Assembly (NCBI RefSeq): GCF_028201475.1
Contig: NZ_CP116384.1
Coordinates: 1,426,001 to 1,490,000 of the forward strand
Reading direction: 5' to 3'
Source: Vibrio sp. SCSIO 43137
Lineage (GTDB): Bacteria; Pseudomonadota; Gammaproteobacteria; Enterobacterales; Vibrionaceae
Length of the DNA stretch: 64,000 nt
Shown piece after piece: positions 1-64,000 of the stretch; position 1 is the stretch's first letter, and every line of letters starts with the position of its first letter. The position numbers were made by a program, and so were the translations under genes. Under the pieces are notes generated by a model, which saw only the letters and a list, made by a program, of their open reading frames with translations, was not told the DNA's origin and did not search any database.

Positions 1-1075
1 CTAACTCACGTACATTACCCGGCCAGTTATAGCCCCTGAGTATATCCATAGCATCGATAGAAACCTTTAGTACTTTGGTACCCAACTCCTTATTAGCTCT
101 GGCAAGCAAGCTTGGTATTAATTGCTCAAGATCTTCGCGCCGTTCCCTTAAGGGTGACAGATGGATTCTGACTACCTGAAGACGATAAAATAAGTCTTCC
201 CTGAACTGTTTTTTTTCAATCTGAGTTTCAAAGTTAATGTTAGTTGCGGAGATTATTCTGGCATTGGTTTTAATCGCCTGTTTACTGCCAAGGGGAATAA
301 ACTCTTTTTCCTGTAATACCCGCAATAACTTTGCCTGAATCGTCGGAGATAACTCTCCAACCTCGTCTAAAAATAAGGTGCCGTTGCGGGCGAGCTCAAA
401 CTTGCCGGCTTGATCAGCAACTGCACCAGTAAACGCGCCTTTTTTATGGCCGAACATTTCCGACTCAAGTAGATTTTCTACCAAAGCGGCACAATTAAGC
501 GCGACAAAAGGAGCATCTTTGTTTGTTCCTGCGTTGTGAATTGCGCGGGCAACCATCTCTTTTCCCGTACCAGATTCACCAGTAATCATAACCGAAGCAT
601 TAGTTTGAGAAACCCGCCCTATGGTTTTGTAAATCTCTTTCATTGCATTTGAAGAGCCAACCATAGAATTTCCATAGCTGTCAGGTATAAGCACTGCATC
701 CTGACTACTTGATTCCTGATACTCCATTGCAACATTGACAGCCCTATCCAGTTCATCGATATCTATAGGCTTATGGATATATTCGTCTGCTCCCTGCTGC
801 ATCGCTTCGATAGTACTTTCCATATCATGAAACGCAGTAATCATAATGACGCGGGAATCTTTACAGGACTGCTTAAACTCTGGTAATCCCTCAAGACCAG
901 ATTTGCCTTCCATACGGATGTCCAGAATTATGATGTTAGGCTGAAAAGCCTTCGCTGTAGCGACCCCTTCATCAACACAGCTGGCAACTTTTACATCAAA
1001 AGAAAGGGATTGATAGTGAAGCTGGAGAGTTCTGCTTATTCCGTTATCGTCATCCACTATTAGCATTTTTCTCAT
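1..1075 (-). CDS. NtrC-family sigma-54-dependent response regulator (partial, C-terminus beyond window)
   Basis: The first 358 codons are present; the frame runs off the left edge. I translated it by hand. The N-terminus is a receiver domain with the acidic pocket VDDD (residues 7-10), phospho-acceptor D52 in IIILDIR and the HKP lysine. A sigma-54 AAA+ domain follows, with Walker A GESGTGKE, the sigma-54 contact loop GAFTGA, Walker B GTLFLDE and the end motif WPGNVRE just before the edge. A C-terminal Fis-type HTH is expected outside the window. The start lies 4 bp after the stop of the histidine kinase, so the two form a two-component operon. Known role of the family: phosphorylated hexamers activate RNA polymerase-sigma54 from upstream sites. 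A matching promoter lies ahead of the divergent redox operon at 6.4 kb, which I infer is its target. Confidence 0.93.
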   Translation of the reverse strand, partial: MRKMLIVDDDNGISRTLQLHYQSLSFDVKVASCVDEGVATAKAFQPNIIILDIRMEGKSGLEGLPEFKQSCKDSRVIMITAFHDMESTIEAMQQGADEYIHKPIDIDELDRAVNVAMEYQESSSQDAVLIPDSYGNSMVGSSNAMKEIYKTIGRVSQTNASVMITGESGTGKEMVARAIHNAGTNKDAPFVALNCAALVENLLESEMFGHKKGAFTGAVADQAGKFELARNGTLFLDEVGELSPTIQAKLLRVLQEKEFIPLGSKQAIKTNARIISATNINFETQIEKKQFREDLFYRLQVVRIHLSPLRERREDLEQLIPSLLARANKELGTKVLKVSIDAMDILRGYNWPGNVREL

Positions 1076-1079
1076 TTAA

Positions 1080-3563
1080 TTATTGTTCCTTTGATGTTGC
1101 CTGTTTCGGTGTAGTGGGAAGCCTGATTCTTGCGAGCGTTCCGGATGAAGAGTGTGGAGACAAGGATATCTTTCCGTCATGGCTATCAATAATCCTTTTT
1201 ACTATTGCCAGCCCAAGCCCGGTTCCTTTTGCCTTCGTGGTAAAGAATGGCTCAAAAACCTTATCGACCATACATGGATCGATTGGATGCCCATTGTTAG
1301 TAATATCAATGATTAACTCTGTACCAGATTCCGTAATCATTATATTAGAGACTATTTTTACCCTTGCATCCTCCACATCTCCTGTGGCCTGAATCGAGTT
1401 AATCAATATGTTTTGAATCGCCTGACGCATTTTTACCGGATCAACATACACAGTGGGCAAATTCGAATGAAGCATTAAATCAAAAGCAACCTGAGCGTCT
1501 TTAGCCTGTTTTTGCTGGCTTGCCACCGCAGCCTCTAACAATTTGTTGATATCCAGCCAGGTAGGCTGTAATTGTTCGGGTTTCGAGTAGGCAAGTAGTT
1601 CTTCAAGAATAGCTTCCATGTATTTTACCTGCTCAAGAGAAATCCTAAACATCTCACTCTTGTTCGCACGTTCCTGAATCTGCAACACCATCTTTATAGA
1701 GCTCAAGGGGTTTCTCAAATCGTGCGCTATCATGTTGACGACTTTCCCGACTTCTGCCAGCTTTTCATGCTGAATACGTTCATTAGTCTGCCGCTCAACT
1801 TCTTTGGCCAGACGCTTTTCCTCGGTAATATCTTGTTTCACCGCAACATAATACAAGGTACGGTTTTCAACATCTTTCACCGGAGAAATTCTGGCTCGCT
1901 CCCAATAGAGCTCTCCGCTTTTCTTTCGGTTATGAAACTCTCCCTGCCACTCTTTGCCCTCTTTGAGAGTCTGCCACAAGCTCTGGTATTCCTGAGATTC
2001 CATCTCGCCTGACTGAAGAAACTTAGGGCTTCTGCCCATAACTTCGTCCCGGCTATATCCGGATAACTCACAAAAAACAGGGTTAACATAAACTATCTGC
2101 CCGGCAATATCCGTTATCATAACTGAGTTCTGGCTACTCTCCACTGCATGGCTAAGTTGCTGGAGCTGTTCCTGCGCCATTTTATGTTCTGTGACATCTT
2201 CTCCCAGCAGTGTCAGGGTAACCGCCTTCTCTTTCGATTCAGTAAATGTTGATGTCCAGGATACTAAGTGAATTTCTCCCGATTTACTGAGCACAACACT
2301 TTCACTTTGCGGCTGATGAGTCTGCTGCCTTATCGCTTCATCAAGTGCTTCCTGTGCCTGAACCTGCAACTCATCAGGAATAAACCTTTTAATCCAGGAG
2401 TAACCAATCACTTCATCCTTTTGATACCCTACAAGAGACAAAAAATAGTCGTTGCAAAAAGTAATAACACCTGCACGATTAATGCTAACGGCCGCCAGTT
2501 GAATATTTTCCAGTGTATGCCGGAACTGTTGCTCATACTGTTTCTGCTCAGTTAAATAGCGCGTTTGAACCCGGTAACGACTAAACAACCATGTTACCAG
2601 GCCAGTAATAAAAAAGAGCAAGCCGTAAACCAATAAAAAGTGCTCTACAAATGCCCAGCGGGACAAGTTAAACCTGCTCTCGGGAAATTCTGAAATAATG
2701 GTCCAGTTACCATTGTTTGGAGCAGAAACATGGGCGTAGGTGTAGTAGTTATTGCCTTCCAGTATTTGCCTTTTATCTGCAGTTTTCACATGTTCAAATA
2801 TCGCCGAAGGGATATTGTTCTGGGTATCAATGGCGTAACTGACATCACCACTGTCTGTCGGGTGAATCACGGCAACACCCTGAGGGTTAAACAGATAGAC
2901 GTGATTGATAAAGCTTGGTGCAACAGTGTAGAGCTTATCGATCAACCTTTTTGCTTTATAGTTGAGAATGATAACGCCAGTCCTGCTACCCTTTTCGTTA
3001 AAGACAGGGGTACCGACACGAATCGTCGGGTTAAGTGGCTTTTGCACAACACCTTCTTCAACATTAAGATCCATCGGAGAAATATAGACCTGGCCTCTTT
3101 GCAAGTTGTTGGAGTATTGCCAATAGTACCTGTGAGCCTTGTTCTGTAAGTCAGCCTGGTTTACAACTGATATTTCTCCCGCATTGTTATTGATTCGTAT
3201 CCGCTCCCAACCCTCTGTATCTATATACCGGATCTGATCATAATTTGGGTTATTAGTACTTAGCTGGATAAAGTACTGTTTCAAATCATTAAGTGGCGTT
3301 GCGTGGAGTGAAGTTACCTGACGGGTAACATAGGAAAGATTTTTAGCGTCAGCAGACATTCTGGTAAGTGTTTCTCCAAGTACCTCCTCAATTAAATCAA
3401 CAATAACTCTTTCGTTGTGTAATGCGTATTGTTGATCATTCTTAACGCTAAGGAAGTAATGCACACTCATAACAATGGCTAATGCTAAATAGGCAGGAAC
3501 AAGCCAGAGAAGAAGCTCAGATACGAAAATTAGTTTTTCCGGTAAAATATTCTCGCTTTCCAT
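1080..3563 (-). CDS. Membrane sensor histidine kinase (Cache-PAS-PAS-HisKA-HATPase)
   Basis: This 827-residue kinase has a transmembrane helix at about 11-38, a periplasmic double-Cache-like sensor (about 45-300) and a second helix at about 305-327. Two PAS domains follow (about 345-460 and 470-580; the second has the typical NPVFCELSGYSRDEV core). The HisKA domain has H614 in MIAHDLRNPLSS, and the ATPase domain has an N box (NILINSIQAT) and G box GTGLGLAI (780-787). The architecture is that of periplasmic-ligand sensors such as AioS or DctB relatives. The ligand cannot be read from the sequence. It sits between the HEAT-repeat gene and the NtrC-type regulator, all in one direction, and is probably co-transcribed with the regulator. 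Confidence 0.93.
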   Translation of the reverse strand: MESENILPEKLIFVSELLLWLVPAYLALAIVMSVHYFLSVKNDQQYALHNERVIVDLIEEVLGETLTRMSADAKNLSYVTRQVTSLHATPLNDLKQYFIQLSTNNPNYDQIRYIDTEGWERIRINNNAGEISVVNQADLQNKAHRYYWQYSNNLQRGQVYISPMDLNVEEGVVQKPLNPTIRVGTPVFNEKGSRTGVIILNYKAKRLIDKLYTVAPSFINHVYLFNPQGVAVIHPTDSGDVSYAIDTQNNIPSAIFEHVKTADKRQILEGNNYYTYAHVSAPNNGNWTIISEFPESRFNLSRWAFVEHFLLVYGLLFFITGLVTWLFSRYRVQTRYLTEQKQYEQQFRHTLENIQLAAVSINRAGVITFCNDYFLSLVGYQKDEVIGYSWIKRFIPDELQVQAQEALDEAIRQQTHQPQSESVVLSKSGEIHLVSWTSTFTESKEKAVTLTLLGEDVTEHKMAQEQLQQLSHAVESSQNSVMITDIAGQIVYVNPVFCELSGYSRDEVMGRSPKFLQSGEMESQEYQSLWQTLKEGKEWQGEFHNRKKSGELYWERARISPVKDVENRTLYYVAVKQDITEEKRLAKEVERQTNERIQHEKLAEVGKVVNMIAHDLRNPLSSIKMVLQIQERANKSEMFRISLEQVKYMEAILEELLAYSKPEQLQPTWLDINKLLEAAVASQQKQAKDAQVAFDLMLHSNLPTVYVDPVKMRQAIQNILINSIQATGDVEDARVKIVSNIMITESGTELIIDITNNGHPIDPCMVDKVFEPFFTTKAKGTGLGLAIVKRIIDSHDGKISLSPHSSSGTLARIRLPTTPKQATSKEQ

Positions 3564-3714
3564 ATGAGAGCTTCTTATCCTTCTTCGTTCAAACTGAGCC
3601 CTGCCAATAAGGACACCATAACAAGGGACTCAATAATAACCACCTGATTGAATTACATTTGTGCGCTTCATCTTAATCAAAATGCCCTTAACAGGCCGCA
3701 CACTACAACCAATA

Positions 3715-6072
3715 TCAACAGTCTTGTTCTAATAGCAGCCCCATCAACTTAATCGCGTTTGGCTGATGATGATCTCTTAACTCTTTTACCTTTTCAGCTA
3801 AAAGCTGTAGCGCTAACACCTTATTGTTTGCAAATACATCTTGAGCAACTTTGAGGCATTCATCATTATCAATAGCGACATCAATCAATAAACTAAAACT
3901 TATATCGAACTTATTAGGGTAAAGTGCAGCCAATCTTAGTGCTTGTGCTTTCACTCCACTAGATGAATCAGACAAACCGCGCCTGATAACCGCTGTTACC
4001 GCTTCTTTTTGATTTAACTTTATTTTGTCGATATGAAACTCAAGTGAGTTAAACGCACAAAACCTGACATGATCATTTGAATCACTTACCAAATGCAGTA
4101 ACAGGGGTATCGCCTTTCCGGCAGGTAACACAGAAAGAAAACCCGCCGCTGACTGTTTTGTTAAATCATCACCGTGATAAACAATATTACCTGCCGCTCC
4201 CAGCCCATTGTCCACCGCACTGTTATCCGGCAGAGCTTTTTTGATGTTTTGTAATGAGTGGAATATCTCTCTTAGCTCCGATGGCTGGTTTCCAAGTACA
4301 GCTTCCAGAAGCAAAGCCGCTGAATAGTCTGAAGGGGACGCTCCCAGTGACTTAATGGCCAATATCTTGTTAGGCAATGTCGGTAGTTTTACGACTTTTT
4401 TTCGATTCAGCTCGAGTTCGTCTGCACTATCAAAATTGTCTTTAACCAACTGGGCGTAATCACTCAACGCATCGTCCAGTTCATCGACCATATCAACAAT
4501 ATGTTGCTGCTGATCAGGCTCTGTTGATGCCGCACCAAGTTCTGATTCCAGGTTCGCCTGAGTTATCGCTCCCAACGTTGAGTTTGGAGTGTTAACAATA
4601 GTAAGAGGTAAATCGACTCTTTCTTCATACGCTTCCAGCAATGTTTCAAGCTCTTTTGTTTCAAGATCTTTTCCTTGCGGATTTTCAACCTGTTGCTGTC
4701 CGCCCGATTCATTAGGCTCATCTTGTTCTATCTGATTTACATCTATGGCGTCCGGATAAGCGTTGCTGCCCAAAATGGCTACTTTAATAAACCTTCTGCA
4801 GGTGGCAGATTCAGATTTAGCCAACACGTCAAAGGCAGCCTGTCTGACACTCACACTGAAATGGTATTCTTGTGTGTGTTCATCCATCCGGTGAATATAA
4901 GATTGCAATCTTTCCAGAAGAGCTATGTCATAACCTTGTACAGTTGCAACCTTGCGGATAAGCCCAACAAAAACGGCATTGTTCTGTTCATTAGAATCTA
5001 AAGCATGTAAATAAAGCTCCAGTAGAGTCTTAGTTTGTTCCGGCTTCAGACAGGAGTGAACTAGAACCTCGGTGGCATTAATTAAAGATTGAGCCGGAGA
5101 TGCCCAAAGAAGATCGATAACCCGATCAATATGCTCACTATTGATCTCATCAAAACGGGCCAGCAACTCAAACAACTGAGGTCTGGCATTGCGCTCTGAA
5201 AGCTCGATATAATTAATAAGCCTTAATTGATCAACTTCATCATTGCAACTAAAGCCTTTCAATGCCGTCATCGCCGCTTTTTGTACGCCACTGTCTGTAT
5301 CTTTCAGTAATTGCACAATATCCCAGAAGTACTCATTCGCTCCTTTTTCTGTAAGCCCTTCTACTGCCAATTTACGCACAATAGGGTCTTCATCCCGCAA
5401 CTGTTTAAACAAAAACACTCTTGCTATCTGCTCATTGCTATAAAAGAGAGATTTGATTAATTTCCTTTTGGAGGCCAGTGTTGCATCAGGTAGTCGGTTA
5501 ATTATCCAGTCAACATCATGCTTTACGATTCCCTGATAAAGACGGGACTCAAGTTCTGGCTCAGGATCAGAATCTAAGATGCTTAGAAACTCAGGAAGAT
5601 ATTTGTGACGACTATTGCTTACTAATATTTCAACCGCCTTTAGCTGAATATCCCACCAGTCATCCCACTCGCTTGTAGTTGTTAAAATATCATCTTCTGC
5701 CCTGCCACCAGCGCAACGGAGCATAAACGCCTCTACTTTCTCGTCTGACATTTTGTTCTCAAGCGCGTCCATCGCCGCCAGTCTGGCATCTGCATCGGGG
5801 TGATACTGTGCGACTTCAAGCAACCGGTCAGTATTCCCAAGCCCAAGCCGGAATAGTGTATTCGCACAATCAATCACAACATCCGGATCTTCATGATACA
5901 AATTGTTATCCAACCCTTCTTGTGCAGCCTGTGCTGATATCAATGCCCTTGCACTGTAACAGCGTTGAGCTTCATCACCATTTTCAAGCAATTCAATTAA
6001 TACCGAAACAGGGTCAGGGGTGGTGTGGCTACCCTTATCTGTCGCTGAAAGTTCTGTTTCACTTACATGCAT
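3715..6072 (-). CDS. HEAT-repeat protein of unknown function
   Basis: This 785-residue protein is built mostly of helical repeats. Phrases such as DPDVVIDCANTLFRLG, DEDPIVRKLAVEGLTEKG, DTDSGVQKAAMTALKGF and SNDHVRFCAFNSLEFH recur through residues 20-430 and 600-780, as in HEAT/PBS-lyase-like repeats. A low-complexity acidic, Gln-rich linker lies at about 445-560. No signal peptide, membrane helix or catalytic motif is seen, so it is probably a cytoplasmic scaffold or chaperone-like protein. It starts opposite the redox operon and lies upstream of the kinase/regulator pair. By position it may help assembly or regulation of that operon, but this is inference only. It could instead be an unrelated neighbour. 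Confidence 0.8.
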   Translation of the reverse strand: MHVSETELSATDKGSHTTPDPVSVLIELLENGDEAQRCYSARALISAQAAQEGLDNNLYHEDPDVVIDCANTLFRLGLGNTDRLLEVAQYHPDADARLAAMDALENKMSDEKVEAFMLRCAGGRAEDDILTTTSEWDDWWDIQLKAVEILVSNSRHKYLPEFLSILDSDPEPELESRLYQGIVKHDVDWIINRLPDATLASKRKLIKSLFYSNEQIARVFLFKQLRDEDPIVRKLAVEGLTEKGANEYFWDIVQLLKDTDSGVQKAAMTALKGFSCNDEVDQLRLINYIELSERNARPQLFELLARFDEINSEHIDRVIDLLWASPAQSLINATEVLVHSCLKPEQTKTLLELYLHALDSNEQNNAVFVGLIRKVATVQGYDIALLERLQSYIHRMDEHTQEYHFSVSVRQAAFDVLAKSESATCRRFIKVAILGSNAYPDAIDVNQIEQDEPNESGGQQQVENPQGKDLETKELETLLEAYEERVDLPLTIVNTPNSTLGAITQANLESELGAASTEPDQQQHIVDMVDELDDALSDYAQLVKDNFDSADELELNRKKVVKLPTLPNKILAIKSLGASPSDYSAALLLEAVLGNQPSELREIFHSLQNIKKALPDNSAVDNGLGAAGNIVYHGDDLTKQSAAGFLSVLPAGKAIPLLLHLVSDSNDHVRFCAFNSLEFHIDKIKLNQKEAVTAVIRRGLSDSSSGVKAQALRLAALYPNKFDISFSLLIDVAIDNDECLKVAQDVFANNKVLALQLLAEKVKELRDHHQPNAIKLMGLLLEQDC

Positions 6073-6206
6073 CGCAAGATCCTTTTTTAGCTATTGTTAT
6101 TCTGTTCATCGCATCAGAATCTGCAAAGCATTAAGTGTGCCGGATTGTTTTATTCATTAAATACAATCAGTTAAACAAAGCATACCTTTCTCAAAGCAAA
6201 CCATAC

Positions 6207-6292
6207 GTTCAAAATTGAACAAAACGTTAAACACTAGTCGTTGTTTCTGAACGTTTCGTTCACTTTTTCCCATTGAGATCCAGGTCTCAATG
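6207..6292. promoter_or_regulatory. Cluster of dyads upstream of the sigma-54 promoter (candidate activator sites)
   Basis: The 370-bp divergent intergenic region holds three clean inverted repeats. GTTCAAAATTGAAC (6207-6220) is a perfect palindrome. GAACGTTTCGTTC (6249-6261) has GAACG/CGTTC arms. CATTGAGA and TCTCAATG (6271-6278 and 6285-6292) form 8-bp arms around a 6-bp spacer. They lie about 50-130 bp upstream of the -24 element, the usual place for bacterial enhancer-binding protein sites. The GTTC/GAAC half-site is shared by the first two dyads. Binding by the adjacent NtrC-type regulator is inferred. The divergent HEAT-gene promoter must also lie here, but I could not place it. Confidence 0.6.
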
Positions 6293-6337
6293 TTATCCAT
6301 CTCACTGTATTTTATATGTTTTATTTGTCTGAAAAAG

Positions 6338-6355
6338 TTGGCTCAAAAAATGCTC
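6338..6355 (+). promoter_or_regulatory. Sigma-54 (-24/-12) promoter
   Basis: TTGGCTCAAAAAATGCTC matches the sigma-54 consensus TGGCAC-N5-TTGCW, with the invariant GG (6340-6341) and GC (6352-6353) exactly 10 bp apart. Transcription should start near 6365, about 78 bp before the first gene of the redox operon. Dyads upstream and the divergent NtrC-type regulator fit this reading. Confidence 0.8.
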
Positions 6356-6442
6356 TTACAGCAGCGACGATAATCAAAACAATACTCCGTTAAAGATAAT
6401 TTTATCGAATACGGAACTAGCTGGAAGCTAAGGAGCATAACA

Positions 6443-7534
6443 ATGAGAAAAATGCTAATCCTTGCTGCTACTATCAGTGTCTCATGTTCAGTGTGGAGCC
6501 AATCCGATACTAAATCGTTCGGCTCTTTACCTAGCCTGAAGATAGACTCAGCCAAAGCAGCACTTGGAAAACGCCTGTTCTTTGATAATCGATTGTCTGG
6601 TAATACCGCGCTGTCTTGCGCTTCGTGTCATAAACCCGAAAACGGATATGCACATCCAGACGCTCTGGGGCCTGCTTATACAGGCAGCAAAGGATTTAGA
6701 AACGTTCCGACTCTAATAAATACTGTTTATAAGAAAGTGTGGTTTCATGATGGCCGCATCGGCACTAACCTAAACGATGTAACACGTGAAAACATTACTG
6801 AAGACTGGCTAATGAACATGGATATGCGTTTGATGCAAGAGCGCCTCAAACAAGATCCGATATACGTAAAAATGTTCAAAGACGCCGGATATGGAGAGCC
6901 ATCAAATGGTTCTGTCCGTAAAGCCATTCCGGAATACCTGAAAACCCTCACCTCTGATAAAACACCATTTGATAAATCGAAACTCAGTAAGTCTGCGAAA
7001 AAAGGGTTTGATCTTTTTAAAGGTAAAGCAGGGTGCGCATCTTGTCATAACGGTCCGTTGTTTACCGATGGGAAGCCATACAATACGGGCGTACCGGAGA
7101 ACCTTGATATCTTCACTGATCCAATGCGGCACCAGACTTTCATCGCTTTTAACATGTTTATGGGTAATGAAAACTATATGAATCTCAAACGTGACGTTGG
7201 TGCACATGTTCAGACTCACAAAACCGATAAGAGTGACTATGGCAAGTTTATGACGCCGACGCTGCGGGAACTTAAACATACCGCACCTTATATGCACAAC
7301 GGCATGCTGGCAACTCTTAGTGATGTAGTGGCGTTTTACAATCAGGGCGGAGGCAAAGATATGAACAAAGACTCCCGCCTTAAGCCTCTTAACTTATCCG
7401 CTCAGGAACAAAAAGACTTAGTTGCTTTTCTTGAGTCCCTATCAGGTGAGCCTCTGACAACAGATGATCACGTGTGGACTAACCAAGATTACAGCTACGA
7501 GTTGATTTCTGACTGGCGCAACGTGAAAAACTAG
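6443..7534 (+). CDS. idrP1: Di-heme cytochrome c peroxidase-family protein (IdrP1-like)
   Basis: This 363-residue protein has a cleavable signal peptide (about 1-19) and two CXXCH c-type heme sites, C59-ASC-H63 and C198-ASC-H202. These belong to two cytochrome domains of the bacterial CcpA/MauG family. Motifs such as LGKRLFFDNRLS, FRNVPTLIN, WFHDGR and APYMHNGMLATLSDVVAFYNQGGG are typical of it. It acts in the periplasm. It is the first gene of an operon with a second di-heme protein, a Rieske protein and a molybdopterin enzyme. In the known iodate reductase clusters, IdrP1 and IdrP2 are proposed to receive the partly reduced iodine species or H2O2 by-product. A good AAGGAG site precedes the ATG. 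Confidence 0.85.
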   Translation: MRKMLILAATISVSCSVWSQSDTKSFGSLPSLKIDSAKAALGKRLFFDNRLSGNTALSCASCHKPENGYAHPDALGPAYTGSKGFRNVPTLINTVYKKVWFHDGRIGTNLNDVTRENITEDWLMNMDMRLMQERLKQDPIYVKMFKDAGYGEPSNGSVRKAIPEYLKTLTSDKTPFDKSKLSKSAKKGFDLFKGKAGCASCHNGPLFTDGKPYNTGVPENLDIFTDPMRHQTFIAFNMFMGNENYMNLKRDVGAHVQTHKTDKSDYGKFMTPTLRELKHTAPYMHNGMLATLSDVVAFYNQGGGKDMNKDSRLKPLNLSAQEQKDLVAFLESLSGEPLTTDDHVWTNQDYSYELISDWRNVKN

Positions 7535-7543
7535 GAGGACGAG

Positions 7544-8770
7544 ATGAAAACACAATGGATCAACTTGTCCGCATTGATGACAGTTGCACTCACTTTTGGA
7601 GCAACTCAGGCAATTGCGAATCAAGACTTAGAAAAAGCAGATAAAATTGCAGCTTCTCTGCCCCCGGTTACTCTGAACGGAAAACAATATCCGGCACTTG
7701 CACCTTTAGGAACGGTACCAACCCCTAAAGATAACCCTACAACCCCGGACAAAGTCGCATTGGGAAAACAGCTGTTCTTTGACGGAAGATTAGGCGGAGA
7801 CACATCAAGTCCTTGCTCAGCTTGCCACATTCCGACATTAGGCTGGGACTTCCCTGCCGATCTGTCATTGGGTTATCCGGGCACAGTTCACTGGAGAAAC
7901 AGCCAAACCATTATTAATTCGGCTTACTATCAAAAGCTATTCTGGGCCGGCTCATCGAAATCACTTGAAGCGCAGGCAAAAAGTGCTGCTAAAGGTGGTG
8001 TTGCTGGTAACGGTGAAGATGACTTAATGGAAGCACGTCTTGCATTGGTACCAGAATATGTTGAGCAGTTTAATAAGATTTTTGGTGATAACTATCCAAA
8101 AGTTAGTAACGCCTGGAAAGCCATCGCAGCTTTTCAACGCACACTAATTCAAACCGATACTCCACTGGATAAGTACCTGCTTGGAGATAAAAAAGCACTA
8201 AGTAAATCTCAGTTAAGCGGTAAGGCTCTGTTTGAAGGCAAAGCCAACTGTATTGCGTGTCACAACGGTGCACTGGCCTCTGATCAGAAGAACTACAACG
8301 TAGGTGTTCCTACCAATCTGCGCTGGGAGAATGACGCACTGGCTCAGATTACCTTCCGTTATGAGTTGTACGCCAAAGGCTCTAACGAAAAAATGTACCG
8401 TGAAACCAAAGCAGATCCCGGCGTCTATTTTCGTGGCAAACGCAAGGAGATGAAAGGAAAGTTCCGTACCCCAAGCCTTCGTTACACCATGTATACCGCA
8501 CCATTTATGCATAACGGCACCATAGCAACCTTGGAAGATGTGGTGGACTTTTATGACCGTGGTGGTATTGCAAAAGACGGAAGAACCACCGACTTCCCTC
8601 ATTCGAAAAGCGCATTAATTAAACCTTTAGGTTTAACTAAGCAAGAAAAAGCCGATCTACTGGAGTTCCTGAAGGCCTTCTCAGGAGAGAAGATCATTAT
8701 GGATCACCCTAAATTACCTGAATATCAGCCTTTATTTACTATGGAAGAGTTGGAGGAGGTAAAAAAATGA
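7544..8770 (+). CDS. idrP2: Di-heme cytochrome c peroxidase-family protein (IdrP2-like)
   Basis: The 408-residue product has a signal peptide (cleavage near AIA-NQD, about residue 26) and two heme c motifs, C91-SAC-H95 and C236-IAC-H240. Its family core motifs are LGKQLFFDGRLGGD, WRNSQTIINSAYY and APFMHNGTIATLEDVVDFYDRGG. It follows the first di-heme gene by 9 bp and its TGA overlaps the start of the Rieske gene (ATGA), so translation is probably coupled. The two di-heme proteins differ in sequence and length, so they are not a recent duplication. Pairing two such proteins with an AioBA-like enzyme is the hallmark of idr rather than aio operons. The assignment rests on gene content. Confidence 0.84.
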   Translation: MKTQWINLSALMTVALTFGATQAIANQDLEKADKIAASLPPVTLNGKQYPALAPLGTVPTPKDNPTTPDKVALGKQLFFDGRLGGDTSSPCSACHIPTLGWDFPADLSLGYPGTVHWRNSQTIINSAYYQKLFWAGSSKSLEAQAKSAAKGGVAGNGEDDLMEARLALVPEYVEQFNKIFGDNYPKVSNAWKAIAAFQRTLIQTDTPLDKYLLGDKKALSKSQLSGKALFEGKANCIACHNGALASDQKNYNVGVPTNLRWENDALAQITFRYELYAKGSNEKMYRETKADPGVYFRGKRKEMKGKFRTPSLRYTMYTAPFMHNGTIATLEDVVDFYDRGGIAKDGRTTDFPHSKSALIKPLGLTKQEKADLLEFLKAFSGEKIIMDHPKLPEYQPLFTMEELEEVKK

Positions 8771-9390
8771 GTACGCAAAATAAACAAAATGCTCAATCCG
8801 CTCGTGGTCAAAACAGCAATGCAGAAAGTGCAAATGAACATAACAAATGCATGATGTCGCGGCGGGATTTTCTAATCTACAGCGGCGCTACCGCCGGTAC
8901 GGCAAGTGTTATGTCTCTGACACTGTTTCCGGGTACCGCTCAGGCTAAAAAAGCTCAGGCACGTGTTGTCGGATACCCAAGACAGTTGGTCGGTAAACTT
9001 AGTCAGCTTAAAGAGAACAAACCTGTCTACTTTAACTACCCGGATGATGGCCCGAACTCACAAGGTATTCTGGTAAAAATGGGCGTTTCAGCAGGCGGAG
9101 GCCTTGGTCCCAAACAAGATGTTGTCGGCTTTTCCCTTATGTGCACACATCAGGGAGGCCCGCTAAACAGCCAGTATAAAGTCGTAGGTGAACACAGAGT
9201 ACTTGGACAATGTCCTTTCCATCTGTCTACGTTTGATATGCGTCGCCACGGTATCATTGTCTCCGGTCAGGCTTATGAAAGCCTTCCTCAGGTACTTCTT
9301 GAACTAGAAGGCGACGATATATACGCAGTAGGCATTATGGGGCTGCTATTTGGCCGAACGGAAAATCTGATCGCGATGCAGGAGGCGTAA
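8767..9390 (+). CDS. idrB: Tat-exported Rieske [2Fe-2S] subunit (IdrB/AioB-like)
   Basis: This 207-residue protein has a Tat signal with twin arginines in SRRDFLIYSG (R32, R33) followed by a hydrophobic segment and an AQA cleavage site near residue 60. The Rieske cluster ligands are C126-T-H128 and C149-PF-H152. The two extra cysteines that form a disulfide in many Rieske proteins are absent: CTHQGG and CPFHLS stand where CTHLGC and CPCHGS would be. The gene overlaps the upstream di-heme gene by 4 bp and ends 2 bp before the molybdenum subunit. The large subunit has no signal peptide, so it is likely exported folded, together with this subunit. Confidence 0.88.
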   Translation: MSTQNKQNAQSARGQNSNAESANEHNKCMMSRRDFLIYSGATAGTASVMSLTLFPGTAQAKKAQARVVGYPRQLVGKLSQLKENKPVYFNYPDDGPNSQGILVKMGVSAGGGLGPKQDVVGFSLMCTHQGGPLNSQYKVVGEHRVLGQCPFHLSTFDMRRHGIIVSGQAYESLPQVLLELEGDDIYAVGIMGLLFGRTENLIAMQEA

Positions 9391-9392
9391 TC

Positions 9393-12089
9393 ATGACCAC
9401 TAATTTTTATATTCCGCAAGATCACGCTCCGCTGCCACCTAAAAATGCGGAAGTGATTACCACTGCATGTGACTACTGTATTGTAGCCTGCGGCTACAAG
9501 GTATATCGCTGGCCTTTAGAGCAGAGTAATGGCGGTATGAAAGCCGATGAAAACGCATTCGGCATAAACTTTCCCAGTGCACCGCTTCAGTCATGGGTTG
9601 CACCTGCCCAGCACAATGTCGTAATGCATAATGGCAAGCCACACAATATTGTTGTGGTTCCGGATAAAGACACCAAAGTCGTCAACAAGACTGGTGACTC
9701 ATCTATGCGTGGCGGGCTGTTAGCTCAAAAGCTGTATAATCCGGCGACCGGAACCAGAGACCGTCTGACTCAGCCACTGGTCCGTATTGGCGGCAGTTTG
9801 CAGCCTGTACCATGGGATTTCGCCTTGGAAATTGCAGCCGAAGTTGGTAAGCATGTTATTGATACTCATGGTTCTAATGCCTACGGAGTAAAAACATTTT
9901 CTTATCAATATATTGAAAACACTTATGCCATTACCAAGTACGCTCTCAGACATATCAATACAGCGAACTTTACCTTCCATGACACACCATCGGATGTGAC
10001 CTCAACCCCCGGCTTCCGTGATGCCGGATTCGACAACTTTGGGCCGAGCTATGATGACTGGGGTGCAGCAGATACCCTTATGATTTGTGGCACAGACCCG
10101 TATGAAACAAAAACCATCATTTTCACTCAGTATATTATGCCGGCCGTTCAGAGAGGCATGAAAACGGTCATGCTCAACCCCAGGGAAACTGCTGGTATCG
10201 CATGGCTTAAGAAGCATGGTGGCCTCCACATCGACCTCAATCCGGGCTCTGATAACCTTGTGGTTGGCGCCATTATCCGGGTTATTCTGGAAAATGGCTG
10301 GGAAGACAGTGAATGGATAAAGAACTGGGTAAACAACAAATGGGAGTCCAGCTCAGGCTTTGGTCAGGGAACCCGTAACACTCCTTGGCAATGGCGTACC
10401 ACCTGGGGCAAGTTCCAGACTGATGGTTTCGAAGGATATAAAAAATGGAATCTGGAGCAAAAAGAGTACGATCCTGACTATGCTGCAAAAATGGCTGGTA
10501 TTGATGTGGCTAAAATTTACAAAGCCGCTGAAATGCTGGCGAAGCCGGTTAAAGGAGTCAGGCCAAAAACATCTATCGGTATCGAAAAAGGGTTTTACTG
10601 GTCAAACAACACAGGTAACACCAATGCTATCTCTTCACTTGCGACCATTATTGGTACTGGTGGACGGGAAGGCCGCGTAGTCGGACGCTTTGGTGGTCAC
10701 CAGCGGGGAGGACAGTCAGGTGGTAAGTTACCCCGCAACAAGTCGCCAGAAAAAGTACCGGGAAGAAGAAGACGTTCAATAGATACTGACAGATACACCT
10801 ATTCAGGCCACACACGATTTGCGCACGTAATTGGTACTACCTGGATTCAGGCAATGTGTGGTAGTCAGGGACTGCAGAAAAAGTTCTGGGAATTGACGGT
10901 TGCCAACCCGCATCAGGTGTATTCCTATGATAAAGCTGAAATCATTGAAACACTTAAAAAGCGGGCTGACTCCGGTGGCATGGTAGTGATAAATCAAGAT
11001 ATCTATCTACGTGATCCAATCGGAGCTAAGTTTGCTGATATTGTCTTCCCTGCTGCTACCTGGGGCGAAGTTGACTTTATGCGCGCTAACGGAGAGCGCC
11101 GGCTACGCCTGTATCAAAAATTTGCCGATGCACCGGGTGATGCACAACCAGACTGGTGGATTATTTCCCAGCTAGCGACCCGGATGGGATTCGATGGTTT
11201 TGACTGGAACAATTCTAATGATGTCGCAGAAGAAGCATCTCGCTTTAGCCGGGGTAGTCGTAAAGACTTCCATATGATCAAAGTAGCCGCCCATGCGGAA
11301 GGAAAAACCCTGCATGAAAAGCTGAAAGAGTATGGGACTGACGGTATTCAGGGGCCGGTATTCTACAACTACGATACAAAAGAGTTGGTAGGCACTAAAC
11401 GCCTTCATGATACTGAGTTATCAACGGCTGCACTGGAGGAAAAAGGGTTAGCTGACGGGCCTCAGGGCGCCAACGTTCTGAAGAAGCAACTGACTGGCTT
11501 TAATAGTCAGACAGGTAAAGTGAACCTGCAAAAACACCCATGGAACCTGTTTAGTGACTTCTATGAGTGGTTGCAGCCAAAAGAAGAGGAGCTTTGGTTC
11601 TCAAACGGACGGATAAATGAAATCTGGCAATCCGGTTTTGATGACGTTGAACGACGTGCCTACGTTATTCAGCGCTGGCCGGAAAACTGGGTAGAAATTC
11701 ATCCGGACGATGCCGCAAAACGCGGTATTGAGTCAGGTGATCAGGTGATGATGTACTCAAACCGGGTCGCTAATTTCAAAGATACTATTCTTGGTGTTCA
11801 CGGTGATGATTTTCAGTTCAGCAAACTGATGGAAAATGGTCATATCAAGCTAGACAAAGCAGCTGTAACGGCAGTGGCAATAGTAACTCCAGCGGTTAAA
11901 AAAGGCGTACTGTATGCCAATATGATTGATATGCGTCAACCATCTAATGCTCTCACTACTCGAGTTGTCGACCAGATCAGCGGTAACTACAACTACAAAA
12001 TGGGAGTTGCCAATATCAAGAAACTGGGTGAGTCAAAATATAAGAGTGAGTTCCGTTCATTCTCTTTTGCACCACGTAACATTACCTAA
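9393..12089 (+). CDS. idrA: AioA-like molybdopterin oxidoreductase, probable iodate reductase large subunit
   Basis: This 898-residue DMSO-reductase-superfamily enzyme has an N-terminal Fe-S site C26-DY-C29-IVA-C33 and, in the fourth ligand place, Ser (GDSSMRGG, S103/S104). That predicts a [3Fe-4S] cluster as in arsenite oxidase AioA. Bis-MGD-binding segments follow, including MLNPRETAG, GRFGGHQRGG (R432, H436) and the C-terminal WPENWVEIHPDDAAKRG. No Cys, SeCys or Ser Mo ligand is evident, which fits the Aio branch. From memory of A. faecalis AioA, the arsenite-binding Arg and His of the GGHQ segment are kept. The other pair (His in the ECHATRE region, and Glu) aligns to Pro206 and Asn. Together with two di-heme partners this favours iodate reductase over arsenite oxidase. 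Substrate is inferred. Confidence 0.85.
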   Translation: MTTNFYIPQDHAPLPPKNAEVITTACDYCIVACGYKVYRWPLEQSNGGMKADENAFGINFPSAPLQSWVAPAQHNVVMHNGKPHNIVVVPDKDTKVVNKTGDSSMRGGLLAQKLYNPATGTRDRLTQPLVRIGGSLQPVPWDFALEIAAEVGKHVIDTHGSNAYGVKTFSYQYIENTYAITKYALRHINTANFTFHDTPSDVTSTPGFRDAGFDNFGPSYDDWGAADTLMICGTDPYETKTIIFTQYIMPAVQRGMKTVMLNPRETAGIAWLKKHGGLHIDLNPGSDNLVVGAIIRVILENGWEDSEWIKNWVNNKWESSSGFGQGTRNTPWQWRTTWGKFQTDGFEGYKKWNLEQKEYDPDYAAKMAGIDVAKIYKAAEMLAKPVKGVRPKTSIGIEKGFYWSNNTGNTNAISSLATIIGTGGREGRVVGRFGGHQRGGQSGGKLPRNKSPEKVPGRRRRSIDTDRYTYSGHTRFAHVIGTTWIQAMCGSQGLQKKFWELTVANPHQVYSYDKAEIIETLKKRADSGGMVVINQDIYLRDPIGAKFADIVFPAATWGEVDFMRANGERRLRLYQKFADAPGDAQPDWWIISQLATRMGFDGFDWNNSNDVAEEASRFSRGSRKDFHMIKVAAHAEGKTLHEKLKEYGTDGIQGPVFYNYDTKELVGTKRLHDTELSTAALEEKGLADGPQGANVLKKQLTGFNSQTGKVNLQKHPWNLFSDFYEWLQPKEEELWFSNGRINEIWQSGFDDVERRAYVIQRWPENWVEIHPDDAAKRGIESGDQVMMYSNRVANFKDTILGVHGDDFQFSKLMENGHIKLDKAAVTAVAIVTPAVKKGVLYANMIDMRQPSNALTTRVVDQISGNYNYKMGVANIKKLGESKYKSEFRSFSFAPRNIT

Positions 12090-12100
12090 CCTACCACTTT

Positions 12101-12130
12101 AGGGAGCTGAAAGGCTCCCTTTTCTTGTTT
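12101..12130 (+). terminator. Rho-independent terminator after the Mo subunit gene
   Basis: AGGGAGC and GCTCCCT form a perfect 7-bp stem with a 6-nt loop, followed by a T-rich run (TTTCTTGTTTT). It lies 12 bp after the stop of the oxidoreductase gene, so the small cytochrome downstream is probably expressed partly on its own. Confidence 0.88.
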
Positions 12131-12140
12131 TAATTTATTC

Positions 12141-12168
12141 AAATACTTACGGAAGCAAATAAGTATTT
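12141..12168. promoter_or_regulatory. Inverted repeat upstream of cytochrome c gene
   Basis: AAATACTTA (12141-12149) and TAAGTATTT (12160-12168) are perfect 9-bp arms around a 10-bp spacer. A further ATACTTA copy lies about 8 bp downstream, just before the ribosome site AAGGAG. It could be a protein operator or a leader hairpin for the cytochrome gene. No protein can be named. Confidence 0.45.
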
Positions 12169-12193
12169 TCAAACAATACTTAAGGAGCAATTT

Positions 12194-12508
12194 ATGAAAG
12201 CAAACAGCGCACTAATATGTGCTGGCCTGATATTCGGTTTGGCATCTGCACCATCATTAGCAGCAGGAGATCCTCAAGCCGGAAAAGCAAAAGCAGCAAC
12301 ATGTATCGCTTGCCACGGTGCAAATGGTATCTCGGCTGTAGATCTTTACCCTAATCTGGCAGGGCAAAAACAGGCATATATGGTGACACAATTAAAAGCC
12401 TTCAAAAGCGGTGAAAGAAAAGATCCGACGATGACGGCTATGGTTACGCCTCTATCAGATTCAGACATCGAAGACTTAGCAGCTTTTTACTCCAGCCTGA
12501 CTCCCTAA
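12194..12508 (+). CDS. Periplasmic class I cytochrome c
   Basis: This 104-residue protein has a signal peptide (cleavage near LAA-GDP, about residue 24), one heme site C37-IA-C40-H41 and a distal Met (M80 or M83 in [11 protein letters not shown]). It resembles one domain of cytochrome c4 or c553-type electron carriers. It follows the molybdenum enzyme after a terminator. It most likely shuttles electrons between the respiratory chain and the Rieske/molybdenum enzyme, as small cytochromes do next to aio and idr operons. Strong Shine-Dalgarno TAAGGAG. Confidence 0.87.
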
Positions 12509-12545
12509 GCAGCTCATAAGCAAAATAAATGGGGAGTTCCGCTTT

Positions 12546-12582
12546 ACGCAGGGCCGGTCAGAAGCCGGCTCTGCGTTTTTTA
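12546..12582 (+). terminator. Rho-independent terminator after cytochrome c
   Basis: The strand reads ACGCAG-G-GCCGG, a TCAGAAG loop, then CCGGC-T-CTGCGT and a run of T (TTTTTT). It is an 11-bp stem with one mismatch, placed between convergent genes, and ends the redox locus. Confidence 0.88.
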
Positions 12583-12603
12583 TCTTAAGACTGAATAAAA
12601 AAC

Positions 12604-13296
12604 TTAGCCAACCGCAAAGCGTACGGCAGCGTCGGCATGAATAGCAGTGGTATCAAATAGCGGCACGTCAGTATGTTGCTGCTGCACCAGCAGAGCTATT
12701 TCCGTACAACCCAGAATAACTGCCTCAGCTCCCTGATTACGTAACTTATCAATGATGCGGATATACTCGGTTCTTGAGCTCTGTTTAATTTCTCCGCGGC
12801 AAAGCTCCTGATAAATAATGTTATGCACCTTTAGCCTGTCTTCTTCCTCAGGCACCACAACATCAATAGCAAACTTATCCGTCAGCCGCCCTTTATAAAA
12901 CTCCTGCTCCATTGTGAAGTTAGTACCGAGTAATCCGACTTTACTGATCTTCTTTTCAAGCAACTTCTCAGCAGTTGCATCAGCAATATGCAGAATGGGA
13001 ATAGAGATGTTTTCTTCAATCTGGGGAGCGACCTTGTGCATGGTGTTGGTGCAAATTAACAGAACGTCCGCTCCACCCTTCTCAACCGAACAAGCAGCAT
13101 CCGATAGAATTTCCGCCGTTTCATCCCACTTACCCTGATGCTGAAGTTTTTCTATTTGTTCAAAGTTGACGCTATACAGGCAGATTTTTGCGGAATTCAG
13201 GCCACCAAGTTGCTGCTTAACACCCTGATTAATGGATTTGTAGTAACTGAGCGTCGATTCCCAACTCATACCGCCTAGTAAGCCAATGGTTTTCAT
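12604..13296 (-). CDS. Aspartate/glutamate racemase family protein
   Basis: This 230-residue protein opens with MKTIGLLGGMSWEST, typical of the cofactor-independent Asp/Glu racemase family (RacD/YgeA). The two catalytic cysteines are present, C82 in ICTNTMH and C197 in LGCTEIALL, so racemase chemistry is plausible. YgeA relatives have broad amino-acid specificity, so the substrate is left open. Cytoplasmic. It is a single-gene unit convergent with the cytochrome c gene, with its own promoter presumably in the gap before the hydrolase. Confidence 0.88.
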   Translation of the reverse strand: MKTIGLLGGMSWESTLSYYKSINQGVKQQLGGLNSAKICLYSVNFEQIEKLQHQGKWDETAEILSDAACSVEKGGADVLLICTNTMHKVAPQIEENISIPILHIADATAEKLLEKKISKVGLLGTNFTMEQEFYKGRLTDKFAIDVVVPEEEDRLKVHNIIYQELCRGEIKQSSRTEYIRIIDKLRNQGAEAVILGCTEIALLVQQQHTDVPLFDTTAIHADAAVRFAVG

Positions 13297-13378
13297 ATTC
13301 TGTCCTTAATGTAATGCTTTGAGTGTTTTCATTAACGCCCTTTTCAGTAGCAAATTATTGTATGCAATTGCCCTCTGG

Positions 13379-14317
13379 TTAACTCTTTTTTTGTAACCAA
13401 TCCAATATTAGCTGATTAATCTCTTGCGGTTTTTCCTGCTGAATCCAGTGACCAGTATCCAGACTAATCACATCCACATTCGGTACAAAGTCTGTCAGAT
13501 TTTCTGCTTCAGGGACGACATCTTTATTACCATAGACCATAAGTGCAGGCTGGCGAATAATCGGATCCACATTCGCCAATATATGCCAGTTTCTATCTAG
13601 GTTTCTGTACCAGTTGATGCTGCCGGTAAAGCCACTCGATTCAAAAGCAGAGATATAAACCGACAGTTCATTTTCACTCATCAATGGCTCTCCTGCTGGG
13701 CTATCAGATCTGGCAAGGTTGATCATCGCCATCCCGGGCTCAGGCTCTGCTATTGGCAGATTTTTGCGATAAAGATTGTGCAGAAAGTGGCTGACGTTGT
13801 TATCCAAAATCGCATCAGCGACACCGGGCTGGCGGTTAAAATGAACAAAGTAGTAATCACCGCCAAGAAACTGCTCCATAAGCTCAATCCACGGAACATC
13901 ACCGCGAGCCTGATAAGGCAGACTAAGGTTAATCAGCTTACTGACTCGATCAGGATGCAGCAGAGCCAGCCCCCAGACCACCATAGCCCCCCAGTCATGA
14001 CCGATAAAAGTTGCCTTTTCGTAGCCAAAGTAGTCCAGAATGGCGACAAGATCACCGCTTAGCTGCTCAATATCGTACGCAGTGACCTGCTCCGGACAAG
14101 ATGAGTTGCCGTACCCTCGTTGGTTAGGAACGATTACATGATAGCCGGTAGCAACGAGTGCGGGGACTTGATGGCGCCACGAGAAAGCATGCTCAGGCCA
14201 ACCATGACAGAGCACAACAGGCTCCCTATTACTTTGCTGACCAGCCTGAAATACCTCAAGTTGCACCCCATTTACAGAGATCATGGTAGGTTTTGCAAAA
14301 TCTTGCGGATTGAACAT
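13379..14317 (-). CDS. Alpha/beta hydrolase, epoxide hydrolase-like
   Basis: This 312-residue alpha/beta hydrolase has the oxyanion motif HGWPE (38-42), nucleophile Asp108 in IGHDWGAMV, and the general base His near DTGHWIQQE at the C-terminus. An Asp nucleophile and the HGWPE/HDWG pair are typical of soluble epoxide hydrolases and haloalkane dehalogenases. The Tyr-containing cap (residues about 140-230) favours the former. It is divergent from, and 95 bp away from, a WYL-domain regulator that probably controls it. Confidence 0.86.
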   Translation of the reverse strand: MFNPQDFAKPTMISVNGVQLEVFQAGQQSNREPVVLCHGWPEHAFSWRHQVPALVATGYHVIVPNQRGYGNSSCPEQVTAYDIEQLSGDLVAILDYFGYEKATFIGHDWGAMVVWGLALLHPDRVSKLINLSLPYQARGDVPWIELMEQFLGGDYYFVHFNRQPGVADAILDNNVSHFLHNLYRKNLPIAEPEPGMAMINLARSDSPAGEPLMSENELSVYISAFESSGFTGSINWYRNLDRNWHILANVDPIIRQPALMVYGNKDVVPEAENLTDFVPNVDVISLDTGHWIQQEKPQEINQLILDWLQKKS

Positions 14318-14412
14318 TGTCTTTCTCCTTTATCTGTTTGCTGAACGGAACAGATAATTTATACAATGTAAAGGTGACAAAAATTGGCACCATAAAAAGG
14401 TAACCTGACAAA

Positions 14413-15132
14413 ATGAATGCCCGCCAACGACAAGATGCCATAGTGCGCAGCCTGCGCCGGAACGGCACTTCCACAATTGATTACCTTGCTCAGCAGGTAG
14501 GTGTATCCCGGCGGACGGTGCTGCGTGATATTAATGCTCTGCGCGATGAAGGTTTTGTTATTCATTCAGAGCCGGGACGCGGAGGTGGCTTGCAACTTGA
14601 TCCCCGCTCAGCACAAACCACAGTAAAGCTTTCAGTCGCTGAAGTTTTTGCCCTGCTTATCAGCGTTGAATCTATTCGTGCTGCGGCAAATGTCCCCTTC
14701 TCCGGACTTGCTAAGGCCGGACTGGCAAAAATTGAAAAAGCTCTGCCACAGGAACAGATAAGCGATTTGCGCCGTTTTCTTGATTGCGTCTTTATAGGAA
14801 AACTGGCTGATCAAGTTGGCATATCGGATATGGAGGAAGTGGATCCCGACCTGTTGCCCGCCTTTGAACAGGCCTTTCTGCAACAAAACCGCCTGCGCTT
14901 CCGCTATCAGGATGCCAAGGGTGTCGTAACCCAAAGAGAAGTTGAGCCTCAGGCAATGTTGATTCTGCCGCCACTCTGGTATCTGGTGGCATGGGATCCA
15001 GATCGAGAAGACTTTCGTCACTTCCGTATGGATCGAATCAGTAGCCCTGTGGTTGTAGAGGGAGATAAATTTTTAAAACGGCGGGTGGCTTTTGAACAGC
15101 ATGTTTCTCCGCTGCGTAATTTTGCCAGATGA
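14413..15132 (+). CDS. YafY-type HTH/WYL-domain transcriptional regulator
   Basis: This 239-residue regulator has an N-terminal winged HTH (about 5-60, YLAQQVGVSRRTVLRDINALRDEGF). A linker and a WYL domain (about 140-225, with LWYLVAWDPDREDFRHFRMDRIS) follow. WYL domains bind small ligands or nucleotides, and relatives regulate adjacent metabolic or stress genes. Divergent from the epoxide hydrolase-like gene, which is the likely target. The product ends right after FRMDRI plus a short tail, so it lacks the longer C-terminal extension of many WYL proteins. Confidence 0.87.
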   Translation: MNARQRQDAIVRSLRRNGTSTIDYLAQQVGVSRRTVLRDINALRDEGFVIHSEPGRGGGLQLDPRSAQTTVKLSVAEVFALLISVESIRAAANVPFSGLAKAGLAKIEKALPQEQISDLRRFLDCVFIGKLADQVGISDMEEVDPDLLPAFEQAFLQQNRLRFRYQDAKGVVTQREVEPQAMLILPPLWYLVAWDPDREDFRHFRMDRISSPVVVEGDKFLKRRVAFEQHVSPLRNFAR

Positions 15133-15234
15133 GAGCATTTAAATAACTGTTTTTTTAAATAAAAAGACAGTTTCAGCTTGTGGCTACAGTAATTCAACAT
15201 CAGAAAACAAAGTTGCGACCCACAAACAAAATAA

Positions 15235-15266
15235 AGCCACACATTTTCTATCGACATTGTGTGGCT
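15235..15266 (-). terminator. Hairpin terminator downstream of the transglutaminase-like gene
   Basis: AGCCACACA (15235-15243) and TGTGTGGCT (15258-15266) form a perfect 9-bp stem. Read on the minus strand it is followed by TTTATTTTG, so it can stop leftward transcription of the broken gene at 15.3 kb. Confidence 0.65.
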
Positions 15267-15326
15267 CTACTGGGCTGATACCCTCAAAAAATCAAAAGCA
15301 TCCAAGCCATAATATTGGCAGATGGA

Positions 15327-17240
15327 TCAATCAGGTAAGTTACTTTCCATAACAACACCTTTAAAACGAATTTCAGATTGCTTCGAATAAGTGTTTAGCA
15401 ACTGATTAAAAGCTTCTATGTCCTTAGCTTGTACCTTCCGGGAAGGAATACGCAGTACAGTTTTGATATTGATGCTACTGTCGGACTCACGAAACACCTC
15501 TCTGGTAAGAAAACCAAACTCATGACTAAAGTGTAACGATGCAGGCAGATCAGTAATACGCCACAAACCTTTAGTATCATAGTTGAAGCTTGACTCAACT
15601 CGAAGGCCGGGAAACTGCTCGGTATAATGCTCATTACTTAAACGAAGTTCTTTTAGCTCATCCTTAATCCAGGCATCACTTTCCGAGTATACAAGAGGCT
15701 CTCCTACTTTAAGAAAAGGCGCTAAATCTGCCTTGGAGTGAATCACTAATTCCGCTGACATGCCCTCTAAATGCTCTATGGTAAAACTGGGCTCCGCCTT
15801 GTCGTATACCACTCTCTTATACTGCTTTATCAGATAATCCTGACGGCCTTTCTCTGTATCAGGATACAAACTGGAGCGATAACCAGAAGCGTATTGTCCC
15901 AGATAAACCCGCTTCTGGGTCTCTTGCTGGCCTCCGTCGGCGGTAAAGTCAATTTCCGTACTGCTCTGCATTTGCCAGCGGAAACGGCTACTATCCATAG
16001 TATGAGGGATATAACCAGAAACTAAGGGTAACACTACCTTTCCCTGAATCCACGCCGGAGTATACTGCCAATTTGTTTGCATATCTGTTGGGTCAACACA
16101 GTATTCATTGCCATCAAATTTAAAGCAGACAACAACATGGTTGAATACGTTCATTGTTGGTACCAGCACCTTGTCCTGATCCATGCGCTGAGTCGCCACC
16201 AAAGCATAGTTTGCCTGCAATCCATTCACCTCCAACAGAGCTTTCAGTAGAGCGGACTTATCCTTACAATCTCCAAAACGGTTTTCTATGGTTTCAGCTA
16301 ATGTATGTGGCGTCATCGCATTGCCATGCTCAGACATAGATACATACCGAACATCACGAGAAACAAACTGTAAAATATTGGCTATCCGTTGTTCGATAGA
16401 ATCTGTATTTTCACTCAGCCTTTCCGCCAACTGAGGCAACCCTTTACGATCTTTCTCTGCTTCCGCCATAAGCTTATTTGCTCTGGAAACAACCTGATTC
16501 CAGCTATCTAAAGAACCAATAGATATCCGGTTAATATGATCTTTCCAGTAAGCATTCGCGTCGCCTTTATAGGCATCTAAATTATCGCCATGACAGTAGA
16601 GTGAACTAGCCTGTTCTTCACACTTCACTTCTTGGCTATCTGTCGCCCAGCGAAACACCTGCGTTTTATCCCATTTAACATTCAGTTGATAGTTTTCTAT
16701 TGGATAGTTGTTCTGCAGATAGAGTTCGCGAGACCAATCTGACTCCATGGCATCGCGTTGCGTGACGATTTCATATTCAACAACAGAAAGGCTACCTTCT
16801 TGCAAACCTTGTAATATCAGGATGACCTCTTTTTCACTATGAAAAGTGTTGTAAGTATTAGTGTCTACTACCTGTACTTTAGCCGGATCAATTTGTTTTA
16901 TTTCACCAGAGGGAGAAAGAGACGCTGCTTTTGTAATGCGTAAGTGCTGTGTTTTCGGATTAAAAAATACGCTCTGTGAGCCATAATTGTCAGTATCAAT
17001 AAATCGTGGGAAATAACTGACTCGCTTATGCTTTATGGTCACCTTTTCCGCTTGAATATCGACACTCTCCTCCCTGAGAAGCTGTGTCATTTATGTAAAC
17101 TGGTTATCCGCTGGCAATAACTCTGATATTTGTGCCACTCCTTCACTTGAGAGTTGCCACTCTACCCCACTCTGCCCTTGCGCATATAAAGGAGCAGAAG
17201 TAATACCAACCAAAATCAATAAACTTGCTCTTCTAATCAT
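15327..17240 (-). pseudogene. DUF3857/transglutaminase-like exported protein, interrupted by an in-frame TAA
   Basis: Read from the ATG at 17240, the frame gives a clear signal peptide (MIRRASLLILVGITSAPLYA) and 49 codons. A TAA follows at 17091-17093, then 587 more codons in the same frame. The downstream part has a DUF3857-like beta domain and a transglutaminase core with its Cys at about residue 274 of that part (NRFGDCKDKSALLKALL), followed by His and Asp candidates (NVFNHVVV, CVDPTD). The ATG at 17240 overlaps the TGA of the upstream membrane-protein gene, which supports it as the original start. Without readthrough the large part lacks its export signal. An internal restart at the ATG right after the stop would give a cytoplasmic product. 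A CAA-to-TAA change or a sequencing error would explain it. Confidence 0.75.
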
Positions 17241-18316
17241 TTGCTACTGAACTCCCCTGCCATCTCTTTATATGCCCTTATCCATCGCTGATAAGACTTA
17301 CTTGGTCCGGTTAATACACCCAGAAGCTCATAGTCTTGTTTCTCTGTTTTGATATAAGTGACAAATGCCGAAGCAGGATCCAGGAATATTTCCCCTTTAC
17401 AACTAAGTTCTACCTTGACGTTCATGGAGTAGGGTTCAAAGCTGCGTTTTTCTTCACAATCGGCGTCTGAGATCGTTTCCTGAATCCAGCTTTTGCGCGA
17501 GTCAATATGATCATTAAGTTCATCGTCATTGAGCGCTTCATTCCCAAAAACTATAAAATACGATTCCGGCACATCATTGCCAAACTCAGCCAACGCACCT
17601 CCGTCGCTATAGGTACCCACTGGCATGCTATACCAGTCACCACCCCGGAACCAAAATCTGAAATCATGATTCTGGGAACGGTAATAATGACCTTCGGGAA
17701 AGTGCTCAAGCTTATCTAACATAAGCAGAGAAAAAGCATCAAATGCAAAACTACCTGCCAGAACAGGAAACATCACAATAACCAGCAACCACTCCCAAAT
17801 GGTGTAGCCCGATCGCTCACCCTTAAACGTCACATTACTTAATGCTGCCTTAGCCTTATTTACCCGGTGGGCCATAAGAGTAAAGCCAGAGGTAATCAAT
17901 AGATAGCCCAGGGCATCTACCCAACCAGCTACCACCCAACCAGTGCTGGCAGAAAAATATATGGAGGTAAGAAAAAAGGCCACGGCTCCTATCACATAGA
18001 GCTTTCTGTTCCGGCCTGTCTCTTTGCCACCTTCCTCAATTTCCTTTAATGCACTGTTCATTTTCCCATAAGCAAACGGCTGAGAAATTGCGATCAAAGG
18101 AACGAAAAACCACAATATGGGTTTAAACTGAAACGACGTGACTTGCCTTAACTCTTTAGCTCGGCGATATAACCAGAAACTGGAATAAAGCCCTAAAGAA
18201 CTAAACATTAAAAACCAATCCCACACGGCTCCTCTGGGAGCCCGCATCTCAATTGGTTCGTCCAGAGGCTCTAAGGCTGGGCTATCACTGTCAATTATCT
18301 TGCTAGTCTCTTGCAT
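17237..18316 (-). CDS. Polytopic membrane protein with DUF4234-like N-terminus
   Basis: I place the start at 18316 (MQETSKII), not at the longer frame start 46 codons upstream, because the extra residues look non-coding. That gives 359 residues. Residues about 20-60 (MRAPRGAVWDWFLMFSSLGLYSSFWLYRRAKEL) resemble the DUF4234 pattern. Several membrane helices follow up to about 225, then a soluble C-terminal domain (about 230-359) rich in charged and aromatic residues. Its stop overlaps the start of the broken transglutaminase-like gene, so the two form one operon. Function unknown; a cell-envelope role is suggested only by topology and partner. Confidence 0.7.
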   Translation of the reverse strand: MQETSKIIDSDSPALEPLDEPIEMRAPRGAVWDWFLMFSSLGLYSSFWLYRRAKELRQVTSFQFKPILWFFVPLIAISQPFAYGKMNSALKEIEEGGKETGRNRKLYVIGAVAFFLTSIYFSASTGWVVAGWVDALGYLLITSGFTLMAHRVNKAKAALSNVTFKGERSGYTIWEWLLVIVMFPVLAGSFAFDAFSLLMLDKLEHFPEGHYYRSQNHDFRFWFRGGDWYSMPVGTYSDGGALAEFGNDVPESYFIVFGNEALNDDELNDHIDSRKSWIQETISDADCEEKRSFEPYSMNVKVELSCKGEIFLDPASAFVTYIKTEKQDYELLGVLTGPSKSYQRWIRAYKEMAGEFSSK

Positions 18317-18666
18317 TTTTAATTCCACTACCTGAAACAGGAAGGTAAAGAGTTTACTCAAACAAAATTTCTTTAAAAAACAGCATGTTACAACAAATCG
18401 GCCTATTAAACCAATTCCATACTCACAGAAGCTGTCTCTTTCAAATAAAAGCACCGACTTACTGCTTGAGGGAAAGCTTTTCAGCCTATGCTCCTGACGA
18501 TAATGCCTTCAAACTTAAGTGACTTTCGCTGAAGTAAGGCTAGCGTTGATCGTACAACCCGACAGAAATCAGATCAGAAAACCACAAGTAGCTCAACCAG
18601 AATGTAAATTATCTAGTTTCATCAACACTTCAAAAATGAGATTTACATTTAATTAACATATTAAAT

Positions 18667-18733
18667 ACATTGTGATTACAATGTGCGGATGCTATTGTGT
18701 GGCATTTCTCTAATTTGTTCATGGATTGAACAA
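18667..18733. promoter_or_regulatory. Two perfect dyads upstream of the LuxR-type regulator
   Basis: ACATTGT-GATT-ACAATGT (18667-18684) and TTGTTCA-TGGAT-TGAACAA (18715-18733) are perfect 7-bp-arm inverted repeats in the 440-bp gap between the divergent membrane-protein and luxR genes. They differ in sequence, so they may serve two proteins. The second lies 23 bp before the luxR start and could be an autoregulatory site. Confidence 0.5.
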
Positions 18734-18756
18734 TCATAGTTATCAGGGAGTCGGTT

Positions 18757-19476
18757 ATGAATGTTGCCGCCAATAGTGCCAATCTGGTTCAACTTAACGA
18801 GTTTCAGAATGAAATGATGCTTCTGCTTAACTCCAGCCTGAACGTATCACGCCTTGCCAGTTATCTGGTGGATGAACGTGCCCGCCCTATTTGTTATCAG
18901 ACATCCAGAATTCAGCCACTGATGCACAAAGAATATATGGAAAATTTCTATAAAAAAGATCCTCTTTATCCTGAAAATTTTAGCTCTCCTCAAGACAGAA
19001 TCATCAAAATGAGCGATCTGGTTTCTCCGCTCAAACAACGCACTCACACCTACTATCAGGACTTTATTAAGCCATGGAAAGTAAACGAAATTGTTGAGCT
19101 TTACTTCTATCACCAGAACAATCTGGTGGGCGGCGCAGCACTCTTTTTTGACCAATCAGTAAGCGGCCCCTCTAAAGAGGATTTTATCCGCCTCGGTGCC
19201 CTGCATCGCTATATCGAGTTCAGCCTTGGGCAACAGTTAATGCTGAGCACCCAGATCACCTTCGATGATTTTTGTGACCAATACTCACTCACCAATAAAG
19301 AGCGGGTGGTGTTACAACTGGCTATTCAGGGGCTGGCCAATAAGGTGATGGCAACAAAACTCAATTGCAGCTTATCAACAGTTAAAACTCACCTTCAGCA
19401 CCTCTTTGCCAAACTGGAAGTAAACAGTAAAGTCGAAATGGTCAATCTGGTCTACAGTTCTAAATGCATTCTTTAA
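18757..19476 (+). CDS. LuxR-family transcriptional regulator (solo)
   Basis: This 239-residue protein has a C-terminal LuxR-type HTH (about 172-236; SLTNKERVVLQLAIQGLANKVMATKL and LSTVKTHLQHLFAKL). An N-terminal domain of about 165 residues (MNVAANSANLVQ) does not match the classical acyl-homoserine-lactone receptor motifs that I know. No synthase gene is nearby. It is convergent with the aldehyde dehydrogenase of the TctCBA cluster and may control that cluster. Confidence 0.85.
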   Translation: MNVAANSANLVQLNEFQNEMMLLLNSSLNVSRLASYLVDERARPICYQTSRIQPLMHKEYMENFYKKDPLYPENFSSPQDRIIKMSDLVSPLKQRTHTYYQDFIKPWKVNEIVELYFYHQNNLVGGAALFFDQSVSGPSKEDFIRLGALHRYIEFSLGQQLMLSTQITFDDFCDQYSLTNKERVVLQLAIQGLANKVMATKLNCSLSTVKTHLQHLFAKLEVNSKVEMVNLVYSSKCIL

Positions 19477-19484
19477 CTGACATG

Positions 19485-19522
19485 TATATCCGGTAAGAAC
19501 AGTTACACCCTTACCGGATATA
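19485..19522. terminator. Bidirectional hairpin between luxR-type gene and aldehyde dehydrogenase
   Basis: TATATCCGGTAAG and CTTACCGGATATA are perfect 13-bp arms around a 12-nt loop, sitting between two convergent genes. There is no T run, so it may act as an mRNA 3-prime stabiliser or a weak terminator. Confidence 0.6.
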
Positions 19523-19529
19523 CTGAGCC

Positions 19530-20936
19530 TTACTTATTAATGTTCACCACCTGAAGCAAGCTATTCTCCAGCAAACCTTCCAGCCCGAACTCTACTCCGA
19601 AGCCTGACATTTTGCAGCCACCAAAAGGCGCGTGCGGCAATACTTCGGCGTGTCCGTTGATCCATACGGTTCCGCACTCCAGATGTGAAGCCAACTCACC
19701 GGCCTTTTCAGTATCACCCCAGACTGAGCCGCCAAGGCCGACTTGGGAATCATTGGCCATTTCTATTGCCTGCTCTACAGAGTCGTATGGAATTAGCGGC
19801 AACACAGGGCCAAACTGTTCTTCATCAACTACAGACATACCATTTTTGCAGTTGCCGATAATGGTCGGAGGATAGAAATACCCCTGTTGGCTACTTTTCT
19901 CACCTCCGCTATAGATGGTGGCACCACTCTGTTTCGCCTGTTCAACCAGAGTCATCACTTTTTCCAGTTGCCTGCTGTTTTGTACCGGCCCGAATGTTGA
20001 TGACGGATCCATGCCGTCTTTAACCACATGGTTTTGGGCAATGTCCGCAAGCAGATTACAAAGCTCGTCATGCTGCGACTGGTGCACATAAAGACGTTTA
20101 AGGGCTGCACAGGTTTGCCCCATATTAATAAAGGCAGTGTTAAACAGTCCTTCAGCGATGGCGGTAAGATCTGCTCCCGGAAGTACTATCCCTGCATCAT
20201 TGCCCCCCAGCTCAAGGGTAAGTTTTTTAAGGTTACCGGCGGCGGATTGCATGATTTTCTGACCCGTTTGTGTCGAACCGGTAAACACAACCTTGTCTAT
20301 ACCCTTGTGTTCACTGATGGCTCTGCCCAGCTCACCGTCACCAGAAACTACATTGAAAACACCGGCCGGTAGCACGCTCTGCAGCAGTTCTCCCAGTACA
20401 AGCGTATTAACCGGCGTCAGTTCAGAAGGTTTGTTAATCACAGTATTACCCATTCTCAGTGCAGGAATAATGTGCCAGATAGCTATCATCAGCGGCCAGT
20501 TCCATGGCGTAATAGAGCCGACAACGCCAACCGGCTTGCGCCTTCCTTCTATACGTTTTTCCGGTGAATCCTGATACACCTCAACGGGTATTTCAATACT
20601 GGTTGAATGACGGGTCCACGCCACCGCACCACCAACTTCCATATGAGCCAGCGCTAGTGGCTTGCCCTGTTCTTTAACGATAATACCGGCTAATTGCTGA
20701 GCATTTTCCTCTATGGTGTCAGCAATTTTTTCGATATAACTATCCCGCTCACTCTGGGTTAAAGTACTCCAGCTTTTAAAGGCTGAGCGGGCACTCTCTA
20801 CGGCGGCATCAAGCTGAGCCGGCGATGCTGAAGGTGCTTCAAATACAACAGATTCGTTAGCAGGGTTGAGAACCTTGAGTGACGGCATTTCACCCAAAAC
20901 TGATGTTCCGTTAATAGTCAATTGAGGCTTGTTCAT
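19530..20936 (-). CDS. NAD(P)-dependent aldehyde dehydrogenase
   Basis: This 468-residue protein carries the ALDH hallmarks. They are TPWNWPLM (143-150), the cofactor loop FTGSTQTG (218-225), the general base E242 in LELGGND, catalytic C276 in NMGQTCAALK and a C-terminal FGGCKMSGFG. It is the last gene of a leftward run usp-tctC-tctB-tctA-aldh. An FAD oxidoreductase lies on the divergent side. The set suggests oxidation of an imported amine or carboxylate to an aldehyde and then an acid. The substrate cannot be named. Confidence 0.9.
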   Translation of the reverse strand: MNKPQLTINGTSVLGEMPSLKVLNPANESVVFEAPSASPAQLDAAVESARSAFKSWSTLTQSERDSYIEKIADTIEENAQQLAGIIVKEQGKPLALAHMEVGGAVAWTRHSTSIEIPVEVYQDSPEKRIEGRRKPVGVVGSITPWNWPLMIAIWHIIPALRMGNTVINKPSELTPVNTLVLGELLQSVLPAGVFNVVSGDGELGRAISEHKGIDKVVFTGSTQTGQKIMQSAAGNLKKLTLELGGNDAGIVLPGADLTAIAEGLFNTAFINMGQTCAALKRLYVHQSQHDELCNLLADIAQNHVVKDGMDPSSTFGPVQNSRQLEKVMTLVEQAKQSGATIYSGGEKSSQQGYFYPPTIIGNCKNGMSVVDEEQFGPVLPLIPYDSVEQAIEMANDSQVGLGGSVWGDTEKAGELASHLECGTVWINGHAEVLPHAPFGGCKMSGFGVEFGLEGLLENSLLQVVNINK

Positions 20937-20983
20937 TATTAATTCCTTTTAAGAGCAGTTAGTACTGTTAGCAATTGGTACGG

Positions 20984-22483
20984 TTATTGGTTTTGAAGAT
21001 GTATCTGTTTTCGGTTCTCTTTGAACATGCTGAAAACAAATACTGCAGCGGAGAGAACAATCATGGTCAGTAAAGCAAGACTGATTGGCCGCTCAATAAA
21101 AATGGAAAGATCGCCATTGGAAACCCCGAGAGCCTGCTTACTACGGGCGATAAAAACAGGCCCCAGTACCAGCCCGAGAATAATGGGGACAGCCGGAATG
21201 TTTTCCCGTTTCAGGATGTAGCCGAATATGGCAAACCCAAGGGCTATCAGCGCATCTGAAAACTGGTAGTTCTGGCTATAGCTGCCAATAAACCCCAGAA
21301 TCAGAATCACAGCACCGATAAACCGGCCGCGGATACGGGTCAGGTTGGCAATCCATTTACTGGTAAATGTGAGATAAAGAAACGCAATAATATTGATAAG
21401 AAACAGCGAGATATAAAGGCCGGAAATAAACTCAGGTTTTTCAGCAAACAGGGTCGGGCCCGGCGTATAGTTATGTACCATAAACACCGACAGCAACATG
21501 GCCATGAGTGCATCAGCAGGAATGCCGAACGCAAGCAGGGGAATCATCACCGATGCCGTTACCGCATTATTGGAGGTTTCAGAAGCAATCAAGCCCTCTT
21601 CAGCGCCTTTGCCAAACTTATCCGGGTTGTTGGAAAACTTCTGCGCTAATGTGTAAGAGAAAAACTGAGAACCAAATTCCCCTACTCCCGGCAGCAGTCC
21701 CATAATGACTCCCAGTGTCGCAGAGCGAAACACAGTGACCTTATACTTCAAAACCGTAAATATTCCGGAAAAACGGCCTTTACCTTCATAACGGGTAACC
21801 TGAGAGTCATTGCCTTTCTGAGAGAGCAACACAAATGCCTGAGACATGGCAAACAAGCCAATCACCGTTGGTACCAGAGGGATCCCGCCCATCAGCCATT
21901 CCTGACTAAAGGTATAAGTCATGGTGTTATAGGAGCGATCAATACCGACTGAACCCAGAAATATACCTAGGCCCAGCATCATGGCAGCGGCAAAAGCTTG
22001 TCTGTAATGTGCCATTACTACGAAAATCATGCCAAGTGCCGCCAGCATAGCAAACTCAGCGGAACCAAAATGGTTTGCTACCTGAGACAGAACCGGCGCC
22101 AGCAGTACCAGAGAAAGCACACTGATGATCCCGCCAATAAATGAAGAGGAGTAAGCGATTGAAAGAGCCCGTTTGCCTTCGCCCTTCTGAGTCATAGGAT
22201 AGCCATCATAGGTGGTCAGCACAGCAACAGGAGTGCCGGGGGTGTTCATCAAAATCGCCGGAATAGCCCCGCCATACCACGCTCCGCCATACACTCCCAG
22301 TAACAGAGTAACGCCCGGTAATGGCTCTAATGTAAAGGTGAGCGGCAGCAAAATGGCGATTACACCGGCTGGCTCAAGGCCGGGAATCGACCCGATCGAA
22401 ACCCCGAGAAGAGCACCAAAGACAATGGCCACCAGCACATTTACCGTGGCGATTTCGTTTAATCCGAGAAGAATGACATCCAT
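20984..22483 (-). CDS. tctA: Tripartite tricarboxylate transporter large permease (TctA family)
   Basis: This 499-residue membrane protein has about 12 helices and the TctA signature GSIPGLEPAGVIAILLPLTF near the N-terminus plus GLLPGVGEFGSQFFSY mid-protein. It forms the large channel subunit of a TTT secondary importer with the adjacent TctB and TctC. TTT systems import carboxylates. The exact substrate is unknown. It lies 23 bp after tctB. Confidence 0.93.
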   Translation of the reverse strand: MDVILLGLNEIATVNVLVAIVFGALLGVSIGSIPGLEPAGVIAILLPLTFTLEPLPGVTLLLGVYGGAWYGGAIPAILMNTPGTPVAVLTTYDGYPMTQKGEGKRALSIAYSSSFIGGIISVLSLVLLAPVLSQVANHFGSAEFAMLAALGMIFVVMAHYRQAFAAAMMLGLGIFLGSVGIDRSYNTMTYTFSQEWLMGGIPLVPTVIGLFAMSQAFVLLSQKGNDSQVTRYEGKGRFSGIFTVLKYKVTVFRSATLGVIMGLLPGVGEFGSQFFSYTLAQKFSNNPDKFGKGAEEGLIASETSNNAVTASVMIPLLAFGIPADALMAMLLSVFMVHNYTPGPTLFAEKPEFISGLYISLFLINIIAFLYLTFTSKWIANLTRIRGRFIGAVILILGFIGSYSQNYQFSDALIALGFAIFGYILKRENIPAVPIILGLVLGPVFIARSKQALGVSNGDLSIFIERPISLALLTMIVLSAAVFVFSMFKENRKQIHLQNQ

Positions 22484-22506
22484 AATTTTGTTTTACTCCG
22501 CAAGGC

Positions 22507-23088
22507 CTACAGGTACATATTGGCGAAATCAGCAAATTGATCAGAGAACAAGGAGTAGAGCCAGACATCGGGCAGCCAGACATTCACCAGTACCCGGAAT
22601 ATCAGCACTAAACAAACCACTGAAATAATACCCATGGATACCCAAAAGCCGTTAAATAGGTTGCTTATCCAAAGCATGGTCAGAATAAAAATCAGACTGG
22701 ACAGAGCAAAACCGATAACCGACAGGCTGGCGATATACAGCATAAAAAACAGACTGATGATAATAGCTGTGCGGTACTTGCTAATGGCACTGAAAGTGAG
22801 CTCTATGGGGTTTATCTTCTTCAGAAAGTGAGCATGCTTCGCCGTGTTAAGCAGAAGGTAAAATCCGCTGAAAGCCGTAATCACATACAGACCTGCAAAG
22901 GGGGCGATATAAGGCTGTGTATACCAGCCATGAGCCCTGACCACTTCCTTCGCCTGTAGAGGCTGAAGAAGAATTAATGTCAGCGAGCCTAAAAAAGAGA
23001 GCAGATAAAAATAGTAATGAGAAGGCAATTGACTGTCTGAAGAAGTTTCCCCTGCTACCTGATCAGCCTTTCGTTCTTTAATGTCCAT
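22507..23088 (-). CDS. tctB: Tripartite tricarboxylate transporter small membrane subunit (TctB family)
   Basis: This 193-residue protein has four predicted helices (about 25-45, 65-85, 110-140 and 145-170), the expected size and topology of TctB. Its place between the binding protein and the large permease supports the call; TctB sequences are poorly conserved, so context carries much of the weight. Confidence 0.85.
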   Translation of the reverse strand: MDIKERKADQVAGETSSDSQLPSHYYFYLLSFLGSLTLILLQPLQAKEVVRAHGWYTQPYIAPFAGLYVITAFSGFYLLLNTAKHAHFLKKINPIELTFSAISKYRTAIIISLFFMLYIASLSVIGFALSSLIFILTMLWISNLFNGFWVSMGIISVVCLVLIFRVLVNVWLPDVWLYSLFSDQFADFANMYL

Positions 23089-23141
23089 ATTCCGTCTCCT
23101 GTGATTATGGGGCAGTGAAATAACTCCCCTGCCCCGGATTT

Positions 23142-24080
23142 TTAGTTCATATAATCAAGAAGATCTTTAGCGCTGTTGTAATCATTGCTGATCACCTGTT
23201 TGGCCTCTTCACCATCAATCCAGAAAACACTGGCGCCAGTCGTCGCGCTGATTTCTGCTACCTTATCGGTCGCCAGGGCAGTTTGGGCAATCTCGGCAAT
23301 ACGGTTTTTAATCTTTTCAGAGGTGCCTTTCTTTACAAACAGGCCATTCCACGTTGTCTGTGCAATGCCTGTCTGTTCCTGAAGAGTCGGCACTTCCGGA
23401 CTCAGGCTCAGGCGCTCATGAGTAATAGATGCGATGATTTTGACGTCGCCGGACTTCAGACAGGAGAGGATGGTTTGAGTAACCGTGTTGATTACGGTGG
23501 CATCACCGTTAGCTAATGTAGAGCAGTTAATAGAGTCGAAAGGCGCATTAGATGAGAACTTCAGCCCAATCTCATCTGCGGCCTTAAAAGTAATCGCAGT
23601 AGGAAGCGCCTGATAGCCAAAGTGAGCCAGTGAAACAGGGTTACTCTGAGAATACGCAGCCAGCTCTTTCAGATTGTTATATGGTGCATCGGCTTTCGCC
23701 GCAATAACAAAGGGGTAATCAAGGAAAATGCCTACGGGTTCAAAAGTATCCTGACTAAAAGGAGCATTGCCGGATAAGATCTGAGTGGTGAGAAGATCCG
23801 CGACAAAAGAGCCTATGGTCAGGCCGTCTGCACGAGCCCGCGACACTTCAGATGCACCAATAATACCGCCACCACCGGGCTTATTAACCACAGTTGCCGG
23901 TTTGCCTGTCTCTTTAGACATCTCCTCCGCGATTAAGCGGGTAAGGATATCTTCAAGATCTCCCGGAGGCCATGGCACAACATATTTTACCGGCCGGCTC
24001 GGGTAATCTGCTGCGGTTGCGGTGTAAGAAGTAAAAAGAGCTGACAACGCGACAGCGGCTAAAATGGTTATCTTATTCAT
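23142..24080 (-). CDS. tctC: Tripartite tricarboxylate transporter substrate-binding protein (TctC family)
   Basis: This 312-residue periplasmic protein has a signal peptide ending TATAADYPSRP (about residue 23). It has the TctC pattern YPSRPVKYVVPWPPGDLEDILTR and NKPGGGGIIGASEV, plus FGYQALPTA. The usual GG of the PGG-D motif is PGDLED here. It captures the substrate for the TctAB permease. It is the first transporter gene after the universal stress protein gene. Confidence 0.91.
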   Translation of the reverse strand: MNKITILAAVALSALFTSYTATAADYPSRPVKYVVPWPPGDLEDILTRLIAEEMSKETGKPATVVNKPGGGGIIGASEVSRARADGLTIGSFVADLLTTQILSGNAPFSQDTFEPVGIFLDYPFVIAAKADAPYNNLKELAAYSQSNPVSLAHFGYQALPTAITFKAADEIGLKFSSNAPFDSINCSTLANGDATVINTVTQTILSCLKSGDVKIIASITHERLSLSPEVPTLQEQTGIAQTTWNGLFVKKGTSEKIKNRIAEIAQTALATDKVAEISATTGASVFWIDGEEAKQVISNDYNSAKDLLDYMN

Positions 24081-24122
24081 GACAAATCCTTATCTTGTTA
24101 CTCGTCCTTAACGAACCCTGTT

Positions 24123-24608
24123 TCACTTAGTTTTCAGAGGCACAATCAACACTGGCACCTCTGATTTTTGTAAAACCTTTTGTGCAGTTGAACCGAGAAA
24201 AACACGCGAAAGCGCACTCACTTTCCGGTTTCCCATCACAATCATTCCGGCTCCAAACTGCTGTGAAGCCTGAACAATCACCTCCTCCGGAACACCAAAA
24301 CGGATGCAAACAGAGAAGGTCGGAAGCTGTTCCAGTGAAGAAAGTTCTGTATCTACAAAGCGGTGGATGCGCTTTTTGATACCCGCGATCTGCGCCTCTT
24401 TATGCTGCTGAGAATGATCCTGCTCGATGTTCTTCGGCAGAAGAGACTGAGATACATCCGGGGTAATTTTGTTCACCTTATCAAGGGCATGCACATAGAT
24501 TATTTCAGCCTGATGTTTCACAGCCTGCCGGACGGCAACACGGAATGCACTGCGACTCCCCTCGTGAACGTCCGATGCGTAAATAATTGCGTTAATCTCA
24601 TGGCTCAT
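24123..24608 (-). CDS. Universal stress protein (UspA family)
   Basis: This single 161-residue Usp domain starts INAIIYASDVHEGSRSAFRVAVRQA and ends with the ATP-binding pattern GAGMIVMGNRKVSALSRVFLGSTAQKVLQKSEVPVLIVP (G-2x-G-9x-G-S/T). It heads the leftward Tct/ALDH run, 183 bp from the divergent FAD oxidoreductase gene. Usp genes are often linked to TTT transporters. Confidence 0.9.
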   Translation of the reverse strand: MSHEINAIIYASDVHEGSRSAFRVAVRQAVKHQAEIIYVHALDKVNKITPDVSQSLLPKNIEQDHSQQHKEAQIAGIKKRIHRFVDTELSSLEQLPTFSVCIRFGVPEEVIVQASQQFGAGMIVMGNRKVSALSRVFLGSTAQKVLQKSEVPVLIVPLKTK

Positions 24609-24791
24609 TGTTTTGTCCCGTCTTTGAGTGACGGTTTCATTACAGGTGAAAGAGCAAAATAAGAAAATCGGCCAAAAGGATGAGAAGTTAAAAAAATGTA
24701 AAAAACGCCCTGAATCAGCCGAACGGTTGATAGCCGACCCGGAATCGCCATGGTTAGATTAAAAAGTCAGCGCACAATAAAAGGAATTATG

Positions 24792-26093
24792 ATGAGGCAT
24801 TTAGATTCGCTAACTTACTATGCTGCAACCAAGAAATATGACCTGAGCTTTCCCAGACTGACAGAAGATCTGGATGCCGATGTGGTCATCATCGGGGGTG
24901 GATTTACCGGCATAAATACCGCTCTTGAACTGGCAGAAAAAGGCATTACCAATACCGTCATTCTTGAAGGCCGTTATCTTGGCTATGGCGGAACGGGCCG
25001 TAACGGCGGTCAGATAATGGCAGGACTTGGTCATGATCTGGATACGGTTAAAAAACATGTGGGCCCTGACGGCATAGAAGAGCTGTTTAAGATAGGCAAC
25101 CTTGGTGCCGCCATCATCAAAGAGCGTGTTGAAAAGTACAATATTGACGCCGATTTCCGTCACGGTTATGCCTATCTCGGCAGCAACCATCGTCAGGAGA
25201 AAACCCTGCGGGAGTGGGAAAAAGAATTTACTTCCGTATCACCTGATGAAGATATACAGCTACTTACCGGCTCTGATGTAAAGCAGGTCATCGGTTCCGA
25301 TGCCTACACTTGCGCCCTGAAACATATGGGGGCTGGCCATGTTCACTCTCTTAACCTATTGCTCGGTGAAGCCAAAGCCCTGACTGAAGAGTACGGGGTA
25401 AAAATATACGAGAACTCCATGGCCATCTCTGTTGAGTACGGTTCGACCATTATAGTTAGAACGCCTACCGGAAGTGTAAAAGCGAAAAAGCTGCTGTGGG
25501 CCTGCAACGGTTTCCTCGAGGGTATGGAATCGGAGCTACATAAAAAGACCATCAACACCTACGCATTTCAGATGGCAACCGAGCCCCTTTCTGATGAGTT
25601 AATCGAACAAATCAGTCCCATCCGCGGAGCCTACAGCGATATCCGCCCGGTAATTGATTACTACCGGGTGACCAACGAAAACCGCCTATTGTTCGGTGCT
25701 GCAACCCGGGCAGTTGAGTACATTCCCAATGATCTAAAGGCGTGGAACCGCGAGCAGATGCTGAAAATATTCCCTTATCTGGACAAGGTAAAAATAGACC
25801 TTGCCTGGGGCGGACCTCTCTGTTGCAGCGTTAACCTGTTCCCGCAGGTGGGGACATTAAATGATCACAACAACGTGTTCTATGTGCAGGGTTACTCCGG
25901 CTTTGGTGTCACGCCAAGTCATATCGTCTGCAAGGTGCTCGCAGAAGGGATGAGTGAGAAAACCGAACGCTACGAACTTATCAGCAACATTCCGCATTTA
26001 AACGTGCTGGGCAAAGACTATATCGCCCCGGCACTTCTGACCAGTGGCAAGCTGTGGCATCAAGTTTCCGGCTACTGGATGGGTCGGCGTTAA
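24792..26093 (+). CDS. FAD-dependent amine oxidoreductase (DAO/PuuB-like)
   Basis: I place the start at the second ATG of the ATGATG pair (24792) because AAGGA lies 6-7 nt upstream, giving 433 residues. The N-terminus has an FAD Rossmann motif VVIIGGGFTGINTALELAEKG. GYGGTGRNGGQIMAG and the C-terminal GYSGFGVTPSHIVCKVLAEG are typical of the gamma-glutamylputrescine oxidase/DAO family. It likely oxidises a primary or secondary amine to an aldehyde or keto product, which the ALDH at 19.5 kb could process. It is followed 15 bp later by a cupin gene. Confidence 0.87.
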   Translation: MRHLDSLTYYAATKKYDLSFPRLTEDLDADVVIIGGGFTGINTALELAEKGITNTVILEGRYLGYGGTGRNGGQIMAGLGHDLDTVKKHVGPDGIEELFKIGNLGAAIIKERVEKYNIDADFRHGYAYLGSNHRQEKTLREWEKEFTSVSPDEDIQLLTGSDVKQVIGSDAYTCALKHMGAGHVHSLNLLLGEAKALTEEYGVKIYENSMAISVEYGSTIIVRTPTGSVKAKKLLWACNGFLEGMESELHKKTINTYAFQMATEPLSDELIEQISPIRGAYSDIRPVIDYYRVTNENRLLFGAATRAVEYIPNDLKAWNREQMLKIFPYLDKVKIDLAWGGPLCCSVNLFPQVGTLNDHNNVFYVQGYSGFGVTPSHIVCKVLAEGMSEKTERYELISNIPHLNVLGKDYIAPALLTSGKLWHQVSGYWMGRR

Positions 26094-26108
26094 TACAAGG
26101 ACAAAACA

Positions 26109-26471
26109 ATGAAACCAATTTTTCTAAACGCAACATTGCCGGAAATGGCAGAAATAGGCAGCATCACTAACCTAGGCTCAACGGTTATTGACGGAGATCC
26201 TCAGGCCAGCATCGCTATGGTAGATGGCGCTCCGGAAGATAGCGTTGCCTGCGGCATTTTCAAGTGCACTACTGGTGTGTTCAGAATGCAGTACCCGTTT
26301 ACAGAACACGCAACGGTTCTTGAAGGAGAGCTGAAGCTGAAAAATATAGATACAGGAGAAGAGAATACTTTTGGCCCCGGAGACTCATGGTTTGTAGCTC
26401 AGGGCACCAACGTTGAATGGCACGTTATCTCCGGTCACTTTGTAAAACACTATCTGTCTGTGGCGATATAG
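26109..26471 (+). CDS. Small cupin-domain protein
   Basis: This 120-residue single-domain cupin of the DUF861/ureidoglycine-aminohydrolase-like type has MQYPFTEHATVLEGELKLKNIDTGEENTFGPGDSWFVAQGTNVEWHV. The two cupin boxes are recognisable, with E and H side chains as possible metal ligands. It is co-transcribed with the FAD oxidoreductase. Cupins of this type accompany amine-oxidising genes, possibly as sensors or auxiliary enzymes; the exact role is unknown. Confidence 0.8.
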   Translation: MKPIFLNATLPEMAEIGSITNLGSTVIDGDPQASIAMVDGAPEDSVACGIFKCTTGVFRMQYPFTEHATVLEGELKLKNIDTGEENTFGPGDSWFVAQGTNVEWHVISGHFVKHYLSVAI

Positions 26472-26498
26472 AATTAGCAAAAGTGATTTTTGGAGAGA

Positions 26499-26527
26499 AG
26501 CACATCTGAATGGGTGTGCTTTTTTTG
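26499..26527 (+). terminator. Rho-independent terminator after the cupin gene
   Basis: AGCACA and TGTGCT form a stem with a 10-nt loop, followed by TTTTTTT. It ends the FAD oxidoreductase-cupin transcript. Confidence 0.8.
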
Positions 26528-26637
26528 TGGTTGAAGAGGATCTTGAACTGCAATTTAACGTTCGAGATTTCTACTAACCCTTGTTAACCAGCCAACTTCT
26601 CCTTTATCAGCTATGTTTAATCAAGGGGGCATTACTT

Positions 26638-27021
26638 ATGGCTTACCGGCTACTGGCGGATCTCGTTGTCGTACTTCATCTACTGTTTATTCTGTTTTCG
26701 CTACTCGGTGGCATGCTGGTGTTGTGGCGTGTCTATATGCTGGCTATCCATATTCCTGCTGCCATCTGGGTTGCGCTGGTCAGTTTTAATGGCTGGATCT
26801 GTCCATTGACGCCTTTGGAAAACCATTTCAGGCAGGCGGCGGGAGTCGAAGGGTACCCGGGAGGGTTTGTTGAGCACTATGTCATTCCTGTTATCTATCC
26901 GGCTGAGCTAAGCTTTAATATGCAGCTCATGTTGGGATTTGCAGCGATAGGCATCAATATTTCGGTTTATATGGCTGTTTATCTTGGATATAAGCGCAAA
27001 CAAAAAAGGAAGCAGAAATGA
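26638..27021 (+). CDS. DUF2784 membrane protein
   Basis: Start is placed at ATG 26638 (MAYRLLADLVVVLHLLFILF) preceded by AAGGGGG; an upstream TTG would add an unlikely tail. The 127-residue product has four hydrophobic helices and the DUF2784 patterns DLVVVLHLLFILF, NGWICPLTPLENHFR and GFVEHYVIPVIYP. Function of the family is unknown. Its stop overlaps the next gene (ATGA). Confidence 0.83.
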   Translation: MAYRLLADLVVVLHLLFILFSLLGGMLVLWRVYMLAIHIPAAIWVALVSFNGWICPLTPLENHFRQAAGVEGYPGGFVEHYVIPVIYPAELSFNMQLMLGFAAIGINISVYMAVYLGYKRKQKRKQK

Positions 27022-27773
27022 AAAAGATTTTATTGAATCTGCTGCTGTTTTATCTGCTGTTTGCTGCTCTTCTCTATACGTTTCAGCGTCAGTTTCTCTA
27101 TCACCCCAGACAGGCGAGTAGTGCTTACGGCGAGATGAATGTCAGTTTTACTGTTGATGGAATTACCCTTTCCGGCTGGGTGCTGAATCAGAAGCAAAAC
27201 AGAGCACTAATTTATTACGGCGGTAACGCAGAGAGTATCGAAGCCAATATCCCGTTTTTCAAAGCAGTGCTTCCGGATTATGCGGTTTATCTTATTCCTT
27301 ATCGGGGGTATAGCAATAACTCAGGCTCGCCGACAGAAAAGGCTCTGTACCGCGATGCTTTACAGATATTTGATTCAGTAAACAGTAAACATGACTCTGT
27401 ATCTCTGGTGGGCAGAAGTCTTGGTTCTGGCATCGCTACCTACGTTGCGGCCAACAGGCAGATAGATAAACTAGTTTTGGTAACACCGTTTGACAGTGTT
27501 GAAAATGTTGCCAGAGAAGTTTACTGGATGTTCCCCGTCTCCTTGCTACTAAAAGACAAGTATAACTCTGCAGGAAGAGTGAATGAGATTACCGCACAAA
27601 CTTATATCTTTACTGCTGAAAAAGACGCTGTCATCCCCAAGGAAAGAACCGATCAACTTATCGCAGAGTTTGATAATCAACTAAAAGAAAGCGTTATCAT
27701 TTCAGGCGCAGGCCATAACAATATTTCACAGTTTCCCGCTTATATATCAAAGCTTAAGCGGGCGCTGGAATAG
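27018..27773 (+). CDS. Membrane-anchored alpha/beta hydrolase (BEM46-like)
   Basis: This 251-residue protein has one N-terminal membrane anchor (about 4-20) and an alpha/beta-hydrolase fold. The nucleophile elbow is GRSLGSGIATYVA (Ser at about 136), YRGYSNNSGSPTE is typical of the BEM46/YfhR group, and the C-terminal GAGHNNI holds the His. It is coupled by a 4-bp overlap to the DUF2784 gene. Substrate unknown. Confidence 0.83.
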   Translation: MKKILLNLLLFYLLFAALLYTFQRQFLYHPRQASSAYGEMNVSFTVDGITLSGWVLNQKQNRALIYYGGNAESIEANIPFFKAVLPDYAVYLIPYRGYSNNSGSPTEKALYRDALQIFDSVNSKHDSVSLVGRSLGSGIATYVAANRQIDKLVLVTPFDSVENVAREVYWMFPVSLLLKDKYNSAGRVNEITAQTYIFTAEKDAVIPKERTDQLIAEFDNQLKESVIISGAGHNNISQFPAYISKLKRALE

Positions 27774-27799
27774 CTTTGAAGTGATGTTATTAAGCTGAA

Positions 27800-29110
27800 C
27801 TACATTGCCAGCTTTTTAACCATTTTCAGAGAGTTTCCGAATATGGCTTCAGCAACATGATCAGGGAAATCCTTTGGCAACCTTCCTCTTACTCGTTCAA
27901 TGGCTTCAGGAAGATCGACTTGTATATCGTCTAAGATGATTTGCATTTTATCCTGATTAAACCCGACAGATTTTGCAGTATCTAAAAAGTGATGAGCGTA
28001 GATTTTATTGATCTCATACTTCTTACCTTTAGTGGCTTTTAGCCCCATTGCTAACTTCAGTTTTCTGATATTTAGCCCTTTCCCACCAAGGACAACATAA
28101 GCAGATAAGATGTCATAAAAAGGAGTGAGCCTGTAGCTACCGCCCTTTTCTATATAAATTGAGTAGTTCTTTGCATGCCCGTCCGTAGCACCAATTGCCC
28201 ATTGAAAAACCTGAAACTTCATAAAATTATATTGATCGTCCAGAGCATTACTGGATCCCATTAACAGCTTCATTATTTCAGCAATACCGGGGCCTCCCTG
28301 AAATTCATACTTTATCGACGGAGGCTTTCCATAAACCTGACAAATATCTTCCTGAGGTAAACGCAACACCTTAGTTCTATCCCGGTTCCAACGCCTGTCA
28401 AAACGTTCCACAGCCAAAGCTTTCACACTCTTCACCTGTATCATTTCAATCTCAGGAACGTCAAAACCAAGCTCTCTTGCCAGTTCAATACAGAGGTATT
28501 CGTTTTCCACACTGTCCGTTAGATCCAGTGTTGCATGCGCTTGTTGTATCTCACCAATAGGAAGCTTGATAATGTGGGTGGTCGGTGTGTTTCCTTCAGG
28601 TATACACCATTGATCATTAAAACGAAGAAGAGCTGTTTTTTCCTGTACACCCGCTACAGAAATCCTGAAGTCCTCTTCTTCCTCCAGCATTCCCAGAGGA
28701 ATCTCTGACTTGTATGCCAGAAGAACATTTTCCAGCTTATCTTCATCTAAAACCTTGTAGCTTATCGGTTCTTCTTTATACGGCTTATCAGGTGGTAAAA
28801 GGGTGATTGCACCAACACTGTCTTTACCCACTTCTTTCAGAAGATCAAATGGTTGAATAGACGAAGCTTTATATCTGGTTACGATTCTTTCTCTAACCTT
28901 TGGCGCATCAGGCAACAGGTTATCAAAATAATTAATGACTGCGTCTGAGTTTATTCGGGGAAGTTGCAGTTTAAGCGATAGGGACAGAGGACGGGCTTTA
29001 CTGTTTGTTATCCAGTCGGAATCATATTGAAATGAATGAGCACCGTTTGACTGCTTCTTCAACCTGCCGACAAGCTCTCCATTCATATAGGCTATTAACT
29101 CTTGCATCAC
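27800..29110 (-). CDS. hipA: HipA serine/threonine kinase toxin
   Basis: This 436-residue protein is close in length and sequence to E. coli HipA (440). It has the N-terminal subdomain, the FRISVAGVQEKTALLRF segment with S151 (equivalent of the autophosphorylated S150), THIIKLPIG, LAVERFDRRW, and catalytic and Mg motifs ATDGHAKNYS and RLTPFYDILSA. HipA phosphorylates glutamyl-tRNA synthetase and slows growth, giving persistence. Its start overlaps hipB by 4 bp. All key residues appear present, so it is probably active. Confidence 0.95.
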   Translation of the reverse strand: MMQELIAYMNGELVGRLKKQSNGAHSFQYDSDWITNSKARPLSLSLKLQLPRINSDAVINYFDNLLPDAPKVRERIVTRYKASSIQPFDLLKEVGKDSVGAITLLPPDKPYKEEPISYKVLDEDKLENVLLAYKSEIPLGMLEEEEDFRISVAGVQEKTALLRFNDQWCIPEGNTPTTHIIKLPIGEIQQAHATLDLTDSVENEYLCIELARELGFDVPEIEMIQVKSVKALAVERFDRRWNRDRTKVLRLPQEDICQVYGKPPSIKYEFQGGPGIAEIMKLLMGSSNALDDQYNFMKFQVFQWAIGATDGHAKNYSIYIEKGGSYRLTPFYDILSAYVVLGGKGLNIRKLKLAMGLKATKGKKYEINKIYAHHFLDTAKSVGFNQDKMQIILDDIQVDLPEAIERVRGRLPKDFPDHVAEAIFGNSLKMVKKLAM

Positions 29111-29352
29111 CAGTCCTCATCATCGGGAGTACTTGTCTGGTTCTGGCTTTTTTCATCAACAGTTAATACTAAGTCCATTGCCTGAAGCAATTTGAAAAAA
29201 GTAGCGAGGGTAGTCCGGCTAGGGTTATTTTCAAAGTTGGAAATGGTTGCCTGTTTTATACCAACCTTTTTTGCAAGTTCACTTTGGCTCCAGTTATTTT
29301 GTTGCCGTATGAGAAGTATTCTGTCAGCAAGTTGCTTTGGACTGTATATCAT
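29107..29352 (-). CDS. hipB: HipB antitoxin/repressor
   Basis: This 81-residue Xre-type HTH protein has WSQSELAKKVGIKQATISNFENN. It ends in an acidic tail closing with Trp (DDEDW), like the E. coli HipB tail that ends in Trp and governs HipA contact and Lon turnover. It binds HipA and the operators just upstream. Overlapping hipB-hipA order is canonical. Confidence 0.95.
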   Translation of the reverse strand: MIYSPKQLADRILLIRQQNNWSQSELAKKVGIKQATISNFENNPSRTTLATFFKLLQAMDLVLTVDEKSQNQTSTPDDEDW

Positions 29353-29401
29353 TTACCCTTTCCCCTCAGCATTTCATCTGGTCATATAGATAGCTATAGT
29401 T

Positions 29402-29475
29402 TATCCCCTACTGGGGATAGAGATACAATTATCCCCTACAAGGGATAAAAATGCAATTATCCTCTACAGGGGATA
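29402..29475. promoter_or_regulatory. Three HipB operators, 28-bp phased
   Basis: Three copies of TATCC-N8-GGATA, the known HipB operator, are at 29402-29419, 29430-29447 and 29458-29475. Each start is exactly 28 bp from the next. The cores are CCTACTGG, CCTACAAG and TCTACAGG. They lie 50-123 bp upstream of hipB and probably mediate cooperative autorepression. The third abuts the end of the LysR gene. Confidence 0.92.
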
Positions 29476-29489
29476 GCCGACTCTGTATC

Positions 29490-30425
29490 TCAATCACCAC
29501 TGTTTATATCAGGGGTAAACTCAACAATAAGTTCCCGCAGCCATTTATGGCTGGGATCATTATCGTAATGGCGGTGCCAAAGTAAGAAGTAGCCACCGGA
29601 ATCCAGTTGCAGGGGGATAGGCATGACGACAAGATTAGCATCCATATTAAGTGCTTTTATCGACGAGCGGGGATAGCACATCAGCAAATCACTAGCCTCA
29701 CACAACTTCACGGCACTCTGAACATCCGACATCTTAACGGCGTTATCCATCCACCTGTTTTCAGAAGCCAAAATCTCCTTTAACAGCCAGCCACTTACAC
29801 CACCTACGGTCACGAACAGGTGGCGATATTTAAGGAAAGTGTCCAGATTCCACTCTTCCTGCAATGCCGGATGCCCTTTGCGCATCAAACAGACAGAGTT
29901 ATCACGCATCAGCTCCACATAATGAAGATCATCTGGAATGGTGGTTACATGAGTTCCGGAGCGTTTATCCCACTCAAAAATACCGATGCCGAAATCAATT
30001 TCCCTGCGCAATAAACGTCCAAGGCTATCTTCCCCCCATGTCCTGCTGGTAATACTAATGCAGGGAGCCAGCTTAAGCAGCTGAGGCATAAAATACGGAT
30101 AGGTAACTGGATAAGCCGTTTCAACCAGATCAAAGTTAAATAGACGCTTACTGTTCTCCGGCTCAAAGGTAGAAGGTATCGCCAGTTGGTCGACTTGGTT
30201 AAGCACTTCATAAATTCTGGGAGCAAGGGAAAGCGCCTTCGGAGTAGGGTTTAACCCTCTGGCCATTCGTTCAAACAGCGGATCATCAAACACTTCCCGC
30301 AATTTTGCCAACTGTTTACTTACGGCCGACTGACTGAGATATAAACGCTCCGCAGCCGCGGTAACACTGCGCTCTTCCAGCAAAACAGCCATTACGCGCA
30401 ACAGATTTATATCAAAGTCTTTCAT
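29490..30425 (-). CDS. LysR-family transcriptional regulator
   Basis: This 311-residue protein has an N-terminal winged HTH (about 1-60; SVTAAAERLYLSQSAVSKQLAKLREVFDDPLFERM) and a LysR substrate-binding domain (about 90-300). It belongs to the NodD/LeuO-like branch by the PLFERMARGLNPTPKA pattern. Tail-to-head with the hip locus and head-to-tail after the LysE exporter, so its target is not obvious. Confidence 0.9.
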   Translation of the reverse strand: MKDFDINLLRVMAVLLEERSVTAAAERLYLSQSAVSKQLAKLREVFDDPLFERMARGLNPTPKALSLAPRIYEVLNQVDQLAIPSTFEPENSKRLFNFDLVETAYPVTYPYFMPQLLKLAPCISITSRTWGEDSLGRLLRREIDFGIGIFEWDKRSGTHVTTIPDDLHYVELMRDNSVCLMRKGHPALQEEWNLDTFLKYRHLFVTVGGVSGWLLKEILASENRWMDNAVKMSDVQSAVKLCEASDLLMCYPRSSIKALNMDANLVVMPIPLQLDSGGYFLLWHRHYDNDPSHKWLRELIVEFTPDINSGD

Positions 30426-30506
30426 CTTTTAGCTCTTTTTATAAGTTAACCATTGAGATTCTATAAGATAACTAGGTGTTCGTGTAGGTACACGGCTTAT
30501 TAAAAA

Positions 30507-31139
30507 CTAGCTTGCAAACAGAGCAATACTGAAGAAGATAAGAACTGCACCCGCACCTCTTTCTACCAGATGAATACTTTTCTTGAGGCTCTTCTGAATA
30601 CGGGGCTGCCCTATGCTCGCAGCAACCAAAAAATCCCATAGCAAAACAGTGAGAAACATCCATATACCACAAGAAACTTGCTGAACCAATGTAACTTGGT
30701 TTCCCAGAATAACGGTCATCAGGCTCATATAAAACAGAGCATTTTTAGGGTTAAGTAAGGCAGAGTTCAGGCCAAGGATCAGCTGTTTTATTACTGAGGG
30801 CGCCAGTTCCTGATCTTGGTCGTCTTCAGGAAAAGTACTGTTTCTTTTACTTTTTAGCAATTGAAAACCGATCCATAACAGATAGATCGCGCCAGATACT
30901 TCAACTATTGAAAAAAGCAGGGAGTTATCGCGGATACTTGTCCAGCCAAGTATCGCTATTGCAATATAAACAGCGTTACCCAGAGCAACTCCGACACAGA
31001 TAAACCGGCTACCACGCAGTCTATGCCGGATTGAATGAGCCACGATTAAGAAAAAATCCTGCCCCGGACTTAACAGCGCGACGAAATGAGCCAGTGCTAA
31101 TGCAGGAAAAGCCGCAGGGAGAAGGGTTGAAAACAGCAT
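30507..31139 (-). CDS. LysE/RhtB-family amino-acid exporter
   Basis: This 210-residue protein has about six membrane helices with the family motif LLSPGQDFFLIVAHSIRHRLRGS near the start and LLWIGFQLLKS in the middle. It exports amino acids or related metabolites. It lies 50 bp downstream of a broken AraC-type regulator on the same strand, which may have controlled it. Confidence 0.88.
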   Translation of the reverse strand: MLFSTLLPAAFPALALAHFVALLSPGQDFFLIVAHSIRHRLRGSRFICVGVALGNAVYIAIAILGWTSIRDNSLLFSIVEVSGAIYLLWIGFQLLKSKRNSTFPEDDQDQELAPSVIKQLILGLNSALLNPKNALFYMSLMTVILGNQVTLVQQVSCGIWMFLTVLLWDFLVAASIGQPRIQKSLKKSIHLVERGAGAVLIFFSIALFAS

Positions 31140-31188
31140 AAATGGTTACCTATATTCTTAATAATTCTCAGACTATAGGTACTTCCAT

Positions 31189-32049
31189 TTAGGAATTATT
31201 GTCGAAAAATGACGTTAGCTGCTGATATTGCCTTGGCGTAGAAGCAGTGTAGCTGACAAAGTTACGATGAAACTGACTTTGGTCAGAAAAACCTACTTCC
31301 GTTGCAACATCTACGATGTTCATACCATATCTAAGCAAGTACTTAGCTTTTTCAATCCGGTTATTATTTAAGAATGACTTAGGCGGGATACCGAACTGGT
31401 TTTTGAAGTTACGAATCAGCGTCTCTTTTGGTCTGCCCAGTTGCTGAGAAAGTGTCTCCAGAGAAGGAGGATGGACGATATCTTCAAGCAGCCGGTGTCT
31501 TACCTTATTTGCTAACTCATCAACACTATCTGGCTTATGTACTGGTGAGCAATAACGACTTATTAAGCAGAAAAGAAGGTTATCTAACTCAGCAGCCTAC
31601 TTCTTGGATTCCAGCCCAGACAGTAAACCAATTAAAGTAGATAATCTCAGCCCGCACTCAGCTTCAGAAACCACCCTTTGCTCGCATATAAACTGCGTTA
31701 CCTGATATCCGTATAACCTTGATAGCAGGTTGCAGCACCACGTGTTATCAACATAAAGCATATGGTAACTACGGGGCTTACCCTCAACAGGATTACAGGC
31801 ATGTACCAGATCAGGCTCGATTAAAACAATGTCGCCTTCACCCAGAACAATATGCCGACCGTCAACGAATGTCTGAGTCGCACCTGACTCAATAATGCCA
31901 ATTGAAAGCTCAGGATGGCTGTGCGCTTTGTAGCCCTGAATACTGTTGTGCGTAGAGCGAATGGTCAGATGCGAAACAGCCTTACTACTCCAGAAACGCT
32001 GGTCAATGTCACGAACGGTATTAGCCAAGATATGAAACTCCATTTTCAT
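31189..32049 (-). pseudogene. AraC-family regulator interrupted by an in-frame TAG
   Basis: The frame from ATG 32049 encodes an N-terminal cupin-like sensing domain (HSHPELSIGIIESG and VLGEGDIVLIEPDLVHACNP), then TAG at 31597-31599 after GLESKK. The same frame continues for 135 codons to TAA at 31189-31191. This second part reads as a complete AraC DNA-binding domain with two HTHs (PPSLETLSQQLGRPKETLIRNFKNQFGIPP, then IVDVATEVGFSDQSQFHRNFV). I translated it by hand. Without readthrough the product lacks DNA binding. A CAG-to-TAG change or a sequencing error would restore a 286-residue regulator. It precedes the LysE gene. Confidence 0.8.
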
Positions 32050-32167
32050 AGTTCAATACCCTAAACATGCTACAACACCAGTCTCATATCAATATTACTC
32101 TATCCGTTTTTCCATAAACCTTGACTATACTGTAGCTAATCAACTTCTTATAGCCAGGGACGGTAAC

Positions 32168-32938
32168 TTGAAGCGATTGTCATTTGTCATTTTTTTGCTT
32201 TTCATCTGTGTATACAACGCAAAATTTAGCTTTGCATCTAATCATTCCAGAACACTGACACTGGCCGCCGTTGAGTGGAAGCCTATGAACAGTCCGGAGC
32301 TTAAAAATGATGGATATATGTCAGAAATAGTCCGCACCGCCCTCTCTAAAACCGGTTACCTGCTTAATATTGAGTGGGCTCCGTGGAATAGAGTATTAGA
32401 AGTGAGCAAACTAGGTGGCTACGACGGGATAGTGGTTGCCTCTTATAAACAAGATCGGGAAGCCTTTTTTGAATACTCATCAACCATTGGCAGTTCACGG
32501 TTTACCTTCTGGCAAGGTAACGAAAGTTCATACTCTTACGACAGTTTAGATAGCTTTGACGGTATGAAAGTGGGCGTGCTCCTCGGTTCTAATTTCACTC
32601 AGGATCTTAAAAACCACGGTGGCATAATGGTTGATGAAGTAAACGATATCCGCCAAAACATAATGAAACTCTCTCACGGCAGAATAGATGCATTTCTGGG
32701 CTCTTATGACAATGTAAATTACCTTTTAAATGGTGAAATGAGTGAACACAGAAATAGAATAAAGCCCATCACACCGGATTATCGTACCTATGATTTATAT
32801 ATGCTGATTTCAAAAAAACATCCGGACCACAAACTTATCGTTAATGCCTTTAATCGTGCATTAAGCGACATGATGTCTGACGGAAGTTATCAATCGATAC
32901 TTTTAAAGCATGGCGTTTTAAATACTGAAGGTCAGTAA
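32168..32938 (+). CDS. Periplasmic amino-acid-type substrate-binding protein (SBP_bac_3)
   Basis: This 256-residue protein has a signal peptide (about 1-23, FASNHSRT) and the fold pattern of family-3 solute-binding proteins: LAAVEWKPMNSPELKNDGYMSEIVRTAL, YDGIVVASYKQDREAFFEYSS and KVGVLLGSNFTQDL. No transporter genes are adjacent. Vibrios carry many such orphan binding proteins. The start is a TTG (codon at 32168) with AGGGACGG upstream. Confidence 0.8.
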   Translation: MKRLSFVIFLLFICVYNAKFSFASNHSRTLTLAAVEWKPMNSPELKNDGYMSEIVRTALSKTGYLLNIEWAPWNRVLEVSKLGGYDGIVVASYKQDREAFFEYSSTIGSSRFTFWQGNESSYSYDSLDSFDGMKVGVLLGSNFTQDLKNHGGIMVDEVNDIRQNIMKLSHGRIDAFLGSYDNVNYLLNGEMSEHRNRIKPITPDYRTYDLYMLISKKHPDHKLIVNAFNRALSDMMSDGSYQSILLKHGVLNTEGQ

Positions 32939-33075
32939 TCACTCCATAACTCCCACTCAAAAATAACTCTGAAGCGTTGCCATGTAGCGATTCCGATCTC
33001 CTTTATGTCCACTTCATAAAAACAAGTATCTGCACAATCCATTAAGGTGGAGTTGTATTAAGTCATATGCAGAAC

Positions 33076-33732
33076 TTATCTCAACAATGTTGCTAAATGC
33101 GCTTCACTAAAATCAGAAAGTTTTTGTAGTTTTAAATGCGATTCTGGGAATTTATGATGGAATTTATCAGGCTGAGGAATAACTACGGTTTTAACATTCG
33201 CTCTTGTTGCAGCAAGCATTCCTGAATATGAATCTTCAAAAGCTATACAGTTTAAAGCATCCACACCAAGTTTATGGATTGTTGAAAGATATACATCTGG
33301 TGCAGGCTTGCCTTTCTCAACATCATCTGCAGAAGATATTGCATCAAAGTAATCAATGATGCCTAACTTTTCTAAAATTACCGGTATTAGCTGATATGGA
33401 GAGTTGGTAGAAAGCCCGATTTTGAAGCCCTTTTCCTTAAGGAAAAACAGAGTTTTTGTAACGCCTTCCAGTTCTCGGCCTTTTTCTTTAATTAAACACT
33501 CAACCCTACCTACAACAGCGGCTTCAACTTCATCTAAACTTTTCCCTGACCATGGATTGCGTTCAAACCAAAACTGAGTAACATCTCTTGTTGTCATAGT
33601 TGCCGTTTGCTCGGCCAACTCTTCTTTTACATCTACCCCGACTGATGAGAAAACCTCTCTTTCTGCTTCCTTCCATAGCGGTTCTGAATCAATCAACAAG
33701 CCATCCATATCAAAAATTGCAGCGTATATCAT
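33076..33732 (-). CDS. HAD-superfamily sugar phosphatase, YniC/HxpB-like
   Basis: I place the start at 33732 (MIYAAIFDMDGLLIDSEP) and leave out 53 upstream codons that do not resemble the family. The 218-residue product has HAD motif I DMDGLLIDSE (D8 and D10), motif II STNSPYQLIP, the Lys of motif III (EKGKPAPDVY) and motif IV CIAFEDSYSG. It is close in length and sequence to E. coli YniC, a hexitol/2-deoxyglucose phosphatase. Confidence 0.85.
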   Translation of the reverse strand: MIYAAIFDMDGLLIDSEPLWKEAEREVFSSVGVDVKEELAEQTATMTTRDVTQFWFERNPWSGKSLDEVEAAVVGRVECLIKEKGRELEGVTKTLFFLKEKGFKIGLSTNSPYQLIPVILEKLGIIDYFDAISSADDVEKGKPAPDVYLSTIHKLGVDALNCIAFEDSYSGMLAATRANVKTVVIPQPDKFHHKFPESHLKLQKLSDFSEAHLATLLR

Positions 33733-33965
33733 TGGTACATCCTCAGTAAAATCTGCGGTGAAAAATGCCTCAACTAATGTGGCAGCCATACGAAAGCAAG
33801 GAGGATAACATACCGATTTAAAAAACAACCTCCCTAGTTCACCTAAGAACCTATAAAAACAAGAACGAGTATTACTTTGAATAGGGCGCAATATTCGGAT
33901 GTTTTAGGATTAATACCGCCGCTAGTATAAAAATATCACTGAATAACACAGAGTACCTGCCAGCC

Positions 33966-34889
33966 ATGACAGCAAACATTAACCACTCCATAAACTCAAA
34001 AGTATGGGCTATGCTCATTTTACTCTCGGTCTTATGGGGCGGTTCTTTCTTTTTTGTGGGCGTAGCCGTCAATGACCTTCCTCCATTAACCATAGTGACA
34101 CTTAGAGTGGGAATTGCCGCATTTACCCTATGGGGAATCGCTATGATGATTGGCTTACGTCCTCCAAAAAGCCTGAAAATATGGGGCTCTTTCTTAGGCA
34201 TGGGATTGCTCAACAATGTCATCCCTTTTGCTTTGATAGTATGGGGGCAAACTCAGATTGCATCAGGCTTAGCCTCGATTCTGAATGCTGCAACACCGAT
34301 ATTTGCTGTAGTAGTCGCGGGTGCTATGCTGCCTGATGAACGGCCAACACCATTGAAAATTATTGGCGTCGTTCTCGGCTTTGTAGGAGTAGCAGTAATG
34401 ATAGGTATGCCCGCGTTGGGTGGTGAAAATCATCTATTGGCACAACTCGCCATTGTTGGTGCCGCCTTATCTTACTCATTTGCAGGGGTATACGGACGTA
34501 GATTCAAAACACTGGGGGTGAACCCTACCGTTACAGCAGCAGGGCAGGTAACTGCCTCAGCACTGATATTACTACCTATTACCTTGTACGTAGAAGGCAC
34601 TATCAATATAGACCAAACAAGCATAAGCACATGGCTAGCCATAGCTGGACTTGCCGTTGCCTCAACAGCGTTCGCGTATATTCTCTATTTCAGAATTCTT
34701 GAACTGGCAGGTGCAACAAACGTACTATTGGTAACACTGCTTGTGCCAGTCTCTGCGGTTCTGCTTGGCTCACTATTCCTGAACGAGACTCTGGAAGTGA
34801 TTCATATAACGGGCATGGCGTTAATAGCAATCGGGTTATCCGCTATTGATAGCCGGCTATGGCAACGGATGATATCAAGCTTAGCTTAA
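33966..34889 (+). CDS. EamA-family (DMT) transporter
   Basis: This 307-residue protein has ten membrane helices in two EamA halves (about 12-145 and 155-295). The first half has LLSVLWGGSFFFVGVAV and the second YSFAGVYGRRFK and ILELAGATNVLLVTLLVPVSAVLLG. It is probably an exporter of small metabolites. Divergent from the HAD gene and 18 bp upstream of the DNA glycosylase gene; the two may be co-transcribed. Confidence 0.9.
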   Translation: MTANINHSINSKVWAMLILLSVLWGGSFFFVGVAVNDLPPLTIVTLRVGIAAFTLWGIAMMIGLRPPKSLKIWGSFLGMGLLNNVIPFALIVWGQTQIASGLASILNAATPIFAVVVAGAMLPDERPTPLKIIGVVLGFVGVAVMIGMPALGGENHLLAQLAIVGAALSYSFAGVYGRRFKTLGVNPTVTAAGQVTASALILLPITLYVEGTINIDQTSISTWLAIAGLAVASTAFAYILYFRILELAGATNVLLVTLLVPVSAVLLGSLFLNETLEVIHITGMALIAIGLSAIDSRLWQRMISSLA

Positions 34890-34907
34890 TCAACGACAAG
34901 GATGAAA

Positions 34908-35528
34908 ATGGATAGTAACACCGTGCTTCAGGGTATTGAGCAACTCAGTATTCAGGATAAAGATATAAAAGATGCTATCGCAAAGCTGGGTATGCCGGAA
35001 GCACGTGCACGATCCAGAGGTTTTGAGACTTTTCTGTCTACCATCATAGGCCAACAACTATCCACCAAAGCAGCCCAGTCAATTATGGCGCGTGTTCTAG
35101 ACCTTATGGATCAGCCCACCCCTGAGCAGTTTATAAAAATACCGGCTCAGACCCTGCGAGATGCGGGCTTATCGTTTCGAAAAATAGAGTATACCCAAGG
35201 CTTAGCGACCGCCGTACTTGATGGCAGTTTTGATATTGATGATTTAGAAAACCTTAGTGATGACGATGCCATAAAAGCGATCACCAGCCTCAGGGGGCTG
35301 GGTCGCTGGAGCGCTGAAATTTACCTGATGTTCTCATTAGGCCGGATGGATATATTTCCTGCCGATGATTTAGGAATACTTGTCGGGTTACAGCTACTGA
35401 AAGGGCTTGATAGCAAGCCAACCGCAAAGCAGGCACGTGAAATGGTTGCCCATTGGGCTCCGTGGAGAAGCGCAGGTGCTTTATGTTTGTGGCACTATTA
35501 TCACCATCATACTTCTGATAAAAAATAA
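34908..35528 (+). CDS. DNA-3-methyladenine glycosylase II-like HhH-GPD protein
   Basis: Start at ATG 34908 is preferred (AAGGA 5-6 nt upstream), giving 206 residues. It has the HhH-GPD fold: FLSTIIGQQLSTKAAQSI, the hairpin LRGLGRWSAEIYLMF and the catalytic Asp in PADDLG. These match AlkA-type alkylbase glycosylases, but it lacks the AlkA N-terminal domain. It is probably a base-excision repair enzyme for alkylated bases. An Ada protein lies 2 kb away on the other strand. Confidence 0.87.
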   Translation: MDSNTVLQGIEQLSIQDKDIKDAIAKLGMPEARARSRGFETFLSTIIGQQLSTKAAQSIMARVLDLMDQPTPEQFIKIPAQTLRDAGLSFRKIEYTQGLATAVLDGSFDIDDLENLSDDDAIKAITSLRGLGRWSAEIYLMFSLGRMDIFPADDLGILVGLQLLKGLDSKPTAKQAREMVAHWAPWRSAGALCLWHYYHHHTSDKK

Positions 35529-35567
35529 CCTTGAAGAGCTATAGCTACCGACCTCAAATCTCCTAAT

Positions 35568-36206
35568 CTAGCGTACGCTTTTACGGGATATTTCATTGGC
35601 TAAATTTTTCACGCTTTCCGGAATATCACAGTTTAGAGCCCTGCTGACATCTTCCAGCTTATTAAACCCTGTAGGATGTAACAGGTATTCACTCAGCCTC
35701 TCTGTGAGTACCGGCGGATTAACACGGGTTTCATACAACACCATAACGCGCATGGCTCCCACTCCACTCGCCTTGCGCTGATAGCTATCCCATATAAAAC
35801 CATGTATATGACTGAGCTGGGGTAATGCCAATAGTGTGGCTGCGACACGATGAAGCTTAGGGTATGCACTTTTTCCCTGTTCTAATAGCCCGGCAATTTT
35901 GCCAATGGATTGCAAATCCAGTAAAACCAAGTCGTGCTCTACGTCCAGATGAACCAGCTTCTTTTTCTCGATTTTCGCAATATCAAACCGCCTTCGTTCT
36001 CCTTCTTCCTGCCTGAACAGCGTTTCTGCCATTGCTTCCGTGTGGGTTACTCCTAAGTACATGGATGGAATAACATTACCTTCTCCATCAAATAGCGGGC
36101 TAAAGCGATACGCACCACCATTACCGGAATTAAAAGCATTAGACGGGTATTTATCGGTGCAGATACGATATAGGCGTTGGCCAGCAGGTATGGTGTACAG
36201 TTTCAC
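35568..36206 (-). CDS. RES-domain toxin
   Basis: This 212-residue protein has the RES pattern LYRICTDKYPSNAFNSGNGGAYRFSPLFD with a conserved Arg and Tyr/Ser region, YLGVTHTEAMAETLFRQ and IHGFIWDSYQ. Start is a GTG directly after the TAG of the upstream antitoxin gene, so translation is coupled. RES toxins degrade or modify NAD+. The upstream gene carries the matching antitoxin domain. Confidence 0.88.
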   Translation of the reverse strand: MKLYTIPAGQRLYRICTDKYPSNAFNSGNGGAYRFSPLFDGEGNVIPSMYLGVTHTEAMAETLFRQEEGERRRFDIAKIEKKKLVHLDVEHDLVLLDLQSIGKIAGLLEQGKSAYPKLHRVAATLLALPQLSHIHGFIWDSYQRKASGVGAMRVMVLYETRVNPPVLTERLSEYLLHPTGFNKLEDVSRALNCDIPESVKNLANEISRKSVR

Positions 36207-37223
36207 CTATACCTCCGTCCTTGGGATTACTCTCTCTTGCGGATTTAAGTAATCCGTTACAAATTCAGAGAATAGCTTTGACTCTCCCTTCTCAAGCAGC
36301 TCTATCGGCTTTGCTGTGATTGAACCATCATCTAGATCCGGAGCTAAAACAGAGTCTACAATTTGATCTAAGCTGAGATCTTGGCCAGACAGATTCGCTA
36401 TTTCATCAGCTGATGGATTAAACAGCTTAGTGATAAGAGTTGCCGGTGTTGTCAGCCAAAAAGCGATGTCCCAGCCAGTAAGCTTCTCATACAACCTAGG
36501 AAGCTCAGCTTGCAGCCCTGTATATACACATGTTTCCGTATCCAACTGAAACTCTGGGTAGACAAAACCATCATTGGTTCGTAGGGCTAATACTTTTCCT
36601 TGCTCACGCATACGATTAAGCTTTCTGGAAGGGTTGCTGTCTTTAATATCAATCAGAGCACTAAAGGTTTTGCTGTCTAGAATATTGTGCTGTCGATAAA
36701 ATTGAGTGCGCTTTTTCACGAACCTCTGTCGCAATACCAATCTTGATTCTGAGATCTCATCTAATGGAAGAGTGCTTAAGGCCTCTTCTAAGTTATCTTG
36801 CTGCTTAAAAGAGGCCGTAATAAAGGTATTCATTGATTCAATCAGTGCTTTAGCTTCTTCAGACGAGCCCGATGTGCCACTTAACGTTACCGTTTGATCA
36901 GCTTTTCTTATCTGCTTTGCTACACCGGATTCAATCAAGTCCTCAGCGATAGACAACGCTAAATCGAACTCACTTTTTGACGAGCAGCCTCTGAATGCCT
37001 GAGTAGATACTTGCGGGTAATGAATGTCCATGTCAGGCAGGTTAGCGGAAGTGTGAGGATATGGCATATCCGGTTCGACGACTTTTGGAGTCACTTCAAT
37101 ATCTTTATCCAACGCTCTAGTTTCCTGAAAAGAAAACCCTCTTCTATGACGGGCAGCTGAATCTATAGAAGATTTTCGCCTCTGCCTCCATGAGCCTCTG
37201 GAGTGATTAGGTTTCGTTCTCAT
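36207..37223 (-). CDS. Xre/MbcA/ParS-type antitoxin with long N-terminal extension
   Basis: I place the start at 37223 (MRTKPNHSRGSWRQRRK), with an AGGGGCGG site upstream, giving 338 residues. The C-terminal half has the phrase GFVYPEFQLD and GWDIAFWLTTPATLITKLFNPSADEIANL, as in DUF2384 toxin-binding domains of RES-Xre systems. The N-terminal half (about 1-150) is Arg/Ser-rich and then low-complexity; I do not recognise it. The gene is much longer than usual antitoxins (about 150 residues). It precedes the RES gene without a gap. Confidence 0.72.
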   Translation of the reverse strand: MRTKPNHSRGSWRQRRKSSIDSAARHRRGFSFQETRALDKDIEVTPKVVEPDMPYPHTSANLPDMDIHYPQVSTQAFRGCSSKSEFDLALSIAEDLIESGVAKQIRKADQTVTLSGTSGSSEEAKALIESMNTFITASFKQQDNLEEALSTLPLDEISESRLVLRQRFVKKRTQFYRQHNILDSKTFSALIDIKDSNPSRKLNRMREQGKVLALRTNDGFVYPEFQLDTETCVYTGLQAELPRLYEKLTGWDIAFWLTTPATLITKLFNPSADEIANLSGQDLSLDQIVDSVLAPDLDDGSITAKPIELLEKGESKLFSEFVTDYLNPQERVIPRTEV

Positions 37224-37366
37224 GCTGCCGCCCCTGTAGAAATGGTATTTAAAAGCCACGCACTACCAATTCTACATCCAGACAAAATAAAGAGCAAAAA
37301 ATCATCAGTTGGCAAGCTACAAGCGGTATGGCTTCTTTACCGCCGAGTAAGGCTCTATCTGTTTCG

Positions 37367-37493
37367 CCTTCTTGTGGTGATTTATCAGGGTTAGCAAAAA
37401 CAAGCAGATTTCATCGTTTAGCGCCTTATCGTGCCGATACCTGAGTCAGTGATATTGAGGATAAGTCTTCCACTTGCTGACAGAAGCCGGTGT
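37367..37493 (-). pseudogene. Decayed copy of the small gene at 44.4 kb
   Basis: The stretch reads, on the minus strand, as a degraded version of the 51-residue gene at 44312-44467. The matching parts are CTTCTTGTGGTGATTTATCA versus CTTCTTATGGTGATTTATCA and the GTGGAAGAC region. A missing T after GAC and in-frame stops destroy the frame. It fills much of a 250-bp intergenic gap. Confidence 0.65.
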
Positions 37494-37509
37494 CAGCAAG
37501 CGAGCTAAG

Positions 37510-38568
37510 TTAATGTTGAGAGTTTTGCTTTTCATGCTCAATAAGCCAGCGCTTTCGTTCTAAGCCACCGCCGTATCCGGTCAGTTTTCCATCCTTACCT
37601 ATCACCCGGTGGCACGGTATTATGATGGATATTCGATTGAGCCCGTTAGCAGAGGCAACCGCTCTTACGGCTTTAGGATTGTTTATCTTTTCAGCCTGCT
37701 GCTGATAGCTTGAGGTTTCACCATAAGGCACTTGCTTTAAATACTGCCAAACCGAGTTTTGAAAGTCTGTTCCGGGCGTATGCAGTTCAACGTCAAAGTG
37801 CTTGCGTATGCCCTGAAAATACTCGCCTATCTCTTTTTTAGCCTGTTTAATATGATGATTCTCTCCGGCGATAATTCTGGCATTGAGTCGTTTTTGTAAG
37901 TCCTTAAACTCAGTTTCTAACATTCTGCGGTCAACAAACTCCAGCAGGCACACTCCCTTATCAGTCGCACATATAAACATTGGACCTAAAGGTGTTGTTA
38001 ACCGGCTAATTAATATCACCTTATTGTCAGCACTCTGAATAGGGGATTTGCCTACGAACTTCTTATAGGTGTAACCAAATCCACTTAATGATTCATACCC
38101 TGTATCAAATGCCGCATCTATCGCTTTTTTACCACCTTTTAATTCCTGAAAGGCGCTATTTATCCGATACATTCGCTGATAGGCATGAAACGTCATTCCA
38201 TAATGAGCTTTAAACCACCTGCGTACTAATTCCGGGCTTATTTGCAGTTGACGGAGTTGATGGTCTGAAATCTTTTCCTTCGGATTGTTCCTGACCATTT
38301 CCATAGCCAGAGCAACCTGCGGCGGCGCTTCATTAGCATTTTCTGTAGGTTTACACACTTTGCAGGGTCTGTAGCCAGCATCCAGCGCCTCCTTAAAAGT
38401 GGTGTAAAACTCTACATTTTCAAATTTAGGTTTTCTGGCTCTACAGGTTGCAATACAAAAAACAGATGTTGTCTTTACCCCGACATAAAAGATACCAACA
38501 TAGCTTGACTCTCTGTCAAGCAGAGCCTGATAGTAGGTCTCTATTTTTTTCTGGTCGGTAACTAACAT
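37510..38568 (-). CDS. ada: Ada bifunctional DNA-repair methyltransferase/regulator
   Basis: This 352-residue protein has the Ada architecture. An N-terminal zinc/methyl-acceptor domain has cysteines in SVFCIATCRARKP and AGYRPCKVCKP. An AraC-type HTH follows (about 85-180, EKISDHQLRQLQISPELVRRW), then a C-terminal O6-alkylguanine transferase with the catalytic IIIPCHRVIG. Methylation of the N-terminal Cys turns it into an activator. It overlaps the PEP-mutase-like gene by 7 bp, so it may be translated from that transcript. Confidence 0.93.
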   Translation of the reverse strand: MLVTDQKKIETYYQALLDRESSYVGIFYVGVKTTSVFCIATCRARKPKFENVEFYTTFKEALDAGYRPCKVCKPTENANEAPPQVALAMEMVRNNPKEKISDHQLRQLQISPELVRRWFKAHYGMTFHAYQRMYRINSAFQELKGGKKAIDAAFDTGYESLSGFGYTYKKFVGKSPIQSADNKVILISRLTTPLGPMFICATDKGVCLLEFVDRRMLETEFKDLQKRLNARIIAGENHHIKQAKKEIGEYFQGIRKHFDVELHTPGTDFQNSVWQYLKQVPYGETSSYQQQAEKINNPKAVRAVASANGLNRISIIIPCHRVIGKDGKLTGYGGGLERKRWLIEHEKQNSQH

Positions 38569-39326
38569 TTTGAAAAAACAGACTCAAAAGATTGACTAGT
38601 TTTAATTGAGTGAAGGCGATGCTCAAGGCCATTAAGCATATTATCAAACAAATAGTTACCCATACTGATGCGCTTTACACCCAGCTCTTTCAGCTTATTA
38701 AAGTCAGGTAAATCTGGCGTACACATAACATTGATAGGTAGTGTGCTTTTTTCAACCACTGCTCTAATATCAGCTTCTTTTGCAATAAAGGGTATGAATA
38801 TGCCATCGGCACCTGCACTGGCATAAAGTTGAACACGCTTTTCAGTTTCAATAAGCGCATTTGGAGCCCCTAGCAGAAACGTATCTGTTCTGACGTTTAA
38901 AAAGATATCCAGTTTTTCCTGATCTAATTGCGTTTTAATAGATGAAATCAGCTTTGCAAAGTCGCTTGCGCCTGTGAGTTTTCTATCGCCGTCAACAGTA
39001 CTGTCTTCAATGTTAATGCCGACAACGCCAACGTCAGAAAGCACTTTAATATGCTCTACTATTTCAGAAGGCTGGCGGCTATAACCAGATTCTATATCGA
39101 CAGTTAACGGCAGGGATGTATTAGCCGCGATCCGTTTTACCAGATAGCTTAGCTCCTCAAAACTCATGCCCTCTCCATCTTTATAACCAAGCAGAGCAGC
39201 AATCGCTGCGCTGGATGTGCCAATGGCCTGAAAGCCCAGCTTTTCAGCAACTTTAGCACTGGCGACATCCCATACATTACAAATGGTTAGTGGCTCATCT
39301 TGTTGATGTAGTTCTTTAAACGTCAT
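38562..39326 (-). CDS. Isocitrate lyase/PEP mutase-family protein
   Basis: This 254-residue TIM-barrel protein has the family motifs LTICNVWDVASAKVAEKLGF, GYKDGEGMSFEEL (loop) and VGINIEDSTVDGDRKL. The usual KKCGHLK-like Cys motif of isocitrate lyase is not seen. The family includes 2,3-dimethylmalate lyase, oxaloacetate hydrolase and phosphonopyruvate hydrolase; the reaction is unassigned here. It overlaps ada. Confidence 0.8.
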   Translation of the reverse strand: MTFKELHQQDEPLTICNVWDVASAKVAEKLGFQAIGTSSAAIAALLGYKDGEGMSFEELSYLVKRIAANTSLPLTVDIESGYSRQPSEIVEHIKVLSDVGVVGINIEDSTVDGDRKLTGASDFAKLISSIKTQLDQEKLDIFLNVRTDTFLLGAPNALIETEKRVQLYASAGADGIFIPFIAKEADIRAVVEKSTLPINVMCTPDLPDFNKLKELGVKRISMGNYLFDNMLNGLEHRLHSIKTSQSFESVFSKC

Positions 39327-39585
39327 TTTTATATCCCGTGTAAGTCCGTTCTGCTAAAAATAGCAAATATAGAAATTCCGCCACAACCGAAAAATTGACA
39401 AGTATTTTTGTGTAGGCTTTTCCGGCTATTGCAGCCAGCCATATGACAAGTAAATCGGGATCTCTGGGTTGGATTAGATTTAGGCTATAACGCTTTTTCC
39501 ACTGACGTTAACCAAGCCGGTACTTTTTCTCTGTACCAATCGATATACATCAAAGCCTCTGGTTTGTTTCGGCTAACAACCTTGA

Positions 39586-40080
39586 CTATACAAAGTCAAC
39601 GATAGCACTACGGCGTTCAAGCAATGCCACATCCCGCCACTTGTTGTTCAACTTGCCGAGCTTTTCTCTGACACCTACCAGCTTAAATCCGTTTTTCTTA
39701 TGTACATGAATGCTTCCCTCATTTTCCGGAAATATTCCTGCTTGTAGCGTCCATATGCCATGCTGTTCCGAGATAGTTATTAGTTCAGATAACAGGGAAG
39801 TCCCGACTTGCTGTCCCCGCATGTCAGAAGAAACATATAAGCTCACTTCAGCTACGCCAGAATAAACACTCCGGCTTGAAACGGGAGATAAAGCAGCCCA
39901 GCCTACAACTTTATCCTCAAAAACAGCTACCAGCCTGCATGATTCAAGTAGCGAGCAGTTCCATTCATCCCAATCCTTAGCAGCAAGCTGAAAAGTCGCG
40001 TGCCCGGTATCAATCCCTTGCTGATAGATTGCTTGCACAGAAGAGAAATCTGCTCGCTCGAACTTCCTTATTTTTAACAT
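39586..40080 (-). CDS. GNAT-family N-acetyltransferase (phosphinothricin-type)
   Basis: Start at 40080 (MLKIRKFERADF) has a GGGGAAG site; the longer frame adds 11 unlikely residues. The 164-residue product has the GNAT acetyl-CoA loop RGQQVGTSLLSEL and WAALSPVSSRSVYSGVAEVSLYV, ending with KLNNKWRDVALLERRS. This is the pattern of phosphinothricin/methionine sulfoximine acetyltransferases (MddA-like). It probably acetylates a small amine. Confidence 0.85.
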   Translation of the reverse strand: MLKIRKFERADFSSVQAIYQQGIDTGHATFQLAAKDWDEWNCSLLESCRLVAVFEDKVVGWAALSPVSSRSVYSGVAEVSLYVSSDMRGQQVGTSLLSELITISEQHGIWTLQAGIFPENEGSIHVHKKNGFKLVGVREKLGKLNNKWRDVALLERRSAIVDFV

Positions 40081-40310
40081 AAATCTTCCCCTAAGTTTGT
40101 TTGATACCTGCACGATTCAGCGCATAACACATTGCTAAAATAAAGAAATATTCTAATAGGCACAACCAATTAGATACTATTTAATTATTTGTTATCAATA
40201 CTATTTTAAGTCATGCAAATAAACAGTTGATGCATTACTATGGTGCCTGTCCTGATAAGAATCCGTTAGCATAACGCGTTCGGATCTCAATAACCCTATA
40301 TGGAGAAGTT

Positions 40311-41315
40311 ATGGCTAACAGAAAGATTAAATGGGGTATAGCAGGATTAGGGAATATCGCTCATCGATTTGCTAAAGATCTCTCTAATCACGTTGACAAC
40401 GGAGAACTATACGCAGTAGCAGCAAGAGACCAAAAACGAGCTGAAGAGTTTAGTCGTGAATATGGTAGTAAAAAGAGCTACGGTTCCTATCAACTCCTCG
40501 CTGAAGACTCAAGCGTAGAAGCAGTGTATATAGCTACCATTCATCCATTTCACAGAAAACTGGTTGAGCTGTTTCTGAGCAATGGCAAGCATGTACTGGT
40601 TGAGAAGCCTGCATTTACAAACAGTAAAGACTGGGATGATATGTCGCAACTAGCAGCAGCTAATAATGTTCTGTTAGTTGAAGCGATGAAAGCCGTCGCT
40701 TTTCCGGCATATCGGGAGCTACGACGTTTTATTATAGAAAATGACTTAAAGATTAACTCTATCGAAGCCGCTTTCGGTAACTGGCATGAGTTTGACTCAG
40801 ATTGGCATCTGTTTAACCCAAAGCTAAGTGGCGGAGCCACCCTTGATGTCGGCGTCTATGGTCTTTGGCTATACACAGATTTGTGTTCAGCAATGGGGGT
40901 TGAGGTACCAAAACCATCACTCTCTTTCCTTAGAGATAACGAAACATCGCAGGTTGATGAAACCGTGGAGTTTATCTTTGATGGCGAAGTTAAAGGAAAA
41001 ATCGGAGCTTCAATAACCAGAGACCTCAAACGCGAAGCTATCATTTCTGGTCCGGATCTGGAGATAAAAATCCATGATAAATGGTGGAACCCCAGAACAA
41101 TCGACATTAAGTACGCGGGGCTGGAACGTCAAATTACTACCCCATCACGGGGCGGCGGATTTGAATATGAAACGGAGCATGTTTGTTCCCTGATTATCGA
41201 TAATAAACAGCAATCCGATATTCTGTGCAGTAGCACCAGCAGAAAAGTCATCGCCATAATGGAAACGGCATTGGTAGAAGCAGGTTTTGAGGGGTTATGT
41301 CATTCGGACATTTAG
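40311..41315 (+). CDS. Gfo/Idh/MocA-family oxidoreductase
   Basis: This 334-residue protein has an N-terminal NAD(P) Rossmann fold (WGIAGLGNIAHRFAKDL), EKPAFTNSKDW (EKP signature) and the C-terminal GGATLDVGVYGLWL sheet domain. It belongs to the sugar or polyol dehydrogenase family; substrate unknown. It is a single gene convergent with the mobile mystery protein A gene. Confidence 0.88.
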   Translation: MANRKIKWGIAGLGNIAHRFAKDLSNHVDNGELYAVAARDQKRAEEFSREYGSKKSYGSYQLLAEDSSVEAVYIATIHPFHRKLVELFLSNGKHVLVEKPAFTNSKDWDDMSQLAAANNVLLVEAMKAVAFPAYRELRRFIIENDLKINSIEAAFGNWHEFDSDWHLFNPKLSGGATLDVGVYGLWLYTDLCSAMGVEVPKPSLSFLRDNETSQVDETVEFIFDGEVKGKIGASITRDLKREAIISGPDLEIKIHDKWWNPRTIDIKYAGLERQITTPSRGGGFEYETEHVCSLIIDNKQQSDILCSSTSRKVIAIMETALVEAGFEGLCHSDI

Positions 41316-41394
41316 TTCAATTGCCAAGGCTCTCAAGGTATTTAACGAATGGAGCAAAATTACCTTTGTCTGCTTCCTTAAGACTCATCAATGA

Positions 41395-41907
41395 TCAAGA
41401 TGCTTTTTCATCCTTATTTTTGCCCCATAACTTTCGCCCACCAGCACGCATAATGTCTTCGGCGAGTTCACTTATTAAGATGTTTTCCTTCTCTTTACTA
41501 ATTGACTGCGCCTCCAGAAACATATTCTTAGATGCTTTCTCAACTTCGATTTTAGCTACTTCAAGCGCACGTTCTTGTAATGTGTCAGAGACAGGTTTTC
41601 TAGGTTTTAATATATATGCAAAATCACAGTCCAGAGCTTCGGCCAGTTGCTTTAACTGATTTAGAGTTATATCACCATCAGCCTCGCGCCTTTCAAGAAC
41701 TGAAATCCTATTTCTAGTCATACCGGCTCTATCTGCTAGCTGAGCTCCTGACATATCAAGAGCCTTTCTTACTGTTCTGATCCAACCCTCTTTAGGTGTT
41801 GAGGGGAGCAGTATTCCTTTAACTGCATCAACCAACTCTCTGTACTGCCTTAAAACTGTTTTCTTAACGGGTTGTTGCTTATTCTGATTGCTTTGAAAAG
41901 AGTACAT
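41395..41907 (-). CDS. Mobile mystery protein A (HTH regulator), orphan
   Basis: This 170-residue protein has an Xre-type HTH (about 45-110): EGWIRTVRKALDMSGAQLADRAGMTRNRISVLERREADGDITLNQL and LAEALDCDFAYILKPRKP. These are the known features of mobile mystery protein A, the regulator/antitoxin of the MystA-MystB (Fic) pair. No MystB or Fic gene follows; the gene converges with a MocA gene 79 bp away. It is probably an orphan left from a mobile module. Two dyads upstream are candidate operators. Confidence 0.82.
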   Translation of the reverse strand: MYSFQSNQNKQQPVKKTVLRQYRELVDAVKGILLPSTPKEGWIRTVRKALDMSGAQLADRAGMTRNRISVLERREADGDITLNQLKQLAEALDCDFAYILKPRKPVSDTLQERALEVAKIEVEKASKNMFLEAQSISKEKENILISELAEDIMRAGGRKLWGKNKDEKAS

Positions 41908-41939
41908 AGGAACCTCGCTCTCTATTGCTCACACCTTAA

Positions 41940-41994
41940 ATGTAATCAAAAAAAGATACATTATCTATTAAAATGTATTCTATTTAGGTTACAT
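41940..41994. promoter_or_regulatory. Paired 22-bp dyads upstream of mobile mystery protein A
   Basis: ATGTAATC-N7-GATACAT (41940-41961) and ATGTATTC-N7-GTTACAT (41973-41994) share one design (ATGTAWTC, 7 bp, GWTACAT). Their starts are 33 bp apart, about three helical turns. They lie 33-87 bp upstream of the regulator start, so autoregulation is likely. Confidence 0.6.
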
Positions 41995-42049
41995 TATTAT
42001 AGTTATTGTATCTAATTTTAAATACATAAAAACCAATATCGTACTCATT

Positions 42050-42114
42050 GTTAGTTACATATCTTAACTAACTGTATCTTAATTAAGATACAAAAAAGCA
42101 ATAGCGCTTTTTTA
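42050..42114. promoter_or_regulatory. Abutting palindromes and a T-rich hairpin
   Basis: GTTAGTTA-CATATCT-TAACTAAC (42050-42072) is followed directly by the 20-bp perfect palindrome TGTATCTTAATTAAGATACA (42073-42092). Next come AAAAAAGC and GCTTTTTT (8-bp stem, about 42093-42114), a likely bidirectional terminator. They lie in the AT-rich 474-bp gap between the mystery protein A gene and the 612-residue gene; the palindromes may be further operators. Confidence 0.5.
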
Positions 42115-42188
42115 TGCTAATTGGTGTAGCAGGTATCTTCTTATTAACACTTGCCGCTTTGGCCATGCTGCTATTGGGTTTTAGCTGA
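42114..42188 (+). CDS. Possible 24-residue membrane peptide (low confidence)
   Basis: A frame encodes MLIGVAGIFLLTLAALAMLLLGFS, one membrane helix. It has no Shine-Dalgarno and starts inside the hairpin T-run, so it may be chance; hydrophobic peptides of this size exist as type I toxins. Confidence 0.15.
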   Translation: MLIGVAGIFLLTLAALAMLLLGFS

Positions 42189-42381
42189 AAGTACTAGTGC
42201 TAAAAAAGCTGCATAAGTTAATTCAGTAAATACATAAAGCCTTTAACATTATCAGAGATAATATTACGCCTTTAATTTCATATAAAATCATAACCAACTG
42301 GTGACATAGTTAACATTTTCATATGGTCATATAACGCTATCATTATTAGTTCACATGGATAATTGATGAAGAGCTAAGCCT

Positions 42382-44220
42382 ATGAAATTAAATCAAGTAT
42401 TGACACATACTAATCAAGTAGAACGGTCAAAATTCATAAATTGCATAGATAAGCTATGCCAAGACTCAAAAGATGACAAAGCACTGTCCAACCAACTAGA
42501 CAAAATCGACGGTCAGCTTAAAGCAGCTTCTGGCAACGAAATTACTCAGCTATTTGGTTTAGTTAAAGGGCACTTCAAAAAGTTTATTCAGGAACAAATC
42601 GCACTAGGTGGTCCTCAGGTATCACTACTTATTAATATCCTTTCTCGTGATGGCAACTGCATTGCAACTGTTCCGTGGATTGAGTCTCTTTATGCGAAAG
42701 AATATAAAGAAATCAACGAGCTAAGCAGCGATATCTCGAAGCAAATTTCCGAATCAGATTCTGTTGATTTTGACAGAATTGCCAGATTAAAACTCTACCG
42801 CGATTGCATGCACGCTGCATTTAGCAATGACCTGAAGTCTAATAGAGCAGCGAAGGTCTCTGAAGATGAACGTACCGTCCTCAATACCCTATCTGAAGGT
42901 TTAAAATTATCCAGAGAAGAAATTTACGCTCTGGAACATTCGGTAGATCCTATCCCTGAGCTTGGAATCGATGCAGCGTTAGAGTACTTAAGAGAGAACG
43001 GAATAATTCTGGTTAACCGACGCCGTTCAGAAGTGATGATTGCTGATGAGATTGTGGCAATAATCCACGAACTGATTGGGAAAGAGCTGCCAGACAAGTA
43101 CGTACTAAGAATTCTTCGCTCTTTATCCGATGCTGAGTTATCACATATCTTGAAAGCGCACGGGCATAAGATCCGGGGTGTAAGCAGACAAGAAAAAATA
43201 GCGACTATTGCTCACTCAGGTCTATCAATCAGAAGCATACTCTCAACTGACCTTCACACAGAAGACTCGACACAAAACCAGCGTAAAGATCGGATTAAGC
43301 AGTTAATCGAAGATATGAGCTTAAATGTTCAGCGTATTGGTACGCGTTTGCATGACAGAATCGATGTACTGATCGATTATCTCAAAACCAGCGCTGAAGA
43401 AGAGTTTAATACTCTAAGTGTGAGTGGCTACAAAGAGTTATTAGAACGACTAAGTACTACCACCCCTGATGTTGAAGAAAGAATACGCTCAGACTTTGAA
43501 ATCGAAAACAAAGAAGCATTAGATCCAGAAAAACTCAAAGCTCTGGGGATCACTCCTTTTGATATTCTTTACCTCTATAACAACGAGGAAATCAAAACGA
43601 TTCGAAATGACATGGCTTTACCAAAGAAAGGTAATCCAAGACTTCAAATAATCGACAGTTTCGCAAGTGCCAATGATCGACTAGTAGAAAATTATCACCT
43701 GTTAGCTTGTAGAGATCTGCAAGGCTTGTTGGCTGCCGGAATTGATATCAAAGAAGCAGACATCGGCGTTAAGTTTGAAGAAGCCACACGTTCGATTCTT
43801 GAGCAATTAGGTATGACGGTAGATGAGGATCTAAGAAAAGATATCAACACAGCTAAAGACAAGGCAGATATCATTGTCTCGCTGGAAAATGATGATGTCA
43901 TTGTAGGTGAAGCTAAGTCTTTCAAAAACGGTCAATTTGCTAAGTACTCGTCAACATCAAGACAAGTTAAATCTTACGTTAAAAGATGCGAATCAAACGG
44001 ACACAGAGTTGCTCAGGTACTTATTGTAGCGCCAGCATTCTCTGATGACTTTGTAGATGCCGCCGATATGGATACCGACATCAATATTTCTTTGCTGGAA
44101 GCTGAAGGACTGCAAAAAATACTCAACGCTTACAAGCAAAGACGGAACCCTAACTTTTCGCCAAAATTACTGACAAAAGGCGGGTTGCTAAAGGCAGACC
44201 TGATATCTAAGTCGATTTAG
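42382..44220 (+). CDS. Large protein with C-terminal PD-(D/E)XK nuclease domain, unknown family
   Basis: This 612-residue protein is not recognised as a whole. The last 155 residues have a restriction-nuclease core: E466 in KFEEATRSILEQLG, D496 in DKADIIVSL, E510-A-K512 in VIVGEAKSF and Q528 in RQVKSYVKRC, followed by HRVAQVLIVAPAFSDDF. Residues about 247-283 (LSDAELSHILKAHGHKIRGV) resemble a SAP-type nucleic-acid-binding helix pair. The rest (1-245) is helical and may include a coiled coil (100-190). No signal peptide or helices are seen. It is a single gene with a strong terminator, between an orphan regulator and a KAP NTPase, in an AT-rich accessory stretch. A DNA-cleaving defence role is inferred, not shown. 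Confidence 0.75.
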   Translation: MKLNQVLTHTNQVERSKFINCIDKLCQDSKDDKALSNQLDKIDGQLKAASGNEITQLFGLVKGHFKKFIQEQIALGGPQVSLLINILSRDGNCIATVPWIESLYAKEYKEINELSSDISKQISESDSVDFDRIARLKLYRDCMHAAFSNDLKSNRAAKVSEDERTVLNTLSEGLKLSREEIYALEHSVDPIPELGIDAALEYLRENGIILVNRRRSEVMIADEIVAIIHELIGKELPDKYVLRILRSLSDAELSHILKAHGHKIRGVSRQEKIATIAHSGLSIRSILSTDLHTEDSTQNQRKDRIKQLIEDMSLNVQRIGTRLHDRIDVLIDYLKTSAEEEFNTLSVSGYKELLERLSTTTPDVEERIRSDFEIENKEALDPEKLKALGITPFDILYLYNNEEIKTIRNDMALPKKGNPRLQIIDSFASANDRLVENYHLLACRDLQGLLAAGIDIKEADIGVKFEEATRSILEQLGMTVDEDLRKDINTAKDKADIIVSLENDDVIVGEAKSFKNGQFAKYSSTSRQVKSYVKRCESNGHRVAQVLIVAPAFSDDFVDAADMDTDINISLLEAEGLQKILNAYKQRRNPNFSPKLLTKGGLLKADLISKSI

Positions 44221-44265
44221 TAACGACAAGGATAGGCTCATTAAAATGGGCTATAGCCGCATCAG

Positions 44266-44296
44266 AAAGCATTCCCATACATGGGAATGCTTTTTT
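44266..44296. terminator. Strong bidirectional terminator after the nuclease-domain gene
   Basis: AAAGCATTCCCA-TACA-TGGGAATGCTTT is a perfect 12-bp stem, followed by a T run. It serves both the nuclease-domain gene and the convergent small gene. Confidence 0.88.
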
Positions 44297-44311
44297 ACCT
44301 ACTCTAACCCT

Positions 44312-44467
44312 CTACTCTTCCACCTTCTTATGGTGATTTATCAGGGTTAGCAGGAACAGGCGGATCTCGTTGTTTAGCGCTTTATTGGTATCCATATCGC
44401 AATCAATGGTATTGAGGATAAAGTCTTCGACTTGCTGATAGAAGTCGGTGTTGGTTTGCTCGGTCAT
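44312..44467 (-). CDS. Small 51-residue protein of unknown function
   Basis: Start at 44467 (MTEQTNTDFYQQVEDFILNT) has a strong GGAGG site 5 nt upstream; the longer frame is less likely. The product is acidic and mostly helical, with no recognised domain. A decayed copy lies at 37.4 kb, which shows the sequence was once present twice in the region. Confidence 0.6.
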   Translation of the reverse strand: MTEQTNTDFYQQVEDFILNTIDCDMDTNKALNNEIRLFLLTLINHHKKVEE

Positions 44468-44503
44468 AAAGACCTCCGAGAAGTAATTTATAGTGTAAAT
44501 CAC

Positions 44504-44770
44504 CAGCCAAAGGTACCAATCAATGGGTGGTGAACTGAACAGGGTTGGTACTACCGCACTTCCGAAACGGCCAACCCGAGGGTTGCCCAGCTCAGCTCAC
44601 CATAATTCGGATACTGCCTGTTACTTAAGCAGTTTCACCATTTTCAGGTGTGGCAAAGCCGCATATAAAAAAAAACCAGTAAAACACTGGCGTCTATACG
44701 CCGGAAGAACTTAAAACGGGGTACCAATCCCGCCACCGGATTTTGCCGGTGCGGGGTAAGCATATGTTTT
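44504..44770. other. Hairpin-rich non-coding stretch, possible structured RNA or decayed cassette
   Basis: No gene is seen in 44504-44909. GGTACCAATC occurs at 44512-44521 and 44720-44729. Hairpins include GGGTTGG/CCAACCC (44542-44548 with 44571-44577), CCAGT-AAAAC-ACTGG (about 44676-44690), GGCGT-CTAT-ACGCC (just after), and CCCG-(C)-CACCGG-ATTTTG-CCGGTG-CGGG (44729-44755). The last resembles a terminator without a T run. The density of paired arms exceeds that of the flanks. 44771-44909 shows nothing recognisable. Confidence 0.4.
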
Positions 44771-44909
44771 ATTGGGGATAGGTGTCAATTGGTGATCACA
44801 GGCGAAGCTAGTGGTGTTTAACTCATTTATGGACATAAATTGTTTTGGAGTATCACTCTAAACGATTTATACCAGATTAGAACAAGTATATTGAGGCCAT
44901 AGCCGTTTG

Positions 44910-46841
44910 TTAGCCGTTTGTTTCCAGTTTACTTAAAATGTCTATTGAAGGCTGGATATCATCTTCAAGCATAGTCTTGATTCTGTAACCACTGAGTTTG
45001 TTGGATAAATTATCTTGCTTTTCTTGTAAGGCTTTACACAAATCAACTAGCCACGGCAACTCTGACTTAAGAGTAGAATTAAACATATCATCTGAGTAAC
45101 GCTCTTTAAACATATAACCTGTCATTCTAAAATCTGCACAATTTAAACTAAGTAATTTCGTAACAAATTCATCTACGTCTATATGACTTAAAATTGGTGT
45201 TTGGTAAAAGGTGTCTTGTCCATGGTTGCTGAATATTAATTTTCTAACAAAACCCATATTATCATTTTTCATTAACCCCAATAGTTCACTTGCAACTTCG
45301 GGCATTTTATCACTTGTAGACTCTTCCGTTTTCTCATTAATATATCGAGAAAATTCTTTAAAATCGTCAGAATCATGCTCATGAAAGCCTAAGCCACCCC
45401 AACTCGAATTTCTAATAAATCTAGGTTCTAAACTTTCATTTTTCACAAGTAAACCTGATTCTTTTAGGAAATCAACATATGTTATACCACTAGATACAAT
45501 TTCCGCTCTAGATTTAGAGATAATGCCCATATCTGATAAGCTTAAAAACGTTCCAACAATATGCTTAAGTACGTTTACGTCATCAATTTCTTTATTACGG
45601 ATTGATGAACATACGTCACTATAGACAGTATCAAAATCGTCATCATGCATGTCTAAAAATCGCCATAATTTCACCCATGACGCCGTATTCTCATCTTGAT
45701 AGTAACGAGATTTACATATTGATTCCTCTATTCGTTCTTGCTCAACGTTTCCATGAAATACGAATTCAGCCCATGATTCTAATTCTAGGATTGTTTCTCC
45801 AAAATTAATCATAGAGTACTTATCTGATATGATCTGGAACAGTGTCTTCTTTGGGGCATTTCCATTAGAAAATAGCCTACTATAATTTCCAGAATTAAGA
45901 CGGATTAGGGACTCTGATGATAAGGAGCCTCCTTTTGACTCAAAAGAAAAACATAGAAATAATCCAAACAATTGCTCGATTAAACCTTGTTTCTTAAAAC
46001 TGGAGCTAGGAAAATATGAATATAGACGCTCAAAATCCCATAATGAATGTTTTAAATGACGTAAATTATCAAACTTTGCTTTTTCAAATATACTGATAAT
46101 ATAATCAAAATTATCATAATAGAAACACTTAACATCTTCTGACTTAATATCAGATATAAAGTCAGTCAACGCAGATTTTATATCAGCTTTGACTTTAAAA
46201 GTCTTACCAATAAGTTTTTCTTTAACCCTTGCATACGTATCATCTGTACTATGGATCTCATCTTCATTCGCTAAAACAATGACTTTATAACCTTGATGTT
46301 CTACAAAATGGTTTATATACCCCATAACATCTGAGATGTTCATTGAACACCTTTCAAGATCATCAAATACTAAAATATAATTATCTGTATTTGTAAGATA
46401 TTCAGGAAGCTTTAGATCTGGAACTGTAGATCCAACATTTGCATCTGATTTTCCGTCTGAATCAAGATCAACTTTGATAGTGGCTTTGAGAACTCCCTTA
46501 GCAATCTTTGAAGTTAACTTCATACCTTTTGAAGATAGTATTGGGTGTAATTGCTCGAAGAATGAGTTTTCAATCTCTTCAAAGCTTGTTATTCCATATA
46601 AACTGACATACAAGAATTTTTTCTTAGATAACTTTAAACTATCTTTTATGAACCAAGTTTTTCCTGCACCCCATTTTCCATTCAACATTATCGAGTATTC
46701 AGGAGAATATGGCAGGTTATAATAATATGATAGATAACTTGATACGTTCTTGTTTATTTCTTCCAAATCAAATCCCTCATAACTCTGATAAAAACAGCTA
46801 ACGTTAATTAGACGGGTTACAGCCGCCTTTAAGTCTAACAT
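44910..46841 (-). CDS. KAP-type P-loop NTPase
   Basis: This 643-residue protein has a Walker A GKWGAGKT (55-62) and Walker B ILVFDDLERC (156-165) typical of the KAP NTPase family (DDLDRC-like). ADP-sensor-like VIVLANEDEI and LRHLKHSLWDFERLY follow in the ATPase lid. The C-terminal 350 residues are unrecognised and helical. No clear membrane segment pair is seen, unlike many KAP proteins. It is visibly AT-rich, unlike the ABC operon to the right, so lateral transfer is likely. KAP NTPases often act in phage exclusion or plasmid functions. A 401-bp gap follows the start. Confidence 0.82.
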   Translation of the reverse strand: MLDLKAAVTRLINVSCFYQSYEGFDLEEINKNVSSYLSYYYNLPYSPEYSIMLNGKWGAGKTWFIKDSLKLSKKKFLYVSLYGITSFEEIENSFFEQLHPILSSKGMKLTSKIAKGVLKATIKVDLDSDGKSDANVGSTVPDLKLPEYLTNTDNYILVFDDLERCSMNISDVMGYINHFVEHQGYKVIVLANEDEIHSTDDTYARVKEKLIGKTFKVKADIKSALTDFISDIKSEDVKCFYYDNFDYIISIFEKAKFDNLRHLKHSLWDFERLYSYFPSSSFKKQGLIEQLFGLFLCFSFESKGGSLSSESLIRLNSGNYSRLFSNGNAPKKTLFQIISDKYSMINFGETILELESWAEFVFHGNVEQERIEESICKSRYYQDENTASWVKLWRFLDMHDDDFDTVYSDVCSSIRNKEIDDVNVLKHIVGTFLSLSDMGIISKSRAEIVSSGITYVDFLKESGLLVKNESLEPRFIRNSSWGGLGFHEHDSDDFKEFSRYINEKTEESTSDKMPEVASELLGLMKNDNMGFVRKLIFSNHGQDTFYQTPILSHIDVDEFVTKLLSLNCADFRMTGYMFKERYSDDMFNSTLKSELPWLVDLCKALQEKQDNLSNKLSGYRIKTMLEDDIQPSIDILSKLETNG

Positions 46842-47069
46842 AATGCCGACTTTAATTTACTGGTTCAATTACAAATCAATACCTTACAAACAAAACGAAG
46901 GAGTTAGAATGCTAAGAAATACATAATTTCTAGATGAGCCGAATTCAGTTAACCTAATGTATGGCAAACTCATATTAACAAGATATGAATGAGTATTTGC
47001 TTTGAATGATTACGGGGCATCCCTAAGCTTCAATTTTCACTGTAAATCGCCTCACAATAGAACCGGTTC

Positions 47070-47211
47070 CTATGAGTAGTTACCTATCCCGACAGTCATA
47101 CCTAAATAAACAGCCAGACCTACAATAATTGCCACTACCCCCTTGAAGAGGCGTTGAAACATACAACAAGCAGATGCATTATGTGCAATCAAATTATAAG
47201 GCACAGCCATA
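47070..47211 (-). pseudogene. Fragment of a membrane protein (possible LysE-type C-terminus)
   Basis: From ATG 47211 the frame gives 46 residues with one hydrophobic helix (LFKGVVAIIVGLAVYLGM). It resembles the C-terminus of LysE-type transporters, which often neighbour RidA genes. No N-terminal part is present. The remaining 46842-47069 shows nothing recognisable. Confidence 0.3.
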
Positions 47212-47242
47212 ATGAAAATGTCAGAACTTCGGGGAGAGTAAA

Positions 47243-47593
47243 ATGATTGAAAGAAAACGCGGAGCCTATCAAGGCCGCAATAAGTCGTCAGCGTATAAAG
47301 ATTTAGTCTGGACGGTGGCAACGGCCTCAGACACCACATTAGATATCATTGGTCAGACTAAACTCACGCTGGAAACCATTGATGAGAACCTTAAAGAGTT
47401 AGGCTCTGATAAAACTCACATAGTAAGCGCTCAGGTCTATATCGCTAATATGCAGGATAAAGCCAAGATGGATAAAGTGTGGTGCGAATGGTTAGGAGAA
47501 AACCCAGAGCACTGGCCTCAGCGAGCTTGTCTGGGTGTTGATTTAGAAGGCGATGTGCTTATTGAAGTTACCGTAACGGCAGTAAGAAATTAA
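47243..47593 (+). CDS. RidA-family enamine/imine deaminase
   Basis: This 116-residue protein is of the YjgF/RidA type: KSSAYKDLVWTVATASDT, IDENLKELGSDKTHIVSAQVYIANMQ and WPQRACLGVDLEGDVLIEVTVTAV. The Arg in the active-site RACLGV context is present. RidA hydrolyses reactive imines formed by PLP enzymes. It converges with the zinc-ribbon gene, with stops overlapping by 4 bp. Confidence 0.88.
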   Translation: MIERKRGAYQGRNKSSAYKDLVWTVATASDTTLDIIGQTKLTLETIDENLKELGSDKTHIVSAQVYIANMQDKAKMDKVWCEWLGENPEHWPQRACLGVDLEGDVLIEVTVTAVRN

Positions 47594-47784
47594 TACCCTG
47601 AACATCGCTCAGGCTTCACTTCGTTCTCCGCTTCCTCACTCCCCAGCCTCTGCCAGATATAAACAGGGGCCGAGGCCGCACAATCGTTGCAGATAATGTG
47701 CGGCTCTTCGGTTTTTGCATCCCATGCGGACGGTTTTATCTCAACACTTTGATTGGTTGAATGGCAGAACGGACACGGTTGCAT
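47590..47784 (-). CDS. Small zinc-ribbon protein (Lar-like)
   Basis: This 64-residue protein has CPFCHS near the start (C4, C7) and CNDC (second pair), a four-Cys zinc ribbon. The pattern matches Lar-type restriction alleviation proteins and other short ribbons, but no closer call is possible. It follows the ABC export operon by about 20 bp on the same strand. Confidence 0.65.
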   Translation of the reverse strand: MQPCPFCHSTNQSVEIKPSAWDAKTEEPHIICNDCAASAPVYIWQRLGSEEAENEVKPERCSGY

Positions 47785-47803
47785 GGGCTCTCCTTAGCCT
47801 GAT

Positions 47804-48910
47804 TTATTGCAATTTTGCTCTGACCAGCAGGCTGGCTAACGGCAGGGAAACGAAGGCAACCACCACCATAGGGGCGATATGCGCAATCACCTCTTGTGGC
47901 GGCAGTGCCTTCAGAAATATGCCCTGAACAATAACTAAGTAGTGCTGAATCGGCAGCCACTGGGCTATATGCTGAAGAACTTCTGGCATATTGGCGACCG
48001 GTGTAGCAAAGCCGGACATCAGCATCAGGGGTACCACAATGGCAAAGCAACCCAATATGGCCTGCTGCTGAGTGTTGGAGATGGCCGAAATAGTCAGCCC
48101 CAGCGATGCAGTGGAGATCAAAAAGGCCACCAGAGCCAGTTGCAGCCACCAGTAAGATCCCATAAACGGCACATCAAACAGCAATACTCCGGCGCCAACC
48201 ATCATATTACCGAGCAGGTAACCGACCACCAATGGCGGTATGGTTTTGGCGACAATGATCTCTGCCGAGCTGCACGGCGACACCAAAAGCTGTTCGAACG
48301 TACCCAGCTCGCGCTCACGCGCGATAGAAAGCGCTGTCAGCAGCAAGGCAATCATCATGGAAAGTACGCCGGACAAGCCCGGTACCACAAACCACTGGTA
48401 GTCGAGATTACTGTTAAACCAGTGACGTACCGTTACCGGATTTATCTCCCTCTGGCCGCCATTACCCTGCGACATAAACTACTGACTGAGTGATTGTATA
48501 TAGCCTGTCACCACCTGCGCCGCGTTCGCCCTGCGTCCGTCAGCAATCACCTGAATATCAGGGTTCTCACCCGATGAAACTGCCTTTGAGAAATCAGAAG
48601 GAATCACCACAGAAACCAGACTGCGCCTCTGATTCATATTCTCTTCAACTTGCTTATAGGAGTAGACACTCTTGATACTGCCGACAAACTCGGCTCTGTT
48701 CACTTGCTGCAAAAACTGCTGCGAATAATAACCACTGTCCTGATTGAACACCGTGATCTTAACGTTATCCACATCCAGGGTAATGGCATAGGCAAATATC
48801 ACCAATTGCAGCAAAGGCGGCGTTACCAAAATCATCCTTGTCTTTTTGTCGTGCAGAATGCAGAGAAATTCTTTAATAATCTGGGCTCTTAATGCCGGAG
48901 AAAACAACAT
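47804..48910 (-). pseudogene. ABC-2 exporter permease interrupted by an in-frame TAG (YbhR-like)
   Basis: From ATG 48910 the frame encodes 143 residues (helix near 20-40, then the periplasmic domain VVIPSDFSKAVSSGENPDIQVIADGRRANAAQ) and meets TAG at 48479-48481 after SLSQ. The frame continues 2 codons later as MSQGNGGQREINPVTVRHWFNSNLDYQW, followed by the five-helix ABC-2 membrane domain. Together they make one full permease of about 368 residues. The stop is explained by CAG-to-TAG. It is the last gene of the exporter operon, so the complex may be disabled unless the stop is read through. Confidence 0.8.
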
Positions 48911-48915
48911 AGCTT

Positions 48916-50040
48916 TTACTCTTCCAGTGTTTTAGAGGATTTTTTATGGGCGATAACAAAAAACAACAGCCCGATAAACAGCATGGCGGCGATGTTTGGA
49001 ATAAACAGCGGCCAGATATCGCCCGCCAGAAATACCGTCTGGATACAGGCGATGTAGTATTTCACCGCCAGAAGATAGGTCAGCATCTGGATAATTTGCG
49101 GCATAGAGTCAATCTCGAACAGAAAGCCCGACAGCATATAGGCGGGCAAAAAGGCCGACATCAACGCCATCATGGAGGCGATAAACTGGTTTTTTGCCAC
49201 AGTAGAAATCAGCAGCCCCTGCCCCAGTGCCGGAACTAAAAAGCAGGATGAGAGCAAAAATACCGAACCCCACGAGCCCACTAACGGAACGTCAAATAAC
49301 TGAGTAGCCAGCAACACACAAATCAGGGTGGCGATCAGTCCCAGCACAAAATACGGCACCAGTTTACCCACCAATATCTCTTTAACCTGTGCCGGAGTGG
49401 AGATCAGCGCCTCCATGGTGCCCTTCTCCCATTCACGGGCGATAACCAGCGCGGTAAGCAAGGTGCCTATCATGGTCATCACGATGCCAATGGCTCCGGG
49501 GATAAGGAAGCGCTTACTTTCAACTTCCGGGTTAAACCAGACACGGCTCTCTATATTGATGCTCTGCGGCTGCACATCCATCAGGGTTTGCCGCGCCCAT
49601 AAGCTGGCAATGCTCTGGGAATAGTTAGCAACAAAGTTGGCCGTATTTGGCTGGCTGGCGTCGGTAATAACCTGCAGCAGGTTTTCCCGTTCACCCGACG
49701 CAATGCGCTGAGAGAAGTCTTGCGGAATAATCACCACACCATTGAGTTTACCGGCCGCGACCTTCTCCTGAGCCTGTCTGAGGTCGCGAACCGGTTCAAC
49801 ACCAAAATAGTTAGTCTGGCTGAATGCCGCCGAAAGGGATTCCGACCACGCAGAGTCATCCTGTTTTACCACCGCAATGGGCAGCTGTTTTATATCCAGT
49901 GATACTGCGGTAGCAAACAGCGTCAGCAGTACCACAGGCAGTACAAAGGCAATAACAATGGCCGAAGGGTCACGCAATACCTGCAATGACTCTTTGACAA
50001 TCAGCGCCCTGACGCGCCGGAAGTTAAATGTTCCCGCCAT
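48916..50040 (-). CDS. ABC-2 exporter permease (YbhS-like)
   Basis: I place the start at 50040 (MAGTFNFRRVRAL), 1 bp after the ATPase stop and with GAGGA upstream, giving 374 residues. It has one N-terminal helix, a large periplasmic domain (VVIIPQDFSQRIASGERENLLQVITDASQPNTAN) and five C-terminal helices with EWEKGTMEALISTPAQVKEILVGKLVPYF. It pairs with the broken downstream permease. Confidence 0.9.
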   Translation of the reverse strand: MAGTFNFRRVRALIVKESLQVLRDPSAIVIAFVLPVVLLTLFATAVSLDIKQLPIAVVKQDDSAWSESLSAAFSQTNYFGVEPVRDLRQAQEKVAAGKLNGVVIIPQDFSQRIASGERENLLQVITDASQPNTANFVANYSQSIASLWARQTLMDVQPQSINIESRVWFNPEVESKRFLIPGAIGIVMTMIGTLLTALVIAREWEKGTMEALISTPAQVKEILVGKLVPYFVLGLIATLICVLLATQLFDVPLVGSWGSVFLLSSCFLVPALGQGLLISTVAKNQFIASMMALMSAFLPAYMLSGFLFEIDSMPQIIQMLTYLLAVKYYIACIQTVFLAGDIWPLFIPNIAAMLFIGLLFFVIAHKKSSKTLEE

Positions 50041-50041
50041 G

Positions 50042-51760
50042 TTATTCGTCCTCATTTTCAATCAGTTTGATAAAGGCCTGCTCCATTGTCGGATCCGGAT
50101 TGTCCGTAGTACGCCAGCGGCTTTTCAGGTTATCCGGGCTGTCGAGCGCAATCAGTCTGGAACGGTACATCAGGGCGATGCGGTCGCAATACTCGGCCTC
50201 ATCCATAAAGTGGGTGGTCACCATCACTGTCATACCCTTGGCTACAAAGCCGTTAATATGAGTCCAGAACTCACGGCGGGTGATAGGGTCAACCCCTGAA
50301 GTCGGTTCATCCAGAAACAGCACTTTAGGCTGGTGCATTACGGCACAGGCCAGTGCCAGCCTCTGTTTATAGCCGAGTGACAGTTCATCAGGGTTGGTAT
50401 TCAGATAAGGTTGCAGATGGAAGGTCTCTATCATGTCCTGAATGCGCTGTTTTTTTACTTTGCCTTTCAGGCCATAGACACCAGCAGAAAACTCCAGATT
50501 CTGTTTTACCGAAAGCAGGCTATAGAGAGAAAATTTCTGCGCCATATAGCCCAGTTGCATCTTGGCCTGAGTAGAGGCAGTCGCCAGACTCACACCCGCT
50601 ACCGTGGCGCTGCCGGAAGTAACGGAAAGCAGGCCGCAGAGCATTTTAAAGGTGGTGGATTTACCTGCCCCGTTCGGCCCCAACAGGCCAAATACCTCGC
50701 CACGTTTTACCGAGAAAGAGACATTATCCGTCGCTTTAAACTGACCGAACTGCTTGGTGAGTTCGCTGCACTCCACCACATGTTCCAGATCGTTGCTGAT
50801 GGTATCCATCTTCTCCGCCAACTCAGATCGGCCGGCCGGAGCACCGCCTAAAAGGTCAATAAAGGCATCTTCAAAGCGCGGCGGACACTCTTCTACCTGC
50901 GCCTGTTGCTCGTGGGCAAACCTATCCAGCGCACTCTGCTGATCAACATCGGACAGAACGGCGCGGATGGCTTTGCCCTGAATCACACCATCGGAGCTGA
51001 ACGGCTGTTCCAGCAGGTCACGCAGTACTTCGCGGCGTTTGTCATAAACCTTGTTCAGCTTAAAGCTTCTGTGGTTCAGTCGCTGGGTCAGGGTATCGGG
51101 TTTACCGGAGTAGAGCAGGCTGCCCTGATTAAGCAGCAATACTTCGTCACACTGCTCTGCCTCATCCAGATAAGCGGTCGCCCAGACCACAGCCATACCG
51201 TCATCCAGTAGCTGATCCACCATCGCCCAGAGATCCTGACGGCTGAGGGGATCGACCCCGACACCCGGTTCATCCAGCAGCAAAAGACGCGGACGTGCCA
51301 TCAGCGCACAAGCCAACCCCAGTTTCTGCTTCATGCCGCCGGACAGCTTTCCGGCCAGCCTTTTTGTAAAGGGCTCTAAACGGGTAAATTTGAGTAGTTC
51401 GGCAAACAGCGCCTGCTGTTCATCGGCATGAATTCCGCGAAGCTGGGCATAAAGCTGCATGTTCTCCATCACACTCAGATCTTCATACAAACCAAACCGC
51501 TGTGGCATATAGCCGATAAGTTCCGCCAGTTCATCGTGGTACTCGACAGAGTTTTTCCCCACCACTTCAATTGAGCCTGTTTCCGGGTTCAGCAAACCGG
51601 CGATCATTCGCATTAAGGTGGTCTTTCCGGCGCCGTCCGGCCCGACAAGACCGGTTAATACACCGGAACGGATCGATGCGGAAACGCTATCCAGAACCTT
51701 GGTTCCGGTGAAGGATTTGCTGACATCATGGATCTCTGCTACCACTTGTTGACTGGTCAT
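50042..51760 (-). CDS. ABC exporter ATPase with two nucleotide-binding domains (YbhF-like)
   Basis: This 572-residue protein has two ABC domains. The first has Walker A GPDGAGKTT, signature LSGGMKQKLGLA and Walker B LLLDEPGVGVDP. The second has GPNGAGKST, a degenerate signature LSLGYKQRLALA and LFLDEPTSGVDP. This is the YbhF/RbbA-like pattern of HlyD-linked exporters. It drives efflux through the two permeases. Confidence 0.93.
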   Translation of the reverse strand: MTSQQVVAEIHDVSKSFTGTKVLDSVSASIRSGVLTGLVGPDGAGKTTLMRMIAGLLNPETGSIEVVGKNSVEYHDELAELIGYMPQRFGLYEDLSVMENMQLYAQLRGIHADEQQALFAELLKFTRLEPFTKRLAGKLSGGMKQKLGLACALMARPRLLLLDEPGVGVDPLSRQDLWAMVDQLLDDGMAVVWATAYLDEAEQCDEVLLLNQGSLLYSGKPDTLTQRLNHRSFKLNKVYDKRREVLRDLLEQPFSSDGVIQGKAIRAVLSDVDQQSALDRFAHEQQAQVEECPPRFEDAFIDLLGGAPAGRSELAEKMDTISNDLEHVVECSELTKQFGQFKATDNVSFSVKRGEVFGLLGPNGAGKSTTFKMLCGLLSVTSGSATVAGVSLATASTQAKMQLGYMAQKFSLYSLLSVKQNLEFSAGVYGLKGKVKKQRIQDMIETFHLQPYLNTNPDELSLGYKQRLALACAVMHQPKVLFLDEPTSGVDPITRREFWTHINGFVAKGMTVMVTTHFMDEAEYCDRIALMYRSRLIALDSPDNLKSRWRTTDNPDPTMEQAFIKLIENEDE

Positions 51761-51773
51761 CCCCTATGCCCCG

Positions 51774-52742
51774 CTACAGTGAGATAGTGACAGGCTGACC
51801 CTGATTCAGCCCTTTATCATCGCCGCGAACCACAATACGGATCCGGTAAACCAAGCTGGTTCTCAGCTCAGGGGTTTCAACCGTTTTGGGAGTAAATTCT
51901 GCTTTAGGAGAAATAAAGCCGATCTGCCCTTCAAAAGTCTGCCCGTTAGAATCAGTGTGAATGGTCACTAAATCACCGGGGGAAATATTCCCCAGCATAG
52001 TCTCTGCTATGTAGGCACGTACATAAGTCGGGTTTTTCAGTGACAGTGAGATCACCGGATTACCGGCATTTACCATGGAGCCCGGCTCAAGAATACGGGT
52101 AAGCACTACGCCATTTTCAGGAGCGTAAAGTTTGGTGTCTTCCAGTGCTGTCTCTTTGATAGCGAGTTCAGCTTTTGCCACACCCACTTCCTGCTGTGCA
52201 ATGGTCAGGGTTTCCGCCTTGGTGCCTTCCTGTAACAACGACATACGCTGCTTAGCGGCCGCAAGTGCCGCACTGGTTTCACTGTAATGCGCCTGAGCGT
52301 TATCCAGATTATCGGCACTGGTGGCACCGGATTTGATCAAACCTTTCTGGCGGTTGTACTGGTACTTGGCATTCCTTAATGTCGCCTCCAGTCGCACTAC
52401 TTCCTGATGAGCGCTCTCAATTTCCTGTGCACGGGGGCCTTTGATAAGGTCCGCTAGCCTTGCATCCGCTACCGCCAGCTTCGCCAGTGCCAGATCAACC
52501 TCACGTCGAAATGGTACGCTGTCAATCTCCGCCAGAAGATCGCCTTTTTTAACCAAAGCGCCGTCTTCCACATACATATGTTCGATACGCCCTGACTGTC
52601 TGAAGGCAGGTTTTACCTCACGGATATCGATGTTGCCGTAGATAACGCTGTTGTCTGTCTCTGCAACATAATAATTGCTATAGCCATACCAACCTCCGAC
52701 TGCGAGGATTATCAATAGGATTGGGATGATCTTCTTGCTCAT
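51774..52742 (-). CDS. HlyD-family periplasmic adaptor (YbhG-like)
   Basis: This 322-residue protein has an N-terminal anchor (about 5-22), a lipoyl-like half (IEHMYVEDGALVKKGDLLAEIDSVPF), a coiled-coil hairpin (about 85-205) and a second lipoyl half with beta-barrel (DTKLYAPENGVVLTRILEPGSMV). It links the inner-membrane exporter to an outer-membrane channel. It is the first gene of the four-gene operon. Confidence 0.92.
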   Translation of the reverse strand: MSKKIIPILLIILAVGGWYGYSNYYVAETDNSVIYGNIDIREVKPAFRQSGRIEHMYVEDGALVKKGDLLAEIDSVPFRREVDLALAKLAVADARLADLIKGPRAQEIESAHQEVVRLEATLRNAKYQYNRQKGLIKSGATSADNLDNAQAHYSETSAALAAAKQRMSLLQEGTKAETLTIAQQEVGVAKAELAIKETALEDTKLYAPENGVVLTRILEPGSMVNAGNPVISLSLKNPTYVRAYIAETMLGNISPGDLVTIHTDSNGQTFEGQIGFISPKAEFTPKTVETPELRTSLVYRIRIVVRGDDKGLNQGQPVTISL

Positions 52743-52887
52743 AGCGTTTTACCTTAGAAATTTTCTCAGTGAACCTTTTATAATTCTAAGAAGCAAAAAC
52801 ACCAAAGTCATTGATTTATAACGATAATAATTAATCAAACCAGCAGCTAATGATTAATATAGCTTGGAAAATAAACACTTTTTTCAA

Positions 52888-52904
52888 TGTAAACAATCAG
52901 CTAT
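52888..52904. repeat. 17-bp direct repeat, left copy
   Basis: TGTAAACAATCAGCTAT is repeated exactly at 53439-53455. The pair brackets the hicA remnant and hicB and looks like recombination or target-duplication ends. Confidence 0.7.
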
Positions 52905-52969
52905 AGACAGCCGTTTTAGAGATCTCAGCCGGGCTTTTGCAACTATTATTAGTTGCGAATGTTTGTTTA

Positions 52970-53053
52970 TGTCACCTTACACCGGAAAGCAAACTAAAAG
53001 GTGGTGCATTAAAGTCAGTAAAAGCCCACCTGAAACAAGAAGGCTGGTTATGA
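52970..53053 (+). pseudogene. HicA toxin C-terminal remnant
   Basis: The frame one step off the longer open frame reads CHLTPESKLKGGALKSVK and then AHLKQEGWL with TGA. It resembles the C-terminus of HicA toxins. The rest of the gene is not recognisable and an in-frame TAG lies at 52904. The remnant TGA overlaps the hicB start (ATGA), as in intact hicAB pairs. Confidence 0.5.
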
Positions 53054-53388
53054 AATATTTACGCTACAAAGGTTATCTGGGCACTATCGAACCTGAACTG
53101 GAAAGCCATATGCTGTTTGGCAAGCTGGCTTTTATTCGGGATCTGATAACCTATCAGGCCGACAATCTAAAGGAACTGGAACAAGAGTTCCGACGTTCAG
53201 TTGATGAGTACCTTTTATCCTGCGAAGAGTTAGGCAGAGAGCCACAAAAGCCGTGTAAGGGTTCATTTAACATAAGAACAGGCGAAGAGCTGCATAGAAA
53301 AGCGGTTATCGCTGCTGAAGGTAAAAGCCTGAATGCGTTTGTCTGTGAAGCTATTCGGGAAAAAATTGCTCGTGTTAACGCCTCGTAA
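53050..53388 (+). CDS. hicB: HicB-family antitoxin, orphan
   Basis: I place the start at 53050 (MKYLRYKGYLGTIEPELES), not at the long upstream TTG frame, giving 112 residues. It has the HicB partial RNase-H-like fold (GYLGTIEPELESHMLFGKL) and a C-terminal ribbon-helix-helix (SFNIRTGEELHRKAVIAAEGKSLNAFVCEAIREKI). The toxin gene upstream is only a remnant. The module is flanked by 17-bp direct repeats. Confidence 0.88.
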   Translation: MKYLRYKGYLGTIEPELESHMLFGKLAFIRDLITYQADNLKELEQEFRRSVDEYLLSCEELGREPQKPCKGSFNIRTGEELHRKAVIAAEGKSLNAFVCEAIREKIARVNAS

Positions 53389-53438
53389 CACGAACAACCA
53401 ATACTTCCTCTACTCTATCCCCTCCTCCCATACTCATG

Positions 53439-53455
53439 TGTAAACAATCAGCTAT
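53439..53455. repeat. 17-bp direct repeat, right copy
   Basis: Exact second copy of TGTAAACAATCAGCTAT, 551 bp after the first, just before the Fur/Zur-type sites of the ribosomal protein genes. Confidence 0.7.
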
Positions 53456-53480
53456 CTGAATATTTGAACTAGACACGATT

Positions 53481-53515
53481 AATGATAATGATTATCATTT
53501 GTTATGTTATAACAT
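53481..53515. promoter_or_regulatory. Fur-like and Zur-like palindromes upstream of rpmE2
   Basis: AATGATAATGATTATCATT (53481-53499) is nearly identical to the Fur consensus. ATGTTATAACAT (53504-53515) is a perfect palindrome like the Zur core. The two are 4 bp apart and lie 18-53 bp before rpmE2. Zur control of type B L31/L36 is known in related bacteria; the Fur site suggests added iron control. Confidence 0.7.
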
Positions 53516-53533
53516 TTTATTTGGAGATATTTG

Positions 53534-53803
53534 ATGAAACCCGGCATCCACCCTAACTACCGTACCGTTGTATTTCATGACACCAGTGTTGATAAGTACT
53601 TTCTTATTGGTTCGACTCTGGAGACCGACCGCACTATAGAGTGGCAAGACGGCAAAACTTACCCTTATATGACGATCGAAGTCTCTTCCGAATCGCACCC
53701 TTTCTACACTGGTAAGCAGCGCGTAATTAACAAAGAAGGCCGTGTCGCTAACTTTAACCGCCGCTTCGGTAACCTGACAAAAGCGAAGAAAGAGAGTAAG
53801 TGA
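53534..53803 (+). CDS. rpmE2: Type B 50S ribosomal protein L31 (zinc-independent)
   Basis: This 89-residue L31B ([29 protein letters not shown]) has no CXXC zinc ligands, so it replaces the zinc-binding L31 under zinc shortage. Start at ATG 53534 with GGAGA upstream. Its stop overlaps the L36 start by 1 bp. It is likely Zur-controlled through the site just upstream. Confidence 0.93.
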
Positions 53804-53943
53804 TGAAAGTGCTCAGTTCACTGAAAAGTGCTAAGAAACGTCATCACGACTGTCAGGTGGTAAAGCGCCGTGGCCGCATCTACGTAATTTGCAAATCAAA
53901 CCCGCGCTTTAAAGCTGTGCAAGGCAAAGTTAAGAAGAAATAA
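53803..53943 (+). CDS. rpmJ2: Type B 50S ribosomal protein L36 (YkgO-like)
   Basis: This 46-residue protein ([20 protein letters not shown]) is L36 with only two cysteines (C17 and C30) and no complete zinc motif, as in the zinc-independent type. Translated by hand. It follows L31B with a TGATG overlap and is followed by a strong terminator. Confidence 0.92.
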
Positions 53944-53973
53944 CAGTGAGCTATTGCTGGCTGCTGAATCAAT

Positions 53974-54003
53974 AAGAGCAGGGATAAACCTGCTCTTTTT
54001 TGT
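53974..54003 (+). terminator. Rho-independent terminator after L36
   Basis: AAGAGCAGG-GATAAA-CCTGCTCTT is a perfect 9-bp stem followed by TTTTTTG. It ends the ribosomal protein transcript. Confidence 0.88.
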
Positions 54004-54021
54004 CTTTTGAAGGGTTTACTG

Positions 54022-54633
54022 TTAGCTCCCCAGAGGCAGGCTTGCACCAATAACCGCAAACAGACCACCGCAGGTGCGGTTAAACTTTTTACCACTCTTT
54101 TCCAGCCACGGACGCACTCTGCCTGCAATCCTCATTAGAGCATATTCAACCAGAAATTCGGTTACACCAAAGGTTGCCGCCATAATTAGAAACTGAGTCA
54201 ACAGAGGCTGATCTGGGTCGATAAACTGGGGCAAAAAGGCCGCAAAAAACAGCAGTACTTTAGGGTTTGATACCGCAGCCAGCAGTCCCTGCCGGAACAA
54301 CACCCGATTGCGTACATTCCTGCTGCGTTCGACCACTTCCATACTAATAGCCGGTGCTTTCCATAACTGTATTCCCAGCCAGATCAAATACCCGCCGCCA
54401 ATCCAGCGGAACAGTGCCAGTATATCCGCTGACGCTAACAACACGGCATTGATTCCCAGCATAGAGAGTGCCATCATCAGCATAAAACCGGATACTCCGC
54501 CACATATGGTAAACAGCGTCTTCTGTTTTCCGTACATAGCCCCGTGGCTGAGTGCCAGCAGCCCATTGGGGCCGGGAGCCAGCGACAAGCTGAACACCGC
54601 CAGAAAATAAATTATCCATGTCTCAAACGTCAT
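54022..54633 (-). CDS. LysE/RhtB-family exporter
   Basis: This 203-residue protein has about six helices, the LysE motif SLAPGPNGLLALSHGAMYGKQKT near the start and YLIWLGIQLWK in the middle. Its C-terminal part (RPWLEKSGKKFNRTCGGLFAVIGASL) is typical of RhtB-like threonine/homoserine exporters. Divergent from a GlxA-like regulator 136 bp away that may control it. Confidence 0.88.
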   Translation of the reverse strand: MTFETWIIYFLAVFSLSLAPGPNGLLALSHGAMYGKQKTLFTICGGVSGFMLMMALSMLGINAVLLASADILALFRWIGGGYLIWLGIQLWKAPAISMEVVERSRNVRNRVLFRQGLLAAVSNPKVLLFFAAFLPQFIDPDQPLLTQFLIMAATFGVTEFLVEYALMRIAGRVRPWLEKSGKKFNRTCGGLFAVIGASLPLGS

Positions 54634-54769
54634 ATCACTCTCTCCTGCAATTTGGTTATCTTTTTATTGTTTGAGGGTCAGTATAAGTAGAAGCTAAAAT
54701 TTCTAACGGCTATATTTAGACATATTAAGGTAATATTAAGACTTTCACTCAGACAGAGGTTAGGCAACC

Positions 54770-55780
54770 ATGAGCAATACTGAACAGAACCACAAGCTGG
54801 TATCACCGGATGTCCGCTTTCTGTTATTACCCCTGCCTGCCTTTAATATGCTGCCTTTTGGTGGTTTCCTCGATAAGCTGCGCTTCTCTGCCGATGAAGA
54901 AGATCATAGCCAGCAGCACTACTGCAGCTGGCAGGTTGTCGGGCTGGAAAAATCCAGAATTGTCTCCAGTAGCGGCATTCCCCTTGAGATTGAGAGCTGC
55001 GTAGATGAACTGGATCTCAGGCAATATGACTATCTGGTGGTGTTTGGCAGCCGTACTGCACTGGATAGCCAGAACTTCTGTCCTCAATACCGCCATATAT
55101 TACGCTCTGCCGCTGCTGCGGGCTTAACCCTTGTCAGCATAGATAATGCCTGCTTTTTGTTTGCCGAAGCCGGGCTGCTAAGCCATCACAAAGTAGCGGT
55201 ACACTGGCGGCATGTTCAGGAGTTCAGAGCCGCTTTTCCCAGAATTGATGTGCAGACAGAGCAGCTCTACTGCATCGACGGAAAACGGATAAGTTGCGCC
55301 GGAGGGAACGCGGCTATTGATCTGGCGGTGGAGCTTTTATCCCGTCACTGTGGCCGGCAGCGGGCTTTAAAAGGGCTGGCCGACATGCTGGTTGACGAAG
55401 CAAGAGAGCAAAACCATCAGCTAAAATCAATAAATGCCAATGTTCAGGCCGCTAATGCCGTCAGCCGTCATACCGGGCGTGCCGTTAACCTGATGCGTCA
55501 GTTAATGGCCGGCAACAAAACCGTAGACGATCTGGCCGAAATGCTGGCCATCAGCCGCCGCCAGTTAGACCGGCAGTTTAAGCTTGCCTTTGGCCAAACC
55601 GCCCACGAGTACTGGGCAGAAATGCGCCTGCAGCATGTTCACTGGCGGCTTATCAATTCGAACCATAGCCTGCAACACCTGACCGACGAAGTCGGTATGC
55701 AGGATGTCAGCTACCTGTGCAAACGCTTTAAAAAACGCTTTGGTGTATCACCGGGTACGTTGCGGAAATCAAAAAGCTAA
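54770..55780 (+). CDS. GlxA-like regulator (DJ-1/PfpI domain plus AraC HTH)
   Basis: This 336-residue protein has an N-terminal DJ-1/PfpI-like domain (about 10-200; LLLPLPAFNMLPFGGF and ASIDNACFLFAEAGLL, with Cys in the nucleophile-elbow position) and a C-terminal AraC double HTH (about 235-335; VDDLAEMLAISRRQLDRQFKLAFGQTAHEYWAEMRL). Such proteins regulate amino-acid and choline-related genes. The divergent LysE exporter is a likely target. Confidence 0.87.
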   Translation: MSNTEQNHKLVSPDVRFLLLPLPAFNMLPFGGFLDKLRFSADEEDHSQQHYCSWQVVGLEKSRIVSSSGIPLEIESCVDELDLRQYDYLVVFGSRTALDSQNFCPQYRHILRSAAAAGLTLVSIDNACFLFAEAGLLSHHKVAVHWRHVQEFRAAFPRIDVQTEQLYCIDGKRISCAGGNAAIDLAVELLSRHCGRQRALKGLADMLVDEAREQNHQLKSINANVQAANAVSRHTGRAVNLMRQLMAGNKTVDDLAEMLAISRRQLDRQFKLAFGQTAHEYWAEMRLQHVHWRLINSNHSLQHLTDEVGMQDVSYLCKRFKKRFGVSPGTLRKSKS

Positions 55781-55824
55781 GCCAGTTAAACCCGCGTTTT
55801 AAGCTTTACAGGCGGCCTCAGCGA

Positions 55825-57798
55825 TCAAATCTGAAAGCGTTTTATCAACGTTTGCTGCTTTTCTGCCAGTTCTGATAGCACATCACTACTTTCCGCCGCT
55901 TGTCTGGCTTCATTATCCAACTGAACCGCACCTTCCGAAATGCCTGCAATATGTCTGGAAATATCGGTGCTGGCTGAGATCTGTTCCTGTGTAGCATCCG
56001 CCACTTTACTGGTCATATCAAAGATGGTTTCTACCCTTGCAGTAATGTTGTCAAAAGCGGTTTTAGCCAGCTCCGTCTGACTGGCGCAACTGTTGGTCTG
56101 TTCAAGACAAAGGTTCATATCCCGGGCAATCTTATCTGAGGTTGCCTGCAAGGTTTCTACCATGGTCTCAATTTGTTCTGTTGATTGATGGGAGCGGGTA
56201 GCCAGAGAACGAACTTCATCGGCCACCACAGCAAAGCCTCTGCCCTGCTCTCCTGCGCGTGCTGCTTCAATAGCCGCATTCAGCGCCAGTAAGTTAGTCT
56301 GCTCGGCAATATTACGAATCACCTCCATAACAGTACCGATACTCTGAGATGACTCAACTAACTGATCACACTGCTCAGCGGCATTGTTAATGGTCTTGAG
56401 CAGATCCCGGGTAATTTCACTGCTTTTTGCCACTTCCTGCTGGCCATGATGAACCGTATTATTGGTTTGCTCTACCTCTGACAAGGTATGTTGTGTATAG
56501 GAAGACATCTCAGCAGCACTCATTTCCATCTCAGATGCCGCGGCAGATATCATCTCAGTCTGCATTTTCTGCTGCCGGACTAAATCCAGATTCCTCTCAC
56601 TACCTTCAGCACTGGTAGAAGCTTCCTGTGCCACAAGTGCCGAACCTTGTTGTATCTGAGTTAGCGTCTGCGAAGTCTGCTCAGCCACAGCATCAATTGC
56701 TTCTGCTATCACACCAAACTCAGTGCTGCTGCGATAGCCTGTTCTGACGGACATATCGCCTTTTGACATCTGCACCAGTACCGGCACAGTTTTCTCGAGA
56801 GGTTTACGGATACTGCGGATAACGGTGTAACCAATTATTACCGCGACCACGCCTGAAGCAATCGCCACCAGAATGGTTTGTATAATGGCCTGATAGGCGA
56901 TATCTGTGGCATTTTCAGAGACAGAAGTCACATCCTGCTCCGCCTGATTAACCAGACTCTGGATCTGCTGTTGTGACGAAACAGCCAGTTGCGAAGCAAG
57001 TATGGTTAACTCGCCCATCTGCTGCTGTCTCATACCTTGTTGCTGAAGATCGGACAGCAGCCCCTGTTCAGAAAGCGCCAGTAACTGCAGTTTTTCCAAC
57101 ACACCAACAAATTGTTCTTTGGTTCTTGAAGAAATTTTTAGCCCCTGCGTCCGCTTTACAGCAACCTGAATATCACGGCTAAGCATAGATTTAATTCGGG
57201 CAAGATCTGACTGACTATCTGCCCTGCGCAGATTTTTCAGGTTCTGCTCAACGCTATTGATGATAAATTCAGCTTTATTAGCCGTGGCTCTGTTTTCTGC
57301 CGACTGCTCAAGCAACTCTGATTTCGACCATGAATAGGTATCTTCCAGCTTGATAAACTGCTTGCGGGTAACCGCCAGCCGCTCTGCCACCAGTTGCAAC
57401 TCTTCATAGTTTTCCATACTTGAGAGTACCGCCGAGAAGTACTGCTGGCTCTGCTCAAAAAGCTGAACCAACGCTTGCTCATTGGCGGCATTATGCTGTT
57501 TTTCCTTAAGCAGATTAAAGGCTGCAACAAACTCTTTCTCTGTCTCTCCCTGCTGCTGCAATAGCTGCGCTCTTTTTTCTGCGTCCCGCTCAGAGGTGTA
57601 AACAGACAAGTTCTGATAGCTCTGCTGGATCAGGCTTTGTAATGGGAAAGTCGCAATTAAACCCGGTGTGGACTGATTCACTACCTTGTCTATGGCGCCA
57701 TTTAGCTTGTTGGTGTTCAGGTAACTATTAACCGCTATCAGCGCCATTAATATCAGCATCAATGCAAAACCGGCAACAATTCGTTTAATAATGGACAT
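55825..57798 (-). CDS. Methyl-accepting chemotaxis protein
   Basis: This 657-residue receptor has two membrane helices (about 7-27 and 305-330), a periplasmic helical-bundle sensor of about 280 residues, a HAMP domain (about 330-385) and a long signalling coiled coil. The coil has the conserved hairpin [20 protein letters not shown]. The ligand domain is not assigned. It lies 85 bp upstream of fucU and the sugar importer in the opposite arrangement to those genes, so it may sense the same sugar. Confidence 0.92.
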
Positions 57799-57883
57799 AA
57801 GCCTATCCTTAACAGCTGTCTACTCTTATTGATTCAGTTTTTGTCAGGCAGAAAAAAGCGCCCGCAAGACGGACGCATTTTGC

Positions 57884-58315
57884 TTAACAACCTGTCACAC
57901 CTTTTTTCAGGATAATGTTTCCATACTTTGCCTTTTCACCGCTCAGCACAACGGCATAGCAGGATTTAGCCCTTTCATAAAAAGCAAAACGTTCCAGACG
58001 CTGAATCTGTGCAGCTTCCACTTTCTCTGAGCTCATTGCCTCCAGATACTTACGCTCTACTTCAGGGTCCAGCTCATCGCCTTCCACGGCTTGCATCATA
58101 ATCAGAGGTTGCTCTACATATTGGTCAAGCTGAAGCAGAGGCAGGGTTCCTTCCAGTAGGGTATCGACGCCGACACCATCACAGCGGATAACATTGCCTG
58201 AAAAGGTATGAGCAGGAAAATGAGCATCGGCAAATAAGATCTCATCGCCGTGGCCCATCTCGGAAAGGGTGGATAACAGTGTAGGGGAAATTGCAGGGTG
58301 AATTCCTTTAAGCAT
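57884..58315 (-). CDS. fucU: FucU/RbsD-family sugar mutarotase
   Basis: This 143-residue protein resembles Fuc[36 protein letters not shown], with the catalytic His (H24-type) and Tyr-containing C-terminus. It interconverts sugar anomers. It is the last gene of the leftward sugar run and follows an exact 12-bp hairpin. Confidence 0.9.
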
Positions 58316-58340
58316 ATACAGCTCCTGATAGATAATCTAA

Positions 58341-58382
58341 AAATCTAATTGGATACTCATCTCTGAATACCCAATTAGATTT
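58341..58382. repeat. Perfect 12-bp inverted repeat between SBP gene and fucU
   Basis: AAATCTAATTGG and CCAATTAGATTT form a perfect stem with an 18-nt loop, downstream of the binding-protein gene. It may stabilise the upstream mRNA or end part of the transcripts, giving more binding protein than enzyme. Confidence 0.6.
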
Positions 58383-58447
58383 AAAGGAAACCCGGCAACG
58401 GGGGGAGGCTCAGGTTCCCTTTGATTATTTTCTTTTAACCAGAACGG

Positions 58448-59398
58448 TTACTTACCGAACGGATAAAGCAGTTGCTGCATGTCAGGGCTGTCGATATTCT
58501 CTGCCGTTACTACCTTAACAGGGATATCAATAACACCAGCCACCTTCTTGCCATCCAGTACGTTATACAGCGTCTTCAGACCCTGATAACCAATCTGGTA
58601 AGCGTCCTGAACCACGAAGCCCTGAATGGTACCCGCTTTCAGGAAGGCGATAATACCCTCAGTGCTGTCAAAGCCCATTACCTTAACCTTACCGGCCAGA
58701 CCTAAGCTGTCGATGGCATTAGCCACACCCAGTGTTGAACCTTCGTTAGTCGCATAGACCGCTGATAGATCAGGGTTAGCACGCACCATATCGATGGTTT
58801 TATCCATGGCTTTTTGCGGGTCACCATCACTGTACTGAACTTCCAGTACCTTGATATTTGGATAGCTTTTCGCCATCTCATCAATAAAGCCGTTTGAACG
58901 CTCCATGGCATTCTGAGTACCGGCTACGTGTGCAATAATGCCCACCTTGCCTTCACCACCCAGCATCTTGCCTAGCGTCTTCGCTGCATCCGCACCTGCT
59001 TTTACGTTGTTCGTGGCGATAAAGCTCTTTGGTATGTCTGAATTGATGCCTGAGTCAAAGGTGGCAATTTCAATACCACGTGATTTAGCATCTTCCACCG
59101 GTACTACTAGTGCGTTTGAGTCCAGTGCTGCCAGCAGAATCGCATCAGGCTGACGCGCCATCATATCTTCCATTAGCTGGATCTGCTCTGAGATTTGTGT
59201 CTCTGCCGCAGGACCTACAAAGCTTGTCTTCACACCCAGCTCTTTCGCTGCTGTGTCTGAGCCCAGTTTTACTGTCTGCCAGAACTCATGCTGATACCCT
59301 TTACTTACTACAGGAATGTACATTTCGTCCTTCGCCTGCGCGGTTCCCAGACCAACAACAGCCAGTGCTGCCAGTAGCGTTAGTTTTGCAGATTTCAT
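58448..59398 (-). CDS. Sugar ABC transporter periplasmic binding protein (RbsB-like)
   Basis: This 316-residue protein has a signal peptide (cleavage near AQA-KDE, about residue 22) and the pentose/hexose-binding pattern EMYIPVVSKGYQHEFWQTVKLGSDTAAKELG, ATFDSGINSDIPKSFIATNN and MGFDSTEG. It is the ligand-binding part of the importer. Confidence 0.92.
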   Translation of the reverse strand: MKSAKLTLLAALAVVGLGTAQAKDEMYIPVVSKGYQHEFWQTVKLGSDTAAKELGVKTSFVGPAAETQISEQIQLMEDMMARQPDAILLAALDSNALVVPVEDAKSRGIEIATFDSGINSDIPKSFIATNNVKAGADAAKTLGKMLGGEGKVGIIAHVAGTQNAMERSNGFIDEMAKSYPNIKVLEVQYSDGDPQKAMDKTIDMVRANPDLSAVYATNEGSTLGVANAIDSLGLAGKVKVMGFDSTEGIIAFLKAGTIQGFVVQDAYQIGYQGLKTLYNVLDGKKVAGVIDIPVKVVTAENIDSPDMQQLLYPFGK

Positions 59399-59452
59399 TG
59401 GTTATTCTCCATTTATAAGGTACGTTTTTGTTTCCGTTTTCTATTTACTTGT

Positions 59453-59472
59453 AGGGCTGGCTAAGCAGCCCT
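59453..59472. repeat. Hairpin between permease and binding-protein genes
   Basis: AGGGCTG-GCTAAG-CAGCCCT forms a 7-bp stem. It lies between the permease stop and the binding-protein start, where such hairpins often protect the upstream message. Confidence 0.5.
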
Positions 59473-59505
59473 TTATTACTCATTTTTGTTACTTTGTTAT
59501 CCTGA

Positions 59506-60498
59506 TTACTTCATTTTCTTTCTTAAGGTGTCCAGATAGACCGCAGCGATAACAACTGCGCCCATGGCCACCATCTGCCAGAACTGTGAAACCCCCATCA
59601 GGTTTAACCCGTTCTTCAGAATACTCATGATGAAAGCACCGATAATGGTTCCGCCTATGGTGCCGATACCACCCATCAGGCTGGTGCCACCGATGATCAC
59701 CGCTGCAATTGCTTCCAGCTCATAACCCACACCCGCTGTCGGCTGACCTGAGTTCAGACGTGCTGTGATAATCACACCTGCGACACCTGTCATCAGGCCA
59801 CAGAAGGAATACACAAACATCTTCACCCGGTTTACCTTGATGCCCGACAGGTGCGCGGCGTCTTCGCTGCTTCCTACCGCGTAGATATAACGACCAATCA
59901 CTGTGCGCTTGAGGATGTAAGCCGCCACAAAGGCCAGCACTGCAAAGTAGATCACCGGATAAGGGATAACATCAAACAGCTTGCCCTGTGCCAGTAACTT
60001 AAAGGTCGGATACTCAGTGAAATAGAGGGCACGGCCGTCCGTCAGCACCAAGTTGATACCACGGATAGACATCATCAGACCCAACGTGGCAATAAACGGC
60101 GGGATGGTAATGCGCGTGATAAGAGCACCATTGACTACACCGCAAAGGGCACCGGCTAATGCACCGACAATAATGCAAATTGGTAAAGGCAATCCTGCAG
60201 ACGCCGCCAGACCGACCGCCACACCGGAGAAGGCCATCACTGAGCCTACCGATAGGTCGATACCAGCTGTGATAATGACGTAAGTCATACCTATGGCGAT
60301 AATGCCGATCACTGAGGTCTGCAGCGCCACTGTCAGAAGGTTGTTAAAGTTTAAGAAGTATGGCGTGCCCAGACTGAAGAAAATCATCAGCAGTACCAGA
60401 CTGATCAAGGGCGCAAACTTCATGATAAGCTCTTTGTTTACTAAGCTCTTTTTCGGTGACACGGCCGCTTTACCCGCCGTATTTACATCGCTACTCAT
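59506..60498 (-). CDS. Sugar ABC transporter permease (RbsC-like)
   Basis: This 330-residue membrane protein has about eight to ten helices and the RbsC-type motifs LLTVALQTSVIGIIAIGMTYVI, GIDLSVGSVMAFSGV and GTSLMGGIGTIGGTIIGAFIM. It forms the channel with the RbsA-like ATPase. Its start is 4 bp after the ATPase stop. Confidence 0.93.
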   Translation of the reverse strand: MSSDVNTAGKAAVSPKKSLVNKELIMKFAPLISLVLLMIFFSLGTPYFLNFNNLLTVALQTSVIGIIAIGMTYVIITAGIDLSVGSVMAFSGVAVGLAASAGLPLPICIIVGALAGALCGVVNGALITRITIPPFIATLGLMMSIRGINLVLTDGRALYFTEYPTFKLLAQGKLFDVIPYPVIYFAVLAFVAAYILKRTVIGRYIYAVGSSEDAAHLSGIKVNRVKMFVYSFCGLMTGVAGVIITARLNSGQPTAGVGYELEAIAAVIIGGTSLMGGIGTIGGTIIGAFIMSILKNGLNLMGVSQFWQMVAMGAVVIAAVYLDTLRKKMK

Positions 60499-60502
60499 TG
60501 TG

Positions 60503-62002
60503 TTATCCCTCTAATGTTGCGTATTTCATGATGTTTTCCTGGTTCGCTTCGTCTGCCTGAAGCTCGCCGGTGATCATCCCGTTTCTCATCACCAGGATGC
60601 GGTCACACATGCCCAGTATTTCCGGTAGCTCGGACGAGATGACGATGACCGATTTGCCCTGCCGGGTCAGTTGATTAATAAGCTCGTAAATCTCCAGTTT
60701 CGCCCCCACATCGATACCGCGGGTCGGCTCATCAAAGATTAAGATCTCGGTGTTTTTGCAGATCCATTTGGCGATAATGATCTTCTGCTGGTTACCGCCA
60801 CTCAGGTTGCCCGCCAGTTGTTCAAGGTTGGGCGTTTTAATACGCAGCTTGTCCTTAAGGTCGTTCGAAATCGACGACGAAGCGCTCTCATCAATCACAC
60901 CCGCCTTATTGGCGTAATCTTCAAAGCTGCTGAGCATAATGTTGTCCTGCACCGACATGCCCAGCGCCAGACCATCTTTTTTGCGGTCTTCCGTCAGGTA
61001 AGCGATACCCTGCTCAATGGCCTGATGGACATTGTTGATAGTGACAGGGCGGCCAAACAATTTGATGTCTCCGCTGTCGATAGGGTCGGCACCGAAAATG
61101 GCTCTCGCCACTTCAGATCGGCCGGCACCCATCAGCCCTGAGAAGCCAAGGATTTCACCGCGCTTCAGGCTAAAGCTGACATCGCGCAGCACCCCTTTGC
61201 GGTTAAGATTGTTTACCTCCAGCACCACTTCATCAGACGGCTTGTTTGCCCGCTGCGGGTAGATATCACCAAGGTCGCGGCCGACCATCATGGCGATCAG
61301 GTCATCGATTTGCACTGTGTGGTAATCCACCGTGCCGATGTAGGTACCGTCCCGCATTACAGTGGCGCGGTCAGCTATCTGCGCCAACTCTTCCAGACGG
61401 TGAGAGATATAGACAATCCCTACTCCCTGCGATTTGAGCATATTGGTGACCTGAAACAGGCTGTCGATTTCAGACTCTGTCAAAGCCGCCGTCGGCTCAT
61501 CCATGATCAGCACTTTGGCATTCACTGACAGAGCTTTAGCGATTTCCACCATCTGCTGCTGGGCTACCGTCAGTTTTTCCACCAAGGTATCCGGGCTGAT
61601 ATCCAGATTGAGTTTATCCAGCAGCGCCTGTGTTGCTTTGGCCTGAGCACGGTCGTCCAGCACCCACTTATGTCCGGCAGTGTGCTCGCGGCCGATAAAG
61701 ATGTTCTCAGCCACAGTCAGTTCAGGGAACAGGTTGAACTCCTGATGGATGATGGTGATGCCCTTCTCCTGTGCGGCAATTGGACTGCCTAGGGAGACCT
61801 CTTTACCTTCAAACAGAATGTGGCCTTCATCGGGGTTATGCACCCCGGACAGCACCTTCATCAGGGTGGACTTACCCGCCCCGTTTTCCCCGAGCAGGGC
61901 GTGAACTTCGCCCTTACGGAGATTAAAGCTGACATTATCCAGCGCTAACACGCCGGGGAAGCGCTTAGTAATGTCATTCATCTGTACTATTGTTGTATTC
62001 AT
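60503..62002 (-). CDS. Sugar ABC transporter ATPase with two domains (RbsA-like)
   Basis: This 499-residue protein has two ABC domains: GENGAGKST, LTVAQQQMVEIAKAL and LIMDEPTAALTESE in the first, and a degenerate second with GLMGAGRSE, LSGGNQQKIIIAKW and LIFDEPTRGIDVGA. This is the RbsA/MglA pattern. Confidence 0.94.
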   Translation of the reverse strand: MNTTIVQMNDITKRFPGVLALDNVSFNLRKGEVHALLGENGAGKSTLMKVLSGVHNPDEGHILFEGKEVSLGSPIAAQEKGITIIHQEFNLFPELTVAENIFIGREHTAGHKWVLDDRAQAKATQALLDKLNLDISPDTLVEKLTVAQQQMVEIAKALSVNAKVLIMDEPTAALTESEIDSLFQVTNMLKSQGVGIVYISHRLEELAQIADRATVMRDGTYIGTVDYHTVQIDDLIAMMVGRDLGDIYPQRANKPSDEVVLEVNNLNRKGVLRDVSFSLKRGEILGFSGLMGAGRSEVARAIFGADPIDSGDIKLFGRPVTINNVHQAIEQGIAYLTEDRKKDGLALGMSVQDNIMLSSFEDYANKAGVIDESASSSISNDLKDKLRIKTPNLEQLAGNLSGGNQQKIIIAKWICKNTEILIFDEPTRGIDVGAKLEIYELINQLTRQGKSVIVISSELPEILGMCDRILVMRNGMITGELQADEANQENIMKYATLEG

Positions 62003-62017
62003 GTATCCATCCGCTGG

Positions 62018-63655
62018 TTATTTAGCCAGAAAGACCTTCATATTCTGTGTCAGTGCCTGAGCAACAAATGCTGTTACCACTGTGTCTAAGTGCTCTTCAG
62101 GGACGTAGGCAACCGTAATATGGTTACTCTGATGTCCGGCCATCAAATCATCTCTCGACACTCCGTCCAGTATGCAGTTCATCAGCGGCCATTCGCGGGT
62201 TGTGGCTTCAAGGCGACGGGTAAATTCCTGCTCAGGTAACTCAAACGCCGTACCGCTACCCACATGCATAATCACCTGCTCACCTTCATAGTGCGCACGC
62301 GCCCAGATAAACTTGCCTGCTTTACACTGACCGGCAATAGATGAACCGCCGAGCGGGAAGTACATTGATGGCTGACGATGACCCTGAGCCTGTGCAATGC
62401 CACCTTTCAGATGTTCAAAAGGTACTGAACCGGAGATCTCGAAGTCCCAGTAGAAGGTGCCTTCAAATTCACTGCCCCAGCGAATGTCGTGAAGTGTGGT
62501 TTCAGAAGGCAACCCGAGAGAGTCCAACAAACGGTAAAGCATGGTTTGTGGAATACCGGTTCCCATATCCACTTCGTTAATACAAGGAATAGGCTTACCG
62601 GCACGGATAATGTCACCGTTTTCATCAGGGATTGGGAAACGAGCTGTCGAGCCAATAGCACCTTCAGCAAAGTCTGAAGCCGGGCAGCTGTCTTTAAGAC
62701 CCTGCTGATACTGAACACCAACACTGGTCAGTCCGAAACGCTGAGTAAAGCGGGCCATGGCAATCATCATTGCGCACTGCTCAAGCACTTGTTCTCTGGT
62801 TAATTCGCTTTCTGCATCCTGACCGTAATGGAAGGTCATACCGCGTTCTTCATACCAACGCAGGCACTCTTCTTTCAGCTCTGGTGTTACTTTGCTCATT
62901 TCAAATAGCAGCGCTGACTGAGACAGGCTTTCCATCGGCATGCCGATATCAACCAGCGATTTTTGCGGGAACACGCCGTTCATCATGCCCATGCAGTAGC
63001 TATCGAACAGCCCCATAATCTCTTTGTTTTGCAGAATATGCTGACCAACTTTACGGCCGATTTCCGCTGCCGGATTCGACATCATGGCGCTCTCTGCAGT
63101 CACTTCAACCAGATAGGAAGTATCGTGTTTGATTGTTTTGCTGGTGAGCCACTGCTCCATATGAGTGAGGAAGAACTCATCGTCCAGTTTCTCAGACCAG
63201 AGACGGGAGTACTCTTTACCCAGACTGGTAAGTGTACCTGCCATACATAGCGCACCTACCAGACCCGGCCATGTGCCATCGAAGTTGGCCAGTAATAAGA
63301 TCGGCCCTTTATGAGAGACCAGTGCCGGTGCCAGATGATGGGAGTACTGCCATGCAGTCATAACCACTACAATCGGTGCGTTCTCATCAATAGCGGAAAC
63401 CACATCACAACCTTCACGTTGGCTGGCAATAAATCCATGGCCACGCTCTGAGTCGTATTTATGACCACGCTCCACTTCATAACCGAATGTGTCTTGCATT
63501 ACCTTGGTAAATTTCTTTTCGAAGGCATCCTGTACCGGCCAGCAATTCTTATTAGCGCTGTCACGCAAGTCGCCGTTAGTGATCATTACAACCGTCTTGT
63601 TATCGACTGTCAGTTTGGCCTTTTGGCTTGGTAGTTGCAGATTTAAATTCGTCAC
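62018..63655 (-). CDS. L-fucose/arabinose isomerase-like sugar isomerase
   Basis: I place the start at GTG 63655 (VTNLNLQLPSQKAK), with TGGAG 6-7 nt upstream, giving 545 residues instead of a 564-residue frame. It belongs to the L-fucose isomerase-like fold: MTAWQYSHHLAPALVSHKGPILLLANFDGTWPGLVGALC, CINEVDMGTGIPQ (likely metal Glu) and a C-terminal GHQSNHITVAYV (His). It lies between an FGGY kinase and an importer with FucU. The sugar is not known; it need not be L-fucose. Confidence 0.8.
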   Translation of the reverse strand: MTNLNLQLPSQKAKLTVDNKTVVMITNGDLRDSANKNCWPVQDAFEKKFTKVMQDTFGYEVERGHKYDSERGHGFIASQREGCDVVSAIDENAPIVVVMTAWQYSHHLAPALVSHKGPILLLANFDGTWPGLVGALCMAGTLTSLGKEYSRLWSEKLDDEFFLTHMEQWLTSKTIKHDTSYLVEVTAESAMMSNPAAEIGRKVGQHILQNKEIMGLFDSYCMGMMNGVFPQKSLVDIGMPMESLSQSALLFEMSKVTPELKEECLRWYEERGMTFHYGQDAESELTREQVLEQCAMMIAMARFTQRFGLTSVGVQYQQGLKDSCPASDFAEGAIGSTARFPIPDENGDIIRAGKPIPCINEVDMGTGIPQTMLYRLLDSLGLPSETTLHDIRWGSEFEGTFYWDFEISGSVPFEHLKGGIAQAQGHRQPSMYFPLGGSSIAGQCKAGKFIWARAHYEGEQVIMHVGSGTAFELPEQEFTRRLEATTREWPLMNCILDGVSRDDLMAGHQSNHITVAYVPEEHLDTVVTAFVAQALTQNMKVFLAK

Positions 63656-63701
63656 GTCAAACTCCAGATAATTCGTTTCAATTCTTGTGTTCAGCAGTGA
63701 G

Positions 63702-64000
63702 TTACGACTCACTCATCAATGTTCTGTATTTCATTTGGTCCTGATACATCTCCAGGAAGACACGGTACTTGGCATCATGAAATGCTTTGCGGCTGGTATC
63801 CGGAGATACACGTCCACCCTCTCTTCCCATACTCTGTACCGCCTCACTCAGGCTCGGGTACACACCACTTGCAGTAGCACCTAACATGGCTGCGCCTAAA
63901 ATGACCGCTTCAGGCTCTTTAGGTAACACAACGTCACATCCGGTGATGTCGGCGTGCTCTCTCAGCCAGAGCGGGTTCTTGGTTCCGCCGCCACACATGG
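63702..64000 (-). CDS. FGGY-family carbohydrate kinase (partial, N-terminus beyond window)
   Basis: The C-terminal 99 residues are present: MCGGGTKNPLWLREHADITG, VVLPKEPEAVILGAAMLGATASGVYPSLSEAVQSM and DAKYRVFLEMYQDQMKYR. This is the C-terminal ATPase part of the D-ribulokinase-like FGGY type. The gene runs off the right edge. It is the first gene of the sugar run and probably phosphorylates the ketose made by the isomerase. Confidence 0.86.
   Translation of the reverse strand, partial: MCGGGTKNPLWLREHADITGCDVVLPKEPEAVILGAAMLGATASGVYPSLSEAVQSMGREGGRVSPDTSRKAFHDAKYRVFLEMYQDQMKYRTLMSES

What the first reader, a model, noticed from the sequence alone, without database searches (positions are those of the whole stretch)
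6443..12508. Idr-type iodate reductase operon in a Vibrio-like genome
Two di-heme peroxidase-family proteins, a Tat Rieske protein and an AioA-like molybdenum enzyme lie in one operon, followed by a cytochrome c. This set is the known signature of idrABP1P2 (dissimilatory iodate reduction) rather than aioBA. Seen: all heme, Rieske and [3Fe-4S] motifs. Inference: substrate. The order here is P1-P2-B-A.
Basis: partly seen in the sequence, partly recalled or inferred. Interest (0 to 1): 0.8.

Follow-up and report, generated by a model that had tools for sequence, protein, structure and literature searches.

The report
Iodate reductase operon in a Vibrio
A marine Vibrio carries a known type of gene set for reducing iodate to iodide, present twice in two different versions, together with a helper-protein gene that closely tracks the enzyme in the genomes sampled and that no paper I could search describes as part of it.

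Summary
In detail: at 6443-12508 (+) lie idrP1, idrP2, a Tat Rieske idrB, an AioA-like idrA and a small cytochrome c. The large subunit is one of 60 Idr-type rows split from 11 arsenite oxidases (SH-aLRT 100) and lacks the arsenite-pocket Glu. P1-P2-B-A is the ordinary order (91 of 101 loci). Vibrio was already named among carriers in print (PMC8692401). The core finding is a known kind.

Beyond it: (1) a HEAT-repeat protein (3715-6072, -) occurs in exactly the 23 of 227 genus genomes that have idrA, in 13 of 14 core-Idr genomes outside the genus, 0 of 4 outliers and 0 of 9 AioA genomes; (2) upstream of idrP1 lie a conserved GG-N10-GC element and two palindromes 32 bp apart, with NtrC-type regulator and kinase genes next door; (3) the genome holds a second idr operon of another clade, with a pseudoazurin-like gene and without kinase or cytochrome c gene beside it; (4) IdrP1 and IdrP2 carry Tyr where peroxidases have Met. 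Activity is inferred, not shown.

The parts
2..1075 (-). sigma-54-dependent NtrC-type response regulator (REC-AAA+-Fis HTH), 447 aa, cut by the window start; whole gene in L008:13732-15075
   Evidence: Sigma54_activat 234 bits, Response_reg 81, HTH_8 26; GAFTGA present
1080..3563 (-). sensor histidine kinase, 827 aa (HK sensor/Cache, PAS, HisKA, HATPase)
   Evidence: best NCBIfam model is AtoS, below its cut-off
3715..6072 (-). HEAT-repeat protein, 785 aa, no signal peptide apparent by eye; idr-linked partner
6215..6230 (+). palindrome 1 of a pair, proposed activator site
6247..6262 (+). palindrome 2 of the pair, 32 bp further on
6338..6354 (+). GG-N10-GC element (sigma-54 -24/-12-like), about 90 bp before idrP1
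   Evidence: weak alone (p = 0.04 against resampled sequence), conserved in the alignment of 11 upstream regions
6443..7534 (+). idrP1, dihaem protein with Tyr299 at the position of the peroxidase Met
7544..8770 (+). idrP2, dihaem protein with Tyr337 at the position of the peroxidase Met
8767..9390 (+). idrB, Rieske [2Fe-2S] subunit with Tat motif
9393..12089 (+). idrA, Mo catalytic subunit with [3Fe-4S] motif
12194..12508 (+). small cytochrome c with an apparent signal peptide, proposed electron donor
   Evidence: beside idr in 11 of 18 type I records

Best explanation
The operon encodes a periplasmic iodate reductase of the Idr family. In the published model, electrons from the quinol pool pass through bc1 and cytochrome c to IdrB and on to the Mo centre of IdrA, where iodate is reduced to hypoiodous acid, which ends as iodide, while IdrP1 and IdrP2 remove peroxide or other oxidants; I take this over for this genome, with the gene at 12194 as a likely cytochrome c donor (inferred; I did not look for bc1 here). 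IdrP1 and IdrP2 look like MauG/MbnH-type dihaem proteins. IdrA has no signal of its own and is probably exported with IdrB through Tat. Before export, the HEAT-repeat protein probably serves IdrAB in the cytoplasm, most likely in cofactor loading or quality control (inference from co-occurrence, the apparent lack of a signal peptide and its presence in operons that lack the kinase). The operon is probably switched on by the neighbouring kinase and NtrC-type regulator acting on two palindromic sites and a sigma-54-type promoter (the sites are conserved; their function is inferred). A second, differently equipped idr operon lies about 265 kb away on the same contig.
For: Tree: 60 Idr-type versus 11 AioA rows, support 100; the window nests with Vibrio, Photobacterium, Enterovibrio, Aliivibrio, Alginatibacterium, Moritella and Marinomonas rows. 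Pocket: the Glu found in 11 of 11 AioA is Ser (102), Ala (16) or Asp (4) in 122 Idr-type rows, while the His, Arg and His are kept in all 122. P1-P2-B-A in 91 of 101 loci. HEAT: the same 23 of 227 genus genomes carry HEAT and idrA, 0 of 204 others carry HEAT; class sample of 369: idrA 15, HEAT 14, both 13; outside the genus 13 of 14 core-Idr, 0 of 4 outlier and 0 of 9 AioA genomes. Control sites: the paired pattern occurs in 10 of 11 genus genomes with this operon type and 1 of 216 others (8 of the 11 were used to derive it; of the three unseen, two hit and one missed). Literature: idrA deletion abolishes iodate respiration in Denitromonas (PMC8692401, section read); idr genes are induced by iodate in Roseovarius azorensis and others (PMC11445184, section read).
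Against: NCBI's arsenite oxidase models pass their cut-offs on IdrA (393 versus 359 bits) and IdrB (120 versus 95.65). No experimentally tested IdrA sequence came up by name in the capped lists, so the link to tested enzymes goes through clade, operon and motif. One core genome (G240) lacks HEAT; the four outlier genomes (enzymes about 50% identical) lack it too, three of them although they hold a dihaem pair, so HEAT is not strictly required for every Idr-like enzyme; G701 has HEAT and no idrA found. Related genomes are not independent. The sigma-54-like element is weak on its own, and 2 of 18 type I records have no GG-N10-GC in the 449 bases searched. The SRRxF-type Tat pattern matched only 52 of 92 IdrB ORFs, though the window's matches. 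The kinase could serve something else.
Confidence: 0.85

Rival explanations
1. It is an arsenite oxidase (AioBA) that has picked up two dihaem genes and a cytochrome c.
For: Large and small subunit pass NCBI's arsenite oxidase cut-offs; best PDB matches are AioA and AioB; many public names of relatives read 'arsenate reductase (azurin)' or 'arsenite oxidase'.
Against: Outside the AioA branch; 27-29% identical to the AioA rows against 48-94% to Idr-type rows; pocket Glu lost; dihaem pair in 91 of 101 loci and cut off by contig ends in the rest. The two named AioA plasmid loci have ars genes and no annotated dihaem pair; I did not search the idr neighbourhoods for ars genes.
Confidence: 0.04
2. 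It reduces iodate not for respiration but as an electron sink or detoxification at low oxygen.
For: Marine aerobic carriers reduced iodate under static conditions but could not grow anaerobically on it (PMC11445184, discussion read).
Against: Nothing in the sequence separates the two; Vibrio are usually facultative anaerobes (general knowledge), and a cytochrome c gene lies beside the enzyme.
Confidence: 0.4
3. The enzyme's natural substrate is another oxyanion, with iodate a side activity.
For: No activity data for this clade of Vibrio enzymes; the outlier lineage with Asp in the pocket shows the family varies there.
Against: In a marine relative idrA is induced by 0.1 uM iodate (PMC11445184, abstract).
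Confidence: 0.08
4. The HEAT protein belongs to signalling with the kinase and regulator, not to enzyme assembly.
For: In the window HEAT, kinase and regulator lie in a row on one strand; type I records have the HEAT in 18 of 18, the kinase in 18 of 18 and the regulator in 17 of 18.
Against: Type II records have a HEAT gene in 16 of 16 and the kinase in 0 of 16; 18 loci, mostly Ruegeria, have HEAT directly after idrA on the same strand.
Confidence: 0.2

Closest known systems
idrABP1P2 iodate reductase of Pseudomonas sp. SCT, Denitromonas sp. IR-12 and Azoarcus sp. DN11
   Same: Four genes, their cofactor motifs and signals; sigma-54 regulator and kinase genes upstream as in DN11 and a c-type cytochrome gene nearby as stated for SCT (PMC10149662, section 7); idrP1P2 before idrAB (PMC8801600, section 7).
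   Different: A HEAT gene is not mentioned in the idr papers I could search (term searches; library search); CxH-X20-CxxH in IdrB against X18 reported for DN11; Ser at the Mo-ligand column, while PMC10100899 (passages) tables IdrA as having no amino acid ligand (the SCT residue was not seen); two idr operons in one genome.
AioBA arsenite oxidase
   Same: Subunit plan, [3Fe-4S] and Rieske centres, His/Arg/His of the pocket.
   Different: AioA neighbourhoods lack the cytochrome c peroxidases (PMC8692401, section 10); pocket Glu replaced; separate branch; no HEAT gene in 9 of 9 AioA genomes.
MauG / MbnH dihaem enzymes
   Same: IdrP1 and IdrP2 score best on the MauG and MbnH models and align a Tyr with that of the solved 'Di-heme enzyme' 6e1c; that MauG-type enzymes have a Tyr ligand there is recalled.
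   Different: Far below those families' cut-offs (182 of 444 and 217 of 363 bits); partner is IdrAB; I did not look for a MauG or MbnH substrate gene.

Membership tests
Idr iodate reductase | IdrA groups apart from AioA with other P1P2-linked large subunits | tested here: met
Idr iodate reductase | idrP1 and idrP2 directly before idrBA | tested here: met
Idr iodate reductase | CX2CX3CX70S in IdrA; CxHxnCxxH and Tat motif in IdrB; two CxxCH in P1 and P2 | tested here: met
   (IdrA motif in 97 of 100 ORFs; IdrB n is 20 in 76 and 18 in 16 of 92); n is 18 in DN11
Idr iodate reductase | Close to an experimentally tested IdrA sequence | not tested
   no SCT, IR-12, DN11 or R. azorensis sequence came up by name in the best 120 of each protein search
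Idr iodate reductase | Reduces iodate | not testable with these tools
   needs enzyme or mutant
AioBA arsenite oxidase | AioA groups with known arsenite oxidases | tested here: not met
AioBA arsenite oxidase | Glu of the arsenite pocket (E203, numbering and role recalled) | tested here: not met
   Ser in the window, Glu in 11 of 11 AioA
AioBA arsenite oxidase | NCBI model cut-offs | tested here: met
   the models also pass on the Idr-type rows, so they do not separate Idr from Aio
Classical cytochrome c peroxidase | axial Met on the high-potential haem (ligand role recalled) | tested here: not met
   Tyr aligns with the Met of 3o5c, 1eb7 and 4aal; Tyr in 90 of 90 P1 and 95 of 95 P2
ArxA | groups with ArxA/ArrA | not tested
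   no ArxA row in the tree; ArrA model gives 26.5 bits against a cut-off of 1600

The most novel reading that the evidence does not exclude
Iodate reductase has an overlooked, near-universal fifth gene: a cytoplasmic two-armed HEAT-repeat protein that acts as a dedicated assembly or quality-control factor for the Tat-exported IdrAB pair, a kind of Mo-enzyme helper unlike the known TorD/NarJ/NapD types.
Probability: 0.45. Interest if true: 0.65.

Novelty: new member of a known kind. Interest (0 to 1): 0.5.

Why it matters
Bacterial iodate reduction bears on the iodide that reacts with ozone at the sea surface (PMC11445184, introduction). 23 of 227 sampled species of the genus carry idrA, so easily grown hosts could be used to test it. 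A HEAT gene that tracks idrA almost perfectly gives an independent marker to tell iodate reductases from arsenite oxidases, which the standard models do not separate, and points to a component that no paper I could search mentions. Two clades of idr in one genome, with different neighbouring electron carriers and regulators, allow a direct comparison.

Tried and rejected
A strict sigma-54 pattern gave no hit in 88 upstream regions and a looser one hit 2 of 88, not the window; the element was seen only after aligning 11 type I upstream regions. Its single-site score is weak: window p = 0.04; the other type I records 0.01 to 0.62, and two (L013, L015) have no GG-N10-GC. The resampling is first-order, so it keeps dinucleotide make-up only approximately. 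A single palindrome is no better than its reversed control in the genome (155 and 134 against 173 and 160), so only the spaced pair is used as evidence. The FNR/CRP-like patterns tried gave nothing in the window or in 14 of 15 other regions of that list; single matches came up in L115 (type II) and L126 (type I).

I considered Ser at the Mo-ligand column as a real Mo ligand. It alternates with Ala on the tree (10 changes of state in all) and published text says IdrA has no amino acid ligand, so I do not claim it.

The fold search of the HEAT model listed only eukaryotic HEAT scaffolds, TM-scores at most 0.42 among the 50 shown, no function. Three protein searches gave no named, tested IdrA in their best 120. 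The idea that the second idr copy is a recent duplication is rejected: the two IdrA are 81% identical and sit in two separate clades.

Dropped or partial: L157 (fragment) was left out of the alignment and the tree; the tree used 71 of the 135 extracted rows (67 different). The 101 loci hold at least three genomes twice (L009/L130, L025/L119, L026/L120), and the 122 rows likewise hold repeats. One search kept the best 80 of 272 relatives. Neighbour clusters for kinase and regulator are broad: 7 of 16 type II records also hold some member of the regulator cluster within reach, which I take for other regulators without checking.
Full report
Observation. Families: two CCP_MauG dihaem proteins, a Rieske protein, a molybdopterin enzyme with the Rieske_3 (3Fe-4S) domain, and a cytochrome c. 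The cofactor motifs are complete.

Is it Idr or Aio? NCBI's arsenite oxidase models pass on both IdrA and IdrB, and many public names follow them, so family models alone mislead. In a tree of 71 rows, 11 AioA (two named: Acidiphilium multivorum AIU301 and Acuticoccus sp.) are split from 60 Idr-type rows with support 100, and the window sits with Vibrio, Photobacterium, Enterovibrio, Aliivibrio, Alginatibacterium, Moritella and Marinomonas rows (a quick tree, and the program warns that long branches meet at this split). In the alignment, the AioA pocket His, Arg and His are kept in all 122 Idr-type rows, but the Glu (11 of 11 AioA) is Ser in 102, Ala in 16 and Asp in 4; the Mo-ligand column is Ser in 97 including the window, Ala in 23, Met in 1 and Thr in 1, against Ala 10 and Gly 1 in AioA (residue numbers recalled). 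The 16 Ala rows at the Glu column are all type II Vibrio enzymes, but the own second copy has Ser. The order P1-P2-B-A is shown by 91 of 101 loci; the other 10 show only its downstream part and start at contig ends. PMC8801600 (section 7) already states that idrP1P2 precede idrAB. PMC8692401 names Vibrio spp. among carriers (one passage). The core finding is therefore a known kind in a known genus.

The dihaem proteins. The papers seen call IdrP1 and IdrP2 cytochrome c peroxidases or peroxidase-related. Their best curated models here are MauG and MbnH, far under cut-off. Where the solved peroxidases shown in the alignments have Met, both carry Tyr, in the sequences VAFY and VDFY, and the solved 'Di-heme enzyme' 6e1c also has Tyr there. 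The Tyr is invariant in 90 of 90 P1 and 95 of 95 P2. A full-text search for iodate reductase with MauG found no paper. MauG-like chemistry is an inference.

The HEAT gene. Divergent from idrP1 lies a 785 aa HEAT-repeat protein without an apparent signal peptide. In 100 loci with an IdrA ORF it is next to the operon in 56 (38 divergent upstream, 18 same strand downstream), near in 5 and not seen in 39, of which 19 hold under 13 kb. A profile search over whole genomes is cleaner: in the genus, 23 of 227 genomes have it and they are exactly the 23 with idrA. In the class sample of 369 genomes, idrA is in 15 and HEAT in 14, with 13 in common. The two idrA-only genomes, G732 and G944, hold outlier enzymes about 50% identical with Asp in the pocket; the HEAT-only genome, G701, is a 90% complete draft of the same genus as an idr carrier. 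Outside the genus, HEAT is in 13 of 14 core-Idr genomes (missing in G240), 0 of 4 outliers and 0 of 9 AioA genomes at E 1e-8. Fisher p values are 5e-32 (genus) and 5e-21 (class), but related genomes are not independent. In G821 the HEAT gene lies on another contig than idrA, beside a CydA-like gene and c-type cytochromes. The model has two confident helical arms and a low-confidence linker at about 441-566 (mean pLDDT 82). An STLxA[ILMV] motif, in the linker of the window protein, is found in 37 of 61 proteins against 1.2% of shuffles; 24 lack it, the Ruegeria ones among them, and two of the 37 have a second match elsewhere. Full-text searches for HEAT repeat with iodate gave two unrelated papers, with molybdoenzyme none and with arsenite oxidase none; most subscription papers are not in that library, and I saw the SCT paper only as a citation. 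My reading, an assembly or quality-control factor for IdrAB, rests on location, co-occurrence and its presence in loci without the kinase.

Control region. Next to HEAT on the same strand lie a Cache/PAS kinase and an NtrC-type regulator with the sigma-54 interaction domain and GAFTGA. DN11 has a sigma-54 regulator and kinase pair upstream of idr (PMC10149662, section 7). Upstream of idrP1, 11 aligned type I regions share a TGG-N9-TG core that extends to GG-N10-GC in 10 of 11, and two palindromes 32 bp apart. The paired pattern hits 11 of 227 genus genomes: 10 of the 11 with a type I operon, each about 3.1-3.2 kb before idrA, and one unrelated (G032); the reversed control hit one genome (G133). 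Eight of the 11 were in the alignment; of the three unseen, G116 and G118 hit and G040 did not.

Two systems. The genome has a second idr operon at 1.17 Mb of the same contig, IdrA 81% identical. Across the genus, 11 genomes have type I, 14 type II, and only G000 and G210 have both. Type I and II are separate clades. Type I records (18, some not Vibrio): HEAT 18, kinase 18, regulator 17, cytochrome c 11, cupredoxin 4. Type II records (16): a shorter HEAT 16, cupredoxin 16, kinase 0, cytochrome c 0, some regulator 7. The cupredoxin is pseudoazurin-like, below that model's cut-off (83 of 110 bits). So the two operons probably draw electrons from different carriers and answer to different signals (inference).

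Verdict. An ordinary, well-supported idr operon by itself; the HEAT partner is the part worth a bench test.

Noticed in passing
L006:8222-14242 (own genome) and L025, L026, L113-L125: Second idr operon type with a pseudoazurin-like gene convergent to idrA; by eye, most type II upstream regions share a TATGATC..ATCATA palindrome, not clearly present in the own copy.
   Followed up: partly
L028, L046, L047, L049, L057, L062, L085, L088, L173, L174: A CydA-like membrane protein (14 of 101 loci), a cytochrome c with two haem domains (15) and a large cytochrome with an ethylbenzene-dehydrogenase-like domain (21) lie near idr or its HEAT gene in non-Vibrio carriers; a possible dedicated quinol-to-IdrAB route, which PMC8692401 says the Denitromonas cluster lacks.
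   Followed up: partly
L165, L167 (G457, G732); L166 (G248); L168 (G944): Deeper Idr-like enzymes, about 48-50% identical, with Asp at the pocket Glu column and no HEAT gene in the genome. A dihaem pair lies beside the enzyme in G457 and G732, on another contig in G248, and no such pair was found in G944. Perhaps another substrate.
   Followed up: partly
L132 / L112 (G208:C2 around 722539-723198): A second, partial idrA-like stretch about 29 kb from a type II operon in the same genome.
   Followed up: no
window 42382-44220 (+): 612 aa ORF with no Pfam match in an AT-rich stretch, next to a KAP-type NTPase gene at 44910-46841; possibly a mobile or defence region.
   Followed up: no
public protein names: Many IdrA-type proteins are named 'arsenate reductase (azurin) large subunit' or 'arsenite oxidase large subunit'; the curated models pass on both kinds.
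   Followed up: partly
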